Part shown: piece by piece, positions 1 through 64,000 of the stretch
Position numbering within the stretch: the first letter of the stretch is position 1
How the letters are laid out: every line of letters starts with the position of its first letter
Virus record (IMG/VR): IMGVR_UViG_3300031952_000010
Span: 27,512-91,511 of that record
Reading direction: 5' to 3' (one strand)
Origin: a virus
Length of the DNA stretch: 64,000 nt
Made by a program: the position numbers and the translations under genes
Notes under the pieces: model-generated
Database searches by the model: none
What the model saw: the letters and a program-made list of their open reading frames with translations, nothing else
Told to the model about the DNA's origin: nothing

Positions 1-1227
1 AGACTCAATTAATTTTGTTAAAATTCCACCCATGGTTTCAATACCTAATGACAATGGTGTTACATCTAATAGTAATACATCCTTAACATCTCCCGCCAAT
101 ACACCACCTTGAATTGCCGCTCCTAAAGCAACAACCTCATCAGGATTAACACCTTTTGATGGTTCTTTACCAAAGAATTCTTTAACCGCGTTTTGGATTG
201 CTGGAATACGAGTAGTACCACCAACTAAAATAATTTCATCAATTTCACCGATAGTAATATTCGCATTTGACATTGCGGTTATACAAGGTTTAATTGTTCG
301 TTTAATTAATGAATCTGCCAATTGTTCAAATTTGGCACGAGATAAAGAAGTTACTAAGTGTTTAGGTCCTGTTGAGTCGGCACTTAAATACGGTAAGTTA
401 ATTTCTGTTTGAAGTGATGATGATAACTCAACTTTCGCCTTTTCTGCCGCCTCACGTAAACGTTGTAACGCCATTGAGTCTTTAGTAACATCAAGACCGC
501 CTGTTGATTTTTTAAATTCATCAACCATGAAATCAACAATCACTTGGTCAAAGTCATCCCCACCTAAGTGAGTGTCTCCGTCAGTTGATAAAACCTCAAA
601 TACACCATCCCCTAAGTCAAGAACAGATACATCGTGAGTTCCACCACCACAGTCAAATACAACAATTTTCATATCTTTAGACATTTTGTCTAAACCATAA
701 GCTAATGCCGCTGCGGTAGGTTCGTTAATAATACGTTTAACAGTTAGACCTGCAATTTCTCCAGCTTCTTTGGTTGCTTGACGTTGTGCGTCATTAAAAT
801 ATGCTGGTACAGTAATAACCGCTTCTGTAACACTCTCCCCTAAATAATCTTCAGCGGTTTGTTTCATTTTTTGTAAAACAACTGCGGAAATTTCTTGTGG
901 TGAGTAATGTCTATCATCAATACTTACTCTTGGAACGTTCCCATCTCCTTTTACAACTGAGTATGGAACTTTAGACGTTTCGTTTTTAACCTCATCATAA
1001 CTTGCACCCATGAAACGTTTAATTGATGAAATTGTTTTGGTTGGGTTTGTAACCGCTTGTCTTTTTGCTGGGTCACCAATTTTTCTTTCCCCACCATTAA
1101 TAAATGCCACGATTGAGGGTGTGGTTCTTTTCCCTTCACTGTTCGTAATGACAACAGGTTCACTTCCTTCCATGACTGCCACACATGAATTTGTTGTACC
1201 TAAGTCGATACCAATAATTTTTCCCAT
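1..1227 (-). CDS. dnaK: Hsp70 chaperone DnaK, 3' end cut by window edge
   Basis: The minus strand reads from ATG at 1227 to the window edge without a stop (409 codons). The protein starts [20 protein letters not shown], the actin-fold ATPase phosphate-1 motif of DnaK. It continues through a [12 protein letters not shown]-like phosphate-2 loop, an [12 protein letters not shown] motif and [13 protein letters not shown], where the substrate-binding domain begins. The whole nucleotide-binding domain is therefore present and the rest lies outside the window. DnaK is an ATP-dependent chaperone for nascent and unfolded proteins; in a phage it could help fold capsid or replication proteins. No DnaJ or GrpE is seen here. 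The gene stands alone in front of a sigma70-like promoter rather than the Bacteroidota type used elsewhere. Identity is very secure; why the phage carries it is inference. Confidence 0.97.
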
Positions 1228-1248
1228 AGTTAAATAATATTTTGTGTA

Positions 1249-1277
1249 ATTATATAGAATAAAATTTATGGAGTCAA
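1249..1277 (-). promoter_or_regulatory. sigma70-like promoter of dnaK
   Basis: Read on the minus strand, TTGACT (1277-1272), a 17-nt spacer and TATAAT (1254-1249) lie just upstream of dnaK. A GGAG-CTTGA-CTCC inverted repeat covers the -35. This differs from the TTG-N19-TAnnTTTG form used by other genes here. In AT-rich DNA it could be chance. Confidence 0.4.
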
Positions 1278-1312
1278 GCTCCAAAGTAGAATACTATATA
1301 ATTGTACCAAAA

Positions 1313-1336
1313 CAAAAAAACTGACAAATTGTCAGT
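1313..1336 (-). terminator. Rho-independent terminator
   Basis: ACTGACAATTTGTCAGT stem (minus strand) followed by a T run, directly after the stop of the zincin-like gene. Confidence 0.7.
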
Positions 1337-1343
1337 TTTATAA

Positions 1344-2381
1344 CTATTCAGGTGACAAAGTATACAGTCTGGAATAATTTCTTTGTAATTTTCTACCCGC
1401 CAACCTAATTCTTGGTTGGAATCTGACCATTAGGTCGAGTAAATGTTTTGAATTTGCGATGTATTTTTGTGGTTCATTACCAAAAGATTTAACACCTGCG
1501 TAATAGTCTCGTAAAAACCACTTATATAAACGATTCATTATTGGTACCAAATATTCGGGGTTGTGTTGTTTAATTCTTTCCATTAAAGTATCAAATAATT
1601 TGTTGGCATCAAAATTTTCCATCATTTTAGCCGATTTCCAATACTTAGTTTCTTTAAATTCGTCAAATGTCATTCTTAAACGTTTACTGTAGGCTTCTTG
1701 AGACATGGCTCTTATCTCATATGGTTCAGAATAATACACAAAATATAAAAAAGTACTCCAAACTTTAAATATTTCTTTAGGTACATTATAATTTGTACTA
1801 CCAGCATAACTTAATGTTGTATCAACTAACCCCGCCTTGTTTAAATTTCTATTATAAAATTCATAAACATGATTAAACTCGTGCATAATAGTGTCTCTTA
1901 AATCTAAAGACAATTCATTTTTCATATCATATTCAAAGTCCTGATTAATATATCCACTGAAGTCAAATTTAGCAACAATAGTCTTATTTACATCGTCTAA
2001 TAAATATTTTGGTAAACTATCGCTTGGTTTTTTAAGATATGACCCATCATCTTTTTTAAATAAAATTTGTTCTGCGGCACCACCCGAAGAATATTTAAAT
2101 TCAAATCTATCTCGTCTAAGTTTATCCATGGTAAAATTAATCCTTATCTCCTCAACAGGAAACTCTAAGAAATCATCAACACTATCTCTATAGATGTATT
2201 TAATGTCCTTGAATTGTATAACAATATCTTCAGATATTTTTTTATCGTTACCTTTTAAAAATTTATCAACTTTTGGTAATAACACAGAATAAACCAAATT
2301 AACAAATGGTATTGTTGCTCTTGCAACTCCAAGGTCTTCTGATAATAACGACATTTGATTTTCTGTTAGTATAATTTCCAT
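1344..2381 (-). CDS. zincin-type metallopeptidase-like virion protein
   Basis: 345-aa protein with HEFNH (in DTIMHEFNHVYEFYN), the HExxH zinc-binding and catalytic motif of zincins, in its second half. No recognisable third ligand or named family was seen. The start was set at the third possible Met (MEIILTENQMSLL) because a TATTTAT element ends 4 nt before it, as for other late genes. The N-terminus (ILTENQ..LL) resembles the short terminal motif found on several putative virion proteins here. A second HExxH protein of similar size lies at 9740. A role in digesting host or capsid protein is inference; the substrate is unknown. Confidence 0.6.
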   Translation of the reverse strand: MEIILTENQMSLLSEDLGVARATIPFVNLVYSVLLPKVDKFLKGNDKKISEDIVIQFKDIKYIYRDSVDDFLEFPVEEIRINFTMDKLRRDRFEFKYSSGGAAEQILFKKDDGSYLKKPSDSLPKYLLDDVNKTIVAKFDFSGYINQDFEYDMKNELSLDLRDTIMHEFNHVYEFYNRNLNKAGLVDTTLSYAGSTNYNVPKEIFKVWSTFLYFVYYSEPYEIRAMSQEAYSKRLRMTFDEFKETKYWKSAKMMENFDANKLFDTLMERIKQHNPEYLVPIMNRLYKWFLRDYYAGVKSFGNEPQKYIANSKHLLDLMVRFQPRIRLAGRKLQRNYSRLYTLSPE

Positions 2382-2493
2382 AAACATAAATACGCAAAAA
2401 AATAGTAATTATTTGACTTTTACTATTTTAAGAATATATTTATTTCCAATGATACGAAACAGAAAAAAACGAAACTATGAAAACATTATAATA

Positions 2494-2508
2494 AACGGTA
2501 TTACCGTT
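2494..2508. repeat. 15-bp palindrome, possible operator
   Basis: AACGGTA-T-TACCGTT, a perfect 7-bp inverted repeat just upstream of a terminator hairpin (2514-2542) and of the synthetase-like gene. It could be an operator or part of an RNA leader. Confidence 0.35.
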
Positions 2509-2513
2509 AACAA

Positions 2514-2542
2514 TCCCATCATTAATTGATGGGATTTTTTTT
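2514..2542 (+). terminator. terminator hairpin upstream of the synthetase-like gene
   Basis: TCCCATC / GATGGGA stem with a 7-nt loop and eight Ts. It lies before, not after, the gene at 2584. A short open frame (ATG AAA ACA TTA TAA) precedes it, so it may act as an attenuator or end a short upstream transcript. Confidence 0.6.
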
Positions 2543-2583
2543 GCCCATACGTTAACAATAAATAAACATAAATAAAACAAAAA

Positions 2584-3411
2584 ATGAAGAACACAAAAAG
2601 TTACAATGAATTAGTACAAAAGATGAGAGGATTTTTCCTTGATAAAGGTTTTATAGAGGTACCAACCCAATCTAGATTATCAATATTAGCGGCATGTGAG
2701 AACCCACATTCAATCGCTACTTTCAACTATAATGGGGAGATTTGGCCTTTACCACAGACAGGTCAGATGTGGTTGGAGTATGAGTTACTTAAGAACCCTG
2801 AATGGGAAGGAGTATTCTGTATTTCAACATCTTATAGACAAGAAAAGAACCCAATCCATGGTAGACATGAATTAATATTCCCAATGTTTGAATTTGAATC
2901 TAAAGGTACGATGAAAGATATGGTGGAACTTGAATCAGAACTTTTGAATCACTTGGGATTTAACAAACCTGTTGAGGTAAAATATGATGATGTTTGTGAG
3001 GAATATGGAAATGTTTCAATTTTAGAGGACGAGCATGAATCGAGAATGTGGGAAGAAAAAGGTTCGGTGATATCACTTCAAAATTTTCCATTAAGAACAA
3101 ACCCATTTTGGAACATGAAACATAATGAAAATAGTGTCTTTAATAAAGTGGATGTAATTCTTTACGGGCAAGAAACAATTGGAAGTGCGGAAAGAAGTTG
3201 TGACCCTGAAGAGATGAAACATAATTTCTACACGATTGAAGGTGGCGGTTATTCCGCCAAGTTGTTTGAACTATTTGGTAAAGATAGAGTTGAGAAAGAA
3301 CTTGAAGAATTCTTATCTTTGGATTTCTTCCCAAGATTTGGTGCGGGTATTGGTTTAACAAGATTGTCAAGGGCTTGGAATTTAAATCAAGTTGAATTGG
3401 AATTTATTTAA
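2584..3411 (+). CDS. orphan class II aminoacyl-tRNA-synthetase-like protein (AsnRS/AspRS type)
   Basis: 275-aa protein containing only a class II synthetase catalytic core. Motif 2 is STSYRQE...GRHELIFPMFEFE, with the ATP-binding Arg, and motif 3 is RFGAGIGLTRLSRAWNL with its Arg. A GQETIGSAERSCDP segment matches the conserved GE-x-GGSxRE region of class IIb enzymes. The N-terminal OB-fold anticodon-binding domain of AsnRS, AspRS and LysRS is missing. The fold resembles AsnA-type asparagine synthetases derived from AsnRS and other synthetase paralogues that act on amino acids or proteins. It may make asparagine, charge a small RNA or modify a protein; the sequence alone cannot decide. The window also carries a phage tRNA-Asn with odd architecture (27754). 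Confidence 0.75.
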   Translation: MKNTKSYNELVQKMRGFFLDKGFIEVPTQSRLSILAACENPHSIATFNYNGEIWPLPQTGQMWLEYELLKNPEWEGVFCISTSYRQEKNPIHGRHELIFPMFEFESKGTMKDMVELESELLNHLGFNKPVEVKYDDVCEEYGNVSILEDEHESRMWEEKGSVISLQNFPLRTNPFWNMKHNENSVFNKVDVILYGQETIGSAERSCDPEEMKHNFYTIEGGGYSAKLFELFGKDRVEKELEEFLSLDFFPRFGAGIGLTRLSRAWNLNQVELEFI

Positions 3412-3427
3412 TTTTTTTGTACCTTTG
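3397..3427 (+). promoter_or_regulatory. Bacteroidota-type promoter, leaderless context
   Basis: TTG (3397-3399), 20-nt spacer, TACCTTTG (3420-3427); the ATG follows 4 nt later. Confidence 0.75.
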
Positions 3428-3431
3428 TATT

Positions 3432-3626
3432 ATGAATAAGAAACCAATCAGTAAAAACGACATTGAACCTAAAAAGTGGGAACGTATCTACGAAGATGAA
3501 GATACGATTAGTATTTGGAAATACAATTCAAAAATAAGTATGATTAACCCTTATGAGGTTGAGATAAAATATAAAAAACAGCCAGTTACTGGTGGTGTTA
3601 AGAGAACAAAATTAAGTGGGTCGTAA
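3432..3626 (+). CDS. hypothetical small protein
   Basis: 64-aa charged protein (MNKKPISKNDIEPKKW...). ATG 3432 was chosen because the TAnnTTTG promoter ends 4 nt before it; the earlier TTG codon lies inside the promoter. No recognised domain, no membrane segment. A weak ACCCACTTTTTTT tract follows, pairing with the last codons (GTGGGT), and could terminate transcription. Confidence 0.65.
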   Translation: MNKKPISKNDIEPKKWERIYEDEDTISIWKYNSKISMINPYEVEIKYKKQPVTGGVKRTKLSGS

Positions 3627-3644
3627 AATTACCCACTTTTTTTA

Positions 3645-3652
3645 TATTTATT
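3645..3652 (+). promoter_or_regulatory. TATTTAT late-promoter-like element
   Basis: TATTTATT with the ATG of the next gene 4 nt after TATTTAT. The same element and spacing recur at 35555, 43631, 51841 and, on the minus strand, before the 2381 gene. Confidence 0.5.
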
Positions 3653-3655
3653 AAT

Positions 3656-4081
3656 ATGAGATTACTTAACATTCTTAAAGAAAGTATTAATAAAAAACTA
3701 ATGTTAAACTCCTTAAAGGACATGGGGTTTAATAATGAAGACTCTCAATTTGAGTTGCAAAGTTTAGTTAGTTATGTTGAGAATTTACCTAATCCTGTAA
3801 AATTATATAGAATAGTCGTAATTGACGATAAGAACGATATTAACACGACTTACCCTGGTTCCCATTACTCAACAAGCCAAAAAGATTTAGAATACTCACA
3901 TTCTTATTTAACAGGATATGGTGACAAATATTTTTTAATGGTAGTAAGTGCCGATAAGAAATTAATTGATGTTAATAGTACGATTCATAACAATATTCTT
4001 TATCCTAATGAGAATGAAGTAACTTTAAAAAATAGAGGTAAAGGTGTTGAGATATTAAGTATTAAAAAAATAAAATTTTAA
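3656..4081 (+). CDS. putative mono-ADP-ribosyltransferase, virion-type N-terminus
   Basis: 141-aa protein. I see the three-part R-STS-ExE signature of the diphtheria-unlike (C2/C3, T4 Alt/Mod type) ADP-ribosyltransferases in the right order: Arg52 in KLYRIV, STS at 72-74 in SHYSTSQKDL, and E119-N-E121 in YPNENEVTL. The first 20 residues (MRLLNILKESINKKLMLNSL) look like the short N-terminal motif on other virion candidates. TATTTAT lies 4 nt before the ATG. In T4, Alt is packaged and injected to modify host RNA polymerase; a similar injected effector is plausible here. The call rests on motifs alone, so it is tentative. Confidence 0.5.
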   Translation: MRLLNILKESINKKLMLNSLKDMGFNNEDSQFELQSLVSYVENLPNPVKLYRIVVIDDKNDINTTYPGSHYSTSQKDLEYSHSYLTGYGDKYFLMVVSADKKLIDVNSTIHNNILYPNENEVTLKNRGKGVEILSIKKIKF

Positions 4082-4106
4082 AATAAACTAAATTAAATTA
4101 AAAAAA

Positions 4107-4928
4107 ATGTTATTAAAAAAAGGGTCTAAAGGTGAAGACGTTAAAAAACTACAATCAAAATTAGGTCTAGTGGCTGACGGTGATTTCGGTTCTGGAACTG
4201 AAACTAAAGTAAAAGAATGGCAATCCTCAAACGGATTAACCGCCGATGGTGTCGTTGGAGACGGTACTTGGGGTAAAATGTTTGGTGGTGAAGTGATAAA
4301 AAAAGATGTGGTTATCCCAACAGGAGGACCATTAAAATTGGAAAAATTAAAAGGTCACGTTCCTGATGCGGTTATCTCACAAATTCCTGAAACTGCTGCG
4401 AAGTTTAATATAACTAACCCATTAAGATTAGCTCACTTCTTGGCACAATGTGGTCATGAAAGTGGTGGATTTAAAGCGGTTAGTGAAAATGTTAATTATT
4501 CTGCTGATGGTCTTAAAAAGATTTTTGGGAAATACTTTCCTGGTAACTTAAATGAGTCTTACGCTCGTCAACCTGAAAAAATTGCTGCAAGAGTGTACGC
4601 TGACCGTATGGGTAATGGTAATGAAGCGTCAAAAGAAGGGTTTAAATTTCGTGGAAGAGGGTATATCCAATTAACTGGAAAATCAAACTACACAAACTTT
4701 GCCAAATTTATTGGTGAAGATACGGTAACAAATCCTGATTTAGTTGCTACAAAATATCCATTAGCTTCCGCAGCATTTTTCTTTGATTCAAACAAACTTT
4801 GGTCAATATGTGATAAAGGAGCTGACGTTACCACGGTAACTGCGGTCACAAAAAGAGTTAACGGTGGTACTATCGGATTAGAAGATAGAATCAAACACTT
4901 TAAAGAATATTATTCATTATTATCATAA
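4107..4928 (+). CDS. endolysin: peptidoglycan-binding domain plus GH19 glycosidase
   Basis: 273-aa protein. Residues 1-55 form a PG_binding_1 domain (KKGSKGEDVKKLQSKLG...GDFGSGT...VVGDGTWGKM). Residues 90-272 are a GH19 chitinase/lysozyme fold with catalytic Glu118 in CGHESGGF and the conserved FRGRGYIQLTGKSNY segment. The enzyme should cut the glycan strands of host peptidoglycan at lysis or, if packaged, at entry. No signal peptide is seen, so export would need a holin. A strong terminator follows. Confidence 0.93.
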   Translation: MLLKKGSKGEDVKKLQSKLGLVADGDFGSGTETKVKEWQSSNGLTADGVVGDGTWGKMFGGEVIKKDVVIPTGGPLKLEKLKGHVPDAVISQIPETAAKFNITNPLRLAHFLAQCGHESGGFKAVSENVNYSADGLKKIFGKYFPGNLNESYARQPEKIAARVYADRMGNGNEASKEGFKFRGRGYIQLTGKSNYTNFAKFIGEDTVTNPDLVATKYPLASAAFFFDSNKLWSICDKGADVTTVTAVTKRVNGGTIGLEDRIKHFKEYYSLLS

Positions 4929-4935
4929 AAATAAA

Positions 4936-4959
4936 AACCCCCTTAATTGGGGGTTTTTT
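4936..4959 (+). terminator. Rho-independent terminator
   Basis: CCCCC-TTAATT-GGGGG followed by six Ts. An almost identical terminator sits at 13341. Confidence 0.9.
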
Positions 4960-4960
4960 G

Positions 4961-5650
4961 TTAAAGAAACTTCACCTGATTAGTGATTGGGTCCCAATCA
5001 ATATTCCAAGGTAAGTGAGAGTAAAGGTATCTTTCATCTAATACTGCCGCGTTGAAATAATGAGTGTGTCCGTCAAAGTAGTGTCCATATCCTGTGTGGA
5101 TGTGACCACAAATGTGAATCTTCGGTTTGATAGTTTTAATTCTTTCCGCCAATAATTCACAACCTAAATGGTCTCCTCTGCGACCTTCAACGTCATCCAA
5201 GAATCCCCACGCAGGTCCGTGAGTAACTAAGATGTCAGTGTCCTCAGGAATTGCATTCCATTTTTCTTGTAACTCAGGTCCGTTTTTTTGTAGGTTGAAC
5301 GCCCATTGATAAAATTCAGGTTGCCAAGGACTACCATAAACTTTAACCATTTGATTGTCATCCCCAACTTTCGCCCAATCATCTTGCAAGTAATTAACGG
5401 TTTTGTAAGAGTTAACAATTTGCATCGCTTTCTCGGCGTTGTTTTGGAAACCCCAATCGTGATTACCCGCAATGAATATTTTGTGGTCATAGTTATCGAT
5501 TTTATCGAACCATTTAGTGAATTCAGTAATCTCGTGCTCATAACCCATAGAAGATATATCTCCTGCGTGGATTAACAAATCACCACCAGGTAAATCCTGG
5601 GTTATGTGTTTGTGTTTTGTGTGTGTATCTGATATAATTGTGATTTTCAT
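4961..5650 (-). CDS. calcineurin-like metallophosphoesterase
   Basis: 229-aa protein with the metal-binding motifs of the family in order: ISDTHTKH, HAGDISS, AGNHDW, VTHGPAW and CGHIHTGYG. These bind two metal ions and hydrolyse phosphomonoesters or diesters. The substrate is unknown; phage members are often linked to nucleic-acid end processing. It has its own TATATTTG promoter 4 nt before the ATG, so it probably makes a leaderless mRNA, and it is convergent with the endolysin. A second, distinct phosphoesterase is at 39496. Confidence 0.9.
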   Translation of the reverse strand: MKITIISDTHTKHKHITQDLPGGDLLIHAGDISSMGYEHEITEFTKWFDKIDNYDHKIFIAGNHDWGFQNNAEKAMQIVNSYKTVNYLQDDWAKVGDDNQMVKVYGSPWQPEFYQWAFNLQKNGPELQEKWNAIPEDTDILVTHGPAWGFLDDVEGRRGDHLGCELLAERIKTIKPKIHICGHIHTGYGHYFDGHTHYFNAAVLDERYLYSHLPWNIDWDPITNQVKFL

Positions 5651-5654
5651 AGTA

Positions 5655-5685
5655 CAAATATAATAATAATTTTTAATCCCACCAA
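5655..5685 (-). promoter_or_regulatory. Bacteroidota-type promoter of the phosphoesterase
   Basis: Minus strand: TTG (5685-5683), 20-nt spacer, TATATTTG (5662-5655), ATG 4 nt downstream. Confidence 0.75.
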
Positions 5686-6272
5686 CCTTTTATTCCAGAA
5701 CCGTCAAATTGTTCATCCCAATCAACGTCTTTATCAAATTTGGTATAATCTTGACCTTTTAAAATAGTAAAAAGTTCATCCCATTCTTGTCGTTCAATTT
5801 CACGAGCTCTATCAAACACTTTACGATTGTGAATTTTTTCTTCGTCAGTGTCTTTATCAACTAAACGACTGTATCCTGGTTTATCCTCAACTGGTTCAAA
5901 CTCCCAATCGTGATGTACTATTTCGCCAAGTTCTTTTTCCGACATTTCAATGTAGTTATCCTGATTGTAGTTTTTAATTAACTCAATGGCTCTACGCATT
6001 GCGGCCACTTTCTTTAAACGAGGTCCATCAACCTCATTACCATATTTTTCAATAGTGTCAGAAGTATTGGTTAACCCAATTTCAAGAAACTTTAAAGTTC
6101 CGTGATGGTCAAACCAATAATGGCTCCATAAAGCTTTTCTAAATGTCCAAACATTCTTAAAGAATCTTGGTAAGTCATATCTAAATAATTCATATGTTTT
6201 ATACCACCAAGTTTGGTGTCGTATTAATGTTTTAAGGCTATCCCCAAAACTATCTGCAAATCCTACTTTCAT
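5673..6272 (-). CDS. hypothetical protein, Trp/Tyr-rich
   Basis: 199-aa protein (MKVGFADSFGDSLKTLIRHQTWWYKTYELFRYDLPRFFKNVW...). It is rich in aromatic residues at the N-terminus and acidic at the C-terminus (DKDVDWDEQF). No catalytic motif or membrane segment is evident. The type looks like a conserved cytoplasmic phage protein of unknown function. A TACCTTTG element lies 16 nt upstream (minus strand, 6295-6288), so transcription is probably early or host-type. Confidence 0.75.
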   Translation of the reverse strand: MKVGFADSFGDSLKTLIRHQTWWYKTYELFRYDLPRFFKNVWTFRKALWSHYWFDHHGTLKFLEIGLTNTSDTIEKYGNEVDGPRLKKVAAMRRAIELIKNYNQDNYIEMSEKELGEIVHHDWEFEPVEDKPGYSRLVDKDTDEEKIHNRKVFDRAREIERQEWDELFTILKGQDYTKFDKDVDWDEQFDGSGIKGWWD

Positions 6273-6287
6273 AACTTTAATTTTTTA

Positions 6288-6295
6288 CAAAGGTA
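6288..6295 (-). promoter_or_regulatory. TACCTTTG -7 element
   Basis: Minus-strand TACCTTTG upstream of the gene ending at 5673. The nearest TTG is only 12 nt away, so the -33 element is weak. Confidence 0.5.
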
Positions 6296-6376
6296 GGTAA
6301 TTTTTTCCAAATAAAAAAGGGGATAGTAGCGAACTTCCCCTTTAATTTGTTACCACAACAGTAACGGTCCTAAAAG

Positions 6377-6391
6377 TCCCCAACTTGGGGA
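6377..6391 (-). terminator. weak terminator hairpin
   Basis: TCCCCAAGTTGGGGA stem (minus strand) right after the stop of the next gene, followed by a short T tract. A second GGGGA...TCCCC hairpin is at 6317-6341. Confidence 0.5.
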
Positions 6392-6898
6392 TTATTTTTC
6401 TTTAACTAAAACTAAACACCTTTTAAGATATTCTTTAGCTCTAGGTGTTGGGTCAGGATGACCAAGTACTTTCTCAATGTCTTTAACTAATTCTTCACCG
6501 TGTTCGTTTTCTTTATAAAGTTCAATAACTTTATCCATTGCTTGGATACACCCGTTATTAGTCTCGTCAAAATAATTCTTTTTTCTAAAACCATTAATAT
6601 GATTCATTAAGTTAAATGCCAAATGTTCACCACCATCATTAATTGTTTCAGGGTGTAATCTTAAAGTCCTTAGCATATCTAATGTATCAACCATTCCGTT
6701 AATACCACCTTCTCTTTTGTAGATTTTATTTGAATAGTTTTGGAAACTTTTAGACGGACCAACAATGTTATCTAAAGGAATTATATTTCCTGCAACACAT
6801 CTTGGCTTTTGTTCTTTAGACTCAATTTCAGTTTGTTCTAAAATATGTTGTCTAATTGTCATACGAAGTTTTTTTTCGTCAATTGTAATTTTTCCCAT
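6392..6898 (-). CDS. hypothetical protein with virion-type N-terminal motif
   Basis: 168-aa protein (MGKITIDEKKLRMTIRQHILEQTEIES...). The first 25 residues resemble the short helix-plus-acid motif on other putative virion proteins. The remainder is mostly helical and charged, with Cys33 and Cys118. No known domain. TATTTATA precedes the start by 17 nt on the minus strand, which groups it with the late genes. Confidence 0.6.
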   Translation of the reverse strand: MGKITIDEKKLRMTIRQHILEQTEIESKEQKPRCVAGNIIPLDNIVGPSKSFQNYSNKIYKREGGINGMVDTLDMLRTLRLHPETINDGGEHLAFNLMNHINGFRKKNYFDETNNGCIQAMDKVIELYKENEHGEELVKDIEKVLGHPDPTPRAKEYLKRCLVLVKEK

Positions 6899-7007
6899 TT
6901 TGTTTTCTTTATACTATAAATATTAGAAGAAATGTAATTATTTGTGAAGTCATATATTTATAGTAAAATAAGTCCGAGAGACATAAATTTTAAATACAAT
7001 ACTATGG

Positions 7008-7229
7008 ATGATGAGAGTTCCTATAAAAACATGGAGAAAGATATTTTTAGAAAATCTTTCAGTAAAATTTTTAATGTTAGCAATGTTCTTCAACCCATTT
7101 GGGTTCGATGCCATCCAATACTATCTTATTACAGTAACAGGGAGTATCTGGTACGCCAATTTAATTATGTACTTCATCTCGGGATTCTTCTTTGGTCTAT
7201 ACTTTTATTTTCGAAAATTATCTAAATGA
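7008..7229 (+). CDS. small membrane protein
   Basis: 73-aa protein with two likely transmembrane helices (VKFLMLAMFFNPFGFDAI and YANLIMYFISGFFFGLYFYF) and a basic N-terminus (RVPIKTWRKIF). This frame was preferred to an overlapping one from 6944 because its hydrophobic pattern is coherent and its TGA overlaps the ATG of the next gene (ATGA), suggesting translational coupling. Function unknown. Confidence 0.7.
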   Translation: MMRVPIKTWRKIFLENLSVKFLMLAMFFNPFGFDAIQYYLITVTGSIWYANLIMYFISGFFFGLYFYFRKLSK

Positions 7230-8344
7230 AACTAATTGAATCCCACATATATAGAATAACTAACTTAATGGGGTTTACCCCTAATAATATTATTATTGAA
7301 TCTGAAAATGATAATAAAGACGAATATTATTTAAAAAGAATTGTTAATTTATTACAGTTCAACCGATTATATAATAGTGAAAATAAAATAAATTTAAATA
7401 AAATTCAACAATTTGCCAAAGAAAATTTAATAGATTTTGGATTATTGGAAAGGGGCATGATTAAATTATTAAAGTTAAAGGGTAATCGAAAATTAAATTT
7501 ATCCGAATTTTTTAGTGAATTAATTAAATCTTTAGAAAAAAGACATTCTCATAATTACATCGGTAACCTTGAAACTAACGACGAATTTTCATTTGAACCA
7601 CAAGAACCATCAGTCGTACCTAAAAAAGTATATAAAGAAGAGTTATATTATTTACAAATTGAATTATTAAAACTTCAAGAGTGGTTAAATAAAACTGGAA
7701 AAACAGTAATTATTGTTTTTGAGGGTAGAGATTCTGCGGGTAAAGGGTCAACTATTAAAAAATTTACTGAAAACATGAACCCAAGAAATTATAATGTAAT
7801 TGCTCTTGGAGTACCAACACCTGAAGAAAGAAAAAATTGGTGGGACAGGTACAGAAGTCAAATTCAAAAAGGTAAAATAAATTTATTTGATAGAAGTTGG
7901 TATAACAGAGGTCTTATTGAGCCAGTTATGGGTTATGGTAATCCTGAAGAATATGAAAATTTTATGAATAATGTTGAGGGGTTTGAGGAAGATTTGGTTA
8001 AAGACGGTAATTTTTTATTTAAATTGTGGTTCTCAATAGAAAAAGAAACTCAACAAAATAGATTTGATATGAGACAAAAATCTCAACTCAAGTATTGGAA
8101 GTATTCCCCTAATGATGAAAAAATGCAAGACCTTTGGGATAGATTTACAGAATTTAAAGAAAAATTATTTGATAAAACATCAACAGTTAATAATCCTTGG
8201 GTTGTCATTGATTCAAACGATAAAAAAATTTCAGGATTAAATTCAATCAGGTATATACTCCAAAATATACCTTATGAAGATAAAAATAAAAAAATATTAA
8301 ATCAATATTATCCTGAAGCTCTTTCAGTTTTAAACCCTAAGTAA
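7226..8344 (+). CDS. ppk2: polyphosphate kinase 2 family protein with N-terminal extension
   Basis: 372-aa protein. Residues about 135-365 are a PPK2 domain: Walker A EGRDSAGKGS (166-175), lid-region arginines in the WWDRYRSQ segment, and Walker B FDRSWYNRG (221-229). PPK2 transfers phosphate between polyphosphate and nucleotides, so it could regenerate NDP/NTP during phage replication. The N-terminal 130 residues are not part of PPK2. They start MKLIESHIYRITNLMGF, very close to the IIESLHRVKLLMGY start of the protein at 17532, a motif I associate with virion proteins. This raises the possibility that the enzyme is packaged. Overlap with the preceding gene implies one operon. Confidence 0.9.
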   Translation: MKLIESHIYRITNLMGFTPNNIIIESENDNKDEYYLKRIVNLLQFNRLYNSENKINLNKIQQFAKENLIDFGLLERGMIKLLKLKGNRKLNLSEFFSELIKSLEKRHSHNYIGNLETNDEFSFEPQEPSVVPKKVYKEELYYLQIELLKLQEWLNKTGKTVIIVFEGRDSAGKGSTIKKFTENMNPRNYNVIALGVPTPEERKNWWDRYRSQIQKGKINLFDRSWYNRGLIEPVMGYGNPEEYENFMNNVEGFEEDLVKDGNFLFKLWFSIEKETQQNRFDMRQKSQLKYWKYSPNDEKMQDLWDRFTEFKEKLFDKTSTVNNPWVVIDSNDKKISGLNSIRYILQNIPYEDKNKKILNQYYPEALSVLNPK

Positions 8345-8548
8345 TTACTCCACCAATTTATCATCATCTGGCGATTTTGGTAGGATAAGTTGTAACCAAA
8401 TATCAAACACTAAAAAGTAAATCCACCAAGTTAAGTCTGATATTGGATGACGGTCAGAATTTAAATTAGTTAGATATAATAAAACAAGTATGTTTGTTGC
8501 AATATATATTCTGACAACTATAACTAAAAATATTAAAAATTTTTTCAT
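8345..8548 (-). CDS. small membrane protein
   Basis: 67-aa protein with two hydrophobic helices (KKFLIFLVIVVRIYIATNILVLLYL and WWIYFLVFDIWLQLIL) and an acidic tail (PKSPDDDKLVE). The start at MKKFL follows the upstream stop by 1 nt; a start six codons earlier would overlap it. It is probably co-transcribed with the P-loop kinase. Function unknown. Confidence 0.65.
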   Translation of the reverse strand: MKKFLIFLVIVVRIYIATNILVLLYLTNLNSDRHPISDLTWWIYFLVFDIWLQLILPKSPDDDKLVE

Positions 8549-8549
8549 A

Positions 8550-8972
8550 TTATAATTTAATCTCAAAACGGTTTTTCATAATCTCCAATTTGTCTTCAGG
8601 AACTCCGTGAGTATTGACCCCTCCGTGACGGTTTTCAACAATAACTGTAAAAACGGTATAACCATATTTTTTAGCCAATTTAAAATATTCGTCCATCTCC
8701 CACTCTTGTGTGAATGTATTTGATACGGCGATTTCTCGATAATATTGGTCATTTAATAATGAGTCTTTCATATAAGTTTCCACAGTATCCTGACAGAATT
8801 TATGAGCGTCTTTGATTTTTGAAACATCAAATTTATATTCACCAGTTTCTTTATCAATAAAATATTTGTCGGCTTCACAGACTAAAAAGTCCTCACCAAC
8901 TAATTTTTCGGCAAAAGTAGATTTACCCGAACCAGGTAATCCTCTAACAATAAAAAGTATTTTTTTTTCCAT
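8550..8972 (-). CDS. P-loop kinase (AAA_33 / polynucleotide-kinase-like)
   Basis: 140-aa protein with Walker A GLPGSGKST near residue 11, an Asp in CEADKYF, and a C-terminal segment (FTVIVENRHGGVNTHGVPEDKLEIMKNRFE) typical of small NEDD4BP2-like or PNK-like ATPases of phages. These phosphorylate nucleic-acid ends or small metabolites. With the RNA ligases at 40.6-42.9 kb it could supply 5'-kinase activity for RNA repair, which is inference. It has a perfect TATCTTTG promoter 4 nt before the ATG. Confidence 0.85.
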   Translation of the reverse strand: MEKKILFIVRGLPGSGKSTFAEKLVGEDFLVCEADKYFIDKETGEYKFDVSKIKDAHKFCQDTVETYMKDSLLNDQYYREIAVSNTFTQEWEMDEYFKLAKKYGYTVFTVIVENRHGGVNTHGVPEDKLEIMKNRFEIKL

Positions 8973-8976
8973 ACCA

Positions 8977-9006
8977 CAAAGATAGTGGTTTTATTATTGA
9001 AAACAA
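8977..9006 (-). promoter_or_regulatory. Bacteroidota-type promoter, leaderless context
   Basis: Minus strand: TTG (9006-9004), 19-nt spacer, TATCTTTG (8984-8977), ATG 4 nt further. Confidence 0.75.
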
Positions 9007-9109
9007 GCTGTATTATAGAAATATTTTAGCAAACTCACACACTCTAATTGCGGTGTTAATTGTTTTATAATATAGGTTGTAGAATGTTTTTTGGTAATTT
9101 TTCACAACA

Positions 9110-9268
9110 TTAAATATCATGTTTTTCTTCATTAACTAATATTTCTATTTGTCTTTTAACCATTTCTAATGTTGTGTAAGCGTAAACTTGAGAATCTTCT
9201 AAATTTTCTTCAGGAAATTGGATTTGTTGCAACTCAATCCAATCAATAATTTTCTTACAGTCACACAT
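9110..9268 (-). CDS. hypothetical small protein
   Basis: 52-aa protein (MCDCKKIIDWIELQQIQFPEE...). The ATG starts 1 nt after the stop of the thioesterase gene, so it is probably translationally coupled. It has two Cys near the N-terminus (C2, C4) and otherwise amphipathic helix composition. Function unknown. Confidence 0.6.
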   Translation of the reverse strand: MCDCKKIIDWIELQQIQFPEENLEDSQVYAYTTLEMVKRQIEILVNEEKHDI

Positions 9269-9269
9269 A

Positions 9270-9686
9270 TTACTCTGTTTCTTTGGGTAATGTCAAAACC
9301 ATCTTTTCAATCTTACATCTTCCTCTCTCACCGATTGGGATTGGGTTACCATACTCACTTATCTGAACAAATCTGATATTAGTTTTAAGTACAAGAATTT
9401 GATTTCCCGTGTAAACGTCATGAGCTCTTGCCTCCATATATAATGTTACTGAAGTATTACCAAGTTTAGAAGGATATCCATAAATTTTAAGTAATTGGCC
9501 TTCCTTCGCTGGCTTTTCAAAATTACACTTATCAATTGACACTGTAACCATTCTTGGCGAGTCACATAATTGCATTGAGTACCCTGCTGCGGCTGAGTCA
9601 ATCCATGCTAATAGTTTACCACCGAAAAGATTTCCATGGAACCCTAAATCGGATTTTTTAATCGGGTGAGTGTTCAATAATTCCAT
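9270..9686 (-). CDS. hotdog-fold acyl-CoA thioesterase (YciA-like)
   Basis: 138-aa protein with the hotdog signature: N19-x-FGG (GNLFGGKLLAWIDSAAAGY), where the Asp and conserved GG shape the active site, followed by VTVSIDKCNFEKPAKEGQLLKIYG and the strand region VTLYMEARA. The family hydrolyses acyl-CoA thioesters in the cytoplasm. Such a gene is uncommon in phages and could alter host membrane or fatty-acid metabolism. It forms a two-gene unit with the 52-aa ORF. No TAnnTTTG promoter was found. Confidence 0.85.
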   Translation of the reverse strand: MELLNTHPIKKSDLGFHGNLFGGKLLAWIDSAAAGYSMQLCDSPRMVTVSIDKCNFEKPAKEGQLLKIYGYPSKLGNTSVTLYMEARAHDVYTGNQILVLKTNIRFVQISEYGNPIPIGERGRCKIEKMVLTLPKETE

Positions 9687-9739
9687 AGGTAAATTATAAT
9701 AAAAAAAACATTAAACGTAAATAAAAGTATTTATATCAT

Positions 9740-10714
9740 ATGTTAAGTAATCAACAAATAGAAAAAATAAATACGACCATTTCCAACAAGGCATTCAATT
9801 ACCAAGGGGAGATACTCAATGGTGTTGATACAAAAGTGAATATTGACTTTAAGATTGAGTTTTTAGGGTACAAAGAAATGATTAGTGTTGGTGAATATTA
9901 CAATTACTTAAAAGTGGGTATTACTATTGTTGAGTTAAATGACCCATTATCAAAATTAATTTTTTCAGGGGATAAAAATGATAACTTAATGGATTGGAAG
10001 GTTTTCTTTAAGGCCAGTTTATATTATTTTTATTCTAGTTTAGAATCTTATATTTCTTCAGTTATTAAAATGTTTGATAGTGAAGATAGTAGAATTACTA
10101 TTTGGGATATTAAATTAGATTTAGAAAAAGAAAAACCAAAAATGAATGAAGGTAGAATGAGTAGAGTTGCTTTAAAAACAGTAGTTAGAGATATTATATA
10201 TAAAGTTAAAGAAGGTAAGAAAGGTTTCTTTTATTTACCTAAAGAAGATGATTCATATGAATTCACCAATTTACCATTTTCTTTTGATGTGGAGTTAACA
10301 TTAAAAACTAGTGGTAACATTAAAGATTATCAAATGAATGGTTATTACTCACCTGAGGATGAAGTAGTTGAGATTATTATAATATTTAACCCTAAAAGAT
10401 TTAAAGAATATGCTTATAATTTAATTGGTGAATTAAATGAGGTGTTGGCTCACGAATTGGAACATGGTCATCAGAATTATAGAGGTGAATTTGAGAATAG
10501 AAACGATGCCGACACTAAAGAGTCTTTAGTTTATTACACCCAAGAACATGAAATACCCGCACAATATGCAGGATTTAAAAGACTTGCTAAATTAAGGAAA
10601 GAACCACTTAGTTCTATTGTTAATGATTGGTTTAGAACTCACAAAGATATTCACGGTTTAACCGATGATGAAGAAAAAATAGTAATAGATAAGATTTTAA
10701 ATTTTAAAAGATAA
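9740..10714 (+). CDS. zincin-type metallopeptidase-like virion protein
   Basis: 324-aa protein with HELEHGHQNYRGEFE (HExxH) about two-thirds along, preceded by an amphipathic helix GELNEVLA. A downstream HEIPAQYAGFKRL segment might supply the third zinc ligand. The N-terminus (MLSNQQIEKINTTISN) recalls the short motif on other virion candidates. TATTTAT ends 5 nt before the ATG, so I place it with the late genes. Related in plan, but not obviously in sequence, to the protein ending at 1344. Confidence 0.6.
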   Translation: MLSNQQIEKINTTISNKAFNYQGEILNGVDTKVNIDFKIEFLGYKEMISVGEYYNYLKVGITIVELNDPLSKLIFSGDKNDNLMDWKVFFKASLYYFYSSLESYISSVIKMFDSEDSRITIWDIKLDLEKEKPKMNEGRMSRVALKTVVRDIIYKVKEGKKGFFYLPKEDDSYEFTNLPFSFDVELTLKTSGNIKDYQMNGYYSPEDEVVEIIIIFNPKRFKEYAYNLIGELNEVLAHELEHGHQNYRGEFENRNDADTKESLVYYTQEHEIPAQYAGFKRLAKLRKEPLSSIVNDWFRTHKDIHGLTDDEEKIVIDKILNFKR

Positions 10715-10720
10715 TTATCT

Positions 10721-11356
10721 TTAGTTTTTTTCCTTAAAAACTCTAATTAATTTAGAGAACAACTCTTTCACAACAATACCTGATACAGTTAAAACACCAA
10801 AAGAGGATAATCTAATTGCGATTTCTTTAGCGTCACCTGTTTTAAATGCCCCTGAAATAACTGCACTATAAACAATAGGTATTAATGGGATAATGAATGC
10901 GTAACTCATTATATTAGTGACTGAATGTAATGTGATGTTTAACCCATCCATAAAATCAACAAAAGTACTTTTTAATTGATTTGCTTTATTTAAACTTGTT
11001 TTAAATTCTTCAGACAATCCCTCAGATTTAATTCTCTCTAATATTTTTCGAATCATTTCTTTATTGTTCATATAGAACGTCGCAATAATTCCTGTTAATA
11101 TTAGACTCATTTCCACATCAGAAACATTAGGGAATCTACCAGATATAAACTCATTTAAAGGGCCAATAAACCCCCCGATACTTGCCCCCCATGTAAATAA
11201 GAATTCAAAATTCATACCCATTTGTTGTGACGACATTTTCAAAACGTCTTTAACAAATTTATAGTTTTGTTTAACCATATCACCGAATTCGTCATTAACG
11301 GATTCTCGTAATATAATTCTTTTTTGATTTTCGTTTATTAATAAAGTAGCACTCAT
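10721..11356 (-). CDS. hypothetical membrane protein with virion-type N-terminus
   Basis: 211-aa protein with about four hydrophobic segments (FEFLFTWGASIGGFIGPL, VEMSLILTGIIATFYM, ITLHSVTNIMSYAFIIPLIPIVYSAVISG, FGVLTVSGIVVKELFS). The start MSATLLINENQKRIILRES resembles the ILTENQ motif of the 2381 gene. TATTTAT lies 6 nt before the ATG on the minus strand. Possibly an internal virion protein that enters the host membrane; that is inference. Confidence 0.55.
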   Translation of the reverse strand: MSATLLINENQKRIILRESVNDEFGDMVKQNYKFVKDVLKMSSQQMGMNFEFLFTWGASIGGFIGPLNEFISGRFPNVSDVEMSLILTGIIATFYMNNKEMIRKILERIKSEGLSEEFKTSLNKANQLKSTFVDFMDGLNITLHSVTNIMSYAFIIPLIPIVYSAVISGAFKTGDAKEIAIRLSSFGVLTVSGIVVKELFSKLIRVFKEKN

Positions 11357-11408
11357 ACAACAATAAATACTTTGATTATATTTATTATTAAATTGAATTA
11401 TAAATTTT

Positions 11409-12017
11409 ATGATTAATCCTGAGTTATATGCTGGTGATAGAGTAGTTGTCCTACATATGGATGATGAATTTTCTGCGGTACCTATTGGAACTGCTGGAAC
11501 GGTTAAATCTCATACTAAGGTATTTGGAGGTGACCTATATTATGTGAAATGGGATAATGGTAGTTCTTTAGCTTTGCTTGGTGATGTTGATATTTGGGAT
11601 ACTGAAGAAAGTATGATTGCCAAGAGGACAATTAAAAAGAAGGTTGTTGAAGGCGAGTATGAAAGAAATATTAATTTATTAAAAAATATTGATGTATTTA
11701 AGAACTTTAATATGAAATTCTTACAAAAGTACTTGTTGGCCGTTAGGGAATCCAGTATTGTTAATATGTTTGCGGCATCCGATTACCTATGGTTAGGTCG
11801 AGAAAGAATTGAACATGAATTCAAATACAAAGACATACACAACGAAGACGCATTTGAACAAGTATTAGAAATGGCCGACAAAGCACAATCAGAAATGGTA
11901 CAAGGTGTTATGAAAATTCTTGAAAACGAAGGTAAGGAAGTTAGTTTAGAAAATGTTAACCGAAATATTAAAAGGTACGCATCTAAAGTTCTTCAGAATT
12001 ACATGATGTTATTTTAA
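11409..12017 (+). CDS. hypothetical protein with SH3/KOW-like N-terminal domain
   Basis: 202-aa protein. Residues 5-60 (YAGDRVVVLHMDDEFSAVPIGTAG...YYVKWDNGSSLALLGDVDIW) look like a small SH3/KOW-type beta barrel found in DUF4314-like proteins. The rest is helical with no known motif. TATTTAT lies 24 nt upstream. Its 3' end overlaps the convergent gene at 12009 by 9 nt. Confidence 0.6.
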   Translation: MINPELYAGDRVVVLHMDDEFSAVPIGTAGTVKSHTKVFGGDLYYVKWDNGSSLALLGDVDIWDTEESMIAKRTIKKKVVEGEYERNINLLKNIDVFKNFNMKFLQKYLLAVRESSIVNMFAASDYLWLGRERIEHEFKYKDIHNEDAFEQVLEMADKAQSEMVQGVMKILENEGKEVSLENVNRNIKRYASKVLQNYMMLF

Positions 12018-12299
12018 TTCAAATTCCCAAACATCATCTTTCATAACAGGGTTAACAAACAAATCTAAAAAAACTGCGTTTTGTTCACCAGCGTGTAAAC
12101 CTATTATATTGTAATCATAAAATTCTTCAGCTTCACCCATAGTCATTAAGTCTCTCTCTTGGAGTATATCTAAGATTATTTGTTTTGAATAAAGAATTCT
12201 TCTACCGTTACCAAATTCCTCAACAATTCCAATTATTGCACTCTCTAAACCATCTAAAAGGATGGCACCTTCTGCGTATTCGTCTATATCTACTATCAT
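12009..12299 (-). CDS. hypothetical protein
   Basis: 96-aa acidic protein (MIVDIDEYAEGAILLDGLESAIIGIVEEFGNGRRILYSKQIILDIL...), predicted soluble alpha/beta. The middle (GRRILYSKQIILDILQERDLMTMGEAEEFYDYNIIG) resembles small uncharacterised phage proteins. Convergent with its left neighbour and divergent from its right one. Confidence 0.65.
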   Translation of the reverse strand: MIVDIDEYAEGAILLDGLESAIIGIVEEFGNGRRILYSKQIILDILQERDLMTMGEAEEFYDYNIIGLHAGEQNAVFLDLFVNPVMKDDVWEFELK

Positions 12300-12359
12300 A
12301 TTATAATGATACTAAAAATATTTACTCCAATCAATATATTTATAAGGAAAACAATAACT

Positions 12360-12941
12360 ATGAACGCATATTTTTTTAAAATGACAAACGAAGAGAAAAC
12401 TAACATTCTTGACCAACATAAAGAAGTTTATGATGGGTATGTTACAAACTACTCTCAACCAAATACTCAACCTTTATATGTACAAGATTTTGCTAACGAT
12501 AAAGAAGGTATAACGGTTAACAATAAAGGCGTTGTTAGTACTTACAAAAACATGGGTATTAATGAACAATCTCATATATCCCCAGGTTCTGCTTACGAAG
12601 GTGAAGATACTTTTGAAAGTGAAGAAGAGGAAGAAGGATACATGGTAAGTGTTGGAGAACAGTTAGATATGATTGGTGACGGAGAAGATGATTTATCTCA
12701 GGGTACTTTCGATATTGATGATGAAGAGGAAACTCAATTTTTAGTTAGCCCTGAAGATGATATTGAACTTGATGATTATAAAGACAGAAGTATGTATGAC
12801 CCATATTATGGTGATGAGGATGAAAGTGATTTTGAAGAAGATTTATTCGGTGAAGACTTTGATGATGAAGAAAAAGGTGACATAGCCTTTAAGATTCACG
12901 AATCATTAGATATGTTTAATAGAATAAAAAAATATAACTAA
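12360..12941 (+). CDS. acidic protein with C-terminal virion-type motif
   Basis: 193-aa protein, very rich in Asp/Glu (FESEEEEEGYMVSVGEQLDM..., DEDESDFEEDLFGEDFDDEE). It ends KIHESLDMFNRIKKYN, a close match to the IIESLHRVKLLMGY-type motif but at the C-terminus. ATG 12360 was chosen after an A-rich leader and a TATTTAT element 16 nt upstream. Such an acidic protein could be a scaffold or internal head protein. Function not established. Confidence 0.6.
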   Translation: MNAYFFKMTNEEKTNILDQHKEVYDGYVTNYSQPNTQPLYVQDFANDKEGITVNNKGVVSTYKNMGINEQSHISPGSAYEGEDTFESEEEEEGYMVSVGEQLDMIGDGEDDLSQGTFDIDDEEETQFLVSPEDDIELDDYKDRSMYDPYYGDEDESDFEEDLFGEDFDDEEKGDIAFKIHESLDMFNRIKKYN

Positions 12942-13002
12942 TTTTGTCTTTTCATAAAAAATAAGATATTTCTTTGTTATAAACTAAATTAAACATTAGA
13001 AC

Positions 13003-13332
13003 ATGGAAATTAAAGAATTGGTTTCGTTTTTTATAAATGAATCATCGGAAACTTTAGAAATTACTTTTAGGTTGACGATTGACAGTGAAGACGAGATTAG
13101 AACAGACCAAATACAAATAAGTGAGACTCAATCATTTGGGTATAACTTTGAAAAATTTAAAATAAGTCCTTTAAGAGATTTATTCGAAGAGGATGAAGAT
13201 GAGGACGGATTTGAAAGTTTATTCGATGACGATGATTTTGAAGACCCATTAGATGAAGATGAGATTATGTCTTTTTTGAATGAATATTACTTAATCTACC
13301 CAAAGAAATTACCTACCGCAGAATTTTTTTAA
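13003..13332 (+). CDS. hypothetical acidic protein
   Basis: 109-aa protein (MEIKELVSFFINESSETLEITFRL...) with a beta-rich first half and an Asp/Glu-rich middle (LFEEDEDEDGFESLFDDDD). The INESSETL segment is a weak version of the N-terminal motif. A strong terminator follows at 13341, closing the unit that begins at 12360. Confidence 0.6.
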   Translation: MEIKELVSFFINESSETLEITFRLTIDSEDEIRTDQIQISETQSFGYNFEKFKISPLRDLFEEDEDEDGFESLFDDDDFEDPLDEDEIMSFLNEYYLIYPKKLPTAEFF

Positions 13333-13340
13333 AATAACTA

Positions 13341-13362
13341 CCCCCTTAATTGGGGGTTTTTT
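13341..13362 (+). terminator. Rho-independent terminator
   Basis: CCCCC-TTAATT-GGGGG then six Ts, the same stem and loop as at 4938. Confidence 0.9.
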
Positions 13363-13395
13363 GTTTTAGAAGTATTTATAATTAAAATAAAAATT

Positions 13396-13680
13396 ATGTC
13401 GGAAAATACAACTCCAGTTTCAGGATTCGCTGACACATTCTTATCTAAACTAAAAGAACAATCATTTACCATTATAGTTATGGTGGGTATTATTTGGTAT
13501 CAAGGTAAAATGATGGAAGAACGAGTTTCTTATTGGCAAAAATTATATGAAGAAAAAGAAGCATATATAGAACAAACCACAAAGGAGGACAGGGAAGATT
13601 TATTAGAAAGAATTAAATATCTTCAAGACCAACGAGACAAGTATGTTGAGGACGCAATTAATGAATTAAAAGAAAAATGA
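13396..13680 (+). CDS. membrane protein, one TM segment plus coiled coil
   Basis: 94-aa protein. A single hydrophobic helix (FTIIVMVGIIWYQGKMM, about 27-42) is followed by a long charged helix (YWQKLYEEKEAYIEQTTKEDREDLLERIKYLQDQRDKYVEDAINELKEK), typical of a coiled coil. Its last codons overlap the next ATG (ATGA), so it is probably coupled to the PAS protein. It could be a spanin-like, anti-holin-like or holin-partner protein; no family recognised. TATTTAT lies 16 nt upstream. Confidence 0.65.
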   Translation: MSENTTPVSGFADTFLSKLKEQSFTIIVMVGIIWYQGKMMEERVSYWQKLYEEKEAYIEQTTKEDREDLLERIKYLQDQRDKYVEDAINELKEK

Positions 13681-14786
13681 AAAATCTACCTAAAGAAGAG
13701 CTACTAAGCAGACTTGAAGCAATTAATAGAAGTAACGCTATTATCTACTTTGACCTTAACGGAATTATATTAGGGGTTAATGATATTTTTTTAGAAGCAA
13801 TGGGCTATGGTAAAGGTAACCATGAAGATTTAGTTGGAAAGCACCATAGTATTTTTGTATGTGATGACTATGCAAGAACACTTGAGTATGAAAAGTTTTG
13901 GGATATCTTAAGAAGCGGTAGGTACTATCAAGGCGAGTTTGAAAGAAGAAAAAAGGATGGTACTCTTATTAATCTTCAAGCAACTTACAATCCTATTTTT
14001 GATGAAGAGGGTAAGATTACTAAAATAATGAAGATTGCCACTGATATTAGTTTAATTGTTAATAGCCAAAAACAAATAGAGGCAATCAATAGAAGTACTG
14101 CTCTCATAAGTTTTAACCTTGATGGGTTCATAACAGAAGTTAATTCTATATTTTTAGAAACTATGGGATATACTGCTAATGAAAAATCTAAAGTCATCGG
14201 CAAACATCACAGTGTTTTTGTGAGTTATGAGTATTCAAAGTCTGATGATTATACTAAGTTTTGGGAAAGCTTGAAAAAAGGTAAATACTTTGATGGGATT
14301 TTTGAAAGAAAAAAAGTAGATGGCTCTACTGTTTATCTTCAAGCATCTTACAATCCTGTGTTAGATAGTAAAGGAAATATCACTGATGTAGTTAAAATTG
14401 CAACTGATGTTACTGAGTCTGTAAACAATAAGAAAAAAATAGATGACTTAACAAAGAATTTGACAATTGAGCTAAATAATTCAGAAAAACTTAAGAACTC
14501 AATAGAGATAGAAAAGAACGCAGCATTGAATGACTTAGACATAGTGATGAAAAAAAGTCAATCTGAGCTAATAAAAACAATTGTAAAGGTTGCATTGTCC
14601 GTTATCATTGGTGTAGGTGTTGTAACAACTATGTTATATTGGATGGCTATGGTTACAGGTAAAGACACACAAATTATAGGTTCTACTTGGAGTAATATGT
14701 TTAGTGTACTACTAACAAACGCGTTTTCAATAGTCGGTACAATTATGGGTATTAAGTATGCAACGCAAGATGGAAAAAAACAATAA
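13677..14786 (+). CDS. tandem PAS-domain membrane sensor-like protein
   Basis: 369-aa protein. Two PAS domains in tandem (about 15-130 and 135-255) share the same sequence plan: AINRS..I.F.L.G.I..VN..FLE.MGY ... VGKHHS.FV ... FWE.L..G.Y..G.FERRK.DG....LQA.YNP..D..G.I....KIATD. They are clear duplicates. A short coiled coil (NLTIELNNSEKLKNSIEIEK) and two TM helices follow (VKVALSVIIGVGVVTTMLYWMAMV and NMFSVLLTNAFSIVGTIMGIKYA). No kinase, cyclase or MCP signalling domain is present. PAS domains bind haem, flavin or small ligands and sense redox or oxygen. The TM hairpin at the end suggests a sensor coupled to a membrane pore, for example a holin; this is inference. Confidence 0.8.
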   Translation: MKNLPKEELLSRLEAINRSNAIIYFDLNGIILGVNDIFLEAMGYGKGNHEDLVGKHHSIFVCDDYARTLEYEKFWDILRSGRYYQGEFERRKKDGTLINLQATYNPIFDEEGKITKIMKIATDISLIVNSQKQIEAINRSTALISFNLDGFITEVNSIFLETMGYTANEKSKVIGKHHSVFVSYEYSKSDDYTKFWESLKKGKYFDGIFERKKVDGSTVYLQASYNPVLDSKGNITDVVKIATDVTESVNNKKKIDDLTKNLTIELNNSEKLKNSIEIEKNAALNDLDIVMKKSQSELIKTIVKVALSVIIGVGVVTTMLYWMAMVTGKDTQIIGSTWSNMFSVLLTNAFSIVGTIMGIKYATQDGKKQ

Positions 14787-14809
14787 ATGAATTAAAAGAT
14801 AAATAAATT

Positions 14810-15754
14810 ATGAAAAAACACGCACACATTAAACACAACGAAACCGCAGAAACACATTCAGATGAAACTTCTGGCGGAGCATCAATTGATAACACAACTA
14901 CTGCATCCGCAGGTGTATCAACGGGAGATGAAAACGCATCAATAGGTATTGAGGCGTCAGTTAAAAGTGGAACCGAGGCATCTGTAGAAGGAGGATTAGA
15001 CGGTAATAATGTTTATGTAGAAGCAAACTACTCAGATACAACTGAGGCTCATGTAACAGTAGAAGGTCAAGCCAATGCGGAAGGATTTGGAGTTAGTGGT
15101 ACTGTTGACGCTTATGTTAAAACAGGAAATGAAGCGAGTTTAGAAGTAAGAGCTGGTGATGAAGGAGTCGTTGCGAACGGGGAACTATCTTCAGGAAGTT
15201 CAGTTGGTGTAGATGGTGAAGGAACATTAGATTTGAGAGAAGGTTCTGTAACCGCAGGTGCAGGGGTATCAGTTGGAGAACAAGTTGGTATCGGTGGTGG
15301 TGGTGAAGCTACTTTGGTAGATGGAGTTGCAACCGTAGGAGTTAGTGGTGAAGTGGCGGTTTTACTTGGTGTTGATGTTGATTTAAGTGTTAGTATTGAT
15401 ACAAACCAAATTGCAGAAGACGCTAAATTAGCCGCGGAACAATCAGAACGTGCGGCGGCAGAAGCTCAAGAATTGGCTGAATTAACACGAAAAGAAACTG
15501 AACGACTTGCGGCAATCGCCCAAGAAGAAACTGAAAGAAAAGCGAAAGAGGCTCAGGAAGAATTTGATAGACAAGCGAAAGCGGCTAAAGAAGAAAGTGA
15601 TAGATTGGCGAGAATTGCACAGGAAGAACTTGACAGACAGGCGAGAGCGGCACAGGAAGAACTTGACAGACAAGCGAGAGCGGCACAAGACGCACTTAAT
15701 AACGCGGCAAGAGAAGCTGAAAAATCAAAATGGAATCCTAAAAATTGGTTTTAA
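14810..15754 (+). CDS. repetitive Gly/Ala/Ser-rich protein with C-terminal coiled coil
   Basis: 314-aa protein. Residues 1-200 are low-complexity beta-repeat-like (GVSVGEQVGIGGGGEATLVDG), then a long heptad/11-mer coiled coil with repeats of RQARAAQEELD and variants (about 205-305). It ends KSKWNPKNWF. Such mixed beta-repeat and coiled-coil proteins are common in phage fibres, but it lacks a known fibre tip or chaperone domain. It follows the PAS protein by 23 nt in the same orientation. Confidence 0.65.
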   Translation: MKKHAHIKHNETAETHSDETSGGASIDNTTTASAGVSTGDENASIGIEASVKSGTEASVEGGLDGNNVYVEANYSDTTEAHVTVEGQANAEGFGVSGTVDAYVKTGNEASLEVRAGDEGVVANGELSSGSSVGVDGEGTLDLREGSVTAGAGVSVGEQVGIGGGGEATLVDGVATVGVSGEVAVLLGVDVDLSVSIDTNQIAEDAKLAAEQSERAAAEAQELAELTRKETERLAAIAQEETERKAKEAQEEFDRQAKAAKEESDRLARIAQEELDRQARAAQEELDRQARAAQDALNNAAREAEKSKWNPKNWF

Positions 15755-15760
15755 AAAAAT

Positions 15761-16012
15761 ATGAGAACAGACGTTGATTATATAATTTCTTTAATGAAAG
15801 AATTCACCCCTAATAGTTCTAAGAATGAAATAGGGGAACAGGACGCTGCCCCCGCAGCGGGGGCAACTTCTTCAGGTGGGGGTAATTCACCATCCACTTG
15901 GTCTGACATTGTTGGGTCAAAACTTACCCGAGGTAAGGCAAATAAGTTAGGTAGGTCAGGTGAAAAATGGGAATCAGGTTTAACCCGAGGTCCTGCTAAT
16001 CAATTGAAGTAA
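15761..16012 (+). CDS. small Gly/Ser-rich putative virion protein
   Basis: 83-aa protein. The start MRTDVDYIISLMKEF fits the short terminal motif of the other virion candidates. The C-terminus contains two copies of a LTRG.ANKLG / LTRGPANQLK unit. No catalytic motif. Starts 6 nt after the previous stop. Confidence 0.6.
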   Translation: MRTDVDYIISLMKEFTPNSSKNEIGEQDAAPAAGATSSGGGNSPSTWSDIVGSKLTRGKANKLGRSGEKWESGLTRGPANQLK

Positions 16013-16071
16013 TACTTTATTGTAATAATAAACTATTTATCATTAATAAGATATTTATAGAAAAATAAAAA

Positions 16072-17517
16072 ATGGAAAAATTAGTCTTTGAAGGGATTTC
16101 CCACAACCTACAATATGTTTTTACTAACAGAGGGGTTTCAAGAATTTCGGAACAATTAAACGATTTAAACGGTAAGAATTATGTTTCTTATACCCATAAC
16201 AACTTAAATGTTGCTATAGATATAATGAAAGAGAATACCGAATTTAAATTTAAAACAGGTAAGTTAGACCTTGTAGAATATGCCGCAGCCCCGAGAAGAT
16301 TCCTAAATAATATTATTGAAATATTTCAACCTGAGAATTCCATATCTTTAATTAAAGAGTGGGAAACTATTTTTGGTGGTGATTTATTATTAATTAACGA
16401 ATCTGTTGATAGTTTAATAGTTGAATCAAGAATTAACGAATCATGGGAGTCATTCAAGATTCTTTTAGAACAATGGTATAATCCTGCCGATTGGGCTAGA
16501 GGAATTGCTAAAGGTGCTGAGAACGTTTATAATTACGGTAAAGAAAAAGTACAACAATTTAAAAAATGGGGTGGAGAACAAGTAAAACAAATACAACAAA
16601 AAGGTATTTGGAATTACGCTAAAGAAAAAGGTGCCGCTCTTTGGGACACCGTTAAAAATGCCGTTAAATCCGCATATAAATGTTTATCAAATAATTTTGT
16701 TGAGTGTTTAATGGAGGGTATTAGAGGAGCGGTTATGTCAGCTGGTGGAGTTGCGGTATTAACAGGTATATCTATGATTCCCGCTATTGGTCAAATACCG
16801 ACAGTTATTATTTTTGGGGCATTACTTCTTTGGGATTTATATAAAATGATGAGTGGTAAATATGAATCGGGGGAATATCAATGGTCTGTTATGGATATTG
16901 TAATTGACGCTATTTCATTATTATTACCTGCCTTGGGTAAAGTTGTTAAAGCAGCAACCATGGGGATTAAAAGTTTTGCTAGTTTAGGTAAAGCTGCGGT
17001 TTCTAAAGGAGGAGTATTATTAAAAGTATTTAACGCCATTAAAGGTGGAATAGTTAAATTGGGTGGTTATATAACACAAGCAGCTACTTGGTTAGGTGAG
17101 AAATTAGGAATGACCACATTAAAAAGTTGGGGGTCAAGAGCTACCTCTCAATTAAGTAAAATAACTGATGATATGGTTGCAGGTAGTGGAGGTAAAATCG
17201 CCACAAAAGCTTCAACCAAAATTAAACCTGTTAGTGTAGGCCAAAAAGTTAAAAGTGGTTTAAACAAAGCGTATAGACCTGATTTAGGTAAGGCAATTCC
17301 TGCTAAAGGTGTTATTGTTAAATCAGCAGGTAACGCATTTTTAGTTACAACGGCAATTTGTGCGGCGTTAGGATTAAATGGGGCAACATGTACCGAAAAA
17401 ATAGAAAATGGTGAAGTTACACCTGAACAATACGAGGCGGCAAAAAAACAAGCGGATATTGACATGTCTAATGCGATGGCTGCGGATGACAGTGGACTTG
17501 ACTTAATGGCACTTTAA
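16072..17517 (+). CDS. large putative internal virion / membrane-active protein
   Basis: 481-aa protein. The first 130 residues are soluble and contain INESVDSLIVESRINESW, a repeated IxES motif. The rest alternates amphipathic helices (NYGKEKVQQFKKWGGEQVKQ) with hydrophobic stretches (GGVAVLTGISMIPAIGQIPTVIIFGALLLWDLY; VMDIVIDAISLLLPALGKVV; NAFLVTTAICAALGL). This is reminiscent of pore-forming or ejection proteins. Located in a run of large late genes with TATTTAT 13 nt upstream. Possibly injected with the DNA; unproven. Confidence 0.6.
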   Translation: MEKLVFEGISHNLQYVFTNRGVSRISEQLNDLNGKNYVSYTHNNLNVAIDIMKENTEFKFKTGKLDLVEYAAAPRRFLNNIIEIFQPENSISLIKEWETIFGGDLLLINESVDSLIVESRINESWESFKILLEQWYNPADWARGIAKGAENVYNYGKEKVQQFKKWGGEQVKQIQQKGIWNYAKEKGAALWDTVKNAVKSAYKCLSNNFVECLMEGIRGAVMSAGGVAVLTGISMIPAIGQIPTVIIFGALLLWDLYKMMSGKYESGEYQWSVMDIVIDAISLLLPALGKVVKAATMGIKSFASLGKAAVSKGGVLLKVFNAIKGGIVKLGGYITQAATWLGEKLGMTTLKSWGSRATSQLSKITDDMVAGSGGKIATKASTKIKPVSVGQKVKSGLNKAYRPDLGKAIPAKGVIVKSAGNAFLVTTAICAALGLNGATCTEKIENGEVTPEQYEAAKKQADIDMSNAMAADDSGLDLMAL

Positions 17518-17531
17518 ATTAAATAAAAAAA

Positions 17532-18932
17532 ATGAAAATTATGAACAAAAATGAACAAATAATTGAATCTTTACATAGAGTTAAATTGTTAATGGGGTAT
17601 AAATCCACAATGACGTTAACTGAAAATGTTGAAAACCTAAAAGACTCTTTTATTAATGAGTCAATTATTATCACAGAAGGTGCAGGTAAACCTTTACTTA
17701 CGGCTTTATTTGGTGGTGTGGATGATGCGGTAAGAGCAGCCTCTATTTTGGCAAAAGACGCCAAATACGTTGCGGCAACAAAGTCTATTGACGATGCAAT
17801 TGCCGTTACAGGTAAAATAGCTCAAACTGATGGTAGGATACTAACAAAATCAAAGGATATTATCACGGCTATGGAGAAAGGGACTTTAAGTACTGCTGGG
17901 GTTAACCAATTAAAGGCAGGATTTTTAAAAAGTGGTAATCTTGGACCTGAACTTAGAAACACATTAGTTAATCAAGCCTCAGTTGACGCTAGAAATATTA
18001 AAGCTTTCCAAGGGATGACTCAGCAAGAAATAAAAGACGTATTAGTTAAAAAGGGGTTTAACACAGGAATTGCCGATGACATAGCAACACAAATACATCC
18101 TAAAGTTGGTGGTAAATTACCTGTCAAAGGTAATACAACAACTAAAGGTAAAACAAATGCTAAGGGTAAAAATACTACACCAGCAAGAAAAACTAGAGTA
18201 AAACCTGGCTCAAGAACTTACAAACCAGACCCAAGTAAAGTTACTGTTTGGGAAACTATCAAAGGTAGAATCGTGGGATTGACAAGAGGAAAAATATTTA
18301 AATATTTATTAATCGCTGGTGGTTTATACTTAGTATACAAATGGTGGACAGATGAAGGTTCTGCTCCGTTCCCTGATTGTATTTCAAAAAACATTCCTCA
18401 GGAAGATTTTGAAAAAATGGTTAGTGACGGTTTAGATTATGTCTTAATTACTGACACAGGAAATACAACTATTGACCAAAATGGTGGTGGTAGATTCTTT
18501 GATGATAAAAAATTCACAACAGGTAACGGTAAATATAGTGGAACTTGGAGTGAAAAAGATGGTGGTATAGTAATCTCTGTTAGTGGAACTGATTATTCTA
18601 TATCGTGTGAAGGTATGAGTGATAGTGATGACGATAATGATAATGGTGATGGTGGTGGTGATTCAGTAACTACTTATAGAGTATGTGACAGTTTCCCATT
18701 AACTAAAGGTTGTAAAGGTGGTAAAGTAAGTGAATTCCAAAAATGTATTGGAGTTAGTGCTGACGGTAAATTTGGACCTAAAACAGAACAAGGATTAAAA
18801 GATAAAGGACACGACATTATAGTAACTCAAGAGGTATACGATAAGATTCTTAAGAATTGTGGAAAAAGTAATAGTGACATCAATCCAAACGCACCTAAAC
18901 CTGATGCAGGTTCACCTGATGACGATAAATAA
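17532..18932 (+). CDS. putative virion protein with PG-binding-like C-terminus
   Basis: 466-aa protein. The N-terminus (MNKNEQIIESLHRVKLLMGYKSTMTLTEN) is the clearest example of the shared motif; the start may be at this second Met (17541). One TM-like helix (IFKYLLIAGGLYLVYKWW) lies near residue 265. A C-terminal segment (LTKGCKGGKVSEFQKCIGVSADGKFGPKTEQGLKDKG) matches the PG_binding_1 repeat with two extra cysteines. A Ser/Gly/Asp-rich linker separates them. It may anchor to peptidoglycan during DNA entry. Confidence 0.65.
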   Translation: MKIMNKNEQIIESLHRVKLLMGYKSTMTLTENVENLKDSFINESIIITEGAGKPLLTALFGGVDDAVRAASILAKDAKYVAATKSIDDAIAVTGKIAQTDGRILTKSKDIITAMEKGTLSTAGVNQLKAGFLKSGNLGPELRNTLVNQASVDARNIKAFQGMTQQEIKDVLVKKGFNTGIADDIATQIHPKVGGKLPVKGNTTTKGKTNAKGKNTTPARKTRVKPGSRTYKPDPSKVTVWETIKGRIVGLTRGKIFKYLLIAGGLYLVYKWWTDEGSAPFPDCISKNIPQEDFEKMVSDGLDYVLITDTGNTTIDQNGGGRFFDDKKFTTGNGKYSGTWSEKDGGIVISVSGTDYSISCEGMSDSDDDNDNGDGGGDSVTTYRVCDSFPLTKGCKGGKVSEFQKCIGVSADGKFGPKTEQGLKDKGHDIIVTQEVYDKILKNCGKSNSDINPNAPKPDAGSPDDDK

Positions 18933-18945
18933 AACAAATACTATA

Positions 18946-20688
18946 ATGAAAAATAAAAATTTAATAAGAGAACAAGTTGAGGTGGCATGTTTACAAGCTT
19001 TCCCAAATAATAAAAATCTATTTACCGCGTGTGCAGCAGGATGTTTTACGGATAAAGCGTCAGGAACATTGTTTGCAAAACAAACAACAATTAAAGACGG
19101 CCCAAACGCAGGTGTTTACGCATATAAAGAATCGGTACAAAGTCCTGGAACATATTATTTCTATAAAGACAATATTGATATCACAACAGGTCTTGGTGGA
19201 ACTAAGTTAAAGGGTAATATGGATAAACAAGAACCTGCTGGTCAATGGCCATGTAGTTTGTTGACCAATATTATGGCGGCAACATTAAGTCCTAAAATTA
19301 AATTGGCGGTTGACGCATTAAAGGCGGCGACTAAATCTGAAATAGTTCCTTATCAAGACGTAACAGGTGCTGACACTATGAGTGGTAAATACAAGTTAAT
19401 GAAATTACAAGATGTACCACAAATTAAAGAAAGAAGTTTAGATTTATCTCCTGACTTGGCGGCAAGACAAGGTGATATCTTTGTATGGGTTTTACAACAA
19501 GGAAAGGTTCAATATCAAGGTAATAGAGCTGAAGAAATTATTTCAGGAATGACAAAAAATGGATGGACTGAAGGTAGATTACCCGCAGAACAAGCTGGAA
19601 CCGAAATTAACTTACAAACATCACCAATTGACACTGCTACAAAAGAACCTAAATACGCAGCAGAATTTAAATCACCATTTTACATGTATAAATTATACAG
19701 TGAAATGAAACCATCTGAGGTTTTAACTAGTATGAAAACTCAAGTTAAAAAAGCGGGAACAGACTATAGTAAAAGTAGTTGTAGAAAAACAATCAACAAC
19801 TATTATGACATTTATGATAAAGGTGGATTGAACATGTCTCAACAAGAGATTAACATATTCAAACCAATTGTTGCAACATGTATTAATAATAACCGTACAT
19901 CGTTTGGTGGTAATATGACGGATAAAATGAATACTGTTTGGAACGCAACACCTAAGAACGGTTTAACGTTTGAAGTAAAAAGTTCTATCCAACAAAAAGC
20001 TCAAAACGAATCTAACGAAATTAAATTGAAAAATATGATTAGAGAGAATTTAGTTAGTCTTTCTGAATCTAAACAAAAAACATTATTAGGTGAACAAAAT
20101 ATTATCACAACAAGATTTGGTATTATTAAAGAAAGTGGTAAACCTAAAAATAGAAGTCAAAGACTAAAATTAACAGATGAGTTAATTTCAGAAACATTTT
20201 ATTTAAATTCTCAAGGATTTAATAATGAATTAATTAATGAAGAATTTTTAGATGTTATTAAAGGTTTATTTGGTAATGCTGGTGAAGGAGTATTTAATTA
20301 TATTAAAGAAAGATTTGCAAGTTTTATTGTTACTAAGTTAACACCGATGGACCCTGATGGATGGGCAGCAAACATACTTATCACTGCAGTCGGTAACATT
20401 CCAATCGGAGATTATATGACAGGTAAAGTATTCAGTTGTGATTACATAAGTGATGTTTTATCTAAGTCTGTCGCTGAAGGAGCATTAAGAAAAGTACAAC
20501 ACGATAAAGGAATGGGTGGACCATTATATGACATATTAAGAAACGCGATTGTTGAATCGTTAGAAGACACCAAATTTGGTTCGGCTATTGAAAACGCAAT
20601 CGGTGATTTGGTTTGTCCTTTATTAGGGGGAATTCAGAGTAAAATGAATTTAGCGGGTGACGCTATGAAAGAGAAAGCACTAAGTTAA
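18946..20688 (+). CDS. large putative virion protein
   Basis: 580-aa protein; ATG 18946 follows the upstream stop by 13 nt. The first 330 residues are Lys/Ala-rich with several Cys (MKNKNLIREQVEVACLQAFPNNKNLFTACAAGC). The middle has serial IxE/ES motifs (MIRENLVSLSESKQKTLLGEQ, RFGIIKES, LTDELISETF). The C-terminus (FLDVIKGLFGNAGEGVFNYIKERFASFIVTKL...) is helical. The IxE/LxE sites are what T4-type prohead protease cuts, so processing is plausible. No enzyme domain recognised. Confidence 0.6.
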   Translation: MKNKNLIREQVEVACLQAFPNNKNLFTACAAGCFTDKASGTLFAKQTTIKDGPNAGVYAYKESVQSPGTYYFYKDNIDITTGLGGTKLKGNMDKQEPAGQWPCSLLTNIMAATLSPKIKLAVDALKAATKSEIVPYQDVTGADTMSGKYKLMKLQDVPQIKERSLDLSPDLAARQGDIFVWVLQQGKVQYQGNRAEEIISGMTKNGWTEGRLPAEQAGTEINLQTSPIDTATKEPKYAAEFKSPFYMYKLYSEMKPSEVLTSMKTQVKKAGTDYSKSSCRKTINNYYDIYDKGGLNMSQQEINIFKPIVATCINNNRTSFGGNMTDKMNTVWNATPKNGLTFEVKSSIQQKAQNESNEIKLKNMIRENLVSLSESKQKTLLGEQNIITTRFGIIKESGKPKNRSQRLKLTDELISETFYLNSQGFNNELINEEFLDVIKGLFGNAGEGVFNYIKERFASFIVTKLTPMDPDGWAANILITAVGNIPIGDYMTGKVFSCDYISDVLSKSVAEGALRKVQHDKGMGGPLYDILRNAIVESLEDTKFGSAIENAIGDLVCPLLGGIQSKMNLAGDAMKEKALS

Positions 20689-20771
20689 TTAGTGTTTAAC
20701 TAACCTTCGGAGTAGAATCCGAAAGGGATAAACCATCTAAAAGAAAGGGGGGTATTCCAAATCTAGCAAAG

Positions 20772-20794
20772 AGGTGTCGTAAGACACCTTTTTG
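20772..20794 (+). terminator. Rho-independent terminator
   Basis: AGGTGTC-GTAA-GACACCT then TTTTTG. An extra TTCGGA-GTAGAA-TCCGAA hairpin lies at 20705-20723 in the 3' UTR. Confidence 0.85.
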
Positions 20795-20797
20795 TTT

Positions 20798-21289
20798 TTA
20801 CTTAAATGTCAATTTAAATTCTTCCCAAATACCTGTAATAGAGGGATTAATTACTTCAGAAAATAATGAAGGTTCAAAAGGTCTATAAGGTAATCTCAAG
20901 TTGGCTTCTTCAGGAGTTCTATTACCTTTATGTTTATTACAATTAGAACAACAAGTAACTAAATTAGTCCATAGATTATTACCACCACGTGATTTTGGTA
21001 TTACGTGGTCAATAGTTAAATTTTTTTTAACACCACAATATACACACGAATAATTATCTCTCTTAAACAATCTTTGACGATTAATTCTAAGATTTCTTAC
21101 CCTGTATTTAACGTAGTTTAATAAACGAATAATTAACGGTCTAACGTGTGTTTCATATCCTGATAGTATTGGTATCTCAGATGACTTTAAAACCTCTGCC
21201 TTACCTTTACTAACGAGTATAAACCCTCGAATAACTGTAGTTACGTTAATCGGGGTATAATCAGAATTTAAAACTAATACTTTATCCAT
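20798..21289 (-). CDS. HNH endonuclease
   Basis: 163-aa protein. The C-terminal half is an HNH domain: two CxxC knuckles (CVYCG and CSNCN) with catalytic LTIDHVIPKSRGG (DH) and NLWTNLVTCC (N). The N-terminal part (KVLVLNSDYTPINVTTVIRGFILVSKGKAEVL) is characteristic of the bacterial and phage HNH family often linked to restriction-like or homing nucleases. It faces the opposite way to the preceding late genes. Could be a free-standing homing nuclease; target unknown. Confidence 0.9.
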   Translation of the reverse strand: MDKVLVLNSDYTPINVTTVIRGFILVSKGKAEVLKSSEIPILSGYETHVRPLIIRLLNYVKYRVRNLRINRQRLFKRDNYSCVYCGVKKNLTIDHVIPKSRGGNNLWTNLVTCCSNCNKHKGNRTPEEANLRLPYRPFEPSLFSEVINPSITGIWEEFKLTFK

Positions 21290-21324
21290 AATAACGTAAG
21301 TTTAGTGTATTTTTTCGATAAAAC

Positions 21325-21357
21325 AAAAAAAGGGTACAATTTCTTACACCCTTTTTT
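21325..21357 (-). terminator. terminator of the sugar block
   Basis: AAAGGGT / ACCCTTT stem flanked by A and T runs, so potentially bidirectional; it follows the dehydrogenase gene on the minus strand. Confidence 0.65.
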
Positions 21358-21401
21358 ATAAGTTTTTATAATTTATGATTTTATTTGTTATAAAGAGGTT
21401 A

Positions 21402-22226
21402 TTAATCTGAAACCGCCCGACCCTTTAAAGATTTCCAATCTTGTTCAGGTCTAACCTCTAAATTAGTTTTCCAAGTTGCTTCAAGAATATTCATTGAGCA
21501 ACCCACTTCATTTGCCATAGTAATCAATGCGTTAATGTCTTTAGGAAAACAAGTTCCTCCAAACCCTAATTTACCATCAGGGCCTGGAACGTGTAAATGA
21601 GAATCCCCAATCCTTCCATCGGAAGCAAACCCATATAATGCTTTATCCCAATTAATCCCAATATTGGTCGCCAATCTATAATATTCGTTCATAAGACCAA
21701 CTTTAGCCGCAAAAAAAGTGTTGTTCATATATTTTACAAACTCAGCGGTTTTTGAATCCATATGAATGATGTGTCTATTCATAAACCTATCATTAAATAA
21801 TACTTCAACTTTTTTAGTCAATTTTTCATCTCCACCAAAAATAATTCTTGCTTGAGTTAACATATCTAATTTTGCAGTTCTCTCAGTTAAGAACTCAGGT
21901 GAGAATATTATGTTATAACTGTATTTCTCAATTAGTTGGTTTGTTGTTCCTGGTAATACAGTTGACTTAATGATGAAAATAGTATCTTCTTTTGGAGAAA
22001 CCGATTCAAAAAAGTTTTCAATGAATGATAAATCTTGAGACCCGTCAGTCGACATTGGGGTTGGTAAACATATAAAAATGAATTCCTGTTCCATCACTTC
22101 ATTCAAAGTATTAGTCGTTTTTAATGGGTTGATATCATAGACTTTAACTTCAGATGTTGGACTAAACGCGAATGCAATAGTTTCTCCAACAAAACCATTA
22201 CCTATAACTCCTACTGTTTTTTTCAT
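21402..22226 (-). CDS. UDP-glucose/GDP-mannose dehydrogenase family protein, short form
   Basis: 274-aa protein. N-terminal Rossmann motif GVIGNGFVGETIAFAF; FICLPTPMSTDGSQD; STVLPGTT; FSPEFLTERTA; and the catalytic Cys in GFGGTCFPKD. These are the landmarks of UDP-sugar 6-dehydrogenases, which oxidise UDP-glucose to UDP-glucuronate with NAD+. The protein stops soon after the catalytic Cys, so the usual C-terminal UDP-binding domain (about 120-150 aa) is absent. It may bind substrate differently or be impaired. It lies with glycosyltransferases and probably supplies a sugar for surface glycans. Confidence 0.88.
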   Translation of the reverse strand: MKKTVGVIGNGFVGETIAFAFSPTSEVKVYDINPLKTTNTLNEVMEQEFIFICLPTPMSTDGSQDLSFIENFFESVSPKEDTIFIIKSTVLPGTTNQLIEKYSYNIIFSPEFLTERTAKLDMLTQARIIFGGDEKLTKKVEVLFNDRFMNRHIIHMDSKTAEFVKYMNNTFFAAKVGLMNEYYRLATNIGINWDKALYGFASDGRIGDSHLHVPGPDGKLGFGGTCFPKDINALITMANEVGCSMNILEATWKTNLEVRPEQDWKSLKGRAVSD

Positions 22227-22297
22227 ATTTATAATTTAAAAATGATTATATGTATATATAATTATAGTAATAATAGTTAAATGGAAATCAACATAAA

Positions 22298-22984
22298 TTA
22301 CGATTCTTTAGACCACTTTTTGTTGTGTTTAACTTTAGTGAATAAAAATTTATTGGAATAAACATTACCAAAACCTTTTATAGTATTAATAGGTAATCCT
22401 ACTTTCCATGATGAGTAAACTTGGGATAACTGGTCCCTACCACTATGATTTTTAATTTCATTCCACCAAACATCATTAAAGTCATTAACTATCTTATTAT
22501 TTTTTCTAAACATAAATCCTGATTGAAATAACCCAAAATTTTCAGGATACCCTTCATTCCTATATTTTAACATTTGGGTATCAACAACCTCAGGGAGTTC
22601 TAAATTTAGTTTAGAAACTTTCGCACCTTCTTTGTAAATACAATTTCTTTCATCATGTTGGTATAACATAAGGTCTTTATCTGTAAACCCAATTGTTTTA
22701 ATCATTTCATTAACATCCTTAAATTTATAATCAAAACAATGGTCAATCCATATACTAATATCATGTTTAGGTAATACTTTATGAGGATTGGTTTTAAGGT
22801 ACCTGGCTTTAAGTCGAGAATCGAAACTATCGTCAATAAAATCTATATGGTTAACTTCCCATATATCTGATTTGAAATATTTGTTATCTGTGAATAAAAT
22901 ATATCTTACATTTGGGTCATAATTTTTGGGGTTCTTAAACATATCGTATCCCCCAATATTTACACTATAAATTATTATTTTCAT
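22298..22984 (-). CDS. glycosyltransferase, DUF616/TOD1-like
   Basis: 228-aa protein starting MKIIIYSVNIGGYD, with YILFTDNKYF, RLKARYLKTNPHKVLPKHDISIWID and a later FQSGFMFRK. This fits the TOD1/MUCI70 (DUF616) GT-A family. The WID takes the place of the usual DxD motif. It overlaps the next upstream gene by 4 nt, so these genes are translated as a unit. Substrate unknown. Confidence 0.75.
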   Translation of the reverse strand: MKIIIYSVNIGGYDMFKNPKNYDPNVRYILFTDNKYFKSDIWEVNHIDFIDDSFDSRLKARYLKTNPHKVLPKHDISIWIDHCFDYKFKDVNEMIKTIGFTDKDLMLYQHDERNCIYKEGAKVSKLNLELPEVVDTQMLKYRNEGYPENFGLFQSGFMFRKNNKIVNDFNDVWWNEIKNHSGRDQLSQVYSSWKVGLPINTIKGFGNVYSNKFLFTKVKHNKKWSKES

Positions 22985-23754
22985 TTATAAGAGTCGTTAA
23001 TTATTTTTATTATGTTTTTAATCGGGTCTGAAAAGGTTGGTTCTATTCTTTTAAAATATTTTGAGTTACTGAATTCATCCCATTGATTTTTCCAATCGGA
23101 TAAATCCCACCCTAATTTATCATTTGGGTTCCTATTTAATGAAGTATGAATCCCATGAACTGGCCTATAGGTTAATTCTTCATTAAAATTAGGGTATTTT
23201 TTACCAATCAATTTATGTAGAAACACCTCATCTAAAGATAAATACCCTTGTTTAATCAAATCAGTAAAATCGGGTATTGGGTAATAGTTCTCGTAAGGGG
23301 TAAAATGTAAACCTGATAATTTTTTTTGATTGGTCTTTTTATCTTTAATTTTTCTCACCATATTTGAATACGGTTGATTATTATTAGACATATTTTGAAT
23401 ATGTATTTCATGAAATTTTGGTTCCATTACTATTATGTCAATATCTGAAATATAAACATATTTTGATTTAACAATTGGTTCCGAATAAAATCTAACCGTA
23501 TTTGGGATGGTTTCATAATATCTACCATCTAAAGTTTTTCCATCAAAATCAACTTCTCTAATTAAAAATCGATTTGGGTACTTTTGTTTTAACATACAGA
23601 TAGAAGTTTGTATTGGTTTGTAGTTGACAATGTCAACCCCAATCTCAACAAAACATTCGTCGTTATAGTATAAGTTTGAAAGTATAAATAAAGGGATAAA
23701 ATCTTTATAAATTCCGTTACAACAAGTGAATACATTAACTATTACATTTTCCAT
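22981..23754 (-). CDS. glycosyltransferase-like protein with DxD motif
   Basis: 257-aa protein (MENVIVNVFTCCNGIYKDFIPLFILSNLYYNDECFVEIGVD...). A YISDIDIIVMEP segment supplies the DxD metal site of GT-A transferases, and the overall pattern recalls GT8-like enzymes. The start at MENV was chosen because the upstream gene ends 2 nt before it; an earlier start would overlap. Likely acts with its neighbours on a surface or virion glycan. Confidence 0.65.
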   Translation of the reverse strand: MENVIVNVFTCCNGIYKDFIPLFILSNLYYNDECFVEIGVDIVNYKPIQTSICMLKQKYPNRFLIREVDFDGKTLDGRYYETIPNTVRFYSEPIVKSKYVYISDIDIIVMEPKFHEIHIQNMSNNNQPYSNMVRKIKDKKTNQKKLSGLHFTPYENYYPIPDFTDLIKQGYLSLDEVFLHKLIGKKYPNFNEELTYRPVHGIHTSLNRNPNDKLGWDLSDWKNQWDEFSNSKYFKRIEPTFSDPIKNIIKIINDSYK

Positions 23755-23755
23755 A

Positions 23756-24325
23756 TTATAATAAGTGGGATTTATTATTTTGATTACCACCACGATACCA
23801 ATGTTGTACGTAGATTCCCTTCATTAATCCAACTTTTAATTTCGCATGAATTGCTTTGATATGTATGTCGTTATCTATTGATAACATTTTATCTTCTTTA
23901 AAACCCCCAAGACGTTCCCAAACAGATTTTTTAATTAAAATAATAACACCGCTAAATAATTGTTTATTTGTAATATCCGTAACTTCGGTACTATATGTTT
24001 CCCACATTTTTTTACCAAATTCTCTGTGGTATGTTTGGTTATCATTTTTTTGGTCAATACCTGGTGCAATTTGATGAGGGCACCCAATCCTATTTGTTAC
24101 ACAAGTGAAAATAGAATATTGTGGATTTTTTTCAATAACCAACTCAATATATTTACCAAAAAAATGAGTAGTATGTACCGCATCACCATCAATAAAACAA
24201 ACCCAATCATTGGTTCTTACTAATGACATAGTTTCGTTATAAGACTTACCAATATTTTTATTGGAGTTCCAAGGTATGGAATGAAAAACTCTTGGTTTTG
24301 GTGGTACGAATGTATTTTCTGTCAT
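23756..24325 (-). CDS. family 2-like glycosyltransferase
   Basis: 189-aa protein with a GT-A core: KSYNETMSLVRTNDWVCFIDGDAVHTT (DGD metal site) and a later GGFKEDKMLSIDNDIHIKA acceptor region. It is shorter than typical GT2 enzymes and lacks the N-terminal nucleotide-binding strand, so part of the donor site may come from elsewhere. First gene of the minus-strand sugar unit ending at 21402. Confidence 0.75.
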   Translation of the reverse strand: MTENTFVPPKPRVFHSIPWNSNKNIGKSYNETMSLVRTNDWVCFIDGDAVHTTHFFGKYIELVIEKNPQYSIFTCVTNRIGCPHQIAPGIDQKNDNQTYHREFGKKMWETYSTEVTDITNKQLFSGVIILIKKSVWERLGGFKEDKMLSIDNDIHIKAIHAKLKVGLMKGIYVQHWYRGGNQNNKSHLL

Positions 24326-24393
24326 ATTATCTTATATTACTACAAGTAAATTAAACAATCACTTGTATTTATAAATATAGATACCCCCTGTTT

Positions 24394-25449
24394 ATGAAAT
24401 TAGTAATCGTATCAACGTTTTGGAATTCCGAAAAATTTGTTTCGGATTGTATTAAATCTTTAAAAAACCAATATTACACAAATTTTGTGTCATATATGAT
24501 TGATGATATGTCAACCGACAAATCATACGATGTTGCCAAAAAAGAAATTGGTGATGATGAACGTTTTATTCTTATTAAAAACACTGAAAAAAAATATAAA
24601 ACTAAAAACTTTATAGATGTTATTCGTAATAACGTAAATATTGATTGGGATGATGTCATTATTGAATTGGATGGGGATGACCAATTAAATGATAATTTTG
24701 TGTTAGGTTTAATTAATAAAACTTATACTGACCCTAATATTTGGATTTGTGGTTCTAAATGGAAAGACAAAAAAGGTGGGACTATGAAGTATGGTCGTGC
24801 AAATGCAGATAAACCTAGAAGTACATCTTGGAACTTTTCTCATATGAGAACTTATCGAGCATTTTTATTCAGAATGATAAAAGACGAACATTTAAGGTAT
24901 AACGGGCAATATTTTAAAGCTGCGGTAGATTTAGGTATTGGGATACCTATGTTAGAAATGTCAGGTAATGAACATTATTATTTCTTAGATGAGGTAACCT
25001 ATCTTTACACATGGCACGACCATCAATCTTATTCTAAAAATAGTTCTTTTGGGGATTCTAAATTACAAGGTCTTACCGCAAAACATATATACCAATTACC
25101 TGTTTATAAAAAATTGGTTATTGGTGACAGTGATGTTAAAACGAATGTAGTTGTTGAAAATTCTCCGACTTCTATGGACTTAATAAATAATATATTAACG
25201 GATAAACCGTTTAACCCAAAACCATCATCACTTAATTATGATTTAATTAATCAAATTAAGAATAACAAAAATGTTTATAACCCCAAAGAAAACATTAAAC
25301 CTATTAGAGAGAATACCCCGTTAGATAGGAATAAATTAGTTGAAATTAAAAAAGGTTCAATTGCTGACCAAGCAAAAAGGGCCTTCATAGAAAAACCTAG
25401 TAGACTAAATCAGACACCAAATATTTTTGGTGGTAGAAAAAGAATGTAA
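24394..25449 (+). CDS. family 2 glycosyltransferase
   Basis: 351-aa protein. GT2 core: MKLVIVSTFWNSEKFVSDCIKSLKNQYYTNF, IDDMSTDKSYDVA (nucleotide site), and IELDGDDQL (DxD). A C-terminal 100-aa tail (from VVVENSPTSMDLIN) is unrelated to GT2 and rich in Asn/Lys/Pro. Divergently transcribed from the minus-strand sugar genes. TATTTAT lies 22 nt before the ATG. Probably decorates virion or host surface glycans. Confidence 0.85.
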   Translation: MKLVIVSTFWNSEKFVSDCIKSLKNQYYTNFVSYMIDDMSTDKSYDVAKKEIGDDERFILIKNTEKKYKTKNFIDVIRNNVNIDWDDVIIELDGDDQLNDNFVLGLINKTYTDPNIWICGSKWKDKKGGTMKYGRANADKPRSTSWNFSHMRTYRAFLFRMIKDEHLRYNGQYFKAAVDLGIGIPMLEMSGNEHYYFLDEVTYLYTWHDHQSYSKNSSFGDSKLQGLTAKHIYQLPVYKKLVIGDSDVKTNVVVENSPTSMDLINNILTDKPFNPKPSSLNYDLINQIKNNKNVYNPKENIKPIRENTPLDRNKLVEIKKGSIADQAKRAFIEKPSRLNQTPNIFGGRKRM

Positions 25450-25456
25450 CCCCACT

Positions 25457-25486
25457 TTGATTATTTCATAATTTATATTATCTTTG
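25457..25486 (+). promoter_or_regulatory. Bacteroidota-type promoter
   Basis: TTG (25457-25459), 19-nt spacer, TATCTTTG (25479-25486), ahead of the 58-aa gene and tRNA-Arg. Confidence 0.75.
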
Positions 25487-25505
25487 TATCATAATTAAAA
25501 AAAAT

Positions 25506-25682
25506 ATGTGGGTAATTGTAAAAATGATGAGAAATCTTAATGGGATTATGATACCTGTTATTATTTTAAATGGACAATCTGAAATTTGGGAATTTAAAAC
25601 TGAATCCGAGGCAAATGAGATGAAAAATATTTTTTCAAAAAATTCTGACTCAGGTTACGAGTACTTAATTAAGAAGATTTAA
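25506..25682 (+). CDS. hypothetical small protein
   Basis: 58-aa protein (MWVIVKMMRNLNGIMIPVIILNGQSEIWEFKTESEANEMKNIF...). It has the pattern of a small beta-beta-alpha fold with no active-site residues. It sits between a good promoter and a tRNA-Arg gene 5 nt downstream, so both are probably on one transcript. Confidence 0.65.
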   Translation: MWVIVKMMRNLNGIMIPVIILNGQSEIWEFKTESEANEMKNIFSKNSDSGYEYLIKKI

Positions 25683-25687
25683 CTTAC

Positions 25688-25761
25688 GGCTCCGTAGCTC
25701 AATTGGACAGAGCAACACACTTCTAATGTGTAGGTTACTGGTTCGAGTCCAGTCGGGGTCA
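25688..25761 (+). tRNA. tRNA-Arg(UCU)
   Basis: Full cloverleaf: acceptor GGCTCCG/CGGGGTC, anticodon loop TTCTAAT (TCT), T-arm CTGG-TTCGAGT-CCAG. Discriminator A; CCA not encoded. It stands alone, 1.6 kb before the first cluster, and reads AGA, a codon rich in AT-biased genomes. Confidence 0.95.
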
Positions 25762-25775
25762 CTAAAATTTATAAT

Positions 25776-26027
25776 ATGGGAAGTTATGACAATATATTAG
25801 AACAAGAACATAATGAGTTTGTTGAAAGCGACTTGTTTTGTTTTTACGTTCGTGAAAAAATAGAAAACTCACATTTTCATAAATACGATGGAATTGCCCC
25901 TGAGGGATTTATATTAATTCCAGAACAAACCTTAGAAAGATTAAAAGACTTCGAAACTTGGAAGGAATGGAAGAATAATCCATCTATTTTGAAAGAAATG
26001 ATGATTTATGACCTAAAAAATGAATAA
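25776..26027 (+). CDS. hypothetical protein
   Basis: 83-aa acidic protein (MGSYDNILEQEHNEFVESDLFCFYVREKIENSHFHKYDGIAPEGFILIP...). No domain recognised. It starts 15 nt after tRNA-Arg and is probably co-transcribed with it; a fresh promoter follows its stop. Confidence 0.65.
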   Translation: MGSYDNILEQEHNEFVESDLFCFYVREKIENSHFHKYDGIAPEGFILIPEQTLERLKDFETWKEWKNNPSILKEMMIYDLKNE

Positions 26028-26032
26028 TTGTT

Positions 26033-26062
26033 TTGTGGATTAGAATATAATTAGTATATTTG
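26033..26062 (+). promoter_or_regulatory. Bacteroidota-type promoter, leaderless context
   Basis: TTG (26033-26035), 19-nt spacer, TATATTTG (26055-26062); ATG at 26067, 4 nt on. Confidence 0.8.
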
Positions 26063-26066
26063 TGGT

Positions 26067-26783
26067 ATGAAATATTCAGCACTTAAAGACATCGTTTATA
26101 TTGGTTTGATGGTTTTAGCTATCGGAGGAACCAACGAGTATTTGGACAAATACGACTACAGTTATGACAAAGTAATGGCGTCTATCGGGTCTGAAGCAAA
26201 AAGACTTGATAAAGTTTACGGTTATGACAAGAACTACTCAAAAGAAGATGTTGTTGAGGTAACTCCTGACGTAGAACAACCATCTTCAACTGAAGTTACT
26301 TCTGACCAAGTAATCTACATCCACGGTTTTGGTAACTACACTCAAAGTGACCTTTATACAATAAAAGAAGGTGTTGAAAACTTCTACGGTATCCGTTGTG
26401 TAATTTCTGAAAGTGTTGAGTCTGATGATTTCTACTATAACAATAACACTAACGTATTGTTAGCTTACAAAGTATTGTCATTATCTGTTGGTAAATCAAA
26501 CATGAATATGTACGTAACTGACGAACCATTATGTGAAGAAAATTCTAATAATTTAATCAGTGGTCACGCAAGAATTAATTGTGATGGTTCTGTTATCAGT
26601 ACTAAAGAAATGAGAAATAACAACCACTACAATAATAATAGTTTAGTTCACACTGCGGTACACGAGTTAGGTCATAACTTTGGGTTGTCTCACTGTAATA
26701 ACCAATCTTGTATCATGAAATCTCACGGTTTAGATACTAAAGAGTTCTGTGATGAGTGTAAATCAAAAATTAACAAACATTAA
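26067..26783 (+). CDS. archaemetzincin-like zinc metalloprotease, membrane-anchored or exported
   Basis: 238-aa protein. The core H199-ELGHNFGLSH-C210 (HExxHxxGxxHC) followed by CIM (215-217) and a CxxC (228-231) is the archaemetzincin signature, where the cysteines bind a second, structural zinc. The N-terminus has a hydrophobic helix (IVYIGLMVLAIGG, 9-21), so the protease is likely exported or membrane-tethered. A GT..Y.Y repeat-rich linker follows. Archaemetzincins occur in archaea and some bacteria; finding one in a phage is unusual. The substrate is unknown. Driven by its own leaderless-type promoter. Confidence 0.85.
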   Translation: MKYSALKDIVYIGLMVLAIGGTNEYLDKYDYSYDKVMASIGSEAKRLDKVYGYDKNYSKEDVVEVTPDVEQPSSTEVTSDQVIYIHGFGNYTQSDLYTIKEGVENFYGIRCVISESVESDDFYYNNNTNVLLAYKVLSLSVGKSNMNMYVTDEPLCEENSNNLISGHARINCDGSVISTKEMRNNNHYNNNSLVHTAVHELGHNFGLSHCNNQSCIMKSHGLDTKEFCDECKSKINKH

Positions 26784-26794
26784 AATAAATAGAT

Positions 26795-27058
26795 ATGCCT
26801 GATTTTAGTGCAGAAATTGACATCGAACCATATGAATATGTTTCGGCGTGTAGTAAACGTGAAATAGTAGAACTTCTTGAGTCTTTAGTTGAGGAGGGTT
26901 ACATTAGTAGAAGTGCAATCTCAGCAATTGATGCTGATAGGGATAAGAACCTTTTAGATGAAGAATGGGATGTGATAACTGATAAGTTGAATCAAAATCG
27001 ACTTATGTTATCTAATGAAGAAGAAGAACTAATTAGGAAAATATCAAAAAGATTTTAA
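26795..27058 (+). CDS. hypothetical protein
   Basis: 87-aa acidic, helical protein (MPDFSAEIDIEPYEYVSACSKREIVELLESLVEEGYISRSAISAID...). No recognised domain. It starts 11 nt after the protease gene and is probably in its operon. Confidence 0.65.
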   Translation: MPDFSAEIDIEPYEYVSACSKREIVELLESLVEEGYISRSAISAIDADRDKNLLDEEWDVITDKLNQNRLMLSNEEEELIRKISKRF

Positions 27059-27064
27059 AAAAGT

Positions 27065-27094
27065 TTGACAATTGCAGAATTTTTCATAACTTTG
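27065..27094 (+). promoter_or_regulatory. Bacteroidota-type promoter
   Basis: TTG (27065-27067), 19-nt spacer, TAACTTTG (27087-27094). Drives a 39-codon ORF ending at a terminator just before the tRNA cluster. Confidence 0.75.
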
Positions 27095-27140
27095 TAATAA
27101 TTATAGAAACAGGTAGAAATACCACAACAAAAAAAAAACA

Positions 27141-27260
27141 ATGAAAACTAATAAACAACATATGGTCATTAACGTGAAATCGCAATTTAGTAATTGCTGG
27201 TATCCGCGTATTTCGCATACAAGTTCAGTTAGTTTATTAAGTGATATAATTTTTGAATAA
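27141..27260 (+). CDS. 39-aa ORF with its own promoter and terminator
   Basis: MKTNKQHMVINVKSQFSNCWYPRISHTSSVSLLSDIIFE. It is preceded by an A-rich leader and followed by a strong terminator at 27287. It may encode a small protein or be a leader peptide controlling the tRNA unit beyond. Unrelated to any family I know. Confidence 0.45.
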   Translation: MKTNKQHMVINVKSQFSNCWYPRISHTSSVSLLSDIIFE

Positions 27261-27286
27261 AAGATTAATCACACAAGATAACACGA

Positions 27287-27320
27287 ATCCTGAACTCAAA
27301 AAGTTCAGGATTTTTTTTTT
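27287..27320 (+). terminator. Rho-independent terminator
   Basis: ATCCTGAAC / GTTCAGGAT stem with a 7-nt loop and ten Ts. It ends the 39-aa ORF transcript, 11 nt before the boxA-like element of the tRNA cluster. Confidence 0.9.
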
Positions 27321-27330
27321 GTTATAAAGT

Positions 27331-27342
27331 GTTCTTTGACAT
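27331..27342 (+). promoter_or_regulatory. boxA-like antitermination element
   Basis: GTTCTTTGACAT, the type of sequence found in the leaders of Bacteroidota rRNA operons. It lies 17 nt before tRNA-Pro. Related copies occur before the other RNA units at 29300, 33262, 45539 and, on the minus strand, 47347. Confidence 0.55.
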
Positions 27343-27358
27343 ATTGGTAAAAAGTAAA

Positions 27359-27430
27359 CGGGGTGTAGTCTCGAGGAGAGACGCGTGTTTTGGGAACACG
27401 AGGCGGCAGGTTCGACTCCTGTCACCCCGA
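27359..27430 (+). tRNA. tRNA-Pro(UGG)
   Basis: Acceptor CGGGGTG/CACCCCG, anticodon loop TTTGGGA (TGG), T-arm GCAGG-TTCGACT-CCTGT. First tRNA of cluster 1. No encoded CCA. Confidence 0.93.
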
Positions 27431-27436
27431 CTACAT

Positions 27437-27510
27437 TGTCACATAGCTCAGTTGGTTAGAGCGTTCGCCTGATACGCGAAAGGTCGATGGTTCGAGCCCA
27501 TCTGTGACAA
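27437..27510 (+). tRNA. tRNA-Ile(GAU)
   Basis: Perfect acceptor TGTCACA/TGTGACA, anticodon loop CTGATAC (GAT), T-arm GATGG-TTCGAGC-CCATC; 6 nt after tRNA-Pro. Confidence 0.95.
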
Positions 27511-27516
27511 CTTAAT

Positions 27517-27590
27517 GACTTCGTAGCTCAGTTGGCTAGAGCACCTCACTTTTAATGAGGGAGTCCCGAGTTCGAGTCTCGGCGGGGTCA
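27517..27590 (+). tRNA. tRNA-Lys(UUU)
   Basis: Acceptor GACTTCG/CGGGGTC with G.U pairs, anticodon loop CTTTTAA (TTT), T-arm CCGAG-TTCGAGT-CTCGG. Confidence 0.95.
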
Positions 27591-27596
27591 CAATAA

Positions 27597-27668
27597 GGTC
27601 GGTTGGCCGAGTGGTTTAGGCGATAGTCTGCAAAACTATCAACACAGGTTCGACTCCTGTACCGACCT
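27597..27668 (+). tRNA. tRNA-Cys(GCA)
   Basis: Acceptor GGTCGGT/ACCGACC, anticodon loop CTGCAAA (GCA), T-arm ACAGG-TTCGACT-CCTGT; discriminator T, as usual for tRNA-Cys. Confidence 0.95.
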
Positions 27669-27673
27669 CAAAT

Positions 27674-27746
27674 ACGTCTGTAGCTCAGTTGGTAGAGCAT
27701 TGGTCTCCAAAACCAAGTGTCGGTGGTTCGAATCCATCCAGGCGTG
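27674..27746 (+). tRNA. tRNA-Trp(CCA)
   Basis: Acceptor ACGTCTG/CAGGCGT, anticodon loop CTCCAAA (CCA), T-arm GGTGG-TTCGAAT-CCATC; discriminator G, the Trp identity base. Confidence 0.95.
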
Positions 27747-27753
27747 CTAAAAT

Positions 27754-27839
27754 TGACGGGTTCGCGTAGTTGGCCGAACGCACCAGACTGTTAATCTGGC
27801 GAGACTTCTCCACCGTGGGTTCGAATCCCACCCCGTCAG
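27754..27839 (+). tRNA. tRNA-Asn(GUU) with class II variable arm
   Basis: Acceptor TGACGGG/CCCGTCA, anticodon loop CTGTTAA (GTT), T-arm GTGGG-TTCGAAT-CCCAC, discriminator G (correct for Asn). The variable region is 14 nt with a small GAG-ACTT-CTC stem, so the body is class II like tRNA-Tyr, not the normal 5-nt Asn form. The anticodon stem and loop (CAGACTGTTAATCTG) differ from typical tRNA-Tyr by the anticodon change GTA to GTT. A separate true tRNA-Tyr is at 28567. Confidence 0.88.
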
Positions 27840-27888
27840 CAAACATTTACGAACTTTCTAATATTTATTAATATAAAATGTTAATATT

Positions 27889-28446
27889 ATGGAAAGGTAT
27901 TCGGAAAAAATAATTACCTTAAGGAAAGAAGGTAAAACCTATAAAGAAATTAAAAACATTATAGGGTGTGCAATGTCAACAATATCGTATCATTGTACAT
28001 TAAATGGTTTAGGGGATAATAACCAAAAGGTAACTGAGAACGAAATCATCGAACTTCAAAAAATGTATGACGAATTTGGTTCACTTAAAAAAGTTGCTAA
28101 AATAACGGGAAGGGCTTTTGATACCGTTCAAAAATATGTTAAGACAAAACAAAAAGTTAAAACTGTAACATCTTCTGAATCAGTTATTTTATGGAGAAAA
28201 AGGACTAAAATTAAATTGATTGAATATAAAGGAGGTAAATGTGAAATTTGTGGATATGATAAATGTAATAGAGCCTTACAATTTCATCATAAAAATCCAT
28301 TAGAAAAGGATTTTTCAATATCGGGTAGAAGTTTATCATTTGACAGATTAAAAGACGAGGTTGATAAATGTATGTTAGTTTGTTCTAATTGTCATTGTGA
28401 AATACACGATAATTTAATAACGATAAATAGGTTGATTAGGGAATGA
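27889..28446 (+). CDS. HNH homing endonuclease-like protein in the tRNA cluster
   Basis: 185-aa protein. Two helix-turn-helix segments at the N-terminus (LRKEGKTYKEIKNIIGCAMSTISYHCTL and MYDEFGSLKKVAKITGRAFDTVQKYV) are followed by an HNH/zinc-ribbon domain: CEICGYDKCNRALQFHHKNPLEKDF ... CMLVCSNCHCEIHDN. This is the layout of homing nucleases with DNA-reading heads. It lies between tRNA-Asn and tRNA-Tyr, a typical place for a homing gene to enter. No sign of a disrupted gene around it. Confidence 0.88.
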   Translation: MERYSEKIITLRKEGKTYKEIKNIIGCAMSTISYHCTLNGLGDNNQKVTENEIIELQKMYDEFGSLKKVAKITGRAFDTVQKYVKTKQKVKTVTSSESVILWRKRTKIKLIEYKGGKCEICGYDKCNRALQFHHKNPLEKDFSISGRSLSFDRLKDEVDKCMLVCSNCHCEIHDNLITINRLIRE

Positions 28447-28465
28447 TTGAACTGATAGTTCGAGA

Positions 28466-28506
28466 GTGAATACTGACTAGTACAATCGGAGTTTGCAGGT
28501 ATTCAC
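28466..28506 (+). other. 8-bp stem-loop in intergenic RNA
   Basis: GTGAATAC (28466-28473) pairs perfectly with GTATTCAC (28499-28506) around a 25-nt loop. It lies between the HNH gene and tRNA-Tyr. A terminator-like hairpin (AAAACAGA / TCTGTTTT, 28526-28558) follows. No known riboswitch recognised. Confidence 0.4.
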
Positions 28507-28566
28507 CCGAGTAATGCTAATCGTAAAAACAGATGTCCACTGAACCATCTTCTGTTTTCCTAAATT

Positions 28567-28647
28567 GGGAGTATTGAGCAACGGTTGCTCAGCGGTCTGT
28601 AAAACCGTCGCCATTTGGCATTGCAGGTTCGAATCCCGCTACTCCCA
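28567..28647 (+). tRNA. tRNA-Tyr(GUA)
   Basis: Acceptor GGGAGTA/TACTCCC, anticodon loop CTGTAAA (GTA), long variable arm (CGCCATTTGGCAT), T-arm with TTCGAAT and one A.C mismatch. The D-arm is unusually self-complementary (GAGCAA-CGG-TTGCTC). Confidence 0.9.
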
Positions 28648-28651
28648 CAAT

Positions 28652-28680
28652 AAAAAAAGGGGAATAACTTCCCCTCTTTT
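28652..28680. terminator. bidirectional terminator
   Basis: GGGGAA-TAAC-TTCCCC flanked by an A run on the left and a T-rich tract on the right. It separates the tRNA unit from the convergent 54-aa gene. Confidence 0.8.
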
Positions 28681-28701
28681 CTTTAATTTGGTTGTTATTA
28701 A

Positions 28702-28866
28702 TTATTTTTTTTTAGAAACAATTGACCACACACCACCTGCAAGTGTAACCGCTGCTCCGATAAGTTCTTGTACTGATGAATCAGTTGCAAGACCTTTCAT
28801 AATCAGGATACCACCTACGAAAGTAAGTGTGTGTCTAACGATACCTAGGATTTGTTCTTTAGTCAT
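28702..28866 (-). CDS. 54-aa holin-like membrane protein
   Basis: MTKEQILGIVRHTLTFVGGILIMKG... with two hydrophobic segments (HTLTFVGGILIMKGL and LIGAAVTLAGGVWSIV) and a Lys-rich C-terminus (SKKK). The form matches small phage holin-like proteins, but no activity can be read from sequence. The gene is unusual in lying inside the tRNA cluster on the opposite strand. Confidence 0.7.
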   Translation of the reverse strand: MTKEQILGIVRHTLTFVGGILIMKGLATDSSVQELIGAAVTLAGGVWSIVSKKK

Positions 28867-28922
28867 TTTAATGTTGATTAAAGGTTTATGCCAGTCTATA
28901 AGTATCGGAGAAATAGGTAAAC

Positions 28923-28993
28923 TGTCCTTTGGTCTAATGGCAGGACACGTGGTTTTGGTCCACGCGGTGGAGGTTCGAATCCTTCAGGGACAA
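28923..28993 (+). tRNA. tRNA-Gln(UUG)
   Basis: Acceptor TGTCCTT/AGGGACA, anticodon loop TTTTGGT (TTG), T-arm GGAGG-TTCGAAT-CCTTC. Confidence 0.95.
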
Positions 28994-29040
28994 CAAGGGG
29001 TTCGGGGGAAACCCAATAGTGGGTGATGAGCCCACATCCT
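28994..29040 (+). other. two-hairpin spacer between tRNAs
   Basis: GGGTT-7nt-AACCC and GTGGG-TGATGAG-CCCAC occur back to back. GC-rich and well paired compared with other spacers; function unknown. Confidence 0.4.
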
Positions 29041-29046
29041 CCAAAT

Positions 29047-29115
29047 ACCGAATGGTCTGGTGACCGAAAATGGCTCATATCCGTTTTTAGAGTGGTTCGA
29101 AACCATTATTCGGTA
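29047..29115 (+). tRNA. tRNA with CAU anticodon, short D-arm
   Basis: Perfect acceptor ACCGAAT/ATTCGGT, anticodon loop CTCATAT (CAT), 5-nt variable loop, T-arm AGTGG-TTCGAAA-CCATT. The D-arm is reduced to GGTC-TGGT-GACC and the usual bases 8-9 seem missing, giving 69 nt. Met or, after lysidine modification, Ile(AUA) are both possible. Confidence 0.65.
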
Positions 29116-29123
29116 CTTTAAAC

Positions 29124-29196
29124 AGTTCCTTAGCTCAGTTGGGAGAGCGCTTGTTTTACATGCAAGATGTCGTAGGTTCGAATCCTACAGGAACTA
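29124..29196 (+). tRNA. tRNA-Val(UAC)
   Basis: Perfect acceptor AGTTCCT/AGGAACT, anticodon loop TTTACAT (TAC), T-arm GTAGG-TTCGAAT-CCTAC. Confidence 0.95.
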
Positions 29197-29206
29197 CAAA
29201 AAATGT

Positions 29207-29237
29207 TTGGAGAATTAAATAATTTGCCGTACATTTG
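29207..29237 (+). promoter_or_regulatory. Bacteroidota-type promoter of the second part of cluster 1
   Basis: TTG (29207-29209), 20-nt spacer, TACATTTG (29230-29237), followed by a 12-bp hairpin and a boxA-like element. Confidence 0.7.
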
Positions 29238-29250
29238 TAATATAGAAGTA

Positions 29251-29310
29251 AGGGGGGTAGGTAGTTAGTGGGTTGGTGACCTACTCCCCTGACGAAAGAG
29301 TTCTTTGAAT
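29251..29310 (+). promoter_or_regulatory. hairpin plus boxA-like leader
   Basis: A 12-bp stem (29251-29262 with 29279-29290; AGGGG...CCCCT at the base) is followed by GTTCTTTGAA (29300-29309). The same order (promoter, hairpin, GTTCTTTGA) occurs at 33204-33273 and 45482-45547. Confidence 0.5.
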
Positions 29311-29558
29311 AAAATGTTGGTGGATGGTAAGAAACGGTAAACTCGTAAAGTGCATTAACCTGTTGATATGAAATGGTGAAACGAGAGTCCATATCAGCTA
29401 CTCATCACAATAAAAATATTGATAATGGTTTTCCCCATTCAACGAAGGTCGACTCTTCAGAATGGAATCGGAATTCATCACCCTTTGCTGAGGCCTCATT
29501 AAAACTCAGGAAGCAATTAAGATTGGAGCGAGACGGGTACTCCATCATTATTATACTT
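29311..29558 (+). ncRNA. structured non-coding leader before tRNA-Phe
   Basis: About 250 nt with no convincing ORF. Stems include TGATATG / CATATCA (29363 region) and CTGAG-12nt-CTCAG (29489 region). Positions 29524-29540 are complementary (15 of 17, one mismatch possibly a G.U) to the 3' arm of the downstream tRNA-Phe. Could be a processed leader or a separate small RNA. Confidence 0.4.
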
Positions 29559-29631
29559 GGAACGGTAGCTCAGTTGGTAGAGCACTTGATTGAAGCTCAA
29601 GGTGTCGGCGGTTCGAACCCGTCTCGTTCCA
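29559..29631 (+). tRNA. tRNA-Phe(GAA)
   Basis: Acceptor GGAACGG/TCGTTCC, anticodon loop TTGAAGC (GAA), T-arm GGCGG-TTCGAAC-CCGTC. Confidence 0.93.
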
Positions 29632-29705
29632 CGGAGTCCTGAAATAACAGGATGCCCCCACTCCCATATGGCAGCCAGTCCATTAAGCTGGTGAAGGGGG
29701 TAAAT

Positions 29706-29810
29706 AGTCAAGTGGACGTAATGCGGGATGGTCCCAAGTCCCCAACTCTAACGAGGTAAGGTAGTCTAATCCGTCTTGAACGGTATTCGGTTCGAGTCCG
29801 ACCTTGATTA
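29706..29810 (+). other. tRNA-like element, anticodon not assignable
   Basis: A 7-bp acceptor-like stem (AGTCAAG / CTTGATT) and a T-arm (TCGG-TTCGAGT-CCGA) sit in exact tRNA geometry, with a D-stem-like GGAC/GTCC. The 105-nt length and lack of a normal 5-7-5 anticodon arm set it apart. Perhaps a degenerate tRNA, a tRNA with an insertion, or a decoy. Confidence 0.4.
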
Positions 29811-29815
29811 CAAAT

Positions 29816-29894
29816 TGCGATAATGGTGTAGGGTCGTTCTCATGAGACGATTTGGTAGATATACCCCTGTGAGGTTCGAGTCCTCAAATCGCAA
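29816..29894 (+). other. tRNA-like element with CAU loop, no normal D-arm
   Basis: Acceptor TGCGATA/AATCGCA (6 of 7 pairs) and T-arm TGAGG-TTCGAGT-CCTCA are tRNA-like. TCGTT-CTCATGA-GACGA could be an anticodon arm with CAT. The D region is only 11 nt; alternatively GGTGTA/TATACC is a D-stem with the hairpin inside its loop and no anticodon arm. Identity unclear. Confidence 0.45.
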
Positions 29895-29904
29895 CAAATT
29901 ATAT

Positions 29905-29978
29905 GGTGACTATAGCTCAGTTGGCAGAGCAAAGGTTTGTGGTACCTTGTGCCATGGGTTCGATTCCCATTAGTCACC
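29905..29978 (+). tRNA. tRNA-His(GUG)
   Basis: G-1 (29905) pairs with C73; acceptor GTGACTA/TAGTCAC, anticodon loop TTGTGGT (GTG), T-arm ATGGG-TTCGATT-CCCAT. The encoded G-1:C73 pair is the His identity mark. Confidence 0.95.
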
Positions 29979-29982
29979 CAAA

Positions 29983-30075
29983 TAGGTTGGGGTCCCTTGT
30001 AGTAACGGATTGAACTATAGTAAGTAAACTACAAGTATCTAGTAAGAAGTCACAGATGGGTTCGTGACGACCTAA
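29983..30075 (+). other. structured RNA element of about 92 nt
   Basis: Outer stem TAGGTTG / CGACCTA (7 bp), inner stem CTTGTAG / CTACAAG (7 bp) and GTCAC / GTGAC (5 bp). It fills the gap between tRNA-His and tRNA-Ser. No tRNA T-loop. Could be a small RNA or processing signal. Confidence 0.45.
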
Positions 30076-30078
30076 ATT

Positions 30079-30163
30079 GGAGGAATGGCAGAGTGGTCTA
30101 TCGCACTTGTCTTGAAAACAAGCGTACCGAAAGGTACCGTAGGTTCGAATCCTACTTCCTCCG
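30079..30163 (+). tRNA. tRNA-Ser(UGA)
   Basis: Acceptor GGAGGAA/TTCCTCC, anticodon loop CTTGAAA (TGA), class II variable arm (GTACC-GAAA-GGTAC), T-arm GTAGG-TTCGAAT-CCTAC; discriminator G. Confidence 0.95.
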
Positions 30164-30186
30164 CAAAACAATTAGAAAAAAAACAT

Positions 30187-30390
30187 ATGACAGACAAGTT
30201 AAAAGAGTTGTTAGAGACATCTCAAATTGGGGAACCTGAAATCGTTGATTTAATTCATTCGTATTATAAATTAGTGACCGCTGAATTATTCACACAAGAA
30301 GAATTTGATACCGTATTAGAAAGATTAGGTATTACACAAAACGGGAACGTTTTTATTTTCAACGAGAACATAACTTATACTTTTAACTAA
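30187..30390 (+). CDS. hypothetical small protein between tRNAs
   Basis: 67-aa acidic protein ([44 protein letters not shown]...). ATG 30187 follows an A-rich stretch; the longer frame would run through tRNA-Ser and is rejected. No domain recognised. Probably on the tRNA transcript. Confidence 0.65.
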
Positions 30391-30393
30391 AAT

Positions 30394-30465
30394 AGTTCCT
30401 TGGTGTAATGGATAGCACTAAACACTACGGATGTTTCAGTGAGGGTTCGAGTCCTTCAGGGACTA
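30394..30465 (+). tRNA. tRNA-Arg(ACG)
   Basis: Acceptor AGTTCCT/AGGGACT, anticodon loop CTACGGA (ACG), T-arm GAGGG-TTCGAGT-CCTTC. A34 would be read as inosine by host TadA, covering CGU/CGC/CGA. Confidence 0.93.
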
Positions 30466-30470
30466 CTATT

Positions 30471-30555
30471 GGAAGATTGGCAGAGTGGTAATGCGGCGGT
30501 TTGCTAAACCGTAGACCTCGAAAGGGGTCCACAGGTTCGAATCCTGTATCTTCCG
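30471..30555 (+). tRNA. tRNA-Ser(GCU)
   Basis: Acceptor GGAAGAT/ATCTTCC, anticodon loop TTGCTAA (GCT), class II variable arm (GACC-TCGAAAG-GGTC), T-arm ACAGG-TTCGAAT-CCTGT; discriminator G. Confidence 0.95.
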
Positions 30556-30600
30556 CTTATTTATAATTTTATACTATTTATTATCGAATAATATGATATC

Positions 30601-31995
30601 ATGAGTTACAAAAAATTTTTAATAGCGGAATCCGAGAAAAAGAACATTAGAGAAATGTACGGTTTACTAACCGAACAGTATTTCAAACCACCAAACGGTG
30701 GTGAAGGTCAAGTGGTAAATAAATATCCTGCGGGTTACTACTCCTTAAGTGGAACTGATAAGGCGGGTAACGTATATGACAATACAATCAATTTACAAAA
30801 AATTATTGACAATGCCAAAGAGTTTTTAACAACCAATAAAGGTTTTATTCCAAGAGTTGTAATAAACGCGGGAGAATCAATTATCCCTAACTACGACACT
30901 GAAGGGGGTACTGGTGTTAAAAACTCAGGATGGTTATCTGAAAAAAGAAAAAATAAGATTTCTGAATATGTCAAAAATCAATTAAAAGATTTAGTTAGTA
31001 AAAAATTAATATCAAAAGAACCTGAGGTTATTCTATATTTTGATGAAGCTAAAACATTAACGGTACCGTCAGGTGGTTGGGAGGGTTATCGAACATGGAA
31101 AAGAAGTTCTGAAGCTGAAAAGGTTAATAACCCTAATAATGCCGAGTACACCAAATTAAAAACAGGATACGATAATGACCAATTCACCAAAATAAATTTT
31201 AAAATTGTTCCTGATTTAGGCCCAAACCAATGTTCATTTAATGTCAAAATTGGTGTGCATTACGATGATTTAGATATTGGTCATAGATGTAATAAGGCGA
31301 GATTCCAAATATTGGCTAATGGTGTTCCGTTAACAACTGGTGCGGGCTCAACCTGTGGAAATGGTTTATCGTATGCGGACATGAATAACGGTGGTGGTAG
31401 TTTAGATTGTAAATCAGGCGACATTGGTGGTAAAAGAATGAATTACTTCCAACTAAATAGTAAGTCTATTGTGGACAAAATAATGGCGGCGTCTCCCGAC
31501 AAAAACTCAATAAAAATATCCATGAAATGTACATCAACAGGATTTGATGATGCTTCAGGTAGATGTCACCAAGATGTACCACATATTACGATTCATAACA
31601 CTGATGGTAAACAAACGGTTAACACCTACCCTAAAGTTAACGATAAAGATTTAATTACAATTGACAAGTGCGGTAATTTAATTACAGGTGGTGGTGGTGT
31701 CGCAACAAAAAGTAAAGATGCTGGTGGTACTGCAACAACTACAGTTACTACAACAAAACCTACAGGTCAAAAATTAAATTTTGCGTCACCAGCAACAGGA
31801 ACGTTAACTTCTGACCAAGCGATTCTTAATAAAATTAGTGATGGCTCAATTAAGAAAAACGCGGATAATACTTATTCAGTATTAAAAACATTTAATTATA
31901 ATGGTGTGTCTTATAGAATTAATGATACAATTGTTAAAATATTACCTAAAGGTAGTGTAGTAACTACGACAACGACAACTATTAAACCAAAATAA
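30601..31995 (+). CDS. putative virion protein with N-terminal motif
   Basis: 464-aa protein. The start MSYKKFLIAESEKKNIREMYGLLTEQ is a clear example of the shared terminal motif, ending LLTEQ, a possible gp21-type cut site. The middle domain (about 200-350) is beta-rich with several Cys (GPNQCSFNVKIGVHYDDLDIGHRCNKARF; GSTCGNGLSYADM). The C-terminus is Thr-rich and may be surface-exposed. TATTTAT lies 19 nt before the ATG. No enzyme domain seen. Confidence 0.65.
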   Translation: MSYKKFLIAESEKKNIREMYGLLTEQYFKPPNGGEGQVVNKYPAGYYSLSGTDKAGNVYDNTINLQKIIDNAKEFLTTNKGFIPRVVINAGESIIPNYDTEGGTGVKNSGWLSEKRKNKISEYVKNQLKDLVSKKLISKEPEVILYFDEAKTLTVPSGGWEGYRTWKRSSEAEKVNNPNNAEYTKLKTGYDNDQFTKINFKIVPDLGPNQCSFNVKIGVHYDDLDIGHRCNKARFQILANGVPLTTGAGSTCGNGLSYADMNNGGGSLDCKSGDIGGKRMNYFQLNSKSIVDKIMAASPDKNSIKISMKCTSTGFDDASGRCHQDVPHITIHNTDGKQTVNTYPKVNDKDLITIDKCGNLITGGGGVATKSKDAGGTATTTVTTTKPTGQKLNFASPATGTLTSDQAILNKISDGSIKKNADNTYSVLKTFNYNGVSYRINDTIVKILPKGSVVTTTTTTIKPK

Positions 31996-31996
31996 A

Positions 31997-32019
31997 AATG
32001 GGGGTCAGTGACCCCCAAT
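31997..32019. terminator. bidirectional terminator
   Basis: GGGGGTCA-G-TGACCCCC between convergent genes, with the better T tract on the minus strand. Confidence 0.7.
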
Positions 32020-32020
32020 T

Positions 32021-32416
32021 CTATTCGATATTACCGTAGTAGTGGTAAGAATTTTTACCATCATCAACAATAACTGTCATTGATGTGTTATCAACACATT
32101 GTGATGTGAAATAAGTCACAACACAGGTTTTGTTAGATTTCAATTCCACAGAGTAAAAAGAATTTACCCCAGGATTTGATTCTTTTGTACCTGAGAATTT
32201 GTATACCATCTCAGTACCTTCACTTTTAATTACTAAAGAATCTTTACCAATTAAAACGGTTGGTGAACTTAACAATACTGAATCAACCCATGTTGATGTA
32301 CTATCAGTGATTGCGTAACCAATCTCTAAAGATTTAACTTTTACTTTATAGATGTCTTGTGATAAACAAACTAATGTTGTTAAAGACAATAACGATGTTA
32401 GGATTAATTTTTTCAT
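32021..32416 (-). CDS. secreted protein with signal peptide
   Basis: 131-aa protein. The N-terminus MKKLILTSLLSLTTLVCLSQD is a standard signal peptide with likely cleavage after CLS. The mature part is Ser/Thr/Val-rich beta structure with two Cys (KTCVVTY, SQCVDN) that could form a disulfide. It carries its own leaderless-type TATATTTG promoter, so it may be expressed early. A role in changing the cell envelope, for example blocking superinfection, is possible but unproven. Confidence 0.75.
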   Translation of the reverse strand: MKKLILTSLLSLTTLVCLSQDIYKVKVKSLEIGYAITDSTSTWVDSVLLSSPTVLIGKDSLVIKSEGTEMVYKFSGTKESNPGVNSFYSVELKSNKTCVVTYFTSQCVDNTSMTVIVDDGKNSYHYYGNIE

Positions 32417-32420
32417 ACAA

Positions 32421-32451
32421 CAAATATAACGCTCTTATTTGACTAAAACAA
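32421..32451 (-). promoter_or_regulatory. Bacteroidota-type promoter, leaderless context
   Basis: Minus strand: TTG (32451-32449), 20-nt spacer, TATATTTG (32428-32421), ATG 4 nt on. Confidence 0.75.
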
Positions 32452-32494
32452 ATTTTTTTATTATTTTCTTTCTAAAAATATTTTTTAAAAAGTT

Positions 32495-32524
32495 TTGGCA
32501 GTCTCAAAATTTATTGTATCTTTG
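32495..32524 (+). promoter_or_regulatory. Bacteroidota-type promoter
   Basis: TTG (32495-32497), 19-nt spacer, TATCTTTG (32517-32524). Divergent from the previous promoter. Confidence 0.8.
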
Positions 32525-32546
32525 TATTCACAAAAACGATATAACT

Positions 32547-32996
32547 ATGACAACTACCAACACAATCATCGACGTAACAACAGGAACATTAGCAGGTGAC
32601 GTATTCTACGGAAACTTTAAAACTCGTGTTAAAAATAAAGTAATTAATGTTATGGTTTCAAACCACTTGAAAGACATTAACAAAGAATATGAATTCCGTA
32701 TCGCAGGGAAATGTCAAGCAGGATTCATCAGTATCCACGATACTAAAGGAACCGCTGGTGAAGTTATCCGTGGATACCAAAAAAACTCTTTGGTTAATAT
32801 CCAAGCAAAAAATGAGTTCGGTCATTGGATGAATGTTTACACAACTAAAGGTGGTAAATGGTACTCAATCGACAAAGGTTTCTTGGAAACTATTACAGTT
32901 GGTACTATGAGAGAATCTTTCCCTGATATGTGCGATATGCAAATTTGGGAAAGAATGGGAGCTAAGACTTGGGCTGATAAGGCTTTCACAAAATAA
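32547..32996 (+). CDS. hypothetical protein
   Basis: 149-aa protein (MTTTNTIIDVTTGTLAGDVFYGNFKTRVKNKVINVMVSNHLKDINKEYEFRIAGKCQAGFIS...). ATG 32547 lies 22 nt past the -7 box, after an A-rich leader. Predicted mixed alpha/beta with no membrane segment or known motif. Codon choice is rich in NNC codons compared with late genes, which fits high early expression. Confidence 0.7.
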   Translation: MTTTNTIIDVTTGTLAGDVFYGNFKTRVKNKVINVMVSNHLKDINKEYEFRIAGKCQAGFISIHDTKGTAGEVIRGYQKNSLVNIQAKNEFGHWMNVYTTKGGKWYSIDKGFLETITVGTMRESFPDMCDMQIWERMGAKTWADKAFTK

Positions 32997-33066
32997 GAAG
33001 TTTTTACCAATATTTGACTTTTTATGAAAGTCGTATATATTTAATAGAAAATACATAATACTGCAA

Positions 33067-33138
33067 ATGAAAAATTTAAATATCATACTATTAGGCGGGA
33101 CTGAGGCGGATACGTTAACTCGGACGGCGATGGTATGA
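33067..33138 (+). other. 23-codon ORF inside a stem-loop, possible leader
   Basis: MKNLNIILLGGTEADTLTRTAMV is encoded inside a hairpin whose base is ATCATAC / GTATGAT. The loop is GC-rich (GGCGGGACTGAGGCGG), unlike its surroundings. A terminator follows at 33164. It could be a leader peptide, a riboswitch or a small RNA. Confidence 0.35.
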
Positions 33139-33163
33139 TGTTTTGTCAACAATAACAATCAGA

Positions 33164-33192
33164 ACCCATCTCCAAAAAAGATGGGTTTTTTT
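33164..33192 (+). terminator. Rho-independent terminator
   Basis: ACCCATCT-CCAAAAA-AGATGGGT then six Ts. Confidence 0.9.
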
Positions 33193-33203
33193 ATGTCTAA
33201 AAG

Positions 33204-33233
33204 TTGGTAATTAAATAAATTGTTGTATCTTTG
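33204..33233 (+). promoter_or_regulatory. Bacteroidota-type promoter of tRNA cluster 2
   Basis: TTG (33204-33206), 19-nt spacer, TATCTTTG (33226-33233). Followed by a GGGG-ATGAAA-CCCC hairpin (33246-33259) and the boxA-like GTTCTTTGACAT (33262-33273). Confidence 0.85.
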
Positions 33234-33295
33234 TGAAACAATAAAGGGGATGAAACCCCGAGTTCTTTGACATGTTGGTTTGAAAAAAAAATTAA

Positions 33296-33367
33296 GGTCT
33301 ATTCGTTCATCGGCTAGGATGCTACCCTGTCACGGTAGTGAGGAGGGTTCGATTCCCTCATGGACCG
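33296..33367 (+). tRNA. tRNA-Asp(GUC)
   Basis: Acceptor GGTCTAT/ATGGACC, anticodon loop CTGTCAC (GTC), T-arm GAGGG-TTCGATT-CCCTC; discriminator G, the Asp identity base. Confidence 0.95.
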
Positions 33368-33378
33368 CAAACAATAAG

Positions 33379-33454
33379 GGGGGTGCATGTACCAAGGCAT
33401 TGGCGATGTCGATTTGCAATCAACGTGAGGTGGGTTCGATTCCCATCATCTCCA
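33379..33454 (+). tRNA. tRNA-Ala(UGC), divergent D-arm
   Basis: Acceptor GGGGGTG/CATCTCC contains G3.U70, the Ala identity pair. Anticodon loop TTTGCAA (TGC) on a stem with one C.A mismatch; T-arm GTGGG-TTCGATT-CCCAT; discriminator A. The D-arm lacks the usual pattern. Confidence 0.85.
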
Positions 33455-33467
33455 CACAAAAATATAT

Positions 33468-33539
33468 CGTGGGATAGAGCAGTGGTAGCTCGCAAGGCTC
33501 ATAACCTTGAGGTCGGGGGTTCGAATCCCTCTCCCGCAA
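33468..33539 (+). tRNA. tRNA-Met(CAU), initiator-like C1.A72
   Basis: Acceptor CGTGGGA/TCCCGCA has a C1.A72 mismatch, the mark of bacterial initiator tRNA. Anticodon loop CTCATAA (CAT), stem CAAGG/CCTTG, so not the full GGG/CCC of E. coli initiators. T-arm has TTCGAAT. Confidence 0.88.
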
Positions 33540-33548
33540 CTAATACAT

Positions 33549-33622
33549 CGTGGGTTAGACTGGAGGTGGTTCCAGCTTGGTCTCATAAGCCAAAGACGGG
33601 GGTTCGAGTCCCTCACCCGCAA
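33549..33622 (+). tRNA. tRNA-Met(CAU), second initiator-like copy
   Basis: Acceptor CGTGGGT/ACCCGCA, again with C1.A72. Anticodon loop CTCATAA (CAT), T-arm GGGGG-TTCGAGT-CCCTC. Differs from the previous copy in the D-arm and anticodon stem, so not a recent duplicate. Confidence 0.85.
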
Positions 33623-33700
33623 CAAATGTGTCTCAATTCCCTGAAGAAATTCAAAGTTGAGGTCTCGGTAGACAGAACGCGTCTGATTCTACCCAAATAC

Positions 33701-33773
33701 GCGAATATCGTATAGTGGTTTATTACTCCATCCTTCCAAGTTGGAGACGACAGTTCGATTCTGTCTATTCGCT
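33701..33773 (+). tRNA. tRNA-Gly(UCC)
   Basis: Acceptor GCGAATA/TATTCGC, anticodon loop CTTCCAA (TCC), T-arm GACAG-TTCGATT-CTGTC; discriminator T. The 78-nt spacer before it contains a GGTAGA / TCTACC hairpin (33667-33693). Confidence 0.93.
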
Positions 33774-33780
33774 CAAAAAT

Positions 33781-33861
33781 GCTTAAGTGGTGGAATGGTA
33801 TACACGTATGTCTTAGGAACATATGTCTTATGACGTGAGGGTTCGAGTCCCTCCTTAAGTA
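33781..33861 (+). tRNA. tRNA-Leu(UAG)
   Basis: Acceptor GCTTAAG/CTTAAGT (G1.U72), anticodon loop CTTAGGA (TAG), class II variable arm, T-arm GAGGG-TTCGAGT-CCCTC; discriminator A. Confidence 0.93.
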
Positions 33862-34428
33862 CAAAACCAAGGTAATGTCAGTAGGATGAGGCCGCAATCG
33901 GATTCCTTTGAACAACGCGTGAGGGGCGGCTTTCACGATGTGGCTGATAACCCGAGGTTTTAAGACCCCACGAGTAACGGAGATATCCGACCGTTATGGA
34001 GTGTGAACCTGACTTGAAGGCTTCAAGGCTATGGGGGAGGCAACACAAACAAACACGGATTCCCCATTATGGATTAAGGGGGTAAGGGGCTTTAATTAGT
34101 CGTAATACAATCCACAAGTTGTAAGAACACTGAACAATCTTACAATACACACTCTGACTTCCGAGTGAGACTCACCACGTAACTTTGGGGGTAGGGTGAA
34201 GATGTTCTGAGGATAACACTGAACGCTGAACAGTAAAAACCATGACGCATTTGATTGGTAGAATAGGTTAAGACGGAGTGTGAAAGTAGAAACCCCCGAT
34301 GGATGGTTACTAAGCTCTTTAACTCAAAAGGGATAGTCGGGAGGGATATATAAGCTTAAGGGAAACTATAAGTAAAAACTAGGTCAGTTCCGATTTAACC
34401 CCTATCGGTACGAGTGTCTGACCTTAAT
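33862..34428 (+). ncRNA. long structured non-coding RNA inside tRNA cluster 2
   Basis: 567 nt without a credible ORF, clearly more GC-rich than the protein genes. Stems visible by eye: GGCCGC with GCGGC (33891-33930 region), TAACGG/CCGTTA with an inner CGGA-GATA-TCCG, GGGGGA/TCCCC (34034-34070), TTGTAAGA/TCTTACAA with an 11-nt loop (34117-34144), CACTC/GAGTG, and GGTCAG/CTGACC enclosing CCGAT/ATCGG near the 3' end. It runs straight into tRNA-Thr and is presumably cut from the same precursor. Giant ornate RNAs such as GOLLD and ROOL sit next to tRNAs in phages; I cannot test membership here. Confidence 0.6.
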
Positions 34429-34501
34429 GCCTCCTTAGCTCAGTTGGCAGAGCACTTGTTTTGTAAACAAGATGTCGTTGGTTCGAATCCGACAGGAGGC
34501 T
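34429..34501 (+). tRNA. tRNA-Thr(UGU)
   Basis: Perfect acceptor GCCTCCT/AGGAGGC, anticodon loop TTTGTAA (TGT), T-arm TTGG-TTCGAAT-CCGA; discriminator T. Confidence 0.95.
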
Positions 34502-34527
34502 CAATGAGTAAGAGATACTCATCAAAT

Positions 34528-34613
34528 GCTCGGGTGGTGTAATTGGTAGCCACGCAAGACTTAAAATCTTGTGGACTGTAAGGTCCGTGCGGGTTCGATT
34601 CCCGCCCCGAGTA
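34528..34613 (+). tRNA. tRNA-Leu(UAA)
   Basis: Acceptor GCTCGGG/CCCGAGT, anticodon loop CTTAAAA (TAA), class II variable arm (GGACT-GTAA-GGTCC), T-arm GCGGG-TTCGATT-CCCGC. Confidence 0.95.
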
Positions 34614-34615
34614 CT

Positions 34616-34813
34616 AAAACAAATCTTACATAAGACGGATTAGCACCGTTGAAAGGAACCTTGGCTTCACCGCGGAGTAATTACCGTAACAGAAGTTCTA
34701 AATGCCCCAAGGTACTATGTAATGGACCCTGCTCTGATGTGCACGTCAACAGGTGATGGGGAACAAACCATCGGTCAAATCTAAACCTACGGTGAGCGTA
34801 GAAGATTTGTTTT
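34616..34813 (+). ncRNA. 198-nt RNA closed by a perfect 12-bp stem
   Basis: AAAACAAATCTT (34616-34627) pairs perfectly with AAGATTTGTTTT (34802-34813). Inside are CCTTGG/CCAAGG, CGG-8nt-CCG and a GATG-TGCA-CGTC-like hairpin. No ORF. It lies between tRNA-Leu and tRNA-Glu with 5-nt spacing to the latter, suggesting a discrete processed RNA. Confidence 0.55.
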
Positions 34814-34818
34814 TATTT

Positions 34819-34893
34819 GGTCCCATCGTCTAACGGTTAGGACATCAGGTTTTCATCCTGAAAATCGGGGTTCGATTCCCCGTGGGACTACCA
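34819..34893 (+). tRNA. tRNA-Glu(UUC)
   Basis: Acceptor GGTCCCA/TGGGACT (G1.U72), anticodon loop TTTTCAT (TTC), T-arm CGGGG-TTCGATT-CCCCG. Discriminator A is followed by CCA in the DNA, the only tRNA here with an encoded CCA. Confidence 0.95.
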
Positions 34894-34914
34894 AATATTC
34901 TTCATTTATATAAA

Positions 34915-34988
34915 GGACTTGTAGCTCAGTTGGTTAGAGCACCGCACTCATAATGCGTAGGTCCATGGTTCGAGTCCATGCTGGTCCA
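34915..34988 (+). tRNA. tRNA with CAU anticodon (elongator Met or Ile2)
   Basis: Acceptor GGACTTG/CTGGTCC with one T.T mismatch, anticodon loop CTCATAA (CAT) on CGCA/TGCG, T-arm CATGG-TTCGAGT-CCATG. The G1-C72 pair argues for an elongator. Last tRNA of cluster 2. Confidence 0.9.
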
Positions 34989-35006
34989 CTTTTTTCAAAT
35001 TATACA

Positions 35007-35036
35007 TTGCCAGTCCAAATTTTTTTTGTATATTTG
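35007..35036 (+). promoter_or_regulatory. Bacteroidota-type promoter, leaderless context
   Basis: TTG (35007-35009), 19-nt spacer, TATATTTG (35029-35036); ATG at 35041. Confidence 0.8.
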
Positions 35037-35040
35037 TTAT

Positions 35041-35541
35041 ATGAAAAATCAACTACCATATTGTAACACATCTGAAGCGATTAAAGGATATGATAATTCT
35101 CCTATTGCAAAATCCGAAACAAATGATTGTGTTGTTCGTGCGATAGCATCAGCATTTGACCTTGAATACGATAGAGCTCATAAATTTGTTGCCGACACAT
35201 TTGGTCGTAAACCAAGACAAGGTACTTTTGGATTTGGTCCTGGTATGAATAAGATTGCCGAAGAAAGAACTCGTATTGGTAGAAAATGTGTCAAACCTAT
35301 GGGTACTAAAGCAGAACACAGTTCTTTCCGTTCACTATCTTACGATGTTAAAGTTAAAGGAGTTAAAACTTCACGACAAATGACTGTGGGTACTTTCATT
35401 TCAAAATACCCTTTAGGTACTTATGTAGTTACAGTTAAACGTCACGCCTTCACTATTAAAGATGGTGTGGTTATCGGTAATCGTGAAGATGCTATTCAGA
35501 AAAGAAAAATCATGTTATTGGCTTGGAGAGTTGGTTCATAA
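35041..35541 (+). CDS. papain/C39-like cysteine-peptidase-fold protein
   Basis: 166-aa protein. NDCVVRAIASAFDLEYDRAHKFVADTFGR gives the nucleophile-type Cys at the start of a helix. KYPLGTYVVTVKRHAFTIKDGVVIGN gives the His and downstream Asp/Asn of a papain-like triad. Such proteins are widespread in phages, but their substrate is unknown and activity is unproven. ATG 35041 was chosen because the -7 box ends 4 nt before it. Confidence 0.65.
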   Translation: MKNQLPYCNTSEAIKGYDNSPIAKSETNDCVVRAIASAFDLEYDRAHKFVADTFGRKPRQGTFGFGPGMNKIAEERTRIGRKCVKPMGTKAEHSSFRSLSYDVKVKGVKTSRQMTVGTFISKYPLGTYVVTVKRHAFTIKDGVVIGNREDAIQKRKIMLLAWRVGS

Positions 35542-35554
35542 TATATAACCCATA

Positions 35555-35561
35555 TATTTAT
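35555..35561 (+). promoter_or_regulatory. TATTTAT late-promoter-like element
   Basis: TATTTAT with ATG 4 nt later (35566), the same spacing as at 3645, 43631 and 51841. Confidence 0.5.
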
Positions 35562-35565
35562 CAGT

Positions 35566-36153
35566 ATGTCAGATAGTATTATAAATTTCTTAAAGAAACA
35601 GGGAGATATTTTTAGTTCCGCTAAATATTTTGGTGGTATAGATAAATTACGTGAGATTGGTAAGACTAATCCTAAAATTATGGATATGATAACTAAATCA
35701 TCTTATGGTTATCTGGAATTTCAGGCGGGTGATAGGCCAAGACAAACTAAGACCTATAAATTTAATTTCTATGTATTAGATTATGATATGGAGGACGATA
35801 TGGGTGGTGGTGATTACAACCACGCTTATTTAGCAATTGACTTAATTGTTGATTACCCAAATTTAACAGATGAAGAAATTTTAAGAATTGGTCAATGGGC
35901 TGCTGAGTATTGTGAGGATGGTCGTTGTGACTATAACATTTCAAACAAAATCTTTGAAGATTCTTTGATTATGTCAGACGTTAAAAAAATTAACGGTAAA
36001 GATGTCCCATGGGTATCAGGTTCTTTATTAAACAACCAATCAGATATCGTTCCCGATGAAGAAGTTGAAGAATTAATTAAGAAAAGCGAGAATGGTGGTA
36101 CTGTTAAAGAATCCGTTATACGAATAAAAAAATTACTTAAAGTTGATTTATAG
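35566..36153 (+). CDS. hypothetical protein with C-terminal virion-type motif
   Basis: 195-aa protein (MSDSIINFLKKQGDIFSSAKYFGG...). It ends GGTVKESVIRIKKLLKVDL, the shared ES..RIK.LL motif in C-terminal position. The middle is acidic and Gly-rich (YDMEDDMGGGDYNHAYLAIDLIVDY). No known domain. Late promoter element directly upstream. Confidence 0.65.
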   Translation: MSDSIINFLKKQGDIFSSAKYFGGIDKLREIGKTNPKIMDMITKSSYGYLEFQAGDRPRQTKTYKFNFYVLDYDMEDDMGGGDYNHAYLAIDLIVDYPNLTDEEILRIGQWAAEYCEDGRCDYNISNKIFEDSLIMSDVKKINGKDVPWVSGSLLNNQSDIVPDEEVEELIKKSENGGTVKESVIRIKKLLKVDL

Positions 36154-36198
36154 ATTTATTTTTTATTTTATATTGTTTATTTTTATAAAAAAACAAAT

Positions 36199-36741
36199 AT
36201 GGGTAATAAAGTAAATGTTTTTGGGTTAGACAAATTAATTCAAAAACAATCGGCGGTAACTAAAAGTAAGATTTTAAGTCAAACCATTATTGATGGTGTT
36301 AAAACAAAATTCATTAGACCTGTTCCTCATGAAGATGGGACATTATGTGAGATTGCCAGAGCAGATTGGGATGAAATTACTGACCCTATTGTTCATACTC
36401 ATGTAACAACAACTCAAGTAGGTAGAATTCGTGCTTGGGGATTACATCAAAATAGTACAGATAGATTATTCGTTGTTAAGGGACTTGTTTCAATTGTAGT
36501 TTATGATGGAAGAATTGATTCACCAACATACGGTGTTATTAATGAATTTAAAGTTTCAGAAAGAAATCCAGTGTTATTAGTTATCCCACCAAATTTATAT
36601 CACGGATGGAAGAATATTGGTACTGATGAAGCGTATATTATTAATATGCCAACTTCAATGTATGATTATCATAAACCTGACGCCCTTGATTTACCTTATG
36701 ATTCTGAAGAGGCTATTAATATTGTCCCTCATAGATGGTAA
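36199..36741 (+). CDS. RmlC-like cupin (dTDP-4-dehydrorhamnose 3,5-epimerase family)
   Basis: 180-aa protein: FIRPVPHEDGTLCEIARADW, VGRIRAWGLHQNSTDRLFVVKGLVSIVVYD, SPTYGVINEFKVSERNPVLLVIPPNLYHGWKNIGTDEAYIINMPT. This is the double-stranded beta-helix of RmlC-type sugar-nucleotide epimerases, including the catalytic His region (W..H....D). It probably remodels a nucleotide sugar for glycan synthesis. It overlaps the following glycosyltransferase by 7 nt, so they form a pair. Confidence 0.85.
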   Translation: MGNKVNVFGLDKLIQKQSAVTKSKILSQTIIDGVKTKFIRPVPHEDGTLCEIARADWDEITDPIVHTHVTTTQVGRIRAWGLHQNSTDRLFVVKGLVSIVVYDGRIDSPTYGVINEFKVSERNPVLLVIPPNLYHGWKNIGTDEAYIINMPTSMYDYHKPDALDLPYDSEEAINIVPHRW

Positions 36742-37472
36742 AATCGGTTATGGTGGTTATTCCAACTCATAATCACCCCACAACACTTAAATACTCTGTT
36801 GAAAGTGCTCAAAATCAAACGGTTGAAGATTTAGATATTGTTATCATTGGTGATGGTGTTACTGATGATACAAGAGATGTTATTAGTGATATAATTAAAA
36901 CTGACAATAGGGTTAGATTTGAAGATGAACCAAAAAGATTAAGTAGGAATGAAGTTGCTAGACATAGGATAATTTCTGAATCAAAATCTGACATAGTTAC
37001 TTATCTTGGGGATGATGACCTTCTATTATCTAAACACGTCGAAATAATGAAAAATATGTTGGTTGATAGCGATTTTACTCACCCATTACCTGTTTTGGTG
37101 TATCCTGATAAAAGTATAGAAGCTTTAAGGATTGACTTAAAAGAAAAAAAATGGGTTGATTATCATTTAAAACCTAAACAAAATAAAATTAGTTTAACTG
37201 GTGCCGCCCATACAATGGATTTATATCGAAAATTAAAATTTGGATGGAGGGCGGCCCCAAAAAATATTTGGAGTGACCTTTATATGTGGAGACAAATATT
37301 TTTAACACCAAATATTAAATTATCAAGTTCTGATTTATCAACCATGATTAAACTACCTTCATCAGCAAGAATAGAAAATGATTTAAATAGAAAATTTGAG
37401 ATTGAGTCTTGGTCTATTATTATAAAAAAACCTGATTTTTTTGATTTATGGCAGAAAAAAGTTCTCCCATAA
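36735..37472 (+). CDS. family 2 glycosyltransferase
   Basis: 245-aa protein with GT2 landmarks: VMVVIPTHNHPTTLKYSVESAQNQT, IIGDGVTDDTRD and TYLGDDDLL (DxD). Coupled to the RmlC-like gene. It may transfer the sugar made by that enzyme to a virion or cell-surface target. Confidence 0.88.
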   Translation: MVKSVMVVIPTHNHPTTLKYSVESAQNQTVEDLDIVIIGDGVTDDTRDVISDIIKTDNRVRFEDEPKRLSRNEVARHRIISESKSDIVTYLGDDDLLLSKHVEIMKNMLVDSDFTHPLPVLVYPDKSIEALRIDLKEKKWVDYHLKPKQNKISLTGAAHTMDLYRKLKFGWRAAPKNIWSDLYMWRQIFLTPNIKLSSSDLSTMIKLPSSARIENDLNRKFEIESWSIIIKKPDFFDLWQKKVLP

Positions 37473-37525
37473 TAATCAGAACCTTTGAGGAAACTTTACA
37501 GTTTTCTTTTTAATAAAATATACTA

Positions 37526-37637
37526 TATTTATAAATGAAACCTTGTTACTGAGGTCCACGTGTCCAAGAGACATTTGAGTTGGTTAACCACCAACGAAGT
37601 GGGGTTCAATAAACATAAAAATTAAAATAAGGAAAAA
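37526..37637 (+). promoter_or_regulatory. structured 5' leader with TATTTAT element and mini-ORF
   Basis: TATTTAT (37526-37532) is followed 2 nt later by a 5-codon ORF (MKPCY) and stems such as TTGG/CCAA and CCAC/GTGG. A leader of about 100 nt before the 37638 gene is unusual here and may control its translation. Confidence 0.4.
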
Positions 37638-38474
37638 ATGTATTATCAAACAAAAACCGTAACGCCATGTGCGTTCATCACAAAAGACAAATTACGTCTT
37701 AAACAATTTGGACATAATGTCTATCTTAAAAACGGGTCTGAATTCGAATTAGAATTATTCAACCCAACACAATCAAGTGTTTTAACAAAAATTAGAATCG
37801 ACGGAAATTATATTTCAGGTGGAGGAATTGTTCTTAAACCAGGACAACGAATTTATCTTGAGCGATTTTTAGACGATGCTAAAAAATTTAAATTTGAGAC
37901 TTACGAAGTTGAATCAACTTCTAATGAAGTACTAAACGCAATATCTAATAATGGTAATGTGGACGTAGAATTCTACGAGGAATTTATTAAACCAACCTAC
38001 CAACAACCCTTTTTGGTTAATTACCCGTTGGTTAACCCTTTAGTTAATTACCCGTCAACAAATCCAAACCCTTACTATGTAAACACTTTTACAACCACAG
38101 GTTTAAATAATACCGTATCTACGTATACATCAAGTGTTGGGTTTAATCCTTCAAATAGTGGTGACGCAACTTTAAGTTTTACCAACGGTTACTCAAATAA
38201 ATTTGAAAATAAACCAAGAAGTCAAAGTTTATCTAAAAAATCAAAATCAATAGAAACAGGTAGAGTTGAGAAGGGTGGTAACAGTAACCAATCCTTTAGA
38301 ACTGTTAATAAAGATTTTAATAGTTATACGGTATCAACATCTAACTGGAAAATACTTCCTGAGTCAGTTAAACCATACGAATCAAATGATTTAAAAGTTC
38401 ACTGTACTGAATGCGGAAGTAAGAGAAAGAAAGATTCTCATAAATTTTGTCCTAATTGCGGAACAAAATACTAA
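37638..38474 (+). CDS. putative virion protein with C-terminal zinc ribbon
   Basis: 278-aa protein. The first 90 residues form a beta domain (MYYQTKTVTPCAFITKDKLRLKQFGHNVYLKNGSEFELELFNPTQSSVLTKIRIDG). An Asn/Pro/Ser/Thr-rich middle follows. The end is a treble-clef or zinc ribbon, CTECGSKRKKDSHKFCPNCG (two CxxC). It is the only zinc ribbon in the late set. Function unknown. Confidence 0.65.
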   Translation: MYYQTKTVTPCAFITKDKLRLKQFGHNVYLKNGSEFELELFNPTQSSVLTKIRIDGNYISGGGIVLKPGQRIYLERFLDDAKKFKFETYEVESTSNEVLNAISNNGNVDVEFYEEFIKPTYQQPFLVNYPLVNPLVNYPSTNPNPYYVNTFTTTGLNNTVSTYTSSVGFNPSNSGDATLSFTNGYSNKFENKPRSQSLSKKSKSIETGRVEKGGNSNQSFRTVNKDFNSYTVSTSNWKILPESVKPYESNDLKVHCTECGSKRKKDSHKFCPNCGTKY

Positions 38475-38501
38475 AATAAAACAACAAGGTTTCAAAAAAT
38501 A

Positions 38502-38533
38502 AACCCCTTCTATTCGGAGGGGTTTTGTTTTTA
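38502..38533 (+). terminator. Rho-independent terminator
   Basis: ACCCCTTC-TATTC-GGAGGGGT then TTTTGTTTTT. Confidence 0.85.
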
Positions 38534-38554
38534 ATAAAAAATGCAGTATCTTTG
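38525..38554 (+). promoter_or_regulatory. Bacteroidota-type promoter of the RNA-repair operon
   Basis: TTG (38525-38527), 19-nt spacer, TATCTTTG (38547-38554). It overlaps the end of the preceding terminator. Confidence 0.75.
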
Positions 38555-38598
38555 TTCAAATAAAGGTGATGAAAAGAACAAGTAAAAAAAATTATACT

Positions 38599-39009
38599 AT
38601 GAAACAAAGAATATATTTGGATGATGTTAGAACTCCTGTAGAAAAAGACCAATGGATTGTTGTTAGAAATTACGATGAGTTCGTAACTAAAGTTACTGAA
38701 ATTGGTTTAGAGAATATTGGCTTGATTTCCTTGGACCACGACTTAGGTGATACTGCGATGGCGGAATGGCGTAAAAACGTTTACCACAACTACGAATTAA
38801 ATTACGATAACATCACTGAAAAAACAGGGATGGATTGTACTAAATGGTTAGTGGAAAAATGGATGGATGGTGAACCTGTTGTAGATGTAGTAATCCATTC
38901 AGCTAATGCTATTGGTAGTGCTAATATGATGGGATATATTAATAACTATCGTCACATTAATCGTTTACCACAAAATTGTGTAAGAGTACAAATCGAACAT
39001 ACTGTATAA
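38599..39009 (+). CDS. cyclic-phosphate-processing receiver-like domain protein
   Basis: 136-aa protein (MKQRIYLDDVRTPVEKDQWIVVRNYDEF...LISLDHDLGDTAMAEWRKN...GMDCTKWLVEKWMDG...VVIHSANAIGSANMMGYINNY). It matches the receiver-fold proteins predicted to process cyclic phosphates (LDDxR, LDHDLG, HSxN motifs). These associate with RNA end-repair genes, which fits the RNA ligases downstream. ATG 38599 was preferred; ATG 38569 adds ten Lys-rich residues. Confidence 0.78.
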   Translation: MKQRIYLDDVRTPVEKDQWIVVRNYDEFVTKVTEIGLENIGLISLDHDLGDTAMAEWRKNVYHNYELNYDNITEKTGMDCTKWLVEKWMDGEPVVDVVIHSANAIGSANMMGYINNYRHINRLPQNCVRVQIEHTV

Positions 39010-39011
39010 AA

Positions 39012-39503
39012 ATGAATATTTTCTTCTTAGATTTTGATGTTAAAAAGTGTGCGGAGTATCATTGTGACAAACACGTTGTTAAGATGATACTGGAAACCGC
39101 ACAACTTTTATGTTCGTCCCACCATGTTACAGGGGGAACTGCACCATATAAGTTATCACATAAAAACCACCCATGTTCAATATGGGTTCGGTCGTCGTTA
39201 TCTAATTACCTTTACTTATGTGAATTAGGGTTGGAGTTAGGTAAAGAATATACTCATCGTTATGGTAAAAAACATAAGTCAGTTGAGGTGATTGAATGGT
39301 GTTTGGTGAATAGACCTAATATCCGCGATATTGATTTCACATGTCCACCATTAGCAATGGGTGATGAATACAAAATAGGTAATGATGTTATTGAATCCTA
39401 CCGAAATTATTATAAAGGAGCCAAGTCAAAAATTGTTTCTTGGAAAAACAGAGAAAAACCTTTTTGGTTTGAAAAAAAAGAGTTAAATTTGCAATATGAT
39501 TAA
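39012..39503 (+). CDS. conserved phage protein of unknown function
   Basis: 163-aa protein (MNIFFLDFDVKKCAEYHCDKHVVKMILETAQLLCSSHH...YKLSHKNHPCSIWVRSSLSNYLYLCELGLELGKEYTHRYGKKHKS...PPLAMGDEYK...SYRNYYKG). Conserved His, Cys and Arg residues and Trp-rich ends suggest an enzyme or nucleic-acid binder. The pattern recurs in many phages. The start at 39012 avoids overlap with the preceding stop. Located in the RNA-repair block. Confidence 0.7.
   Translation: MNIFFLDFDVKKCAEYHCDKHVVKMILETAQLLCSSHHVTGGTAPYKLSHKNHPCSIWVRSSLSNYLYLCELGLELGKEYTHRYGKKHKSVEVIEWCLVNRPNIRDIDFTCPPLAMGDEYKIGNDVIESYRNYYKGAKSKIVSWKNREKPFWFEKKELNLQYD
39464..39491 (+). promoter_or_regulatory. internal promoter, leaderless context
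   Basis: TTG (39464-39466), 17-nt spacer, TAAATTTG (39484-39491), ATG at 39496. Lies inside the preceding coding region; the spacer is short. Confidence 0.5.
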
Positions 39504-40158
39504 GATAGATAAAGACTTTAAAGGAGATGTGTGGGTTTTTTCGGACCCACACTACAACCACAAAAATATATGTCGTGGTGTAACCGCGTGGCGTTTACCT
39601 GACGGAACTGTACCATTATCACAAACTCGTGATTTTGAAACAATCGACAAGATGAACGCATTGATAGTAAATAACATCAATGAAAATGTGATGCAAGACG
39701 ATATTTTAATTTGTCTTGGTGATTGGAGTTTCGGAGGTTTTGAATCAATCAAAGAATTTTGGGATAGAATTGTTTGTAAAAACATTCACCTTATTTTAGG
39801 TAACCATGACCATCACATTGAAAACAACCGAGACGGTTGTCAGGGATACTTCAAGAGTGTTTCTCATTACAACACTTTGAGAATTGACGAACACACGTTC
39901 CGATTGATGCACTACCCAATAAGTTCTTGGGATGGGTTAAATAAAGGTGTTATGCACCTTCACGGACACTGTCACTTACCAACTAGTTTACGTTTAGGTA
40001 AAGGACAACGATTAGATGTTGGTATGGATGGTCACCCTGAATTTCGACCATACAATATTCGACGTGAAGTTGTTCCTATGTTACGACACAGAGATAAAGT
40101 ATCTGAGATGGATAATGACCATCACACTGATGAAATAATTAATAAAGATAAAGGATAA
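39496..40158 (+). CDS. calcineurin-like metallophosphoesterase
   Basis: 220-aa protein with VFSDPHYNHKNI, LGDWSFGG, LGNHDHH, MHYPISSWD and HLHGHCHLP, the ordered metal-binding motifs. It resembles phage phosphoesterases linked to nucleic-acid ends. In this block it could remove 3' or 2',3'-cyclic phosphates before ligation. It has its own -7 element and overlaps the previous gene by 8 nt. Confidence 0.9.
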   Translation: MIKIDKDFKGDVWVFSDPHYNHKNICRGVTAWRLPDGTVPLSQTRDFETIDKMNALIVNNINENVMQDDILICLGDWSFGGFESIKEFWDRIVCKNIHLILGNHDHHIENNRDGCQGYFKSVSHYNTLRIDEHTFRLMHYPISSWDGLNKGVMHLHGHCHLPTSLRLGKGQRLDVGMDGHPEFRPYNIRREVVPMLRHRDKVSEMDNDHHTDEIINKDKG

Positions 40159-40162
40159 TAAT

Positions 40163-40435
40163 ATGAAACATGATAAAGACATTTTGATTTGCAGTTGCCA
40201 TTCAACTGACCACCAATTAATTGTTCTATACGAACAAGATGAAGATTTTCCGATGGTTTATTTCCACATTCATTTGAATGAAAGACCTTTTTGGGAAAGA
40301 TTGGTTTATGGTGTAAAATATATTTTTGGTAGAAAATCTAGATACGGAGCCTTTGATGAATTTATATTTAATCACGACGACGCTCACAAAGTTGAAAGAA
40401 TTTTAAAATATTTACGAGATGAAAAAACCGTGTAA
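40163..40435 (+). CDS. hypothetical protein
   Basis: 90-aa protein (MKHDKDILICSCHSTDHQLIVLYEQDEDFPMVYFHIHLNERPFWERLVYGVKYIFGRKSRYGAFDEFIF...). Predicted beta-rich with a CSCHS segment and an Arg/Lys-rich helix (GVKYIFGRKSRYG) that could bind nucleic acid. Overlaps the next gene by 17 nt. Confidence 0.65.
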   Translation: MKHDKDILICSCHSTDHQLIVLYEQDEDFPMVYFHIHLNERPFWERLVYGVKYIFGRKSRYGAFDEFIFNHDDAHKVERILKYLRDEKTV

Positions 40436-40625
40436 GGAATGTCCTTGGGTTGTTAAAAACAAACATAACGAAATGATTACTAATCATTCGACAAAACATA
40501 ATAAACCCCATAATTGTCATATGATATCACCTGAAAAAAGAGGTGGGTTATGGGATGTAAAAGAAGAAACTAAATGTATAGGGAGAAAATTATATGAACA
40601 CAGAGAGAAAGTTAGCGAGTATTAG
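40419..40625 (+). CDS. Cys-rich small protein
   Basis: 68-aa protein (MKKPCKECPWVVKNKHNEMITNHSTKHNKPHNCHMISPEKRGGLWDVKEETKCIG...). The CxxCPW start and later Cys/His spacing suggest a small zinc-binding domain, as in DUF6283-like phage proteins. Sandwiched between overlapping genes of the RNA-repair block. Confidence 0.65.
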   Translation: MKKPCKECPWVVKNKHNEMITNHSTKHNKPHNCHMISPEKRGGLWDVKEETKCIGRKLYEHREKVSEY

Positions 40626-41616
40626 AATTATCAGTGACATCCAACCTATTGAGGGGGCTGATGTGATTGAATTAGCTATTGTCGACAGTTGGAAGGTTGT
40701 TGTTGCTAAGAATGTTGGTTATAAAGTGGGTGATATGGTTATCTACTGTGAAATCGATTCATTCTTACCAATCAAAGATGAATTTGAATTCTTAAGAAAG
40801 ACTTCGTATAAAAAAATGTCTGACGGAACGGAAGGATTTCGTTTAAAAACAATTAAAATGAGAGGGCAAGTTTCTCAGGGATTAATCTTACCAATGTCTG
40901 TTGTAGAATATACTAACGTAGATTTTGAAATTGGCGTGGATGTAACTAATTTATTAGGAATTAGTAAATACGAACCACCAATTCCTGCTGAATTATCAGG
41001 GAAAGTAAAAGGTTTATTCCCTTCTTTCTTACGTAAAACAGATGAGGAAAGAGTTCAAAACTTGACAAAAGAATATGAGAACTATAAATCATTAGGTCGT
41101 AAATTTTATGTGACTGAAAAATTGGATGGTTCTTCTGCAACATTTTACTTCAGAGACGGTGTATTTGGAGTATGTTCTCGTAACTTAGAATTACTTGAAA
41201 CTGAAGGTAACACTTTTTGGAGAGTTGCTCGTGAATTGGATTTGGAAAATAAAATGAAATCTTTGGGTAAAAACATTTCACTCCAAGGGGAATTAATTGG
41301 TGAAGGTATTCAAGGGAATCCTTACAAAATAAAAGGTCAAACTGTAAAATTCTTTAATTTGTTTAATATTGATTTACAAGTATATCATTCTTTATCTCAT
41401 TTGGATAGAGCTCTTGGTATTATGGGACTTAAAATGGTTCCAATTGTTGATGAGTTTTTCAAATTACCTGAAACTATTGAAACTTTATTAAAATATGCGG
41501 ATAATAAATCAATATTAAACCCAAAATTTAATAGAGAGGGAATTGTCATTCGTTCTAACGATAGAACCATCAGTTTCAAGGTTATTAGTAATAAATTCTT
41601 ATTAAACGAAAAATAA
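40594..41616 (+). CDS. RNA ligase, Rnl5/DraRnl-like
   Basis: 340-aa protein. Residues 1-130 form an N-terminal OB-fold-like module (RKLASIRIISDIQPIEGADVIELAIVDSWKVVVAKN). Residues 165-335 hold the nucleotidyltransferase core, with lysine 176 in EKLDGSSATFY (motif I), LQGELIGEGIQGNPY, FFNLFNI and EGIVIRS (motif IV), and a motif V lysine in SFKVISNK. This arrangement matches DraRnl-type (Rnl5) ligases that seal nicks with a 3'-OH RNA end. Likely role: RNA repair. Overlaps genes on both sides. Confidence 0.88.
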   Translation: MNTERKLASIRIISDIQPIEGADVIELAIVDSWKVVVAKNVGYKVGDMVIYCEIDSFLPIKDEFEFLRKTSYKKMSDGTEGFRLKTIKMRGQVSQGLILPMSVVEYTNVDFEIGVDVTNLLGISKYEPPIPAELSGKVKGLFPSFLRKTDEERVQNLTKEYENYKSLGRKFYVTEKLDGSSATFYFRDGVFGVCSRNLELLETEGNTFWRVARELDLENKMKSLGKNISLQGELIGEGIQGNPYKIKGQTVKFFNLFNIDLQVYHSLSHLDRALGIMGLKMVPIVDEFFKLPETIETLLKYADNKSILNPKFNREGIVIRSNDRTISFKVISNKFLLNEK

Positions 41617-41834
41617 TGGAAGAAAAGAATATTAGAAGAACCTTAATACGAGAGGAACTCAACGATAAACAACAGAAAATGTATGATGAATGGTTGTCTC
41701 ACATTAAAGCGATTTATGGTAGTTACGGTTTATTTACTTGGAAAATAACCCCAAACGGTATTGATAGTGAAATTGTAATTTATAGTCACCATACAAAAAC
41801 AGAATTAGATTTAACCGACGTTGATAGTTGGTAA
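41616..41834 (+). CDS. hypothetical small protein
   Basis: 72-aa protein (MEEKNIRRTLIREELNDKQQKMYDEWLSHIKAIYGSYGLFTWKITPNGIDSEIVIYSHH...). Its start shares a base with the ligase stop (TAATG). The first 20 residues (IRRTLIREEL) resemble the short terminal motif. Function unknown. Confidence 0.6.
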   Translation: MEEKNIRRTLIREELNDKQQKMYDEWLSHIKAIYGSYGLFTWKITPNGIDSEIVIYSHHTKTELDLTDVDSW

Positions 41835-41857
41835 TTAATAAAAAAGTATTACCTTTG
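41828..41857 (+). promoter_or_regulatory. Bacteroidota-type promoter, leaderless context
   Basis: TTG (41828-41830), 19-nt spacer, TACCTTTG (41850-41857), ATG at 41862. Confidence 0.8.
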
Positions 41858-41861
41858 TGAC

Positions 41862-42944
41862 ATGTTAGAAAGATTGAACAAATATTATGATGAGGGTTTG
41901 ATGCAAAAACAATCGCACCCAACCCTTCCTTTAACTATATGGAACTACACCCCAAAAGTTCAATACGGGGTGACTGGTGACCAATATAAGTTATGGGATG
42001 ATATCACTGTACAATGTAGAGGATTAGTCACTGACAATAACGGAGTTGTTGTTGCAAGACCATTTAAAAAATTCTTCAACATAGAAGAAAACCGACATAT
42101 CTCAACTTCAGATTTTGAAGTATATGAGAAAATGGACGGTTCTTTAGGAATCTTATTCAACTATAAGGGAGAATGGGTTCTTGCGACTCGTGGTTCTTTC
42201 ACTTCTGACCAATCAGTTAAAGGTACTGAGTTACTTCAAAAATACGATTATAACAAATTACATCCTGATTACACTTATTTATTTGAAATAATCTATCCTG
42301 AAAACAGAATAGTTTGCTCTTATAATTTTGAGGATTTAGTTTTGTTAGGAATGATACACACTGAAAGTGGTGTTGAGGTTGATATCCATTTAGGTAATAA
42401 TAACGATGTTAGGTTTAAAAATTTATTAAATAATCTTGAGTTAAATATTGTTAAAAAATACGACGGTATCAAAGATTATACTTTTTTGAAACGTATGATA
42501 GCGGATTCTAAAGAGGGTTTTGTTGTTAGATTCTCAAATGGTGATAGGATAAAAATAAAAGGTGAAGAATACCTTCGTCTTCATAAAATAATGACTAACG
42601 TATCAACAACTGCGGTTTGGGAGGTTCTAAGTTCTGGCGGTGATATGGAGGAAATAATAAAAGATGTACCTGATGAGTTCTACAAGAAAATAAAAATGTA
42701 TGTTCAGGAGCTTAATTATCAGTTTTACCGTTATTCAGAATATGCTGGTAAGATTCATGATTATTTCCGATACGGTAAGTATGGTGATAACGAAAAAGAA
42801 TATAGTAAAAAAGAATTTGCAGAACATTTGGTGAAATGTGATGTACATCCTAAAGTAAAATCTATCTGTTTCGCTATGTGGGACCAAAAACCATATGACC
42901 ATATCATATGGAATTTACTTAAACCAAAATTCGAAAAACTATAA
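41862..42944 (+). CDS. RNA ligase, T4 Rnl1-like
   Basis: 360-aa protein. Motif I lysine 90 lies in VYEKMDGSLGILF, preceded by CRGLVTDNNGVVVARPFKKFFN (the Rnl1 pre-motif) and followed by FEIIYPENRIVC (motif III), EGFVVRF (motif IV) and KIKGEEYLRLH (motif V). This fits the Rnl1 family that repairs tRNA cleaved in the anticodon loop (T4 Rnl1 with Pnkp counters host PrrC). With the Rnl5-like ligase, phosphoesterase and kinase it completes a plausible RNA-repair set. It has its own strong leaderless-type promoter. Confidence 0.9.
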   Translation: MLERLNKYYDEGLMQKQSHPTLPLTIWNYTPKVQYGVTGDQYKLWDDITVQCRGLVTDNNGVVVARPFKKFFNIEENRHISTSDFEVYEKMDGSLGILFNYKGEWVLATRGSFTSDQSVKGTELLQKYDYNKLHPDYTYLFEIIYPENRIVCSYNFEDLVLLGMIHTESGVEVDIHLGNNNDVRFKNLLNNLELNIVKKYDGIKDYTFLKRMIADSKEGFVVRFSNGDRIKIKGEEYLRLHKIMTNVSTTAVWEVLSSGGDMEEIIKDVPDEFYKKIKMYVQELNYQFYRYSEYAGKIHDYFRYGKYGDNEKEYSKKEFAEHLVKCDVHPKVKSICFAMWDQKPYDHIIWNLLKPKFEKL

Positions 42945-42945
42945 A

Positions 42946-42970
42946 ACACGACATAAAGTCGTGTTTTTTT
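42946..42970 (+). terminator. Rho-independent terminator
   Basis: ACACGAC-ATAAA-GTCGTGT then eight Ts. Confidence 0.9.
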
Positions 42971-43006
42971 TATTATCATTATATTTATTAATAAAAAATA
43001 TTTATA

Positions 43007-43612
43007 ATGTCAACAGAAGTTATTGTAGCGTTTATAACAGGGGTATTAGGACCAGTTATTCTTCTATATGCAAAAAACAAATTTGAGAAGAACAAAGAAA
43101 AACCTGACATGGTTAAAGAAGCACTACAAGTTAGTGAATTGATAACTTCAAAGATTGAACATATTAAAGATGAATTTAAGTCCGATAGAGTTTGGATAAC
43201 ACAATTCCATAACGGAGGTCATTATTATCCAACAGGTAAATCTATGGCTAAATTCAGTGTTATTTATGAGACTGTTTCCCAAAATACAAATTCAATTCAA
43301 GCAAATTTTCAAAACATCCCTGTTAATTTATTTAGTAAGTCTATCAATTATTTATTAGAAAATAATGTGATTGAAATTGCCGACTACACAAACGCAAATA
43401 TCGCAACTCACGGGTTAAAATATATTGCAACAGACACAGGTTGTAAATCAGGGTATTTATTCGCAATAAAAACAATTGATAATAAGTTTATTGGGACCTT
43501 AGGTTTAGATTTTTCAAAAAGAAAAACAAACCTTGATATAGAATCAATAAATCACTTACAAGTTCACGCAACTGCAATAGGTGGCGTTCTTATGGGACAC
43601 CTAAATGGTTAA
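43007..43612 (+). CDS. membrane-anchored GAF-like domain protein
   Basis: 201-aa protein. One N-terminal TM helix (VIVAFITGVLGPVILLYA, 5-22) is followed by a linker and a GAF-like domain (SDRVWITQFHNGGHYYPTGKSMAKFSVIYETVS ... GCKSGYLFAIKTIDNKFIGTLGLDFSKRK). GAF domains bind small ligands. No output domain. TATTTAT lies directly before the ATG, with a second copy further upstream. It parallels the PAS-TM protein at 13677 and sits beside cell-wall enzymes, so a lysis-control role is conceivable. Confidence 0.72.
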   Translation: MSTEVIVAFITGVLGPVILLYAKNKFEKNKEKPDMVKEALQVSELITSKIEHIKDEFKSDRVWITQFHNGGHYYPTGKSMAKFSVIYETVSQNTNSIQANFQNIPVNLFSKSINYLLENNVIEIADYTNANIATHGLKYIATDTGCKSGYLFAIKTIDNKFIGTLGLDFSKRKTNLDIESINHLQVHATAIGGVLMGHLNG

Positions 43613-43630
43613 CAAATCGAAATCTCATTA

Positions 43631-43637
43631 TATTTAT
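43631..43637 (+). promoter_or_regulatory. TATTTAT late-promoter-like element
   Basis: TATTTAT, 4 nt before the ATG at 43642. Confidence 0.5.
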
Positions 43638-43641
43638 TAAG

Positions 43642-44310
43642 ATGAGACGATTATTAAACGAAACTTTACAAATACCAGACCCTTCAGATTATACAAACAC
43701 TGACTTCAAACCGTTTGTTGTTGGTAGAAGTAATCCGTTAGCAGATAAGATAAATCCATCCTTATTAAAAGATGTTGATACTGCAGCCAAAAAAGCTAAT
43801 ATTAAAGTTAGTATCACAACCGCGGTTAGTGGTCACGATAAAGGTTCTCGACATGAAAAAGGTTTAGCAGTTGATATAGCCATGATTAATGGTCAAGGAT
43901 ATGGTAGTGAAAAAGCTGCAAAACAAAAAGGTATTTACGACGACATTATGAGATTTGTTTCTGAGTTAGAAAAACTTGGATATACTAAAAATAGTGAATC
44001 GGGTAATGATAAAGCCGTTTTAACATTTGGGTTCCCAAATCACCATCACCATGTACATGTTTCAAGGAATTCAGATACTGGAGTGTCAGATAGTAATGGT
44101 AATGTTACTACAAACCCTAAACCTGATTCACAGGAAACTCCTGACTCAGGTGAAAACTACGATAATATTGATTTTGATACTTCGTCAGATAGTGATAACG
44201 TAATCCAAAAATTTTTAAATCCATTGTTAAGTACATTAGGATTTAAAGAAGGTGAAGAACCAACCAATAAATTAGTTGAGGATATCCAACGAATTAAAAA
44301 TTTATTATAA
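43642..44310 (+). CDS. M15-type peptidase (D-Ala-D-Ala carboxypeptidase-like)
   Basis: 222-aa protein. SGHDKGSRHEKGLAVDIAMI (H...D) and HHHHVHVSRN supply the zinc ligands of M15/VanY-like peptidases, which cut peptide cross-links in peptidoglycan. An Asp/Ser-rich linker leads to a C-terminal tail, NPLLSTLGFKEGEEPTNKLVEDIQRIKNLL. The PLLSTLGFK part is shared with the 52417 protein and the E.IQRIKNLL end with other virion candidates. Its start MRRLLNETLQ also fits the motif. Probably packaged for cell-wall entry or used at lysis. Confidence 0.82.
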   Translation: MRRLLNETLQIPDPSDYTNTDFKPFVVGRSNPLADKINPSLLKDVDTAAKKANIKVSITTAVSGHDKGSRHEKGLAVDIAMINGQGYGSEKAAKQKGIYDDIMRFVSELEKLGYTKNSESGNDKAVLTFGFPNHHHHVHVSRNSDTGVSDSNGNVTTNPKPDSQETPDSGENYDNIDFDTSSDSDNVIQKFLNPLLSTLGFKEGEEPTNKLVEDIQRIKNLL

Positions 44311-44933
44311 TGGAAAAATTTACTAATCCAGCACCATATGGTAATATGAAATCATCAATAATGTCAAAATCTGTTGATTTAATTTCATATCCAAATTCAA
44401 AATTAATAAATCCGTATGATGGTGTTATTGTTTTTGACAGAACTCCTTCTTGTGAAAACTTAATTAAAATTAAACATGAGTTTAATGGCGATAATGTATA
44501 TTCTGAATTTTGTAATGTTGGTAAGTCATTTGTTTCACCAGGAGATAGAATAAAACAAGGTCAAATTATTGGACATTTCACTGACGATAGAATTGGGTAC
44601 TCAATTAAAAACGATGATGATAAAAAATTAGACGTGTCAAAATATATGGAAGGGTTTAAAACTAAAAAAGAGGAACCTAAAAAAGAGGAACCTAAAAAAG
44701 AGGAACCTAAAAAAGAAGACCCTGAAAAAAAGATTAATAAACTTGATGTCGGTAATAAAGACGTTGGTTCTGGTAATATATTCTTAGATACTTTACTATC
44801 CCCATTTTCAATTGCAAACGATATTACAAGTGGTGTTGGTAAAGAGATTAAGAAAGCCTTTAAAGAAGATTACGGTGGTAATAAAAGACTTACAGAACAA
44901 ATAGATAAGATTAAAAAAATTATAAAGTATTAA
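44310..44933 (+). CDS. degenerate M23-like (LytM fold) protein
   Basis: 207-aa protein. LINPYDGVIVFDRTPSCENLIKIKHEFNGDNVYSEFCNVGKSFVSPGDRIKQGQIIGHF follows the beta-sheet plan of M23 endopeptidases, but the HxxxD and HxH zinc ligands are not visible, so it is probably inactive. A KKEEP repeat (three copies near residue 120) precedes a C-terminal domain ending NKRLTEQIDKIKKIIKY, similar in plan to the M15 protein's end. It overlaps that gene by 1 nt. Perhaps a structural partner of the peptidase. Confidence 0.65.
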   Translation: MEKFTNPAPYGNMKSSIMSKSVDLISYPNSKLINPYDGVIVFDRTPSCENLIKIKHEFNGDNVYSEFCNVGKSFVSPGDRIKQGQIIGHFTDDRIGYSIKNDDDKKLDVSKYMEGFKTKKEEPKKEEPKKEEPKKEDPEKKINKLDVGNKDVGSGNIFLDTLLSPFSIANDITSGVGKEIKKAFKEDYGGNKRLTEQIDKIKKIIKY

Positions 44934-44935
44934 AA

Positions 44936-44960
44936 AACCCCCTTTTCAGGGGGTTTTGTT
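44936..44960. terminator. bidirectional terminator
   Basis: CCCCC-TTTTCA-GGGGG with an A run before and a T-rich tract after, between convergent genes. Confidence 0.85.
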
Positions 44961-44962
44961 TT

Positions 44963-45145
44963 TTACTTAACAGAATGAACTGAAGTGGTGTCTACTAAAG
45001 TAGAGTCTACACTGATTTTAGTTGAGTCTGTGGCTACAGATATACTGTCTGCCGTTGTTAGAGTTTCCTCAGTTTTAGTTGATTGTCCACAAGATGTAAT
45101 CATCATTGTTCCTGCAACCAACATAGTGAAAATTACTTTTTTCAT
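44963..45145 (-). CDS. small lipoprotein
   Basis: 60-aa protein. MKKVIFTMLVAGTMMITSCGQ is a lipoprotein signal peptide with lipobox ITSC, so Cys19 should be lipidated. The mature part is Ser/Thr/Asp-rich (STKTEETLTTADSISVATDSTKISVDSTL...) and probably flexible. A TATTTAT element lies upstream on the minus strand. Phage lipoproteins can alter host receptors or block superinfection; function here is not known. Confidence 0.75.
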   Translation of the reverse strand: MKKVIFTMLVAGTMMITSCGQSTKTEETLTTADSISVATDSTKISVDSTLVDTTSVHSVK

Positions 45146-45282
45146 GTTATGTTTGTTTGTTTTTATTGATAAATAAATAGGTGATTGTTGACGTAAAATC
45201 AACTTATACTTTAAAATAATTTAGATTTTCTTAATAAAGTACACTATTTATCTAAAAAATAAAAAAATATACTGTTTAGGTA

Positions 45283-45312
45283 TTGTTAGAACAGTTTTTT
45301 TTACTATCTTTG
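45283..45312 (+). promoter_or_regulatory. tandem promoter 1 of the long ncRNA
   Basis: TTG (45283-45285), 19-nt spacer, TATCTTTG (45305-45312). Confidence 0.75.
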
Positions 45313-45381
45313 TAAAACAATTCAGGGAAATGGTTGGAGTATCTGTAAAACCGTGGATTCCTAACCTTGAAAAAAAAAACA

Positions 45382-45429
45382 AAAAAAGATTTGGTAAATC
45401 AAAAAACTTTACCTACCTTTGTACAACAA
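45382..45429 (+). promoter_or_regulatory. tandem promoter 2 of the long ncRNA (repeat copy A)
   Basis: TTG (45391-45393), 20-nt spacer, TACCTTTG (45414-45421). It lies in a 48-bp direct repeat, copy B at 45473-45520 differing at only a few positions. Confidence 0.8.
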
Positions 45430-45472
45430 AAGAGATAGACAACAATTCAGATACAAATCTCAAAAAAAAATA

Positions 45473-45520
45473 AAAAAAGATTTGGTAAATCAAAAAACTT
45501 TACCTATCTTTGTAAAACAA
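45473..45520 (+). promoter_or_regulatory. tandem promoter 3 of the long ncRNA (repeat copy B)
   Basis: TTG (45482-45484), 20-nt spacer, TATCTTTG (45505-45512). The tmRNA promoter on the other strand closely resembles this repeat. Confidence 0.8.
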
Positions 45521-45521
45521 A

Positions 45522-45547
45522 TCGGAAGAGTCCGAAACGTTCTTTGA
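45522..45547 (+). promoter_or_regulatory. hairpin plus boxA-like element
   Basis: TCGGA-AGAG-TCCGA (45522-45535) then GTTCTTTGA (45539-45547), the same leader plan as at the tRNA units. Confidence 0.5.
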
Positions 45548-46830
45548 AAAATATTATTTATCCGTCAGGATGTTGATGCTGAGACCTTCGGGTTGATTCT
45601 GAGATAACTGAGAAAGATAATCGGCCGTATATGGTCGTTAAATAAACCTCGAAAGGGGGATAAAGTGGAATCATCTGTGTTAGTGGTTCTGCGGTTTGGG
45701 AAACCAAACTCAAGTATACAAGTGGGATATCAGTGAGCCTGTAGTACCGAGGATGACTTCGTAGGGAAATGGAAAACTGAATGGGCAATGTGGATTGTCT
45801 GTTTGAGGTGGGAACACCAATAAGAATAACCCATAGGAATCAAGTGAGAAGTGTACTTCCAAATACACAATTGCGGGTTCCAATATAAAAGGTGACTTAA
45901 AACCGAAGGGGTAATACCTGAAGGTAAGATATAGAACGAGTGGTGTCGCTAATATCCTTACCAAAGGCCTACCAAGGTCTTGGTACGAAGTAATCTTAAA
46001 ATATGAGAGTGGGGACACTCTACTGAGTAGAAAAGTATCTTGTTATTCAAAAGATAACGAGGCTTAAGACGGACCTCTACTTGGAACCATCCACAACACT
46101 AAAAACTTATATGCTATTTTAAGTAAAACTAAAAAACAGATAAGCAAAAGTGTTCGTCAGGGTTTGATGAAAGTCGCCTACACAGTCACGGGTTGTCCGT
46201 GGCATACAGAGACCGCAAGTTAATGTATATTTTTACAAAAAACCTCTAGGGAGTCGAATCCCGAGTTAGTTCGCAAGACTGAAGAGAGTAGAGTAGTAAA
46301 AGAGTAGTTGAACCCTTTAGGAGTGATTGGTCTAACCAATCGGCGATGAGGATTACCATTCAAAAGATGGTGGAAATGAAGGGAAACAATAATCCTTCTA
46401 AAGATTCTCACAAAACGGTGTATTCTCAGCCTTTTAGCCTAACTATGAAAACAGTGACTCCAACCGAGGTAATTACGGTATATTCCTCGAGGTAATGAGT
46501 TTAAACTTCCCCTTAAAAAAGTCCCATAGAGTGTGTTTTTGGTTTTTTACTATGTTACAACCTTTATCTACTCTGATTGAGAAATCCAAAAAACAAGTGT
46601 GTTTGTGTCAAGATAAGACATCTTCTCTAAAAGATAAAAAACATCAACACCGATATTCTTAGGTTGTGGATTTTTATGATAACCACAGGTTTTTTATAGG
46701 TGTCTAAATAAGTAAAAAACTAAAAAACATAGACGTTTAGGTCGCGAATTCACCTCACGATAGAAGGTCCCATTCGGTGTCACAAACTGATGGAGTGGTT
46801 AAGGTTGTACCACTGAGTAAAAAGCCCAAC

Positions 46831-46862
46831 GGGAGTAACATGACGATGTTACTCCCTTTTTT
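46831..46862 (+). terminator. Rho-independent terminator of the long ncRNA
   Basis: GGGAGTAACAT-GACG-ATGTTACTCCC (11-bp perfect stem) then six Ts. Confidence 0.95.
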
Positions 46863-46913
46863 ATGCTATAAAAACTAATTTTTGTACAACACCAAATAAT
46901 AATTTTACCGCAT

Positions 46914-46940
46914 AAAAAAACCCCATCCGAAGATGAGGTT
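46914..46940 (-). terminator. terminator of tmRNA
   Basis: Minus strand: ACCTCATC-TTCG-GATGGGGT (UUCG loop) then seven Ts, 8 nt after the tmRNA 3' end. Confidence 0.9.
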
Positions 46941-46947
46941 TAATGAG

Positions 46948-47333
46948 TGGAGGTAGAGGGGTTCGAACCCTCGTGTTGTACACCTTACCTATTAAGGACT
47001 ACACGCTTAGGATAACATTTTCTAATGTTCCAAAAATATTTAGTTTGTTCTTCACCATCGTAAACTAACAACCAATGGACGACTCGATTTTGGGTTCAGT
47101 CATTTTTCCACCTTTGTAAAGACTTCTGTTCCTAGGTTGTATGTCCACCGACCCGTATGGTGTTTCCTATATGTTAGGCAACAACCGCAGCGTCTTCACG
47201 GATTAATCCGATGGTCGCCATTTTGTCTAAAACGTTTCCGTTTACAGTTTACATCCGTAGATTTAAGTGATAGGATACATCTCACTGCGTGCCCCGAATA
47301 ACTAACAATGCCAGTCAATTCCAAGTTACCCCC
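46948..47333 (-). ncRNA. ssrA: tmRNA (SsrA)
   Basis: 386-nt minus-strand RNA. The 7-bp acceptor pairs GGGGGTA (5', 47333-47327) with TACCTCC (3', 46955-46949), discriminator A, no CCA. The T-arm is GAGGG-TTCGAAC-CCCTC. The 5' end continues ACTTGGAATTGACTGG, the conserved tmRNA start, and CTAAGCGTGTAG lies before the T-arm as in other tmRNAs. The reading frame appears to be GCG ACC ATC GGA TTA... to GCC TAA, giving a tag ending REDAAVVA; the resume codon is not certain (KM may precede ATIGL). tmRNA frees stalled ribosomes and tags the product for proteolysis. It has its own promoter, boxA and terminator. Confidence 0.95.
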
Positions 47334-47336
47334 ATA

Positions 47337-47389
47337 TGTTAAAGAACTTATTTCTCCTACAAAGATAGTAAAGTTTTCTCAATTACCAA
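47337..47389 (-). promoter_or_regulatory. tmRNA promoter and boxA-like element
   Basis: Minus strand: TTG (47389-47387), 19-nt spacer, TATCTTTG (47367-47360), then GTTCTTTAACA (47347-47337) ending 3 nt before the tmRNA. The -33 to -7 stretch (TTTGGTAATTGAGAAAACTT, then TACTATCTTTG) resembles the giant RNA promoters. Confidence 0.8.
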
Positions 47390-47421
47390 ACTATTTTATA
47401 TTTATATGTAAATAAATATTT

Positions 47422-48786
47422 GTGAAAGATTCAAAAAACGCTAAGATACTATTTGAAAATGAGTATGTCGTATTGGTACAGGTATTCAATAAGAATGCCG
47501 CAACCTATTACGGGCCCCCCAAGGTTACTGAATTATATGACCAAGATTTTAGTCATGGTGATTTATATTTTGCCGTGAGTAAATATAATCCTGGCCCTGA
47601 GTACATATACACACTATACAAACCTACAGATGGTGAACTTAAATATTATTCAGGTGACGTTTTAAAATCTGAAAGTTACGACAACATCACATTTAAGTAT
47701 CCATACCTAAAACCGTATGTTCAAGATATTAGGGGGAATAGTGAAATATATGATTTATTATTGAAAATTAAAAACGGTCAAAAGGTTAATAACTGGGACG
47801 CTAATAGATTTGACCCAATTGTGTACGATATTAAGTTTAACGAACAAACACCTGGTAAAAGTAGAGTTAAATTAAAATTTGACGATTATGAGGATTATTG
47901 GAAATTATTTGATTTAAAAGATGGTGATATTTGGTTTGGAAATTACATATATTCTAATTATGATTCTTACGAATTTGAAAGCGCAGATTTTGCTGATGAG
48001 GATTGGAAAGAGGGTTATTTATTACGTGAATTAAATGACGAAAACCAAATTAAATTAAAAGAAATTTTAACACTATTATCTCCAGAACTATCTCAATTAC
48101 GAAATGATGAAGAATGGAAAAAGGCTTCTAATTTATTATTAACAACATTTGAACGTGAATCTGAAGAAATTAAGTATGAATGGTTATCAGAAAAAAATAA
48201 CTGTAAAGAACGAGGAGCACGTAAGATGATTGAGGACGATTGTTGTAATTTTTTTCAAAATTATGGAATATTCAATATGGGTAGTTGTTTTTATAGTTAT
48301 GTGACGACAGTATCGGTATTATTATCTTTATATAAAATGGTTGATGAAAGACATTTCACGGTTAGTGAGGTTTTAAGTGATATTGGTCATAAATCAGGAA
48401 ATATTGGTGGATGGGAAGAATATTCTTATGAACAAGATTGTATTGATTTTGACGATGAATCTTTCAATCGTAGTTGTGGTTGGCAATTAGATAAGATGTT
48501 TACTAAACTTGAAGATTCTGAAGAATTTGAGGATATTAAAAAATTCTCAGATAATGCGTCAAAAATTTTAAGTAAGTACGACATGGAAACTAATTACAAA
48601 TTACCTAAAGACGAATCAAGAACATTTAGAATTATTAAAATAGACCCAAAAACTAATAAAATCCATGTTGTAGTTTCTAAGAAGGGTGAGTATCAAGGTG
48701 AACAAAGAAGTTATGATTTTGAAAATTTTGACCAATTTTTACATCAACCCGAATTATTTGAAAATAGATTTGTTAAAGTAAAGTAA
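47422..48786 (+). CDS. hypothetical protein, GTG start
   Basis: 454-aa protein (MKDSKNAKILFENEYVVLVQVFNKNAATYYGP...). A GTG start is inferred, as no in-frame ATG lies nearer; TATTTAT is 16 nt upstream. The N-terminal 110 residues are beta-rich. A central Cys-rich helical part (CKERGARKMIEDDCCNFFQNYGIFNMGSCFYSY) and an acidic C-terminus follow. No domain recognised. It may be a virion protein. Confidence 0.65.
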   Translation: MKDSKNAKILFENEYVVLVQVFNKNAATYYGPPKVTELYDQDFSHGDLYFAVSKYNPGPEYIYTLYKPTDGELKYYSGDVLKSESYDNITFKYPYLKPYVQDIRGNSEIYDLLLKIKNGQKVNNWDANRFDPIVYDIKFNEQTPGKSRVKLKFDDYEDYWKLFDLKDGDIWFGNYIYSNYDSYEFESADFADEDWKEGYLLRELNDENQIKLKEILTLLSPELSQLRNDEEWKKASNLLLTTFERESEEIKYEWLSEKNNCKERGARKMIEDDCCNFFQNYGIFNMGSCFYSYVTTVSVLLSLYKMVDERHFTVSEVLSDIGHKSGNIGGWEEYSYEQDCIDFDDESFNRSCGWQLDKMFTKLEDSEEFEDIKKFSDNASKILSKYDMETNYKLPKDESRTFRIIKIDPKTNKIHVVVSKKGEYQGEQRSYDFENFDQFLHQPELFENRFVKVK

Positions 48787-48800
48787 TTTACTTATCTTTG
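48770..48800 (+). promoter_or_regulatory. Bacteroidota-type promoter, leaderless context
   Basis: TTG (48770-48772), 20-nt spacer, TATCTTTG (48793-48800), ATG at 48805. Confidence 0.8.
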
Positions 48801-48804
48801 GCTT

Positions 48805-49635
48805 ATGGAGAGAAACTATCAATTACTAAAGGACGTTTTGTCGGTCCCAACAAAGACATATAAGGAAGACCGAATGATTGAGTTTTTAGTTAATTGGTTA
48901 ACTGAAAACCAAATACCATTTCAGGTTGACGAACACCGAAATATTTACGCGACTAAAACATCTCAGGATATTACTGAAGATTTCTATTTCCCGTGTGTTA
49001 TTGCTCATACTGACACCGTACATCAATTAGATGTAATCAACGTCAGAGAAATGGAATTACCTAACGCTCAGGGGATAATTAAACCATCATTAAAAGCATT
49101 CAACGATTTTGGTGAACCAACAGGGATTGGTGGTGATGATAAATGTGGCGTTTACGCATGTTTAGAATTACTAAAAGAATTACCAAATCTTAAAGCAGCA
49201 TTTTTTGTTTCTGAAGAAACAGGTTGTCACGGTTCAAAACAAGCCGATAAAAATTTCTTCGAGAACGTAGGATACGGGATTCAATTTGACGCACCTGAGA
49301 ACTGGATGGTTAGTGAGTTCTGTATGGGTGTTCAGTTATTTGGTCGAGATACAGAGTTCTTTAAATCATGTGATGAGGTATTAACAGAAACATTTAATCC
49401 TGATAGAAAATATCAATCTCACCCATACACAGATGTGTACGCACTGAAGAACACATTTGACTTCTCGTGTATTAACTTCTCAATTGGGTACTACGACTAC
49501 CACACTAAAGAAGAATACGTTGTAATCGAAGATGTTTATAACGGAATCAAAACGGGTAAAGAATTAATTGAAAAATTAGGTAACGTAAAATACCCATTCA
49601 AATCAAAACCACGATATAGTCATTTATTTGACTAA
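48805..49635 (+). CDS. M20/M42-type zinc aminopeptidase-like protein
   Basis: 276-aa protein with the metal-ligand series of the M20 clan: VIAHTDTVHQ (H, D), GGDDKCGVYACLEL (bridging D), VSEETGCHGS (catalytic EE pair). It is shorter than typical PepT (about 400 aa) and seems to lack the separate dimerisation domain. It may trim peptides, for example the products of ClpC- or tmRNA-linked degradation; that link is inference. A leaderless-type promoter suggests early expression. Confidence 0.85.
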   Translation: MERNYQLLKDVLSVPTKTYKEDRMIEFLVNWLTENQIPFQVDEHRNIYATKTSQDITEDFYFPCVIAHTDTVHQLDVINVREMELPNAQGIIKPSLKAFNDFGEPTGIGGDDKCGVYACLELLKELPNLKAAFFVSEETGCHGSKQADKNFFENVGYGIQFDAPENWMVSEFCMGVQLFGRDTEFFKSCDEVLTETFNPDRKYQSHPYTDVYALKNTFDFSCINFSIGYYDYHTKEEYVVIEDVYNGIKTGKELIEKLGNVKYPFKSKPRYSHLFD

Positions 49636-49640
49636 CAAAA

Positions 49641-49667
49641 AACCCCTCCGTAAGGTGGGGTTATTTT
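49641..49667 (+). terminator. Rho-independent terminator
   Basis: AACCCC-10nt-GGGGTT then TATTTTTT. Confidence 0.75.
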
Positions 49668-49687
49668 TTGTTTATTAACGAACATAA

Positions 49688-49712
49688 AAAAAGGGGGTTA
49701 TTCAACCCCTTT
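49688..49712 (-). terminator. terminator of the clpC-like gene
   Basis: Minus strand: AGGGGTTGAATAACCCCCT then seven Ts. It overlaps the last codons of the gene. Confidence 0.8.
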
Positions 49713-51740
49713 TCTTTTTCTTATAACTTTCTTTCCATCTTTGAATTTGACATCCCCATTTTCACTGATTAAAGTGTATTCGATATTTTCTTGGATGTTA
49801 CTCTTAAGAACTTCTTCCGAGATAAAATCTTCTATTTTATCCTGAATAGCCCTTTTTAGTGGACGAGCCCCGTACATCTCATCAAACCCAACCTCAGAAA
49901 TCATTTCAATAATAGAGTCATCAAATTTAATATTATATTTAAGACCTGTTAATCTTTCAGATAAAACATTCAACTCAAGTTTAACAATTTTTTTAACATC
50001 TTCTTTCACTAATGAATTGAAAATGATAACTTCATCAATACGATTTAAAAATTCAGGAGCGAAAAACTTCTTAAGTTCTTTCTTCAAAACTTCTCTTTTT
50101 TGTTCTTCCTCAACATAAGAACTTGAGTTAGTTTTAAAACCTACACCAGCTCCAAAATCTTGTAGTTTTTTAACTCCAACATTCGATGTCATGATGATAA
50201 TACAGTTTTTGAAATTAATCTTTCTTCCCATACCATCAGTAAGGTGACCGTCATCCAACACTTGTAATAATGTTGAGAATATGTCTTTGTTTGCCTTTTC
50301 AATCTCGTCAAACAAAATTACCGAGTAAGGTTTGTTCTTAACTTGTTCAGTTAATTGACCACCTTCATCATAACCTACATATCCTGGAGGTGCCCCAATT
50401 AATCTTGAAATACTATGTTTTTCTTGGTATTCAGACATGTCCACACGAATCATATTTTCTTCACTACCAAACATTTGTTTTGCCAATTGTTTTGCCAAGT
50501 AGGTTTTACCCACACCAGTTGAGCCAAGGAAAATAAATGAACCTATTGGTTTGTTAGGGTCTTTAATACCTAATCTGTTTCGTCTGATTGACTTAGCAAT
50601 TTTCATAACCGCTTCAGATTGTCCAATTACTTTGTCAGATAAACTACTGTCTAATTGACTTAATAACATTGTTTCATCGGCGTTTAATTTACTAATAGGA
50701 ATTTTGGTCATGTTTGAAACAACCTCATAAACCAACTCAATAGAAACTTCTTTCTTCTTAACTTGAAGTTCATCTTCAAATTTTTTCTTCTCAATATCTA
50801 ATTTATTAAGAATACGTTTTTCTTTATCACGTAAGTTTGCCGCCTCCTCGTAATTTTGTTTTTTAACTACCTCAAGTTTTTCAATTTTAACATCCGCAGC
50901 CTCTTGCTTTAATTTCTCAATAATTTCAGGCATTTTAATCTCAACCTGACATCTTGCACCAACCTCATCAATAATGTCAAATGCCTTATCAGGGAACTCT
51001 CTATCAGTGATATATCTTGCCGCCAAATCAACACATACAGAAAGTACTTCATCAGTATAGGACACCTTATGAAATGTTTCGTACTTGTCTTTAACATTTT
51101 TAAGAATTTCTAATGTTTCTTCTTTTGTTGAAGCGTCAACAATAACCTTTTGGAATCGTCTTTCTAAAGCTCCGTCTTTCTCAAAGTTCTTACGATACTC
51201 GTCAAGAGTTGTAGCACCAACACATTGAATTTCTCCACGAGCAAGTGCTGGTTTAAAGATATTTGATGCGTCTAAAGAACCTGATGAATTACCAGCTCCA
51301 ACAATAGTGTGAATCTCATCAATAAACACAATGATATTTGGGGCGTTTTGTAATTCTTCAATAATTACCTTCATACGTTCCTCAAACTGACCACGATATT
51401 TTGTACCTGCAACGATTGAAGTCATATCTAAAGACACTATTCTTTTGTCCATTAAATTTCTCGGACATTCACCGTTAAAAATTTTAATAGCTAATCCTTC
51501 TACGATTGCGGTTTTACCACAACCAGGTTCACCAATAATAATAGGGTTGTTTTTCTTTCTACGAGAAAGAATTTGAGCTATTCTCGTAATTTCTCTCTCT
51601 CTACCAACTACAGGGTCTAACTTACCTTGTTCGGCTAATTTGATTAAATCTCTACTGAAGTTATCCAACACAGGTGTTGAAGAGTCAGATGTTGATTTAG
51701 GTGGGTTATTCTTTCCCCCATTGTCCATGGATTCTATCAT
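49698..51740 (-). CDS. clpC: ClpC-like Hsp100 AAA+ unfoldase lacking the N-domain
   Basis: 680-aa protein with two AAA+ modules. First: GEPGCGKT (70-77), VFIDEIHTIVGAG, GATTLDEYRK. Then a short UVR-like middle segment (KLEVVKKQNYEEAANLRDKEKRIL), characteristic of ClpC. Second: GSTGVGKT, DEIEKAN, MTSNVG and the sensor-2 GARPLKRAIQ. After MTSNVG there is a VGF tripeptide (GAGVGFKTN), the ClpP-docking loop of ClpC/ClpA, so partnership with host ClpP is plausible. The N-terminal Clp_N repeat domain is missing and replaced by a Ser/Thr/Pro-rich 25-residue stretch, so adaptor and substrate choice should differ from host ClpC. Confidence 0.93.
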   Translation of the reverse strand: MIESMDNGGKNNPPKSTSDSSTPVLDNFSRDLIKLAEQGKLDPVVGREREITRIAQILSRRKKNNPIIIGEPGCGKTAIVEGLAIKIFNGECPRNLMDKRIVSLDMTSIVAGTKYRGQFEERMKVIIEELQNAPNIIVFIDEIHTIVGAGNSSGSLDASNIFKPALARGEIQCVGATTLDEYRKNFEKDGALERRFQKVIVDASTKEETLEILKNVKDKYETFHKVSYTDEVLSVCVDLAARYITDREFPDKAFDIIDEVGARCQVEIKMPEIIEKLKQEAADVKIEKLEVVKKQNYEEAANLRDKEKRILNKLDIEKKKFEDELQVKKKEVSIELVYEVVSNMTKIPISKLNADETMLLSQLDSSLSDKVIGQSEAVMKIAKSIRRNRLGIKDPNKPIGSFIFLGSTGVGKTYLAKQLAKQMFGSEENMIRVDMSEYQEKHSISRLIGAPPGYVGYDEGGQLTEQVKNKPYSVILFDEIEKANKDIFSTLLQVLDDGHLTDGMGRKINFKNCIIIMTSNVGVKKLQDFGAGVGFKTNSSSYVEEEQKREVLKKELKKFFAPEFLNRIDEVIIFNSLVKEDVKKIVKLELNVLSERLTGLKYNIKFDDSIIEMISEVGFDEMYGARPLKRAIQDKIEDFISEEVLKSNIQENIEYTLISENGDVKFKDGKKVIRKRKGVE

Positions 51741-51840
51741 ATTTTGTTTTTTAGTTAATTATAAGGATTAATTTTGTATTTTCAACTACAGGTACAAAGG
51801 TAAGAAAAATATCTAAATTAAAAAATTTAATTTTTGGTTA

Positions 51841-51847
51841 TATTTAT
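51841..51847 (+). promoter_or_regulatory. TATTTAT late-promoter-like element
   Basis: TATTTAT, 4 nt before ATG 51852. Confidence 0.5.
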
Positions 51848-51851
51848 GAAT

Positions 51852-52187
51852 ATGATAAAACACTATACCAAATATATTGAGACTCTTGGTGCCGACGAAG
51901 AACTTATAGAAACCTATAAGAATCTTAGACAGGCCTTTCAAAGAGAAGGATGGTCAGAAAAAGATTTAGAAAGTCCACCATACTACCCTCAAGATATTAT
52001 GAGGAACTTTCAAAGGTTTAGTAGTTTACATTCAAAATTATTCCAAGAATTAAAAAGTTTTTTTCCTGATATTGACCACAATGAATTTGTTGATTATCTT
52101 AGTGGTAAATTACAAATAATAGATTCAGAAACACCTTTACAAAATGGCAGTAAAAAAAGAAGAGATAATCGGGACGAAGATTATTAA
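51852..52187 (+). CDS. hypothetical protein
   Basis: 111-aa protein (MIKHYTKYIETLGADEELIETYKNLRQAFQREGWSEKDLES...). Start at ATG 51852 because of the TATTTAT-N4 spacing. Mostly helical, ending in a basic/acidic tail (GSKKRRDNRDEDY). It overlaps the next gene by 44 nt. First gene of the right-hand late operon. Confidence 0.65.
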   Translation: MIKHYTKYIETLGADEELIETYKNLRQAFQREGWSEKDLESPPYYPQDIMRNFQRFSSLHSKLFQELKSFFPDIDHNEFVDYLSGKLQIIDSETPLQNGSKKRRDNRDEDY

Positions 52188-52386
52188 TGAGATTGACTCA
52201 AGTAACTTAGTAAAAACTGAGTACGACACCGAAACCAAATTAATGGTGGTGGAATTTAAAAACGGTATGAAATATCAATATGATGCGGTTCCTCATGAAG
52301 TTTACACAAGATTTAGAATGAATGAATCTCAGGGTAAATTTTTTAATACCGAAATTTCTAAAAAATACAAATATACTAAACTTTAA
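52144..52386 (+). CDS. KTSC-domain protein
   Basis: 80-aa protein. DSSNLVKTEYDTETKLMVVEFKNGMKYQYDAVPHEVYTRFRMNESQGKFFNTEISKKYKYTKL fits the KTSC domain (named for the C-terminal part of some lysyl-tRNA synthetases), a small nucleic-acid-associated fold common in phages. Precise role unknown. Confidence 0.85.
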   Translation: MAVKKEEIIGTKIINEIDSSNLVKTEYDTETKLMVVEFKNGMKYQYDAVPHEVYTRFRMNESQGKFFNTEISKKYKYTKL

Positions 52387-52416
52387 TTATTATCAATACT
52401 CGACTATTTATTAGTA

Positions 52417-53712
52417 ATGAGTGATTTAAAAAGTATATTAACTAGTTTTCACGTACAAGACGAATTAAATCCTAAGATTTGGGATAATTCTATGGAGAAG
52501 ATGTCACCTAAAGTTAGGTCACGTCTACTTGAGATTGCTTATGAGTTCATAGAATTTTTAAAAGTTGATATTGTAGTATCAGACGTTATAATGACAGGGT
52601 CATTAGCCAACTATAACTGGTCAAAATTTTCAGATGTTGATTTACATATCTTAGTCGACTTTAATCAGTTCTCAAAAACCGAATTACCTTTATACGAAGA
52701 ATTATTTCAACTAAAAAAAACCATATATAACGACAAACACGATATCACCATCTACGGATATGAAGTTGAGTTATATGTTCAAAACGAAATTGAGGCTCAC
52801 TTTAGTAGTGGAGTGTATTCTGTTTTATTTGATACATGGGAAAATGAACCTAAAAAAGAAAATGTTAAAATTGACCTTGAATTGATTAAAAACAAATCAA
52901 AACAATGGATGGATATTATTGACGGTGTTATTGAAAGTGTTCAGGATGAATCTATTGATGATACTAAAAAAATTATCGACAAGTATAAGAAAAAACTTAA
53001 GAAATATAGAACTTGCGGATTGGAAGAAGGAGGTGAATATTCTGACGAAAACTTAGTATTCAAAGTATTACGAAGAAATGGGTATATTGAGAAATTATAC
53101 CAATATCAAGATAATCGTATTGATAAGGAATTATCATTGAAAGAATCTACAACAACTATCGGTGGTAATTTTAAAACTGATTTAGAAAACGGTCCAAAAA
53201 ATCATGGTAGTAGAAAATTAGGTAATTGGCAGTCGGATAACGCTTGGGATATTTTTGCACCTCCCAATACAGTTGTTAATTCATATACTAACGGTACTGT
53301 TACTAAAATTAGAGATACAGGAAAAAATTCTGGAAAAATTTTTGGAACACAAGTATCAATTAAAGGTGCTGAAGGATTTCCTGAAATTTTTTACACTCAC
53401 GTTAAAGATGTAAAACTAAAAAATGGTGATACTGTTAAAGTTGGTGATTACATTGGGGTTGTTTCTGAATGGGTTGGACATGATACAATGACTCACGTAC
53501 ACATAGGATTACCTTATGGTCAACATATCAGAGATTTGTTAAAAAATTCTGGAAAAATTTTTACCAATAAATTGGGTACTGATTATAAAGATGACAGTAA
53601 TAATGACAAAACAGATTACGATGAGCCTGTTATTACCAAAGGTAGTGAAGGAAGTAATAAAGAAGTTAATAATTGGCTAGAACCATTATTATCGACATTA
53701 GGATTTAAATAA
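52417..53712 (+). CDS. fusion of nucleotidyltransferase domain and M23 peptidase
   Basis: 431-aa protein. Residues about 30-235 are a minimal nucleotidyltransferase: VIMTGSLANYNWSKFSDVDLHILVDF gives the GS and DxD motifs, with a later VELYVQ strand. Residues about 245-385 are an M23 (LytM) endopeptidase: HGSRKLGNWQSDNAWDIFAPPNTVV (H, D) and THVHIGLPYG (HxH). The tail WLEPLLSTLGFK matches the tail of the M15 protein at 43642. Separate families that transfer nucleotides and cut cell wall are rarely joined. The peptidase probably acts at entry or lysis; the nucleotidyltransferase target is unknown. Confidence 0.85.
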   Translation: MSDLKSILTSFHVQDELNPKIWDNSMEKMSPKVRSRLLEIAYEFIEFLKVDIVVSDVIMTGSLANYNWSKFSDVDLHILVDFNQFSKTELPLYEELFQLKKTIYNDKHDITIYGYEVELYVQNEIEAHFSSGVYSVLFDTWENEPKKENVKIDLELIKNKSKQWMDIIDGVIESVQDESIDDTKKIIDKYKKKLKKYRTCGLEEGGEYSDENLVFKVLRRNGYIEKLYQYQDNRIDKELSLKESTTTIGGNFKTDLENGPKNHGSRKLGNWQSDNAWDIFAPPNTVVNSYTNGTVTKIRDTGKNSGKIFGTQVSIKGAEGFPEIFYTHVKDVKLKNGDTVKVGDYIGVVSEWVGHDTMTHVHIGLPYGQHIRDLLKNSGKIFTNKLGTDYKDDSNNDKTDYDEPVITKGSEGSNKEVNNWLEPLLSTLGFK

Positions 53713-53794
53713 ATGATTCAATTACGTTAGAACGATAACATTTTTGATTCTGAATATATTTATATATAAATTAATTTAAAAAAAAAACAAAATA

Positions 53795-55147
53795 ATGGGA
53801 AACTTAAAACCAATTGGAAGTGAAAAATTACAAGGTATGGATAAAATCAATCGTATCATTGAAATTTCTAGATATAACGAAAATACTCCGACGCCTATAA
53901 ATGAAGATAAATCAATCGAATATAGAAAGACTTTATCTGACGGAAACAATTATCTAATTGTTAAAGAAAAAAATGGATATGTGATTAAAAAATCACTAAC
54001 CGAATCTGCTGGTGAAAATGATTACTTAGAACCAATGAAAAATAGAAAATACTATTCTTCTTATTCACAAGCATTCAAACGTCTTAACTTAATCGCTAAA
54101 GAGGTTAATGTTAATGAAGGGTATGAATCAAATGTTTCATTATTTGGTGAGAGTGATATTGATGAAAAAGCGGCAACAAAATACATTTTAAAAATGGGTG
54201 AAACTAAGGAACAAGCGGCTCCCGCACCTGCTCCCGCACCTGCTCCCGCACCTGCTCCCGCACCTGCTCCCGCACCTGCTCCCGCACCTGCACCTGCACC
54301 GACAGATGACTTAGGTATGGAGGATGAATTAGGTATGGAAGAACCTGAAGGTGACGAAATGGAACAACCTGAAGAGGATGAAGTTATAACATTAAAAGTT
54401 ATTCAAAAATTAACAGGTAAATTAGCTCAGAAGTTAAGAGCTTTCCAAGATACTCAAGAAGATGAGGAACCAATGACATCTAAGGACATTAAATATGTTG
54501 TTAATTCTATATTATCGGCATTAAATTTAGAATCATTAGACGAAGAAGATAAAGAAGATATTTTAAATAAAATTGAAGGTGTCGAATCTGATGAAGAATT
54601 TGGTGGTGAAGAAATGGGTATAGAAGAACCTGAAGGTGACGAAATGGGTATGGAAGAACCTGAAGGTGAAATGGCTGAGGGTGATTCTGGTATGTTTGAT
54701 GATGAAGATGAAGCACTTTCTGCAGGTAAAAAATTGACGGATAAAATTTTTGGTGAAGGTCATGATGAAGAAGATGGTGAAGAATACCATTCAAAAATTA
54801 AAGGTGTTAACCCAAAACATGGTAAACACATGGAAGATGTTATCGAAGGACTTTTTACCGAATCTAAAGTTGACAATATATTAAAAAAATATTTTAAAGT
54901 TGAGGAAAACGAACGTAATTTAATTGAGGCTAAAAAACAAAAACTTAATTTAATTAAAGAAAACAAATCAAAAACAATTAGTAAAATTAAGATTGTTTCT
55001 GAAAGTATTTCTCAAGAAGTTGCATCAACTAAATTGGTCTCTAAATACCCTAACGCTAAATTAGTAGGTAAAACAAATCATAAAAATTTAGTTTTTGAAA
55101 TGAACAATAAACAACTTAGAGTTACTGTTAAAGGTCAGATACTATAA
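53795..55147 (+). CDS. acidic structural/scaffold-like protein with Ala-Pro repeat
   Basis: 450-aa protein. N-terminus MGNLKPIGSEKLQGMDKINRIIEISRYNE is a variant of the shared motif. A 30-residue Ala-Pro rod (about 143-170) is encoded by 12-bp DNA repeats. Acidic Gly/Met/Glu repeats follow (GMEEPEGDEM-type). The C-terminal 130 residues are basic and helical (FTESKVDNILKKYFKVEENERNLIEAKKQKLNLIKEN). Position before the packaging genes suggests a head or scaffold role. Confidence 0.65.
   Translation: MGNLKPIGSEKLQGMDKINRIIEISRYNENTPTPINEDKSIEYRKTLSDGNNYLIVKEKNGYVIKKSLTESAGENDYLEPMKNRKYYSSYSQAFKRLNLIAKEVNVNEGYESNVSLFGESDIDEKAATKYILKMGETKEQAAPAPAPAPAPAPAPAPAPAPAPAPAPAPTDDLGMEDELGMEEPEGDEMEQPEEDEVITLKVIQKLTGKLAQKLRAFQDTQEDEEPMTSKDIKYVVNSILSALNLESLDEEDKEDILNKIEGVESDEEFGGEEMGIEEPEGDEMGMEEPEGEMAEGDSGMFDDEDEALSAGKKLTDKIFGEGHDEEDGEEYHSKIKGVNPKHGKHMEDVIEGLFTESKVDNILKKYFKVEENERNLIEAKKQKLNLIKENKSKTISKIKIVSESISQEVASTKLVSKYPNAKLVGKTNHKNLVFEMNNKQLRVTVKGQIL
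54216..54300 (+). repeat. 12-bp tandem repeat coding for Ala-Pro
   Basis: GCTCCCGCACCT repeated about six times with a shortened end. Slippage could vary its length between isolates. Confidence 0.9.
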
Positions 55148-55557
55148 TGAGTTATTTAATATATGTTAATGAATTAGGCCCTAACTATAAGGGTGATAAC
55201 ATATATGAATTCATATTTTCTGACACTTTAGAAAAAATATGGGGGGATAATTGGGAATCAAAACCGTCAAACGGTTACCCACTACCACCTGATTTAGAAT
55301 TCATACGAAAAGTAGGGAGTCTAAAAGATGACCAAGTTACATTATCAGTTATCCAAAATTCTGATTATTTCTCAATGATGGATTCTATGGATGGAGTAAT
55401 TGCGATGGCTTGGGAGAACGAAAGTGATGATGTCGATTTTGACCATCAAAAAAGATTGGTGTTTAGATTCGGTGACGAAGAAACCACAGTCAAAGATAAA
55501 TTATATGAACGTGATATCGTTTTAGAATTTGAAAAAAAGGTTGTCTATGAAAACTAA
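55147..55557 (+). CDS. hypothetical conserved late protein
   Basis: 136-aa protein (MSYLIYVNELGPNYKGDNIYEFIFSDTLEKIWGDNWESKPSNGYPLPPDLEFIRKVGSL...). Predicted alpha/beta, acidic. The ATG shares a base with the preceding stop, and its end overlaps the next gene. The pattern recurs beside packaging genes of large phages. Function unknown. Confidence 0.75.
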   Translation: MSYLIYVNELGPNYKGDNIYEFIFSDTLEKIWGDNWESKPSNGYPLPPDLEFIRKVGSLKDDQVTLSVIQNSDYFSMMDSMDGVIAMAWENESDDVDFDHQKRLVFRFGDEETTVKDKLYERDIVLEFEKKVVYEN

Positions 55558-56476
55558 CCAAAAACAATTAAGATTAATACAACACGGGTTGAAAGCGTCC
55601 ACTGTCACTAGATTAAGTGAATCACAAGTGGATATTTTGTTTAACAGACTTAATGAGTCTAAAAAAGAAAATAAAGAGCAAGTTACTAAAACTACTGAAC
55701 CTGCTAAAGAAATTGTTACTATAGGTGCTCAAGGAGGTGATTTACCAAATAACCCAACAGGGAAGGGATATAAGTTTGAAAAGAAACCTGATGGTACTAT
55801 GAAAGCGACTCCCATGGAGACTGAGATGACTGAAGACACTGATTCTGAAATGGATTGGTTAATGAAAGGTGATACGCAAGACCCTGTTCAAAAAGGACCT
55901 ACAGGTGACGGTGACCCCGATTCATTACAAGAGTATAAAAATCTTGCAGAAAAATTTGAGTCTAAAAAACAACAAAAATATTTCTTTGCTAAATGCGGTG
56001 ATGGTAAAACAAACGAACAAAAGAAATGGTGTAAAATGGCTGAAGAATTCTCTGACAAAACAAACTTTAAAAAGTTACCTGAAAAGAAAAAAACAGAAGC
56101 AAAAGAAAGTGGTTTAAATAATTTAGTTAATAAAGTTTCCGCAGCATATGCTGGTGGAGTAAAAAATAAGTTGAATTCCATGTCTCCAAGCGTTACCTTT
56201 GGTGAAAACGAAATAGAAAAAAAAATTATGAGACTAGTTGAAAAACATATAACTCCAAAAATGACTAAAAGGGAATTTCTTAATTTAGTTAAAGAACAAG
56301 GTACTAAAACGGCACCATCAAGACCAGGGGTTAAACCTGATGTTGATACACCATCAAGACCTTCAAAACCTGCAACACCGTACCAACCAAAGCCAGGTGT
56401 TAAACCAGCACCTAAAGCAAAAAGAGAGATACCAACTTGGTTATCATTTAAATCATTAGGAATTAAATTAAAGTAA
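55547..56476 (+). CDS. hypothetical late protein, Lys/Pro-rich
   Basis: 309-aa protein (MKTNQKQLRLIQHGLKASTVTRLSESQVDILFNRLNESKKE...). The start contains LSESQVDILFNRL, a variant of the shared motif. A middle C...KWC segment, a helical part (GENEIEKKIMRLVEKHITPKMTKREFLNLVKEQ) and a Pro-rich tail (SRPGVKPDVDTPSRPSKP) follow. Likely a virion or scaffold protein. Confidence 0.65.
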   Translation: MKTNQKQLRLIQHGLKASTVTRLSESQVDILFNRLNESKKENKEQVTKTTEPAKEIVTIGAQGGDLPNNPTGKGYKFEKKPDGTMKATPMETEMTEDTDSEMDWLMKGDTQDPVQKGPTGDGDPDSLQEYKNLAEKFESKKQQKYFFAKCGDGKTNEQKKWCKMAEEFSDKTNFKKLPEKKKTEAKESGLNNLVNKVSAAYAGGVKNKLNSMSPSVTFGENEIEKKIMRLVEKHITPKMTKREFLNLVKEQGTKTAPSRPGVKPDVDTPSRPSKPATPYQPKPGVKPAPKAKREIPTWLSFKSLGIKLK

Positions 56477-56480
56477 AACA

Positions 56481-57806
56481 ATGAGTCTAAATCCAAATAC
56501 AGAAAAAAATCTAAAAGTTAAAAAATTTTTAGAAAAAAAATTAGTTAGTGAAGGTTTAACCAATAGTGAACGTAGTCTTTTAAGTGAGTTAAAAAATAAA
56601 TTAAAAGAAGCTCCTATTGATTATGAAGGCCCTGAAAGAATGGAACCTGGTATTGAAAGAAAAATTACGTCAAAAGAGACTCCATACAATAACTTCCCCG
56701 CAATCCCTAACATGGATATGGATAAGGATTATATTGAATTAATCTCTTCAAAAAGATTTAAAGATTCTGTAGATAAAGTTAGAAGAGCCATGGGTGACAC
56801 CAGAGCAATCCAAGGAGCAAATCCGTTGAATTCATTAATGGCGACCGCAATGCAATCGTTACAAACGGTTGTATCAATTCAAATTCAAAACAAAGAAGTG
56901 TTAGAACAACTTGCGGTTGATTTAGTTATTAAAGAAATGGGTATTCCTGAAGGAGCGATGCAATTCGACGCAAAATTAGTTATGCAACCTATGGGAGCGT
57001 CTCAAGGGATGCAAGAAGAACCTGAAATGCCAAGTGAAGAAGAGATTGAAGAGTTTATGGGTGATGCCGAAACATTTGATTTAGAAAGAGCAAAAAGAAG
57101 ATTTATTAACTCACTTATCCAAGGTGCCGCATTTAAAGGAGGACACATGTTTAATTTAGTGTCAAGAGAACTTAATGATATTGACCCTAGATTAATGAAT
57201 TTATACACCGTGTCACAATCTTTAATGGAACACGCATATTGGTTGTTTCCTGATATGGAAGGAATGGCTGGCGGCGGTGGTGGCCAAATGGGGCAATCAG
57301 AAGTTGATACCGAAACAGACCCACCAACAGTAAAAGCGAGAGCAATGACATTTCCACTTTTAGTTCATGAATTGGTTAAAGGTGTTTATGAAATATTTGG
57401 AACTCACGGTTTACCTGACGACCCAAAACAACAAGAAATGATTATGAAAGCTGAAGACACTTTGCCTGCAGAGATTTGGGATTCTAGATTAGGACCAATT
57501 TTTTGGGAAAAATTTATAGGTACTTACCCAATGGAATTATTTGATGAGGATATGAAACACATCCAACATTACTTATTCATGAGATTTTCTAAGTTAAATG
57601 CTGAAGAATTTTTTAGAGTTGCTAAACTTATACTTTCAGGTAACCCACAAGGAACTCAATTTATTCAGAGAATGGTTAATGAAATTGTTACTGAACTAAA
57701 ACAATATGATGCTGAAGAAGCGTTAAGCGGTGATAATGACGATGATTTTGACGATGATGGGTTTGATGATTTATTAAGTGGTTTAGGTATATCAAGACCA
57801 AAATAA
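56481..57806 (+). CDS. hypothetical conserved late protein upstream of terminase
   Basis: 441-aa protein (MSLNPNTEKNLKVKKFLEKKLVSEGLTNSERSLLSELKNKLKEAP...). Helical, with a Gly-rich loop (MAGGGGGQMG) and an acidic C-terminus (DNDDDFDDDGFDDLL). It ends 6 nt before the terminase gene. Position suggests head assembly or packaging; no domain recognised. Confidence 0.72.
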   Translation: MSLNPNTEKNLKVKKFLEKKLVSEGLTNSERSLLSELKNKLKEAPIDYEGPERMEPGIERKITSKETPYNNFPAIPNMDMDKDYIELISSKRFKDSVDKVRRAMGDTRAIQGANPLNSLMATAMQSLQTVVSIQIQNKEVLEQLAVDLVIKEMGIPEGAMQFDAKLVMQPMGASQGMQEEPEMPSEEEIEEFMGDAETFDLERAKRRFINSLIQGAAFKGGHMFNLVSRELNDIDPRLMNLYTVSQSLMEHAYWLFPDMEGMAGGGGGQMGQSEVDTETDPPTVKARAMTFPLLVHELVKGVYEIFGTHGLPDDPKQQEMIMKAEDTLPAEIWDSRLGPIFWEKFIGTYPMELFDEDMKHIQHYLFMRFSKLNAEEFFRVAKLILSGNPQGTQFIQRMVNEIVTELKQYDAEEALSGDNDDDFDDDGFDDLLSGLGISRPK

Positions 57807-57812
57807 TGAAAC

Positions 57813-59582
57813 ATGTCAAATTTAACAAGAGAACAGGTACTAATAGAGTATGTAAAATGTCATAAAGACGTAGAATATGCGTTAAGAACTTATCTACAAA
57901 CATACGATAATACAGTATCAAAATACGTACCATTAGAATTATTTCCAGACCAAGTATCATTACTTGAAGATTACGAAAATTATAACGAAAATATCGCCTT
58001 AAAATATCGACAAGCGGGAGTAACTACAGTTACATCTGCTTGGGCTTCGATGAAACTTTCTTTTGCTAAGAAAAACAAACCCGAAAAAGTTCTTATAATC
58101 GCTAACAAACTTGATACGTCATTAGAGATGGCAAACAAGATTAGAAACTTTGTCAGTCAATGGCCGAGTTGGGTTGGTATTGATTTTGCGGTGGAAAAAA
58201 ACTCACAAAAACATTATAAATTAAATAACGGTAGTGAGGTTAAAGCCGTTGCAACATCTAAAGATGCCTTACGTGGATTTACTCCAACAATACTTATATT
58301 TGATGAGGCGGCGTTTATTGAGGCCGACAGTGATTTTTGGGCGGCGTGTATGGCATCTTTATCTACAGGTGGTAAAGTAATCGTGGTTTCAACACCAAAT
58401 GGTTATGACCGAATTTATTATGAGATATATGACCAAGCCTTAAGAAACATGAATGACTTCAGAATTTCTGAAATGTATTGGTATCGTGACCCTCGTTACA
58501 CAAAAGATTTATATCTAATTAAAACCGATGATATGATTCACTATCTTTTAAATAAAGAAGAGTACAGTGAGAAAGATATCCTTAGTTGGTCTCATATACC
58601 CGCAAACGAAAGAGATTATAAAGAACTAAGAGAATTAATGAACCAAGGTTATAAACCTTGTTCTTCTTGGTTTGAAGCGATGGTTAAGAAATTAAAATAC
58701 GATAAACGTAAAGTATCTCAGGAGTTAGAATGTAACTTCTTAGGTTCAGGTGATAACGTATTTGACTCTAAAATGTTACAAACAATAAGAGAAAATTCTA
58801 TTATAGAACCCAAGAATAAACTTATGGGAAACGCTTTATGGATTTGGAAAGAACCTGTCGTTGGCCATAAATACATTATGGGGGTCGATGTTTCTCGTGG
58901 GGATAGTGAAGACTTTAGCTCGTTTCAAATTATTGATTTTGATGAAAGAGAACAGGTTGCTGAATATGTTGGTAAATTACCGCCAGATACTATGGCTGAA
59001 ATTTGTTATAAATGGGCTAACATGTATTCGTGTTTTATTGTGATTGATATTACAGGTGGAATGGGAGTTTCCACGTCAAGAAAATTACAGGAAATGGGTT
59101 ACAAAGATTTATATGTTGATGGTGTGGATACCGCTAATAAGTGGAAATACGACGCTAAGTCACATGAAAAAATACCAGGAATTAATTTTAATAATAAAAG
59201 AGTTCAAATTATTGCTTCATTTGAAGAGGGTATGAGACATGGATTTAAAATTTATAGCTCAAGACTTTTCAATGAAATGAATACGTTCATTTACATTAAT
59301 GGTCGTCCTGACCATCAGAAAGGACATCATGATGACTTAATTATGTCAGTGGCTATGGCAACTTATGTTGCTGAATCGTCATTTAGTAATTTAACTAAGG
59401 TTGTGGAACATACTAAGGCAATGATTGAGTCTTGGGCAGTTAGTAACAATGACCAAGCGGCTAAAAATTTAGAATTTAATCCTGTTATACCACACATGTC
59501 AGAAAGAATTGGGCAGTATAATAATCAGAACATGTCTAAAGAGGATTATCAAAAGTACGGTTGGTTATTTGGTATTAGATAA
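57813..59582 (+). CDS. terL: terminase large subunit (T4 gp17-like)
   Basis: 589-aa protein. ATPase: an atypical Walker A RQAGVTT (66-72) after the Q-like LFPDQVSLLEDY, and Walker B LIFDEA with D164-E165. Nuclease: GVDVSRGDSEDFSSFQIIDF (first metal-binding Asp) and VIDITGGMG with a later HDDLIMSVAMA. This is the two-domain packaging motor of T4-type phages, which cuts concatemeric DNA and pumps it through the portal. The small terminase is not identifiable nearby. Followed by portal and protease, in gp17-gp20-gp21 order. Confidence 0.95.
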   Translation: MSNLTREQVLIEYVKCHKDVEYALRTYLQTYDNTVSKYVPLELFPDQVSLLEDYENYNENIALKYRQAGVTTVTSAWASMKLSFAKKNKPEKVLIIANKLDTSLEMANKIRNFVSQWPSWVGIDFAVEKNSQKHYKLNNGSEVKAVATSKDALRGFTPTILIFDEAAFIEADSDFWAACMASLSTGGKVIVVSTPNGYDRIYYEIYDQALRNMNDFRISEMYWYRDPRYTKDLYLIKTDDMIHYLLNKEEYSEKDILSWSHIPANERDYKELRELMNQGYKPCSSWFEAMVKKLKYDKRKVSQELECNFLGSGDNVFDSKMLQTIRENSIIEPKNKLMGNALWIWKEPVVGHKYIMGVDVSRGDSEDFSSFQIIDFDEREQVAEYVGKLPPDTMAEICYKWANMYSCFIVIDITGGMGVSTSRKLQEMGYKDLYVDGVDTANKWKYDAKSHEKIPGINFNNKRVQIIASFEEGMRHGFKIYSSRLFNEMNTFIYINGRPDHQKGHHDDLIMSVAMATYVAESSFSNLTKVVEHTKAMIESWAVSNNDQAAKNLEFNPVIPHMSERIGQYNNQNMSKEDYQKYGWLFGIR

Positions 59583-59603
59583 TATTTATTAATAAAATAT
59601 CGC

Positions 59604-59759
59604 ATGGGACTAACTTCTAGAAAAAAATCGGGGAATAAACTTAATGGTAGTAAATTAAACGTACCTGGTCAGGGTATTAGTAATGTTAGGCCTGGTGGTG
59701 ATAATAAAATAAACCAACAAAAAGGTGACCCTAACATAAAGAAAGGTAAACAAAATTAA
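59604..59759 (+). CDS. small basic protein between terminase and portal
   Basis: 51-aa protein (MGLTSRKKSGNKLNGSKLNVPGQGISNVRPGG...), Lys/Gly/Asn-rich with pI clearly basic. TATTTAT 14 nt upstream. The composition recalls the small Gly-rich protein at 15761. Too short for most gene callers. Function unknown; perhaps a DNA- or capsid-binding peptide. Confidence 0.65.
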   Translation: MGLTSRKKSGNKLNGSKLNVPGQGISNVRPGGDNKINQQKGDPNIKKGKQN

Positions 59760-59796
59760 CTATTTAATTATAGATAATTAGAATTAAATTTATTAC

Positions 59797-61641
59797 ATGG
59801 AAAACAATCAAAATAATCAATTTACAGTTTGGCAGAGGTTATCTCAAGCCTTTGGTCCTAACGCCCTGTTAAATCAAGATTATCCAACATATAAGTTAGA
59901 CAAGACTGAGTTATTAAAAACAACATCAAAACAAGAATACGACAAAGAAAAATTACAAGCTCAACAAACGTATTACTTAGCCAATCAATGGACTAAAATT
60001 GAGAGTAACTTATACACTCAAGCGGTTTATTATGAACCAACAAGATTAGCATCATTCTATGATTATGAATCGATGGAATATACTCCTGAAATTTCTGCAG
60101 CTTTAGATATCTACGGTGAAGAATCAACAACTGTTGACCAAAATGGTTACATGTTACAAATCTATTCAGAATCTAAACGTATTAAATCAATCTTAATTGA
60201 CTTATTTAATAATGTTTTAGATATCAATACTAATTTACCAATGTGGACAAGAAATACCGCAAAATACGGTGATAATTTTGTTTATTTAAAATTAGATGCT
60301 GAGAAAGGTATAGTTGGTTGTATGCAATTACCAAATATTGAGATTGAACGACTTGAAAGAGGTATGGCTGCAAAATCAGCAAACGTTGAGGAACCCGCAG
60401 AAAACAAAGGTTTAAGGTTTAAGTGGAAAGCCAAAGATATGGAATTTAATTCATGGGAAGTTGCTCACTTTAGATTATTAGGTGATGATAGAAAATTACC
60501 TTACGGTACTTCTATGTTAGAAAAAGCAAGACGTATTTGGAAACAATTATTATTATCAGAAGATGCGATGTTAATCTATCGTACCTCAAGAGCCCCTGAA
60601 AGACGTGTGTTTAAAGTCTTTGTAGGTAATATGGATGATAAAGACGTTGAGTCATACGTACAACGTGTTGCAAACAAATTTAAACGTAGTCAGGTTGTTG
60701 ATAGTCAATCGGGTAATGTCGATATGAGATTTAACCAAATGGCCGTTGACCAAGATTATTTTATACCTGTACGTGACCCAGCTCAAGCATCCCCAATTGA
60801 GACTCTACCAGGAGCTCAGAACTTAGCAGAGATTGCCGACATCGAATACATACAAAAGAAATTATTAACCGCTCTTAGAGTTCCTAAAGCGTTTTTAGGG
60901 TTTGAGGAAGTTGTTGGTGACGGTAAGAATTTATCATTACAAGACATCCGTTTTGCAAGAACAATTAATAGAATTCAAAAATCTATGATTGCTGAAATGA
61001 ATAAAATCTCTATTATTCATTTATTCTTATTAGGATTTGAAGATGAGTTATCAAACTTTACATTAGGTTTAACTAACCCATCAACACAAGCCGATTTATT
61101 AAAAATTGATGTTTGGAAAGAAAAAGTTTTATTATACAAAGATGCCGTAACACCAATCGAAGGTATTGCTCCAGTGTCTGTGACTTGGGCTAAGAAACAC
61201 GTATTAGGATTCTCGGATGAAGAGATTAAATTAGATTTACAACAACAACGTGTTGAAAAAGCCGTTGGTGCTGAATTAACTAACACCGCAACTATTATCA
61301 GTCATACAGGTGTATTTGATAATATTGATAAATTATATGGTGTTAAATCAGGAGCCACTCAAACTGTGGGGGCAACTCCACCACCTCCAGGAGGTGAATC
61401 AAGTGGAGGAGGATTAGGCGCACCTGAAGATATGGGTGGAGGAGCCCCAATACCACCGCCACCAGGGCCTGAGCCAGTCGGTGACGCGGGGTTAACACCT
61501 GAATCATATAAACGTGATAACTTAACAATTTTATTAGAAAGTGATAACTTAACAGATTCGGATTCATTTATTGATTTGTCTAAAGCAAGAAATTCTTTAG
61601 GTGAAATGGAAAAAGAATTAAACAAACTTCTAAAAGACTGA
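59797..61641 (+). CDS. portal protein (T4 gp20-like)
   Basis: 614-aa protein with portal landmarks: YYEPTRLASFYDYESMEYTPEISAALDIYGEEST, PMWTRNTAKYGDNFVYLKLD, AHFRLLGDDRKLPYGTSMLEKARRIWKQLLLSEDAMLIYRTSRAPERRVFKV, and PGAQNLAEIADIEYIQKKLLTALRVPKAFLGFEE. The dodecameric portal is the DNA gate at one capsid vertex. A Pro/Gly-rich C-terminal segment (PPPPGGESSGGGLGAP) precedes a short helical tail. Confidence 0.94.
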   Translation: MENNQNNQFTVWQRLSQAFGPNALLNQDYPTYKLDKTELLKTTSKQEYDKEKLQAQQTYYLANQWTKIESNLYTQAVYYEPTRLASFYDYESMEYTPEISAALDIYGEESTTVDQNGYMLQIYSESKRIKSILIDLFNNVLDINTNLPMWTRNTAKYGDNFVYLKLDAEKGIVGCMQLPNIEIERLERGMAAKSANVEEPAENKGLRFKWKAKDMEFNSWEVAHFRLLGDDRKLPYGTSMLEKARRIWKQLLLSEDAMLIYRTSRAPERRVFKVFVGNMDDKDVESYVQRVANKFKRSQVVDSQSGNVDMRFNQMAVDQDYFIPVRDPAQASPIETLPGAQNLAEIADIEYIQKKLLTALRVPKAFLGFEEVVGDGKNLSLQDIRFARTINRIQKSMIAEMNKISIIHLFLLGFEDELSNFTLGLTNPSTQADLLKIDVWKEKVLLYKDAVTPIEGIAPVSVTWAKKHVLGFSDEEIKLDLQQQRVEKAVGAELTNTATIISHTGVFDNIDKLYGVKSGATQTVGATPPPPGGESSGGGLGAPEDMGGGAPIPPPPGPEPVGDAGLTPESYKRDNLTILLESDNLTDSDSFIDLSKARNSLGEMEKELNKLLKD

Positions 61642-61661
61642 TATTTATAAATAAAAAAGAG

Positions 61662-62381
61662 ATGACAAATTTTGGAATAATTAAATCGAAGATAGAAGAT
61701 GTGTTATTAGAATCATATAAAAACAACACATTTAAACAAGAATTCAAAAACTTTAAAAAGTTAGTTTTAGAAAATAAAAAAATATGCAAACTTTTTTATT
61801 TATACGATGATTTATCTTCTAATAAAGGATTATCGGAATCAATTGTTAACGAATATGTAAATGAATGTATAACCATTTATGAAAATACCGTTAATAAAAT
61901 ACAAGAGTCGGATATTATACCATTAAAGTCTTGGGTTAAAAACTCTAAGGTTGATAATCAATATAATAATATTGATAATTTATTCTCGAGAGATGTCTTA
62001 ACGATTGAATCAAGAATAACTAGTAAAAAAAATATTTCAGAATCTCTTAAGAAATTACCTACCAAGAAAGTAGATACAGTTCAAATATCATTAACTTCTA
62101 TGGTTAATGTTGCTAATAAAACAATTTCAAATTTTATTGATTCATTAACTGAGTCAGACAAAAAAGAATTAACAAGACTTTTATCTGAGGATGACGTTAC
62201 TTTAAATCAAAAATTTGATAATGTTAAAGAAAGTGTTGTAAATAAATTAACTGAAATGAAAAACAATAATGAGGATAAGTCAACTCAAACAAGAATTGAT
62301 GAAACTCTTGATAAAGTAATTTCAGAAAAATACGACAAGTTAACTTATTTTAAACTTAAAAGTTTAAATGAGAATCTTTAA
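61662..62381 (+). CDS. hypothetical late protein between portal and protease
   Basis: 239-aa helical, charged protein (MTNFGIIKSKIEDVLLESYKNNTFKQEFKNFKKLVLENKKICKLFYLYDDL...). Several LxE/IxE sites, possible targets of the protease. In T4 the same place holds small core proteins, so a prohead-core role is plausible. Convergent with rpsU, overlapping by 4 nt. Confidence 0.65.
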   Translation: MTNFGIIKSKIEDVLLESYKNNTFKQEFKNFKKLVLENKKICKLFYLYDDLSSNKGLSESIVNEYVNECITIYENTVNKIQESDIIPLKSWVKNSKVDNQYNNIDNLFSRDVLTIESRITSKKNISESLKKLPTKKVDTVQISLTSMVNVANKTISNFIDSLTESDKKELTRLLSEDDVTLNQKFDNVKESVVNKLTEMKNNNEDKSTQTRIDETLDKVISEKYDKLTYFKLKSLNENL

Positions 62382-62572
62382 TCATTATTTGATTTATATT
62401 TTTTCTGAACGTATTTTGCTTTTGAAATTTCTTTCCTCCTTTTAACTGATTTTTTTTGGAATTCTTTTCTTTCATTTAATTCCTTACTTTGCCTTGTCTT
62501 TATGACTTTGCTTTTGTAAATTTTTAACGCTTTCTCAAGTGTTACATTCTTTTCTACCTTTACGATTAACAT
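62378..62572 (-). CDS. rpsU: ribosomal protein bS21 homologue
   Basis: 64-aa basic protein: MLIVKVEKNVTLEKALKIYKSKVIKTRQSKELNERKEFQKKSVKRRKEISKAKYVQKKYKSNND. The pattern (V.V..N...ekALk.fK.k..k....kElr.R..f.kpS..rr) is that of bS21, about the size of Bacteroidota versions. bS21 sits on the 30S platform beside the 3' end of 16S rRNA. In Bacteroidota it helps hide the anti-Shine-Dalgarno, so a phage copy could change which mRNAs start translation. It lies on the minus strand among plus-strand head genes. Confidence 0.88.
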   Translation of the reverse strand: MLIVKVEKNVTLEKALKIYKSKVIKTRQSKELNERKEFQKKSVKRRKEISKAKYVQKKYKSNND

Positions 62573-62660
62573 ATTTTTGTGAGTTTATATTTATTTTGAC
62601 TATTGCTGTAAATATACCTATTTTTATTAAAACAATAAACTTAAAAAATTATGAAATTTA

Positions 62661-63131
62661 ATGAAAAAGGGGAAAACCTCACACATTCACGGATTCAACA
62701 CTGCCAAGGTAGTATACGGAACAGTTGATTCGATGAATTTTAAGTCACTCTATCTTAACATCCAAACATGGGTAGAACCAACTACAGAGTGCGAAAATTG
62801 GACAAGGACAGTTCTCAATATGAGCAGAGCCATAAAACATTCGGTCTACGAAACCTTAGATAAAGAGTTATTTGATGATAAATTTATAGTGGATTTAGAT
62901 TTAAGGTCCAGCGGGTTAAATCAAGGTAAAAAATCTTTTATGAATTTAGAAATTAATTTCTTTTTGAATGATGATGGGCATGACTTTAAATCCAAAGAAA
63001 TTAAAGATTCACTTAAAGATATTACTACAAGAATTTTTTACGAAAACTTTGTAGGTAACGATTACTTTAAATTTTATCTAACTAAAAAAATCAAAACAAA
63101 CAACGAGACGTTACAATTAGAGAATGTTTAA
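62661..63131 (+). CDS. hypothetical conserved late protein
   Basis: 156-aa protein (MKKGKTSHIHGFNTAKVVYGTVDSMNFKSLYLNIQTWVEPTTECENWTRTVLNMSRAIKHSVYETL...DKFIVDLDLRSSGLNQGKKSFMNLEINFFL...). Alpha/beta, basic start. Placed between portal and prohead protease. Its end overlaps the reading frame extension of the protease gene. Function unknown. Confidence 0.72.
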   Translation: MKKGKTSHIHGFNTAKVVYGTVDSMNFKSLYLNIQTWVEPTTECENWTRTVLNMSRAIKHSVYETLDKELFDDKFIVDLDLRSSGLNQGKKSFMNLEINFFLNDDGHDFKSKEIKDSLKDITTRIFYENFVGNDYFKFYLTKKIKTNNETLQLENV

Positions 63132-63153
63132 TATTTATAATAAAACATTTGAG

Positions 63154-63882
63154 ATGAATTTAAGAATTTTACAACCAACTGAAATAGGTAAAGGTATATT
63201 AATAGAATACGATGCGGGTTACGTATCACCAACAGATACACATAATGCTAAGATTATTAAAGAATCTAAAGGTAATATGTTAGACCATTCTAAACCATTT
63301 GAATTTTATGCGGTATTACAGAAATATAATACCCCAAACAGAAATGGTAGAATATACCCTGAACGTATTTTAAAAAGAGAAGCTGAAAACTATAAAAAAA
63401 TGATAGAAAAGGGTACCTCTCTTTCAGAGTTAAATCACCCTGAATCATCTTTAATAGATTTAGATAGAGTTTCTCATATGATTACTGAAGTATGGTGGGA
63501 AGGACCTGTATTAATGGGTAAGATACAATTACTTACTTCACCAGGATTCCACGAAAGAGGTATTGTATCAACCAAAGGAGATTTAGCAGCTAACTACCTA
63601 AGACAAGGAGTTACGTTAGGAATCTCCTCAAGAGGGGTTGGTTCCCTTAAAAAAGTTGGTGAACAGAACGAGGTCCAAGAAGATTTTGAATTAATCTGTT
63701 TTGACTTAGTATCGTCACCATCAACACCAGGAGCGTATTTATTCCAAAATCCTGAAGATAGATTTAACTTTGAGGAGAACTTGGAAGAGGAGAAAAAAAT
63801 TAAAGTCGAAAGAGAAGTTGGGGAAAGTGGAAATAAATCACTTGACTTAATGAAAAAATTGAACGATTATTTAGGATATTAA
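63154..63882 (+). CDS. prohead maturation protease (T4 gp21-like)
   Basis: 242-aa protein. FYAVLQKYNTPNRNGRIYPERIL begins the conserved region; SELNHPESS carries the catalytic His and LGISSRGVGS the catalytic Ser of the U9/herpesvirus-type serine protease fold. It should cut head proteins at LxE/IxE sites. Start set at the eleventh codon of the open frame (MNLRILQPTE), which follows TATTTAT by 16 nt; a start at 63124 would overlap the upstream gene. Confidence 0.92.
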   Translation: MNLRILQPTEIGKGILIEYDAGYVSPTDTHNAKIIKESKGNMLDHSKPFEFYAVLQKYNTPNRNGRIYPERILKREAENYKKMIEKGTSLSELNHPESSLIDLDRVSHMITEVWWEGPVLMGKIQLLTSPGFHERGIVSTKGDLAANYLRQGVTLGISSRGVGSLKKVGEQNEVQEDFELICFDLVSSPSTPGAYLFQNPEDRFNFEENLEEEKKIKVEREVGESGNKSLDLMKKLNDYLGY

Positions 63883-63896
63883 AAAAAAATTATAAC

Positions 63897-64000
63897 ATGG
63901 ACGAAAAGTATTTTATTGCAAAAATCACAACCGATATGATTGATGAAAAATCGGGAAAACTTAAAAAATTAAGAGAAGAAAAATTAGTAAAAGGTTATAA
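63897..64000 (+). CDS. partial hypothetical late protein, cut by window edge
   Basis: Opens at ATG 63897 and remains open to the edge (MDEKYFIAKITTDMIDEKSGKLKKLREEKLVKGY...). Lys/Glu-rich and helical. In T4-type order the next gene would be a scaffold core or the major capsid protein, but this segment is too short to tell. Confidence 0.55.
   Translation, partial: MDEKYFIAKITTDMIDEKSGKLKKLREEKLVKGY

Follow-up and report, generated by a model that had tools for sequence, protein, structure and literature searches.

An in-frame nucleotidyltransferase–lysin fusion in a T4-like phage with a candidate prohead-protease site at its module boundary

The window, the whole stretch of DNA analysed here, comprises the final 64 kb of an IMG/VR phage record 91.5 kb long. 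Within it, a T4-like phage of uncultured water bacteria encodes a nucleotidyltransferase (NTase) and a cell-wall-cutting enzyme in one chain (Table 1). The terminase, portal and S77 protease genes all lie downstream of the fusion gene in the window. A first-pass annotation of this DNA had placed NTase and M23 domains in a single protein, and this was borne out: the 431-aa ORF is uninterrupted and both Pfam domains score above their cut-offs. A missed frameshift or gene boundary near residue 240, which the annotation had suggested checking for, was not found; the domain boundary is at residues 243/244 and the frame is continuous across it.

Table 1. Features of the fusion gene, its neighbours and the related lysin and head genes in the window.
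Feature	Position	Strand	Remarks
GH19/PG_binding endolysin candidate	4107-4928		predicted from sequence
M15-like peptidase	43642..44310	+	weak Pfam hit, M15_4 0.029
Degenerate M23 domain without catalytic His	44310..44933	+	PF01551 3.6e-8; C-terminal tag LTE/QIDKIKKIIKY
KTSC-domain gene, conserved immediate upstream neighbour of NTase	52144..52386	+	PF13619 1.7e-17; order kept in standalone loci
NTase–M23 fusion ORF	52417-53712	+	431 codons, no stop or frame change
NTase domain, residues 1-240	52417..53136	+	PF01909, phrog_36119
NTase GS motif (G61-S62)	52597-52602	+	invariant in alignment
NTase D73; D75; E118	52633-52635; 52639-52641; 52768-52770	+	invariant in 16 aligned relatives
Junction L241-K242-E243/S244, candidate prohead-protease site and module boundary	53137..53148	+	cut expected between 53145 and 53146
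Divergent M23-type peptidase module, residues 244-385	53146..53571	+	PF01551 at 275-366
M23 D274; D278; H328; H360; H362	53236-53238; 53248-53250; 53398-53400; 53494-53496; 53500-53502	+	
Short tail WLEPLLSTLGFK common to M15-like protein, without the subsequent tag	53674..53709	+	sequence
Acidic conserved gene (MGxLKPIGSEKLQGMDKINRI...), downstream neighbour	53795..55147	+	follows NTase in standalone loci inspected
T4-type portal protein	59797..61641	+	PF07230 6.8e-76
Core/scaffold-like protein between portal and protease	61662..62381	+	no Pfam hit above cut-off
Prohead protease, family S77 (T4 gp21 type)	63124..63882	+	PF03420 1.7e-22, phrog_207 1.1e-42

NTP_transf_2 (PF01909) matches residues 43-127 of the fusion (E 1.4e-5; 25.9 bits against a Pfam cut-off of 21), and residues 10-241 match the 247-aa PHROGs family phrog_36119 (E 1.4e-43). 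No variation is seen at G61-S62, D73, D75 or E118 across sequences that reach as far as cyanophages and Cr30, and the domain is therefore likely to be an active nucleotidyltransferase. The profile match to the AMPylation domain of DrrA is borderline (E 0.02). The phrog_36119 NTases of cyanophages, Lak phages, Maribacter phage Molly and Caulobacter phage Cr30 are homologous over nearly the full 247-residue profile and have identical catalytic residues but, unlike the window chain, no fused lysin. In Cr30 (L085:2877-4212), an annotated phrog_181 endolysin gene directly precedes the NTase gene with an 8-base overlap. No lysin adjoins the NTase in ~90 other distant loci searched with single-sequence queries, a non-exhaustive search that missed the GH24 fusion described below; with Cr30 the sole case within its reach, a general NTase–lysin neighbourhood in other phages was rejected.

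The second domain matches Peptidase_M23 (PF01551; E 2.7e-10; 40.8 bits against a cut-off of 28.7). The motifs of both domains had been described as intact, which holds for the NTase and for H328, H360xH362 and D278 of the M23 module, invariant in 12 aligned modules, but not for the first metal ligand: the canonical HxxxD is replaced by D274-N-A-W-D278, with Asp in place of His in all 12. Because of this departure we use the label 'M23-type domain', a prediction from sequence, and do not claim peptidase activity. LytM-type M23 structures (PDB 2b44, 2b0p) belong to the same family by profile (a weak match, 1e-6) and have the HxH, YxH and ligand Asp in common, whereas their first ligand is His. 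Against cultured phages the module gave no match at E 1e-4. Its best PDB profile match (8.3e-8) is 9k2v, a phage 'Internal protein' of 1058 aa with an M23 domain; here too a lysin domain lies within a molecule, one named as an internal protein, but no NTase part was seen in the match. Modular phage endolysins have catalytic or binding modules in common with this lineage (M23, GH19, PG_binding_1, VanY, PF18013), but where they usually have an N-terminal enzymatic or targeting domain, the lineage has the NTase and a protease-like joint. The C-terminal tail said to be shared with the M15 peptidase does exist (fusion, WLEPLLSTLGFK; M15-like protein, FLNPLLSTLGFK; core in common, PLLSTLGFK), but it is short, and the M15-like protein extends 20 residues past it (...KLVEDIQRIKNLL) that are absent from the fusion.

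A scan of IMG/VR gave 79 loci with the NTase and/or M23 module. In ~50 of these the NTase and a lysin are in one frame (two with a classical M23); ~27 have the NTase only, at ~245 aa and ending within a few residues of the position of the fusion's junction; and one has the M23 module only. The fusion sought in other phages is thus present, in-frame, in ~50 further contigs from many metagenomes, at 54-100% identity. Since chain and frame are the same throughout, we take the fusion to be real, with no assembly joint or frameshift. A sequencing or assembly error that merged two genes, named by the first-pass annotation as what would overturn its proposal, is excluded by these contigs and their identities down to 54%, and its probability is negligible. 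We also rejected a separate lysin made from an internal start (AAGGA with an in-frame TTG at 53137), since just two of the listed distinct junctions have the TTG. A literature search found no paper on an NTase–M23 endolysin fusion.

The site of the NTase gene is fixed whether the gene is alone or fused: the KTSC gene, the NTase and the acidic core-like gene, then on towards the terminase, portal and protease. The acidic gene is probably related to the head core or scaffold. Its product begins ...GMDKINRIIEISRYNE, resembling the RIKxLM tag of the lysins described below, and that tag may mimic a core-protein helix. A gene for a ClpA/B-like AAA+ unfoldase (49698-51740, minus strand) lies just upstream of the NTase block and is conserved near here in G001, G002 and G006. 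Behind the NTase, relatives carry second M23 domains, classical M23, PG_binding_1, GH19, VanY/M15, PF18013 'tail lysozyme', glucosaminidase and others, and L271, from a distant lineage, has the NTase fused to a GH24 lysozyme. The exchanges fall exactly at ...LSLKE|S; the NTases of L050 and L029, for example, are nearly identical, and the sequences diverge from the residue after LTLKEA. A tree of 149 NTases implies 13 changes of lysin label, six of them forced by well-supported branches; the tree is from FastTree only and some 'lys' labels come from a loose pattern (L227 and L304 are doubtful, and L262 was missed). The premise that the two enzymes share one pathway is therefore unsupported: the NTase is a separate phage-wide family onto which unrelated wall-degrading modules have been swapped repeatedly at an (L/I)xE boundary, and NTase and lysin probably need not act together.

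At all 30 distinct junctions of the window-type M23 module, position -9 before a conserved Phe is Glu and position -11 is Leu or Ile. The background for [LI]xE is 1.3% per position, whilst sequence relatedness makes exact probabilities for the junction motif meaningless. Six of the 30 have a short tag before the module in place of the NTase and still show (L/I)xE, as in MKLIITETQLKYLITE/GKEVIGG (L370), MNRNTSKKIISE/GSTNIGG (L080) and YIIEDILKKILVE/GETNIGG (L366); LVEDIQRIKNLL is another tag, alongside MKLIITETQLKYLITE. A test set beforehand was that unrelated lysin modules should start right after [LI]xE. For the M15-like module of G002/L181 this was seen in seven of seven contexts (MEINE/T, MEINE/V, MEKNINE/V, QKLNE/V, SSLNE/A, NTITE/S and NTase...FFLNE/A), and for the window M15 module in five of five (RRLLNE/T, RRFLNE/T, RSYINE/K, NILNE/A and YILE/G), the L181 and window examples having been known before the test was set and the other contexts being new. 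Because the upstream partners differ, the (L/I)xE register appears hard to explain by ancestry alone. Two observations count against a cleavage site. The clade includes standalone NTases that likewise end LSLKE or LSLNE, so the junction motif may in part be the old NTase C-terminus; and an N-terminal LxE is missing from the classical M23 of G001 (L104:16493).

The protein encoded between portal and protease has 11 (L/I)xE sites against 3.7 expected (none of 2000 shuffles was as high), often with Ser next, a pattern resembling that of a chopped-up core protein. The relatives' major capsid proteins have an N-terminal LINE/A, at what we take to be the place of the T4 gp23 maturation cut. T4 ipII and ipIII have the N-terminus MKTYQEFIAEA. 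Distant NTases begin, for example, MQNFSEFIAE, MKTFSSYIKE or MLNFSDYLTE and have in common with T4 MKTYQEFIAE the N-terminal spacing M..[FY]..[FY][LI].E; the exact spacing of the T4 capsid-targeting sequence (CTS) occurs in 18 of the 73 distant NTase frames but in 15 of the 853 other frames from those loci. Judged by these T4-CTS-like N-termini, other T4-like lineages seem to carry the NTase itself as head cargo. In T4, gp21 cleaves after L/I-X-E; in the CTS of IPIII, targeting relies chiefly on residues 4 and 7 and processing on residues 8 and 10; and both ends of Alt undergo processing (PMC9026906). The window phage has in common with the CTS-bearing, gp21-cut proteins IPI-IPIII and Alt of T4 an (L/I)xE boundary, together with an S77 protease gene and a T4-like head module. 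However, in the T4 internal proteins LxE follows a 10-19-residue leader, whereas in the window it lies between two enzyme domains; a leader of that length ending (L/I)xE is absent from the window NTase (N-terminus MSDLKSILTSFHVQDELNP), which counts against packaging. The cargo in the window also differs from the T4 internal proteins in being a predicted peptidoglycan hydrolase.

A separate lysin locus lies 8-10 kb upstream of the fusion gene. Its M15-like protein has a leader MRRLLNE/T (kept in relatives) and a C-terminal tag LVE/DIQRIKNLL, which contain the only two LxE sites of the chain. Tags of the latter type recur on the lysins of this locus (window M15 and dead M23, G001, G002, G006), always after [LIVM]xE, and the locus holds modules that are elsewhere fused to the NTase (the M23 of G006 is the window M23, and the M15 of G002 is that of L181). 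A C-terminal tag is absent from every NTase fusion chain whose C-terminus was read. In two large relatives, tag-like N-termini are over-represented across the genome (17 against 1.3 expected, and 24 against 2.3 expected), and 15 of 17 RIKxLM-type motifs are at protein ends. In the stretches read of two cultured phages there was one weak match to the tags (immuto) or none (Mel-JY01); we therefore rejected the tags as a general T4-like phage feature, and the idea rests on uncultured phages. Shared N-terminal motifs (such as ILTENQ, LIAESEKKNIREMYGLLTEQ and ESLHRVKLLMG) also occur on unrelated window proteins (1344-2387, 7226-8344, 10721-11356, 17532-18932 and 30601-31995) and throughout G001 and G002, with a PPK2-like kinase and a metalloprotease-like protein among the bearers; these motifs are possibly head-targeting tags.

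With other cutters swapped in behind a prohead-protease-like motif, the two enzymes are probably made together, loaded into the head and cut apart. Our preferred reading, to which we give a probability of about 0.5, is that the gene encodes a head-packaged pro-protein in the style of the T4 'internal head proteins', in which the NTase is both carrier and effector. From the sequence anatomy and its conservation, the swapping at the site and the protease gene, we infer packaging, cleavage, ejection, both activities and their substrates as follows. The chain, with a conserved N-terminal NTase and an exchangeable C-terminal M23-type lysin, would enter the prohead core during head assembly, where the S77 prohead protease would cut after E243 (L-K-E/S). 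Both freed proteins would then be ejected along with the DNA, the NTase to modify a host target as infection begins and the lysin to attack peptidoglycan either during entry or at lysis. As it occupies the place of the short N-terminal (or C-terminal) tag on related lysins, the NTase would be an alternative carrier in this clade. Against a packaged lysin, one freed into the cytoplasm could not reach peptidoglycan unaided.

That the chain is instead an uncut bifunctional late lysin, in which the lysin would be tethered, regulated or timed by the NTase (or both would work at lysis), with LxE just an inherited linker, is unlikely, although it would fit several observations: all fusions are one ORF, they keep the NTase catalytic residues, their modules are typical of endolysins, and in Cr30 the endolysin gene precedes and overlaps that of the NTase. 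It sits poorly with an LxE position that is kept when a short tag replaces the NTase, and in two other module families, and with the lack of a nearby lysin at the ~90 other distant NTase loci with the queries used. We think it improbable, too, that the NTase gene simply has a recombination hot spot at its 3' end, with the lysin cassettes that landed there co-translated but not processed and the joint functionless. The many different cassettes at a single locus, the at least six changes forced by well-supported branches and the many relatives with a standalone NTase at the same site are all consistent with such passengers, but random landing leaves the Glu and Leu/Ile in 30/30 junctions unexplained, as well as an LxE that recurs behind another linker (L181, FFLNE/A).

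The leaders and tags could also be uncut peptides for docking at, or targeting to, some non-head structure (e.g. tail, membrane or lysin complex), with the NTase replacing a docking peptide. Tags of the RIKxLM type at either protein end would suit docking, and the modules include PF18013 'phage tail lysozyme'; the exact (L/I)xE register and the T4-CTS-like N-termini on distant NTases favour the head route, and we consider docking very improbable.

If the pro-protein reading is true, an odd domain pair becomes a readable rule, a prohead-protease-like joint common to lysins and the NTase, and the injected proteins of uncultured T4-like phages would be searchable by sequence alone. The phrog_36119 family would gain a likely place, in the head interior and early infection, and phage lysins a delivery route not described in the papers found by literature search. 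More broadly, and tentatively, perhaps a little short of an even chance, a large T4-like clade, probably of Bacteroidota phages, may load its heads with peptidoglycan-hydrolase pro-enzymes that are released by the prohead protease, the carrier being a short terminal tag or a whole NTase; together with dozens of other tagged proteins per genome, these would make up a delivered effector set.

Several further genes were noted. At L262:126-3590, four consecutive genes upstream of the NTase chain have T4-CTS-like starts (MLSFNQYLIE, MLISFKNFINE, MPKSFKQYILE and MKSFKQYVIE). Giant chains of 1100-1200 aa (L300:1712-5110 and L304:1450-5058) combine a cytidylyltransferase-like domain, metalloprotease-like parts and an NTase of the fusion family, with a ligase-like EKTDGQN segment also in L304, and look like multi-enzyme polyproteins. 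In the window, two adjoining ORFs (40594-41616 and 41862-42944) have ligase-like KxDG motifs (EKLDGSS and EKMDGSL) and are possibly RNA ligases.

Follow-up and report, generated by a model that had tools for sequence, protein, structure and literature searches.

Why a phage should carry a gene for ribosomal protein bS21, and whether its product alters the choice of translation start sites, is the question raised by one locus of IMG/VR virus record IMGVR_UViG_3300031952_000010. The stretch of DNA analyzed, referred to here as the window, comprises 64,000 nucleotides and forms the right end of this 91.5-kb record, ending just past the prohead protease gene. Chen et al. (2022; PMC9723584) described 47 bS21-phage genomes of freshwater Bacteroidetes, with reverse-strand bS21 genes and predicted Bacteroidetes hosts, and already proposed ribosome takeover by phage bS21. 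The gene and the core of the takeover idea are already known. New here are the escape of the gene from Shine-Dalgarno (SD) control, the true site of divergence from host bS21, a leader element, and a clade-specific leaderless promoter spacing; the main text of Chen et al. (PMC9723584) deals with neither SD escape nor start spacing nor the GTCAAAA leader element.

The reading frame at the center of the locus (Table 1) is confirmed as a real bS21 gene and not a chance open reading frame. In a profile search it matched Pfam Ribosomal_S21 (PF01165) at 35.7 bits, above the cutoff of 27, and its best solved relatives are the bS21 chains 9i5v_9 and 7jil_z, 7JIL being the Flavobacterium johnsoniae ribosome (PMC9723584). 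With the NCBIfam equivalog S21p it scored 21.1 bits, under the cutoff of 28.95, and we therefore regard it as a divergent member of the family, not a cellular equivalog. A single scan of IMG/VR confirmed at least 576 relatives, and 159 sampled loci yielded 37 distinct proteins and 48 distinct DNA sequences. Purifying selection is evident among the pairs with unsaturated dS from these 159 loci (median dN/dS, 0.078; no pair above 1). The identity originally predicted for this gene thus holds, on the Pfam match, the dN/dS value, and the 159 loci. In a phylogenetic tree, the phage sequences form a single clade (99/100) separate from Bacteroidia bS21; with only 64 alignment columns, the deeper branches are weakly supported. 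An AlphaFold2 model built from 16 aligned bS21 sequences, with the megaphage rows left out, is a single long helix (mean pLDDT, 83; pTM, 0.39) and, rRNA being absent, is uninformative on the fit to the ribosomal pocket. Rfam gave no match at gathering score over 61600-63200.

Table 1. Features of the window discussed in the text, with positions counted from its first nucleotide
Feature	Position	Strand	Basis
Sigma-A box of leaderless type, TATATTTG; 4-nt gap to ATG 26067	26055..26062	+	Motif position
Other boxes with the same 4-nt spacing, given by first position of the box	3420, 39484, 41850, 48793 (+); 5662, 8984, 32428 (-)	+ and -	Motif position
Additional box of probable leaderless type, TATATTTG; 4-nt gap to in-frame ATG 35041	35029..35036	+	Sequence
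Phage-type box TATTTAT, 4 nt before ATG 43642	43631..43637	+	Motif position
Terminase large subunit	57813..59582	+	Profile matches
T4-like portal protein, gp20 family	59797..61641	+	Profile matches
Convergent neighbor, function unassigned, in the position of bS21_CN of Chen et al.	61662..62381	+	ORF and locus comparison
Phage rpsU (bS21), 64 aa, Tyr54 retained	62378..62572	-	ATG start; Pfam, structures, conservation
Predicted 5' leader of bS21 mRNA, about 32 nt, A-rich	62573..62604	-	Start inferred from box position
GTCAAAA element in predicted bS21 leader	62594..62600	-	Upstream comparison
Promoter-like box TATATTTA (TATATTTG in many relatives)	62609..62616	-	Exactly 8 nt before GTCAAAA
Hypothetical gene at the opposite flank of bS21	62661..63131	+	ORF list
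Prohead core protease, Peptidase_S77	63124..63882	+	Profile matches

The bS21 gene lies on the reverse strand amid plus-strand genes for terminase, portal, unknown proteins, and prohead protease, and the 3' end of its convergent neighbor overlaps it by 4 bp. This neighbor is paired with an opposite-strand bS21 gene in 79 of 80 loci, the remaining locus being cut by a contig end. The arrangement, including the convergent neighbor, is that of clades a to e of Chen et al. (PMC9723584), whose proteins share Tyr54 and whose phages also have a low GC content and many tRNA genes. Relatives of the window phage measure 322,372 and 322,477 bp, compared with 293 to 331 kb for the genomes of Chen et al., which differ in carrying 5 to 25 tRNA genes versus 27 in the window. 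The latter are arrayed on the plus strand at 25688-34989, with small ORFs interspersed. Host-type TAnnTTTG boxes, portal relatives in a Flavobacterium phage, and a nearest cellular bS21 in the Flavobacteriaceae indirectly suggest that the window phage family probably infects Bacteroidota, and to that degree the host originally proposed is probable.

We compared the 37 phage proteins with 59 host bS21 proteins. Columns 5, 7, 8, 10, 18, 21, 23, 24, 27, 28, and 33 separate the two sets wholly or nearly so, and the N-terminal half (residues 5 to 33) is the main region of divergence. A15, L16, K17, K40, S42, R46, and A52 are identical between phage and host proteins, and Gln56 is conserved in the phage proteins. 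The original prediction placed the difference in the C-terminal residues; those past position 56 do differ from the hosts, but the strongest differences are N-terminal. At position 54, Tyr occurs in 97% of the phage proteins and 92% of the host proteins, and all 37 phage variants have an aromatic residue there (36 Tyr and 1 Phe); Chen et al. reported Tyr in 54 of 61 phage proteins and another aromatic residue in the others (PMC9723584). In F. johnsoniae, Tyr54 stacks on the 16S rRNA tail and its mutation frees the anti-SD, and either Y54A or loss of the C terminus increases the translation of strong-SD mRNAs (PMC9976891). As Tyr54 is retained, the anti-SD most likely stays hidden with the phage protein in place. 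It shares with the F. johnsoniae protein (McNutt et al. 2023, PMC9976891; PDB 7jil) the core and Tyr54, and differs from it in the N-terminal half. Chen et al. locate the N-terminal helix of bS21 above the path of the mRNA, with the C-terminal part abutting the anti-SD (PMC9723584).

A second difference from F. johnsoniae concerns the expression of the gene. There, ribosomes without bS21 translate rpsU more efficiently, by way of an extended SD whose pairing is stronger than -13 kcal/mol (PMC9976891); the phage gene has no extended SD and hence lacks that autoregulation. Pairing energies were computed with the canonical 16S tail, an approach that would overlook any host whose anti-SD departs from it. 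On this basis, the last 25 nt before the window gene pair with the anti-SD at 0.0 kcal/mol, and an extended SD (-13 kcal/mol or stronger) was found in 0 of 80 sampled phage loci and in none of the further clade variants. Among distinct upstream sequences, which are related and not independent, 0 of 43 from the phage clade reached this value compared with 15 of 62 from host rpsU genes. The phage gene should therefore escape the rpsU feedback, and its product, by filling ribosomes, should repress host rpsU. Since only 15 of the 62 sampled host genes have a strong SD, the true host may be one in which such feedback capture does not operate.

The main rpsU gene of three Flavobacteriaceae carries AGAGAGGAGGTG and is in each case among the 15 at -13 kcal/mol or stronger, and these three genomes also hold the nearest cellular relative of phage bS21 that was found, with 50% identity over 56 residues. 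This is a second, SD-less bS21 paralogue present in some Flavobacteriaceae (loci L082, L083, and L084). It resembles the phage gene in lacking an SD and differs from it in its chromosomal, non-phage context and in lacking the phage IKTRQ signature. Its neighbors, named by eye from their translations, are an RNA methyltransferase-like gene, a GNAT-like acetyltransferase gene, and a transporter gene. Five phage loci of one subclade (L077 to L081) have AGGAGG or AGGGGG upstream of bS21 (-10.7 to -9.8 kcal/mol); these purine stretches are probably not SDs, as they are sited between two promoter-like boxes, probably upstream of the transcription start. In the 735-kb megaphage LR756501 (L234), the bS21 gene at 4001-4198 has a strong SD, AAAGGAGG (-12.1 kcal/mol), and may be feedback regulated in the manner of a host gene. 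This indicates that SD escape is a trait of the window clade and not of every phage bS21 gene.

The reading we favor, with a probability of roughly 0.58, is that, during infection, the phage protein takes the place of host bS21 in the 30S subunit, SD independent and immune to the host feedback, with a possible bias in mRNA choice. Tyr54 would keep the anti-SD tail hidden, leaving the ribosome SD independent, as SD-less phage mRNAs need. With no extended SD before its gene, synthesis of the phage protein would not drop when ribosomes are replete; as it filled the sites, the host feedback would keep host rpsU off, and ribosomes would drift to the phage form. The changed, mRNA-facing N-terminal half may in addition bias initiation towards phage mRNAs. 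From our data, the basis for this reading is the family assignment, conservation, Tyr54, the absence of an SD, the gene's own promoter-like box, and the locus architecture; from the literature, it is the incorporation of a different phage bS21 into Escherichia coli ribosomes and the host feedback of F. johnsoniae. That different protein is from Pelagibacter phage HTVC008M, which likewise encodes bS21 and whose product enters E. coli 70S ribosomes; HTVC008M differs in having an alphaproteobacterial host (Mizuno et al. 2019, PMC6375957). Ribosomes containing the pelagiphage protein were about 5% active in vitro in the E. coli system (PMC6375957), and being almost inactive, they illustrate that incorporation need not mean function. 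For a takeover of translation by a phage through the swap of a ribosomal protein, the sequence evidence gives sharp predictions: host rpsU should be repressed by phage bS21 via the feedback loop of the host itself, and the anti-SD should not be freed.

A simpler account is one of dosage, in which the phage copy supplies bS21 for late synthesis, with no change in mRNA choice and no use of the feedback. The conserved core residues and Tyr54 are what this account expects, as is the expression of phage bS21 late, together with structural genes, in lake samples (PMC9723584). It sits less well with the roughly ten N-terminal positions that differ wholly or nearly so from the hosts and are stable in the phage clade, or with the separate branch (99/100) that this clade forms, and we consider it possible but on the unlikely side.

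Replacement of host bS21 would matter most if phage mRNAs have unusual starts. No SD enrichment was found before the genes of the window, and its promoter positions indicate many leaderless mRNAs; both features belonged to the original prediction. For the sigma-A box TAnnTTTG, a gap of exactly 4 nt to the ATG is seen at 8 genes of the window, and gaps of any other length between 0 and 13 nt are absent; over the whole record, this 4-nt spacing is seen in 8 genes, compared with a shuffle mean of 0.11. Such a spacing would place the transcription start site on the A of the ATG. One ORF listed from 34978 has its longer start inside a tRNA gene, which, with the box 4 nt before the in-frame ATG, suggests that 35041 is its true start. 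A phage-type box, TATTTAT, lies 4 to 6 nt before the ATG of 16, 33, and 26 genes in the window record and phages G178 and G179 (shuffle means, 0.3 to 0.9), and 13 to 18 nt before the ATG of 9, 39, and 32 genes in the same three bS21 phages; some starts predicted from TATTTAT may fall one or two nucleotides off the AUG. In a host control of 400 kb of Flavobacteriales genome, TATTTAT was absent at both distances, and 73 of 77 sigma-A boxes lay at least 10 nt from the ATG. About 5.5% of mRNAs are leaderless in Flavobacterium psychrophilum (PMC9723704). Altogether, 99 of 792 genes in the three bS21 phages have leaderless-type starts versus 11 of 604 in bS21-less T4-type relatives, counts that rest on longest-ATG gene calls and motif positions, not on mapped starts. 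As a prediction from promoter spacing far above that of shuffled sequences, leaderless mRNAs in the window clade are well supported.

The bS21-less relatives are the group of Flavobacterium phage immuto (NC_055915, Immutovirus), a cultured T4-type phage that constitutes a natural control. Immuto resembles the window phage in its T4-type head module, its portal protein (37% identity), and the TATTTAT motif, and differs in having no bS21 in its whole record and little leaderless-type spacing. None of the 10 records of immuto and its relatives that were examined contains bS21. In this group, TATTTAT precedes 162 genes at 13 to 18 nt versus 5 at 4 to 6 nt in pooled portal-region loci, and 31 versus 10 in three whole or near-whole genomes.

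These patterns raise the possibility of a specialized ribosome, whose 30S or 70S particle would be adapted to AUG-starting phage mRNAs by the altered N-terminal half of bS21. The difference between 99 of 792 and 11 of 604 genes points this way, as do two bS21-positive megaphages, LR756502 and LR745206, in which a different motif, TAATATATA, peaks 4 to 6 nt before the ATG. E. coli 61S particles without bS1, uS2, and bS21 translate leaderless mRNA (PMC4929434); there, however, leaderless translation accompanies the loss of bS21 and not a variant of it. LR756501 has a weaker signal, and leaderless-type spacing was not found in bS21 phages LR756504 and LR756508 or in the G190-192 group. Counted by lineage, the pattern occurs in 3 of 6 bS21-positive and 0 of 4 bS21-negative lineages (Fisher's P = 0.2), the negative ones being the immuto group, which is the sole T4-type relative, and pT24, phi38:1, and crAss001, each represented by 50 kb only. 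That leaderless starts go with bS21 across all phages is not established by these six and four lineages. The fit between bS21 and leaderless mRNAs that was originally proposed is thus retained as an association in one clade and not as a property common to all bS21 phages, and a functional link is suggestive only. Moreover, several of the sigma-A leaderless genes, encoding RNA ligase, phosphoesterases, and a kinase-like protein, look early. Their translation would then precede the accumulation of phage bS21, unless this protein too is made early, a timing allowed by the sigma-A-like box before the bS21 gene in many relatives. We consider a specialized ribosome unlikely. Its combination with the replacement of host bS21 would make a matched pair, in which a feedback-immune, SD-independent bS21 converts the ribosomes and the promoters produce AUG-start mRNAs that those ribosomes prefer. 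If true, the virus would have made a specialized ribosome served by a leaderless class of mRNAs of its own; we hold this to be a rather long shot. In loci L297 to L306 and L398 to L403 of two bS21 megaphages, TAATATATA stands at a fixed distance before many genes.

The bS21 gene itself has its own promoter-like box and a conserved GTCAAAA element in its leader. GTCAAA is conserved in 39 of 40 distinct bS21 upstream sequences, and a regular-expression search found TATATTT[A/G] or TATTTTTA in 27 of 43 upstreams, exactly 8 nt before GTCAAA wherever the exact box occurred; near matches occur in several other clades. Only 2 of the 127 genes of the window record have TAGTCAAA in front of them. In F. 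johnsoniae, the -7 box spans -12 to -5 (PMC6847099), and by this rule the bS21 mRNA would start near 62604, with GUCAAAA near the 5' end of a 32-nt leader. So nearly invariant an element, near-specific to the bS21 gene, might suggest a role outside the ribosome, such as an RNA-binding regulator of its own GUCAAAA leader, and the convergent neighbor that always accompanies bS21 might suggest a partner, either in that protein or in the virion. The protein has nevertheless kept the bS21 core residues, as a ribosome-bound protein needs, and a nonribosomal role appears improbable to us.

Least probable is a release of the 16S tail by phage bS21 with a turn of the ribosome to SD-led initiation, the rewiring through the C terminus that was originally implied. 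The residues after 56 differ from those of the hosts, but both Tyr54 and Gln56 have been conserved, and no SD enrichment is seen before phage genes. We therefore reject a C-terminal origin of the rewiring and regard rewiring through anti-SD release as unlikely.

Elsewhere in the window, a ClpA/ClpB-like AAA+ ATPase of the PHROGs ATP-dependent protease family is encoded at 49698-51740 on the minus strand. In immuto (L291 to L293), a recurrent leader-like cassette resembling TTAGGTATCAATAATTA, with AAAGTT or AAGGTT directly before the ATG, precedes many genes.
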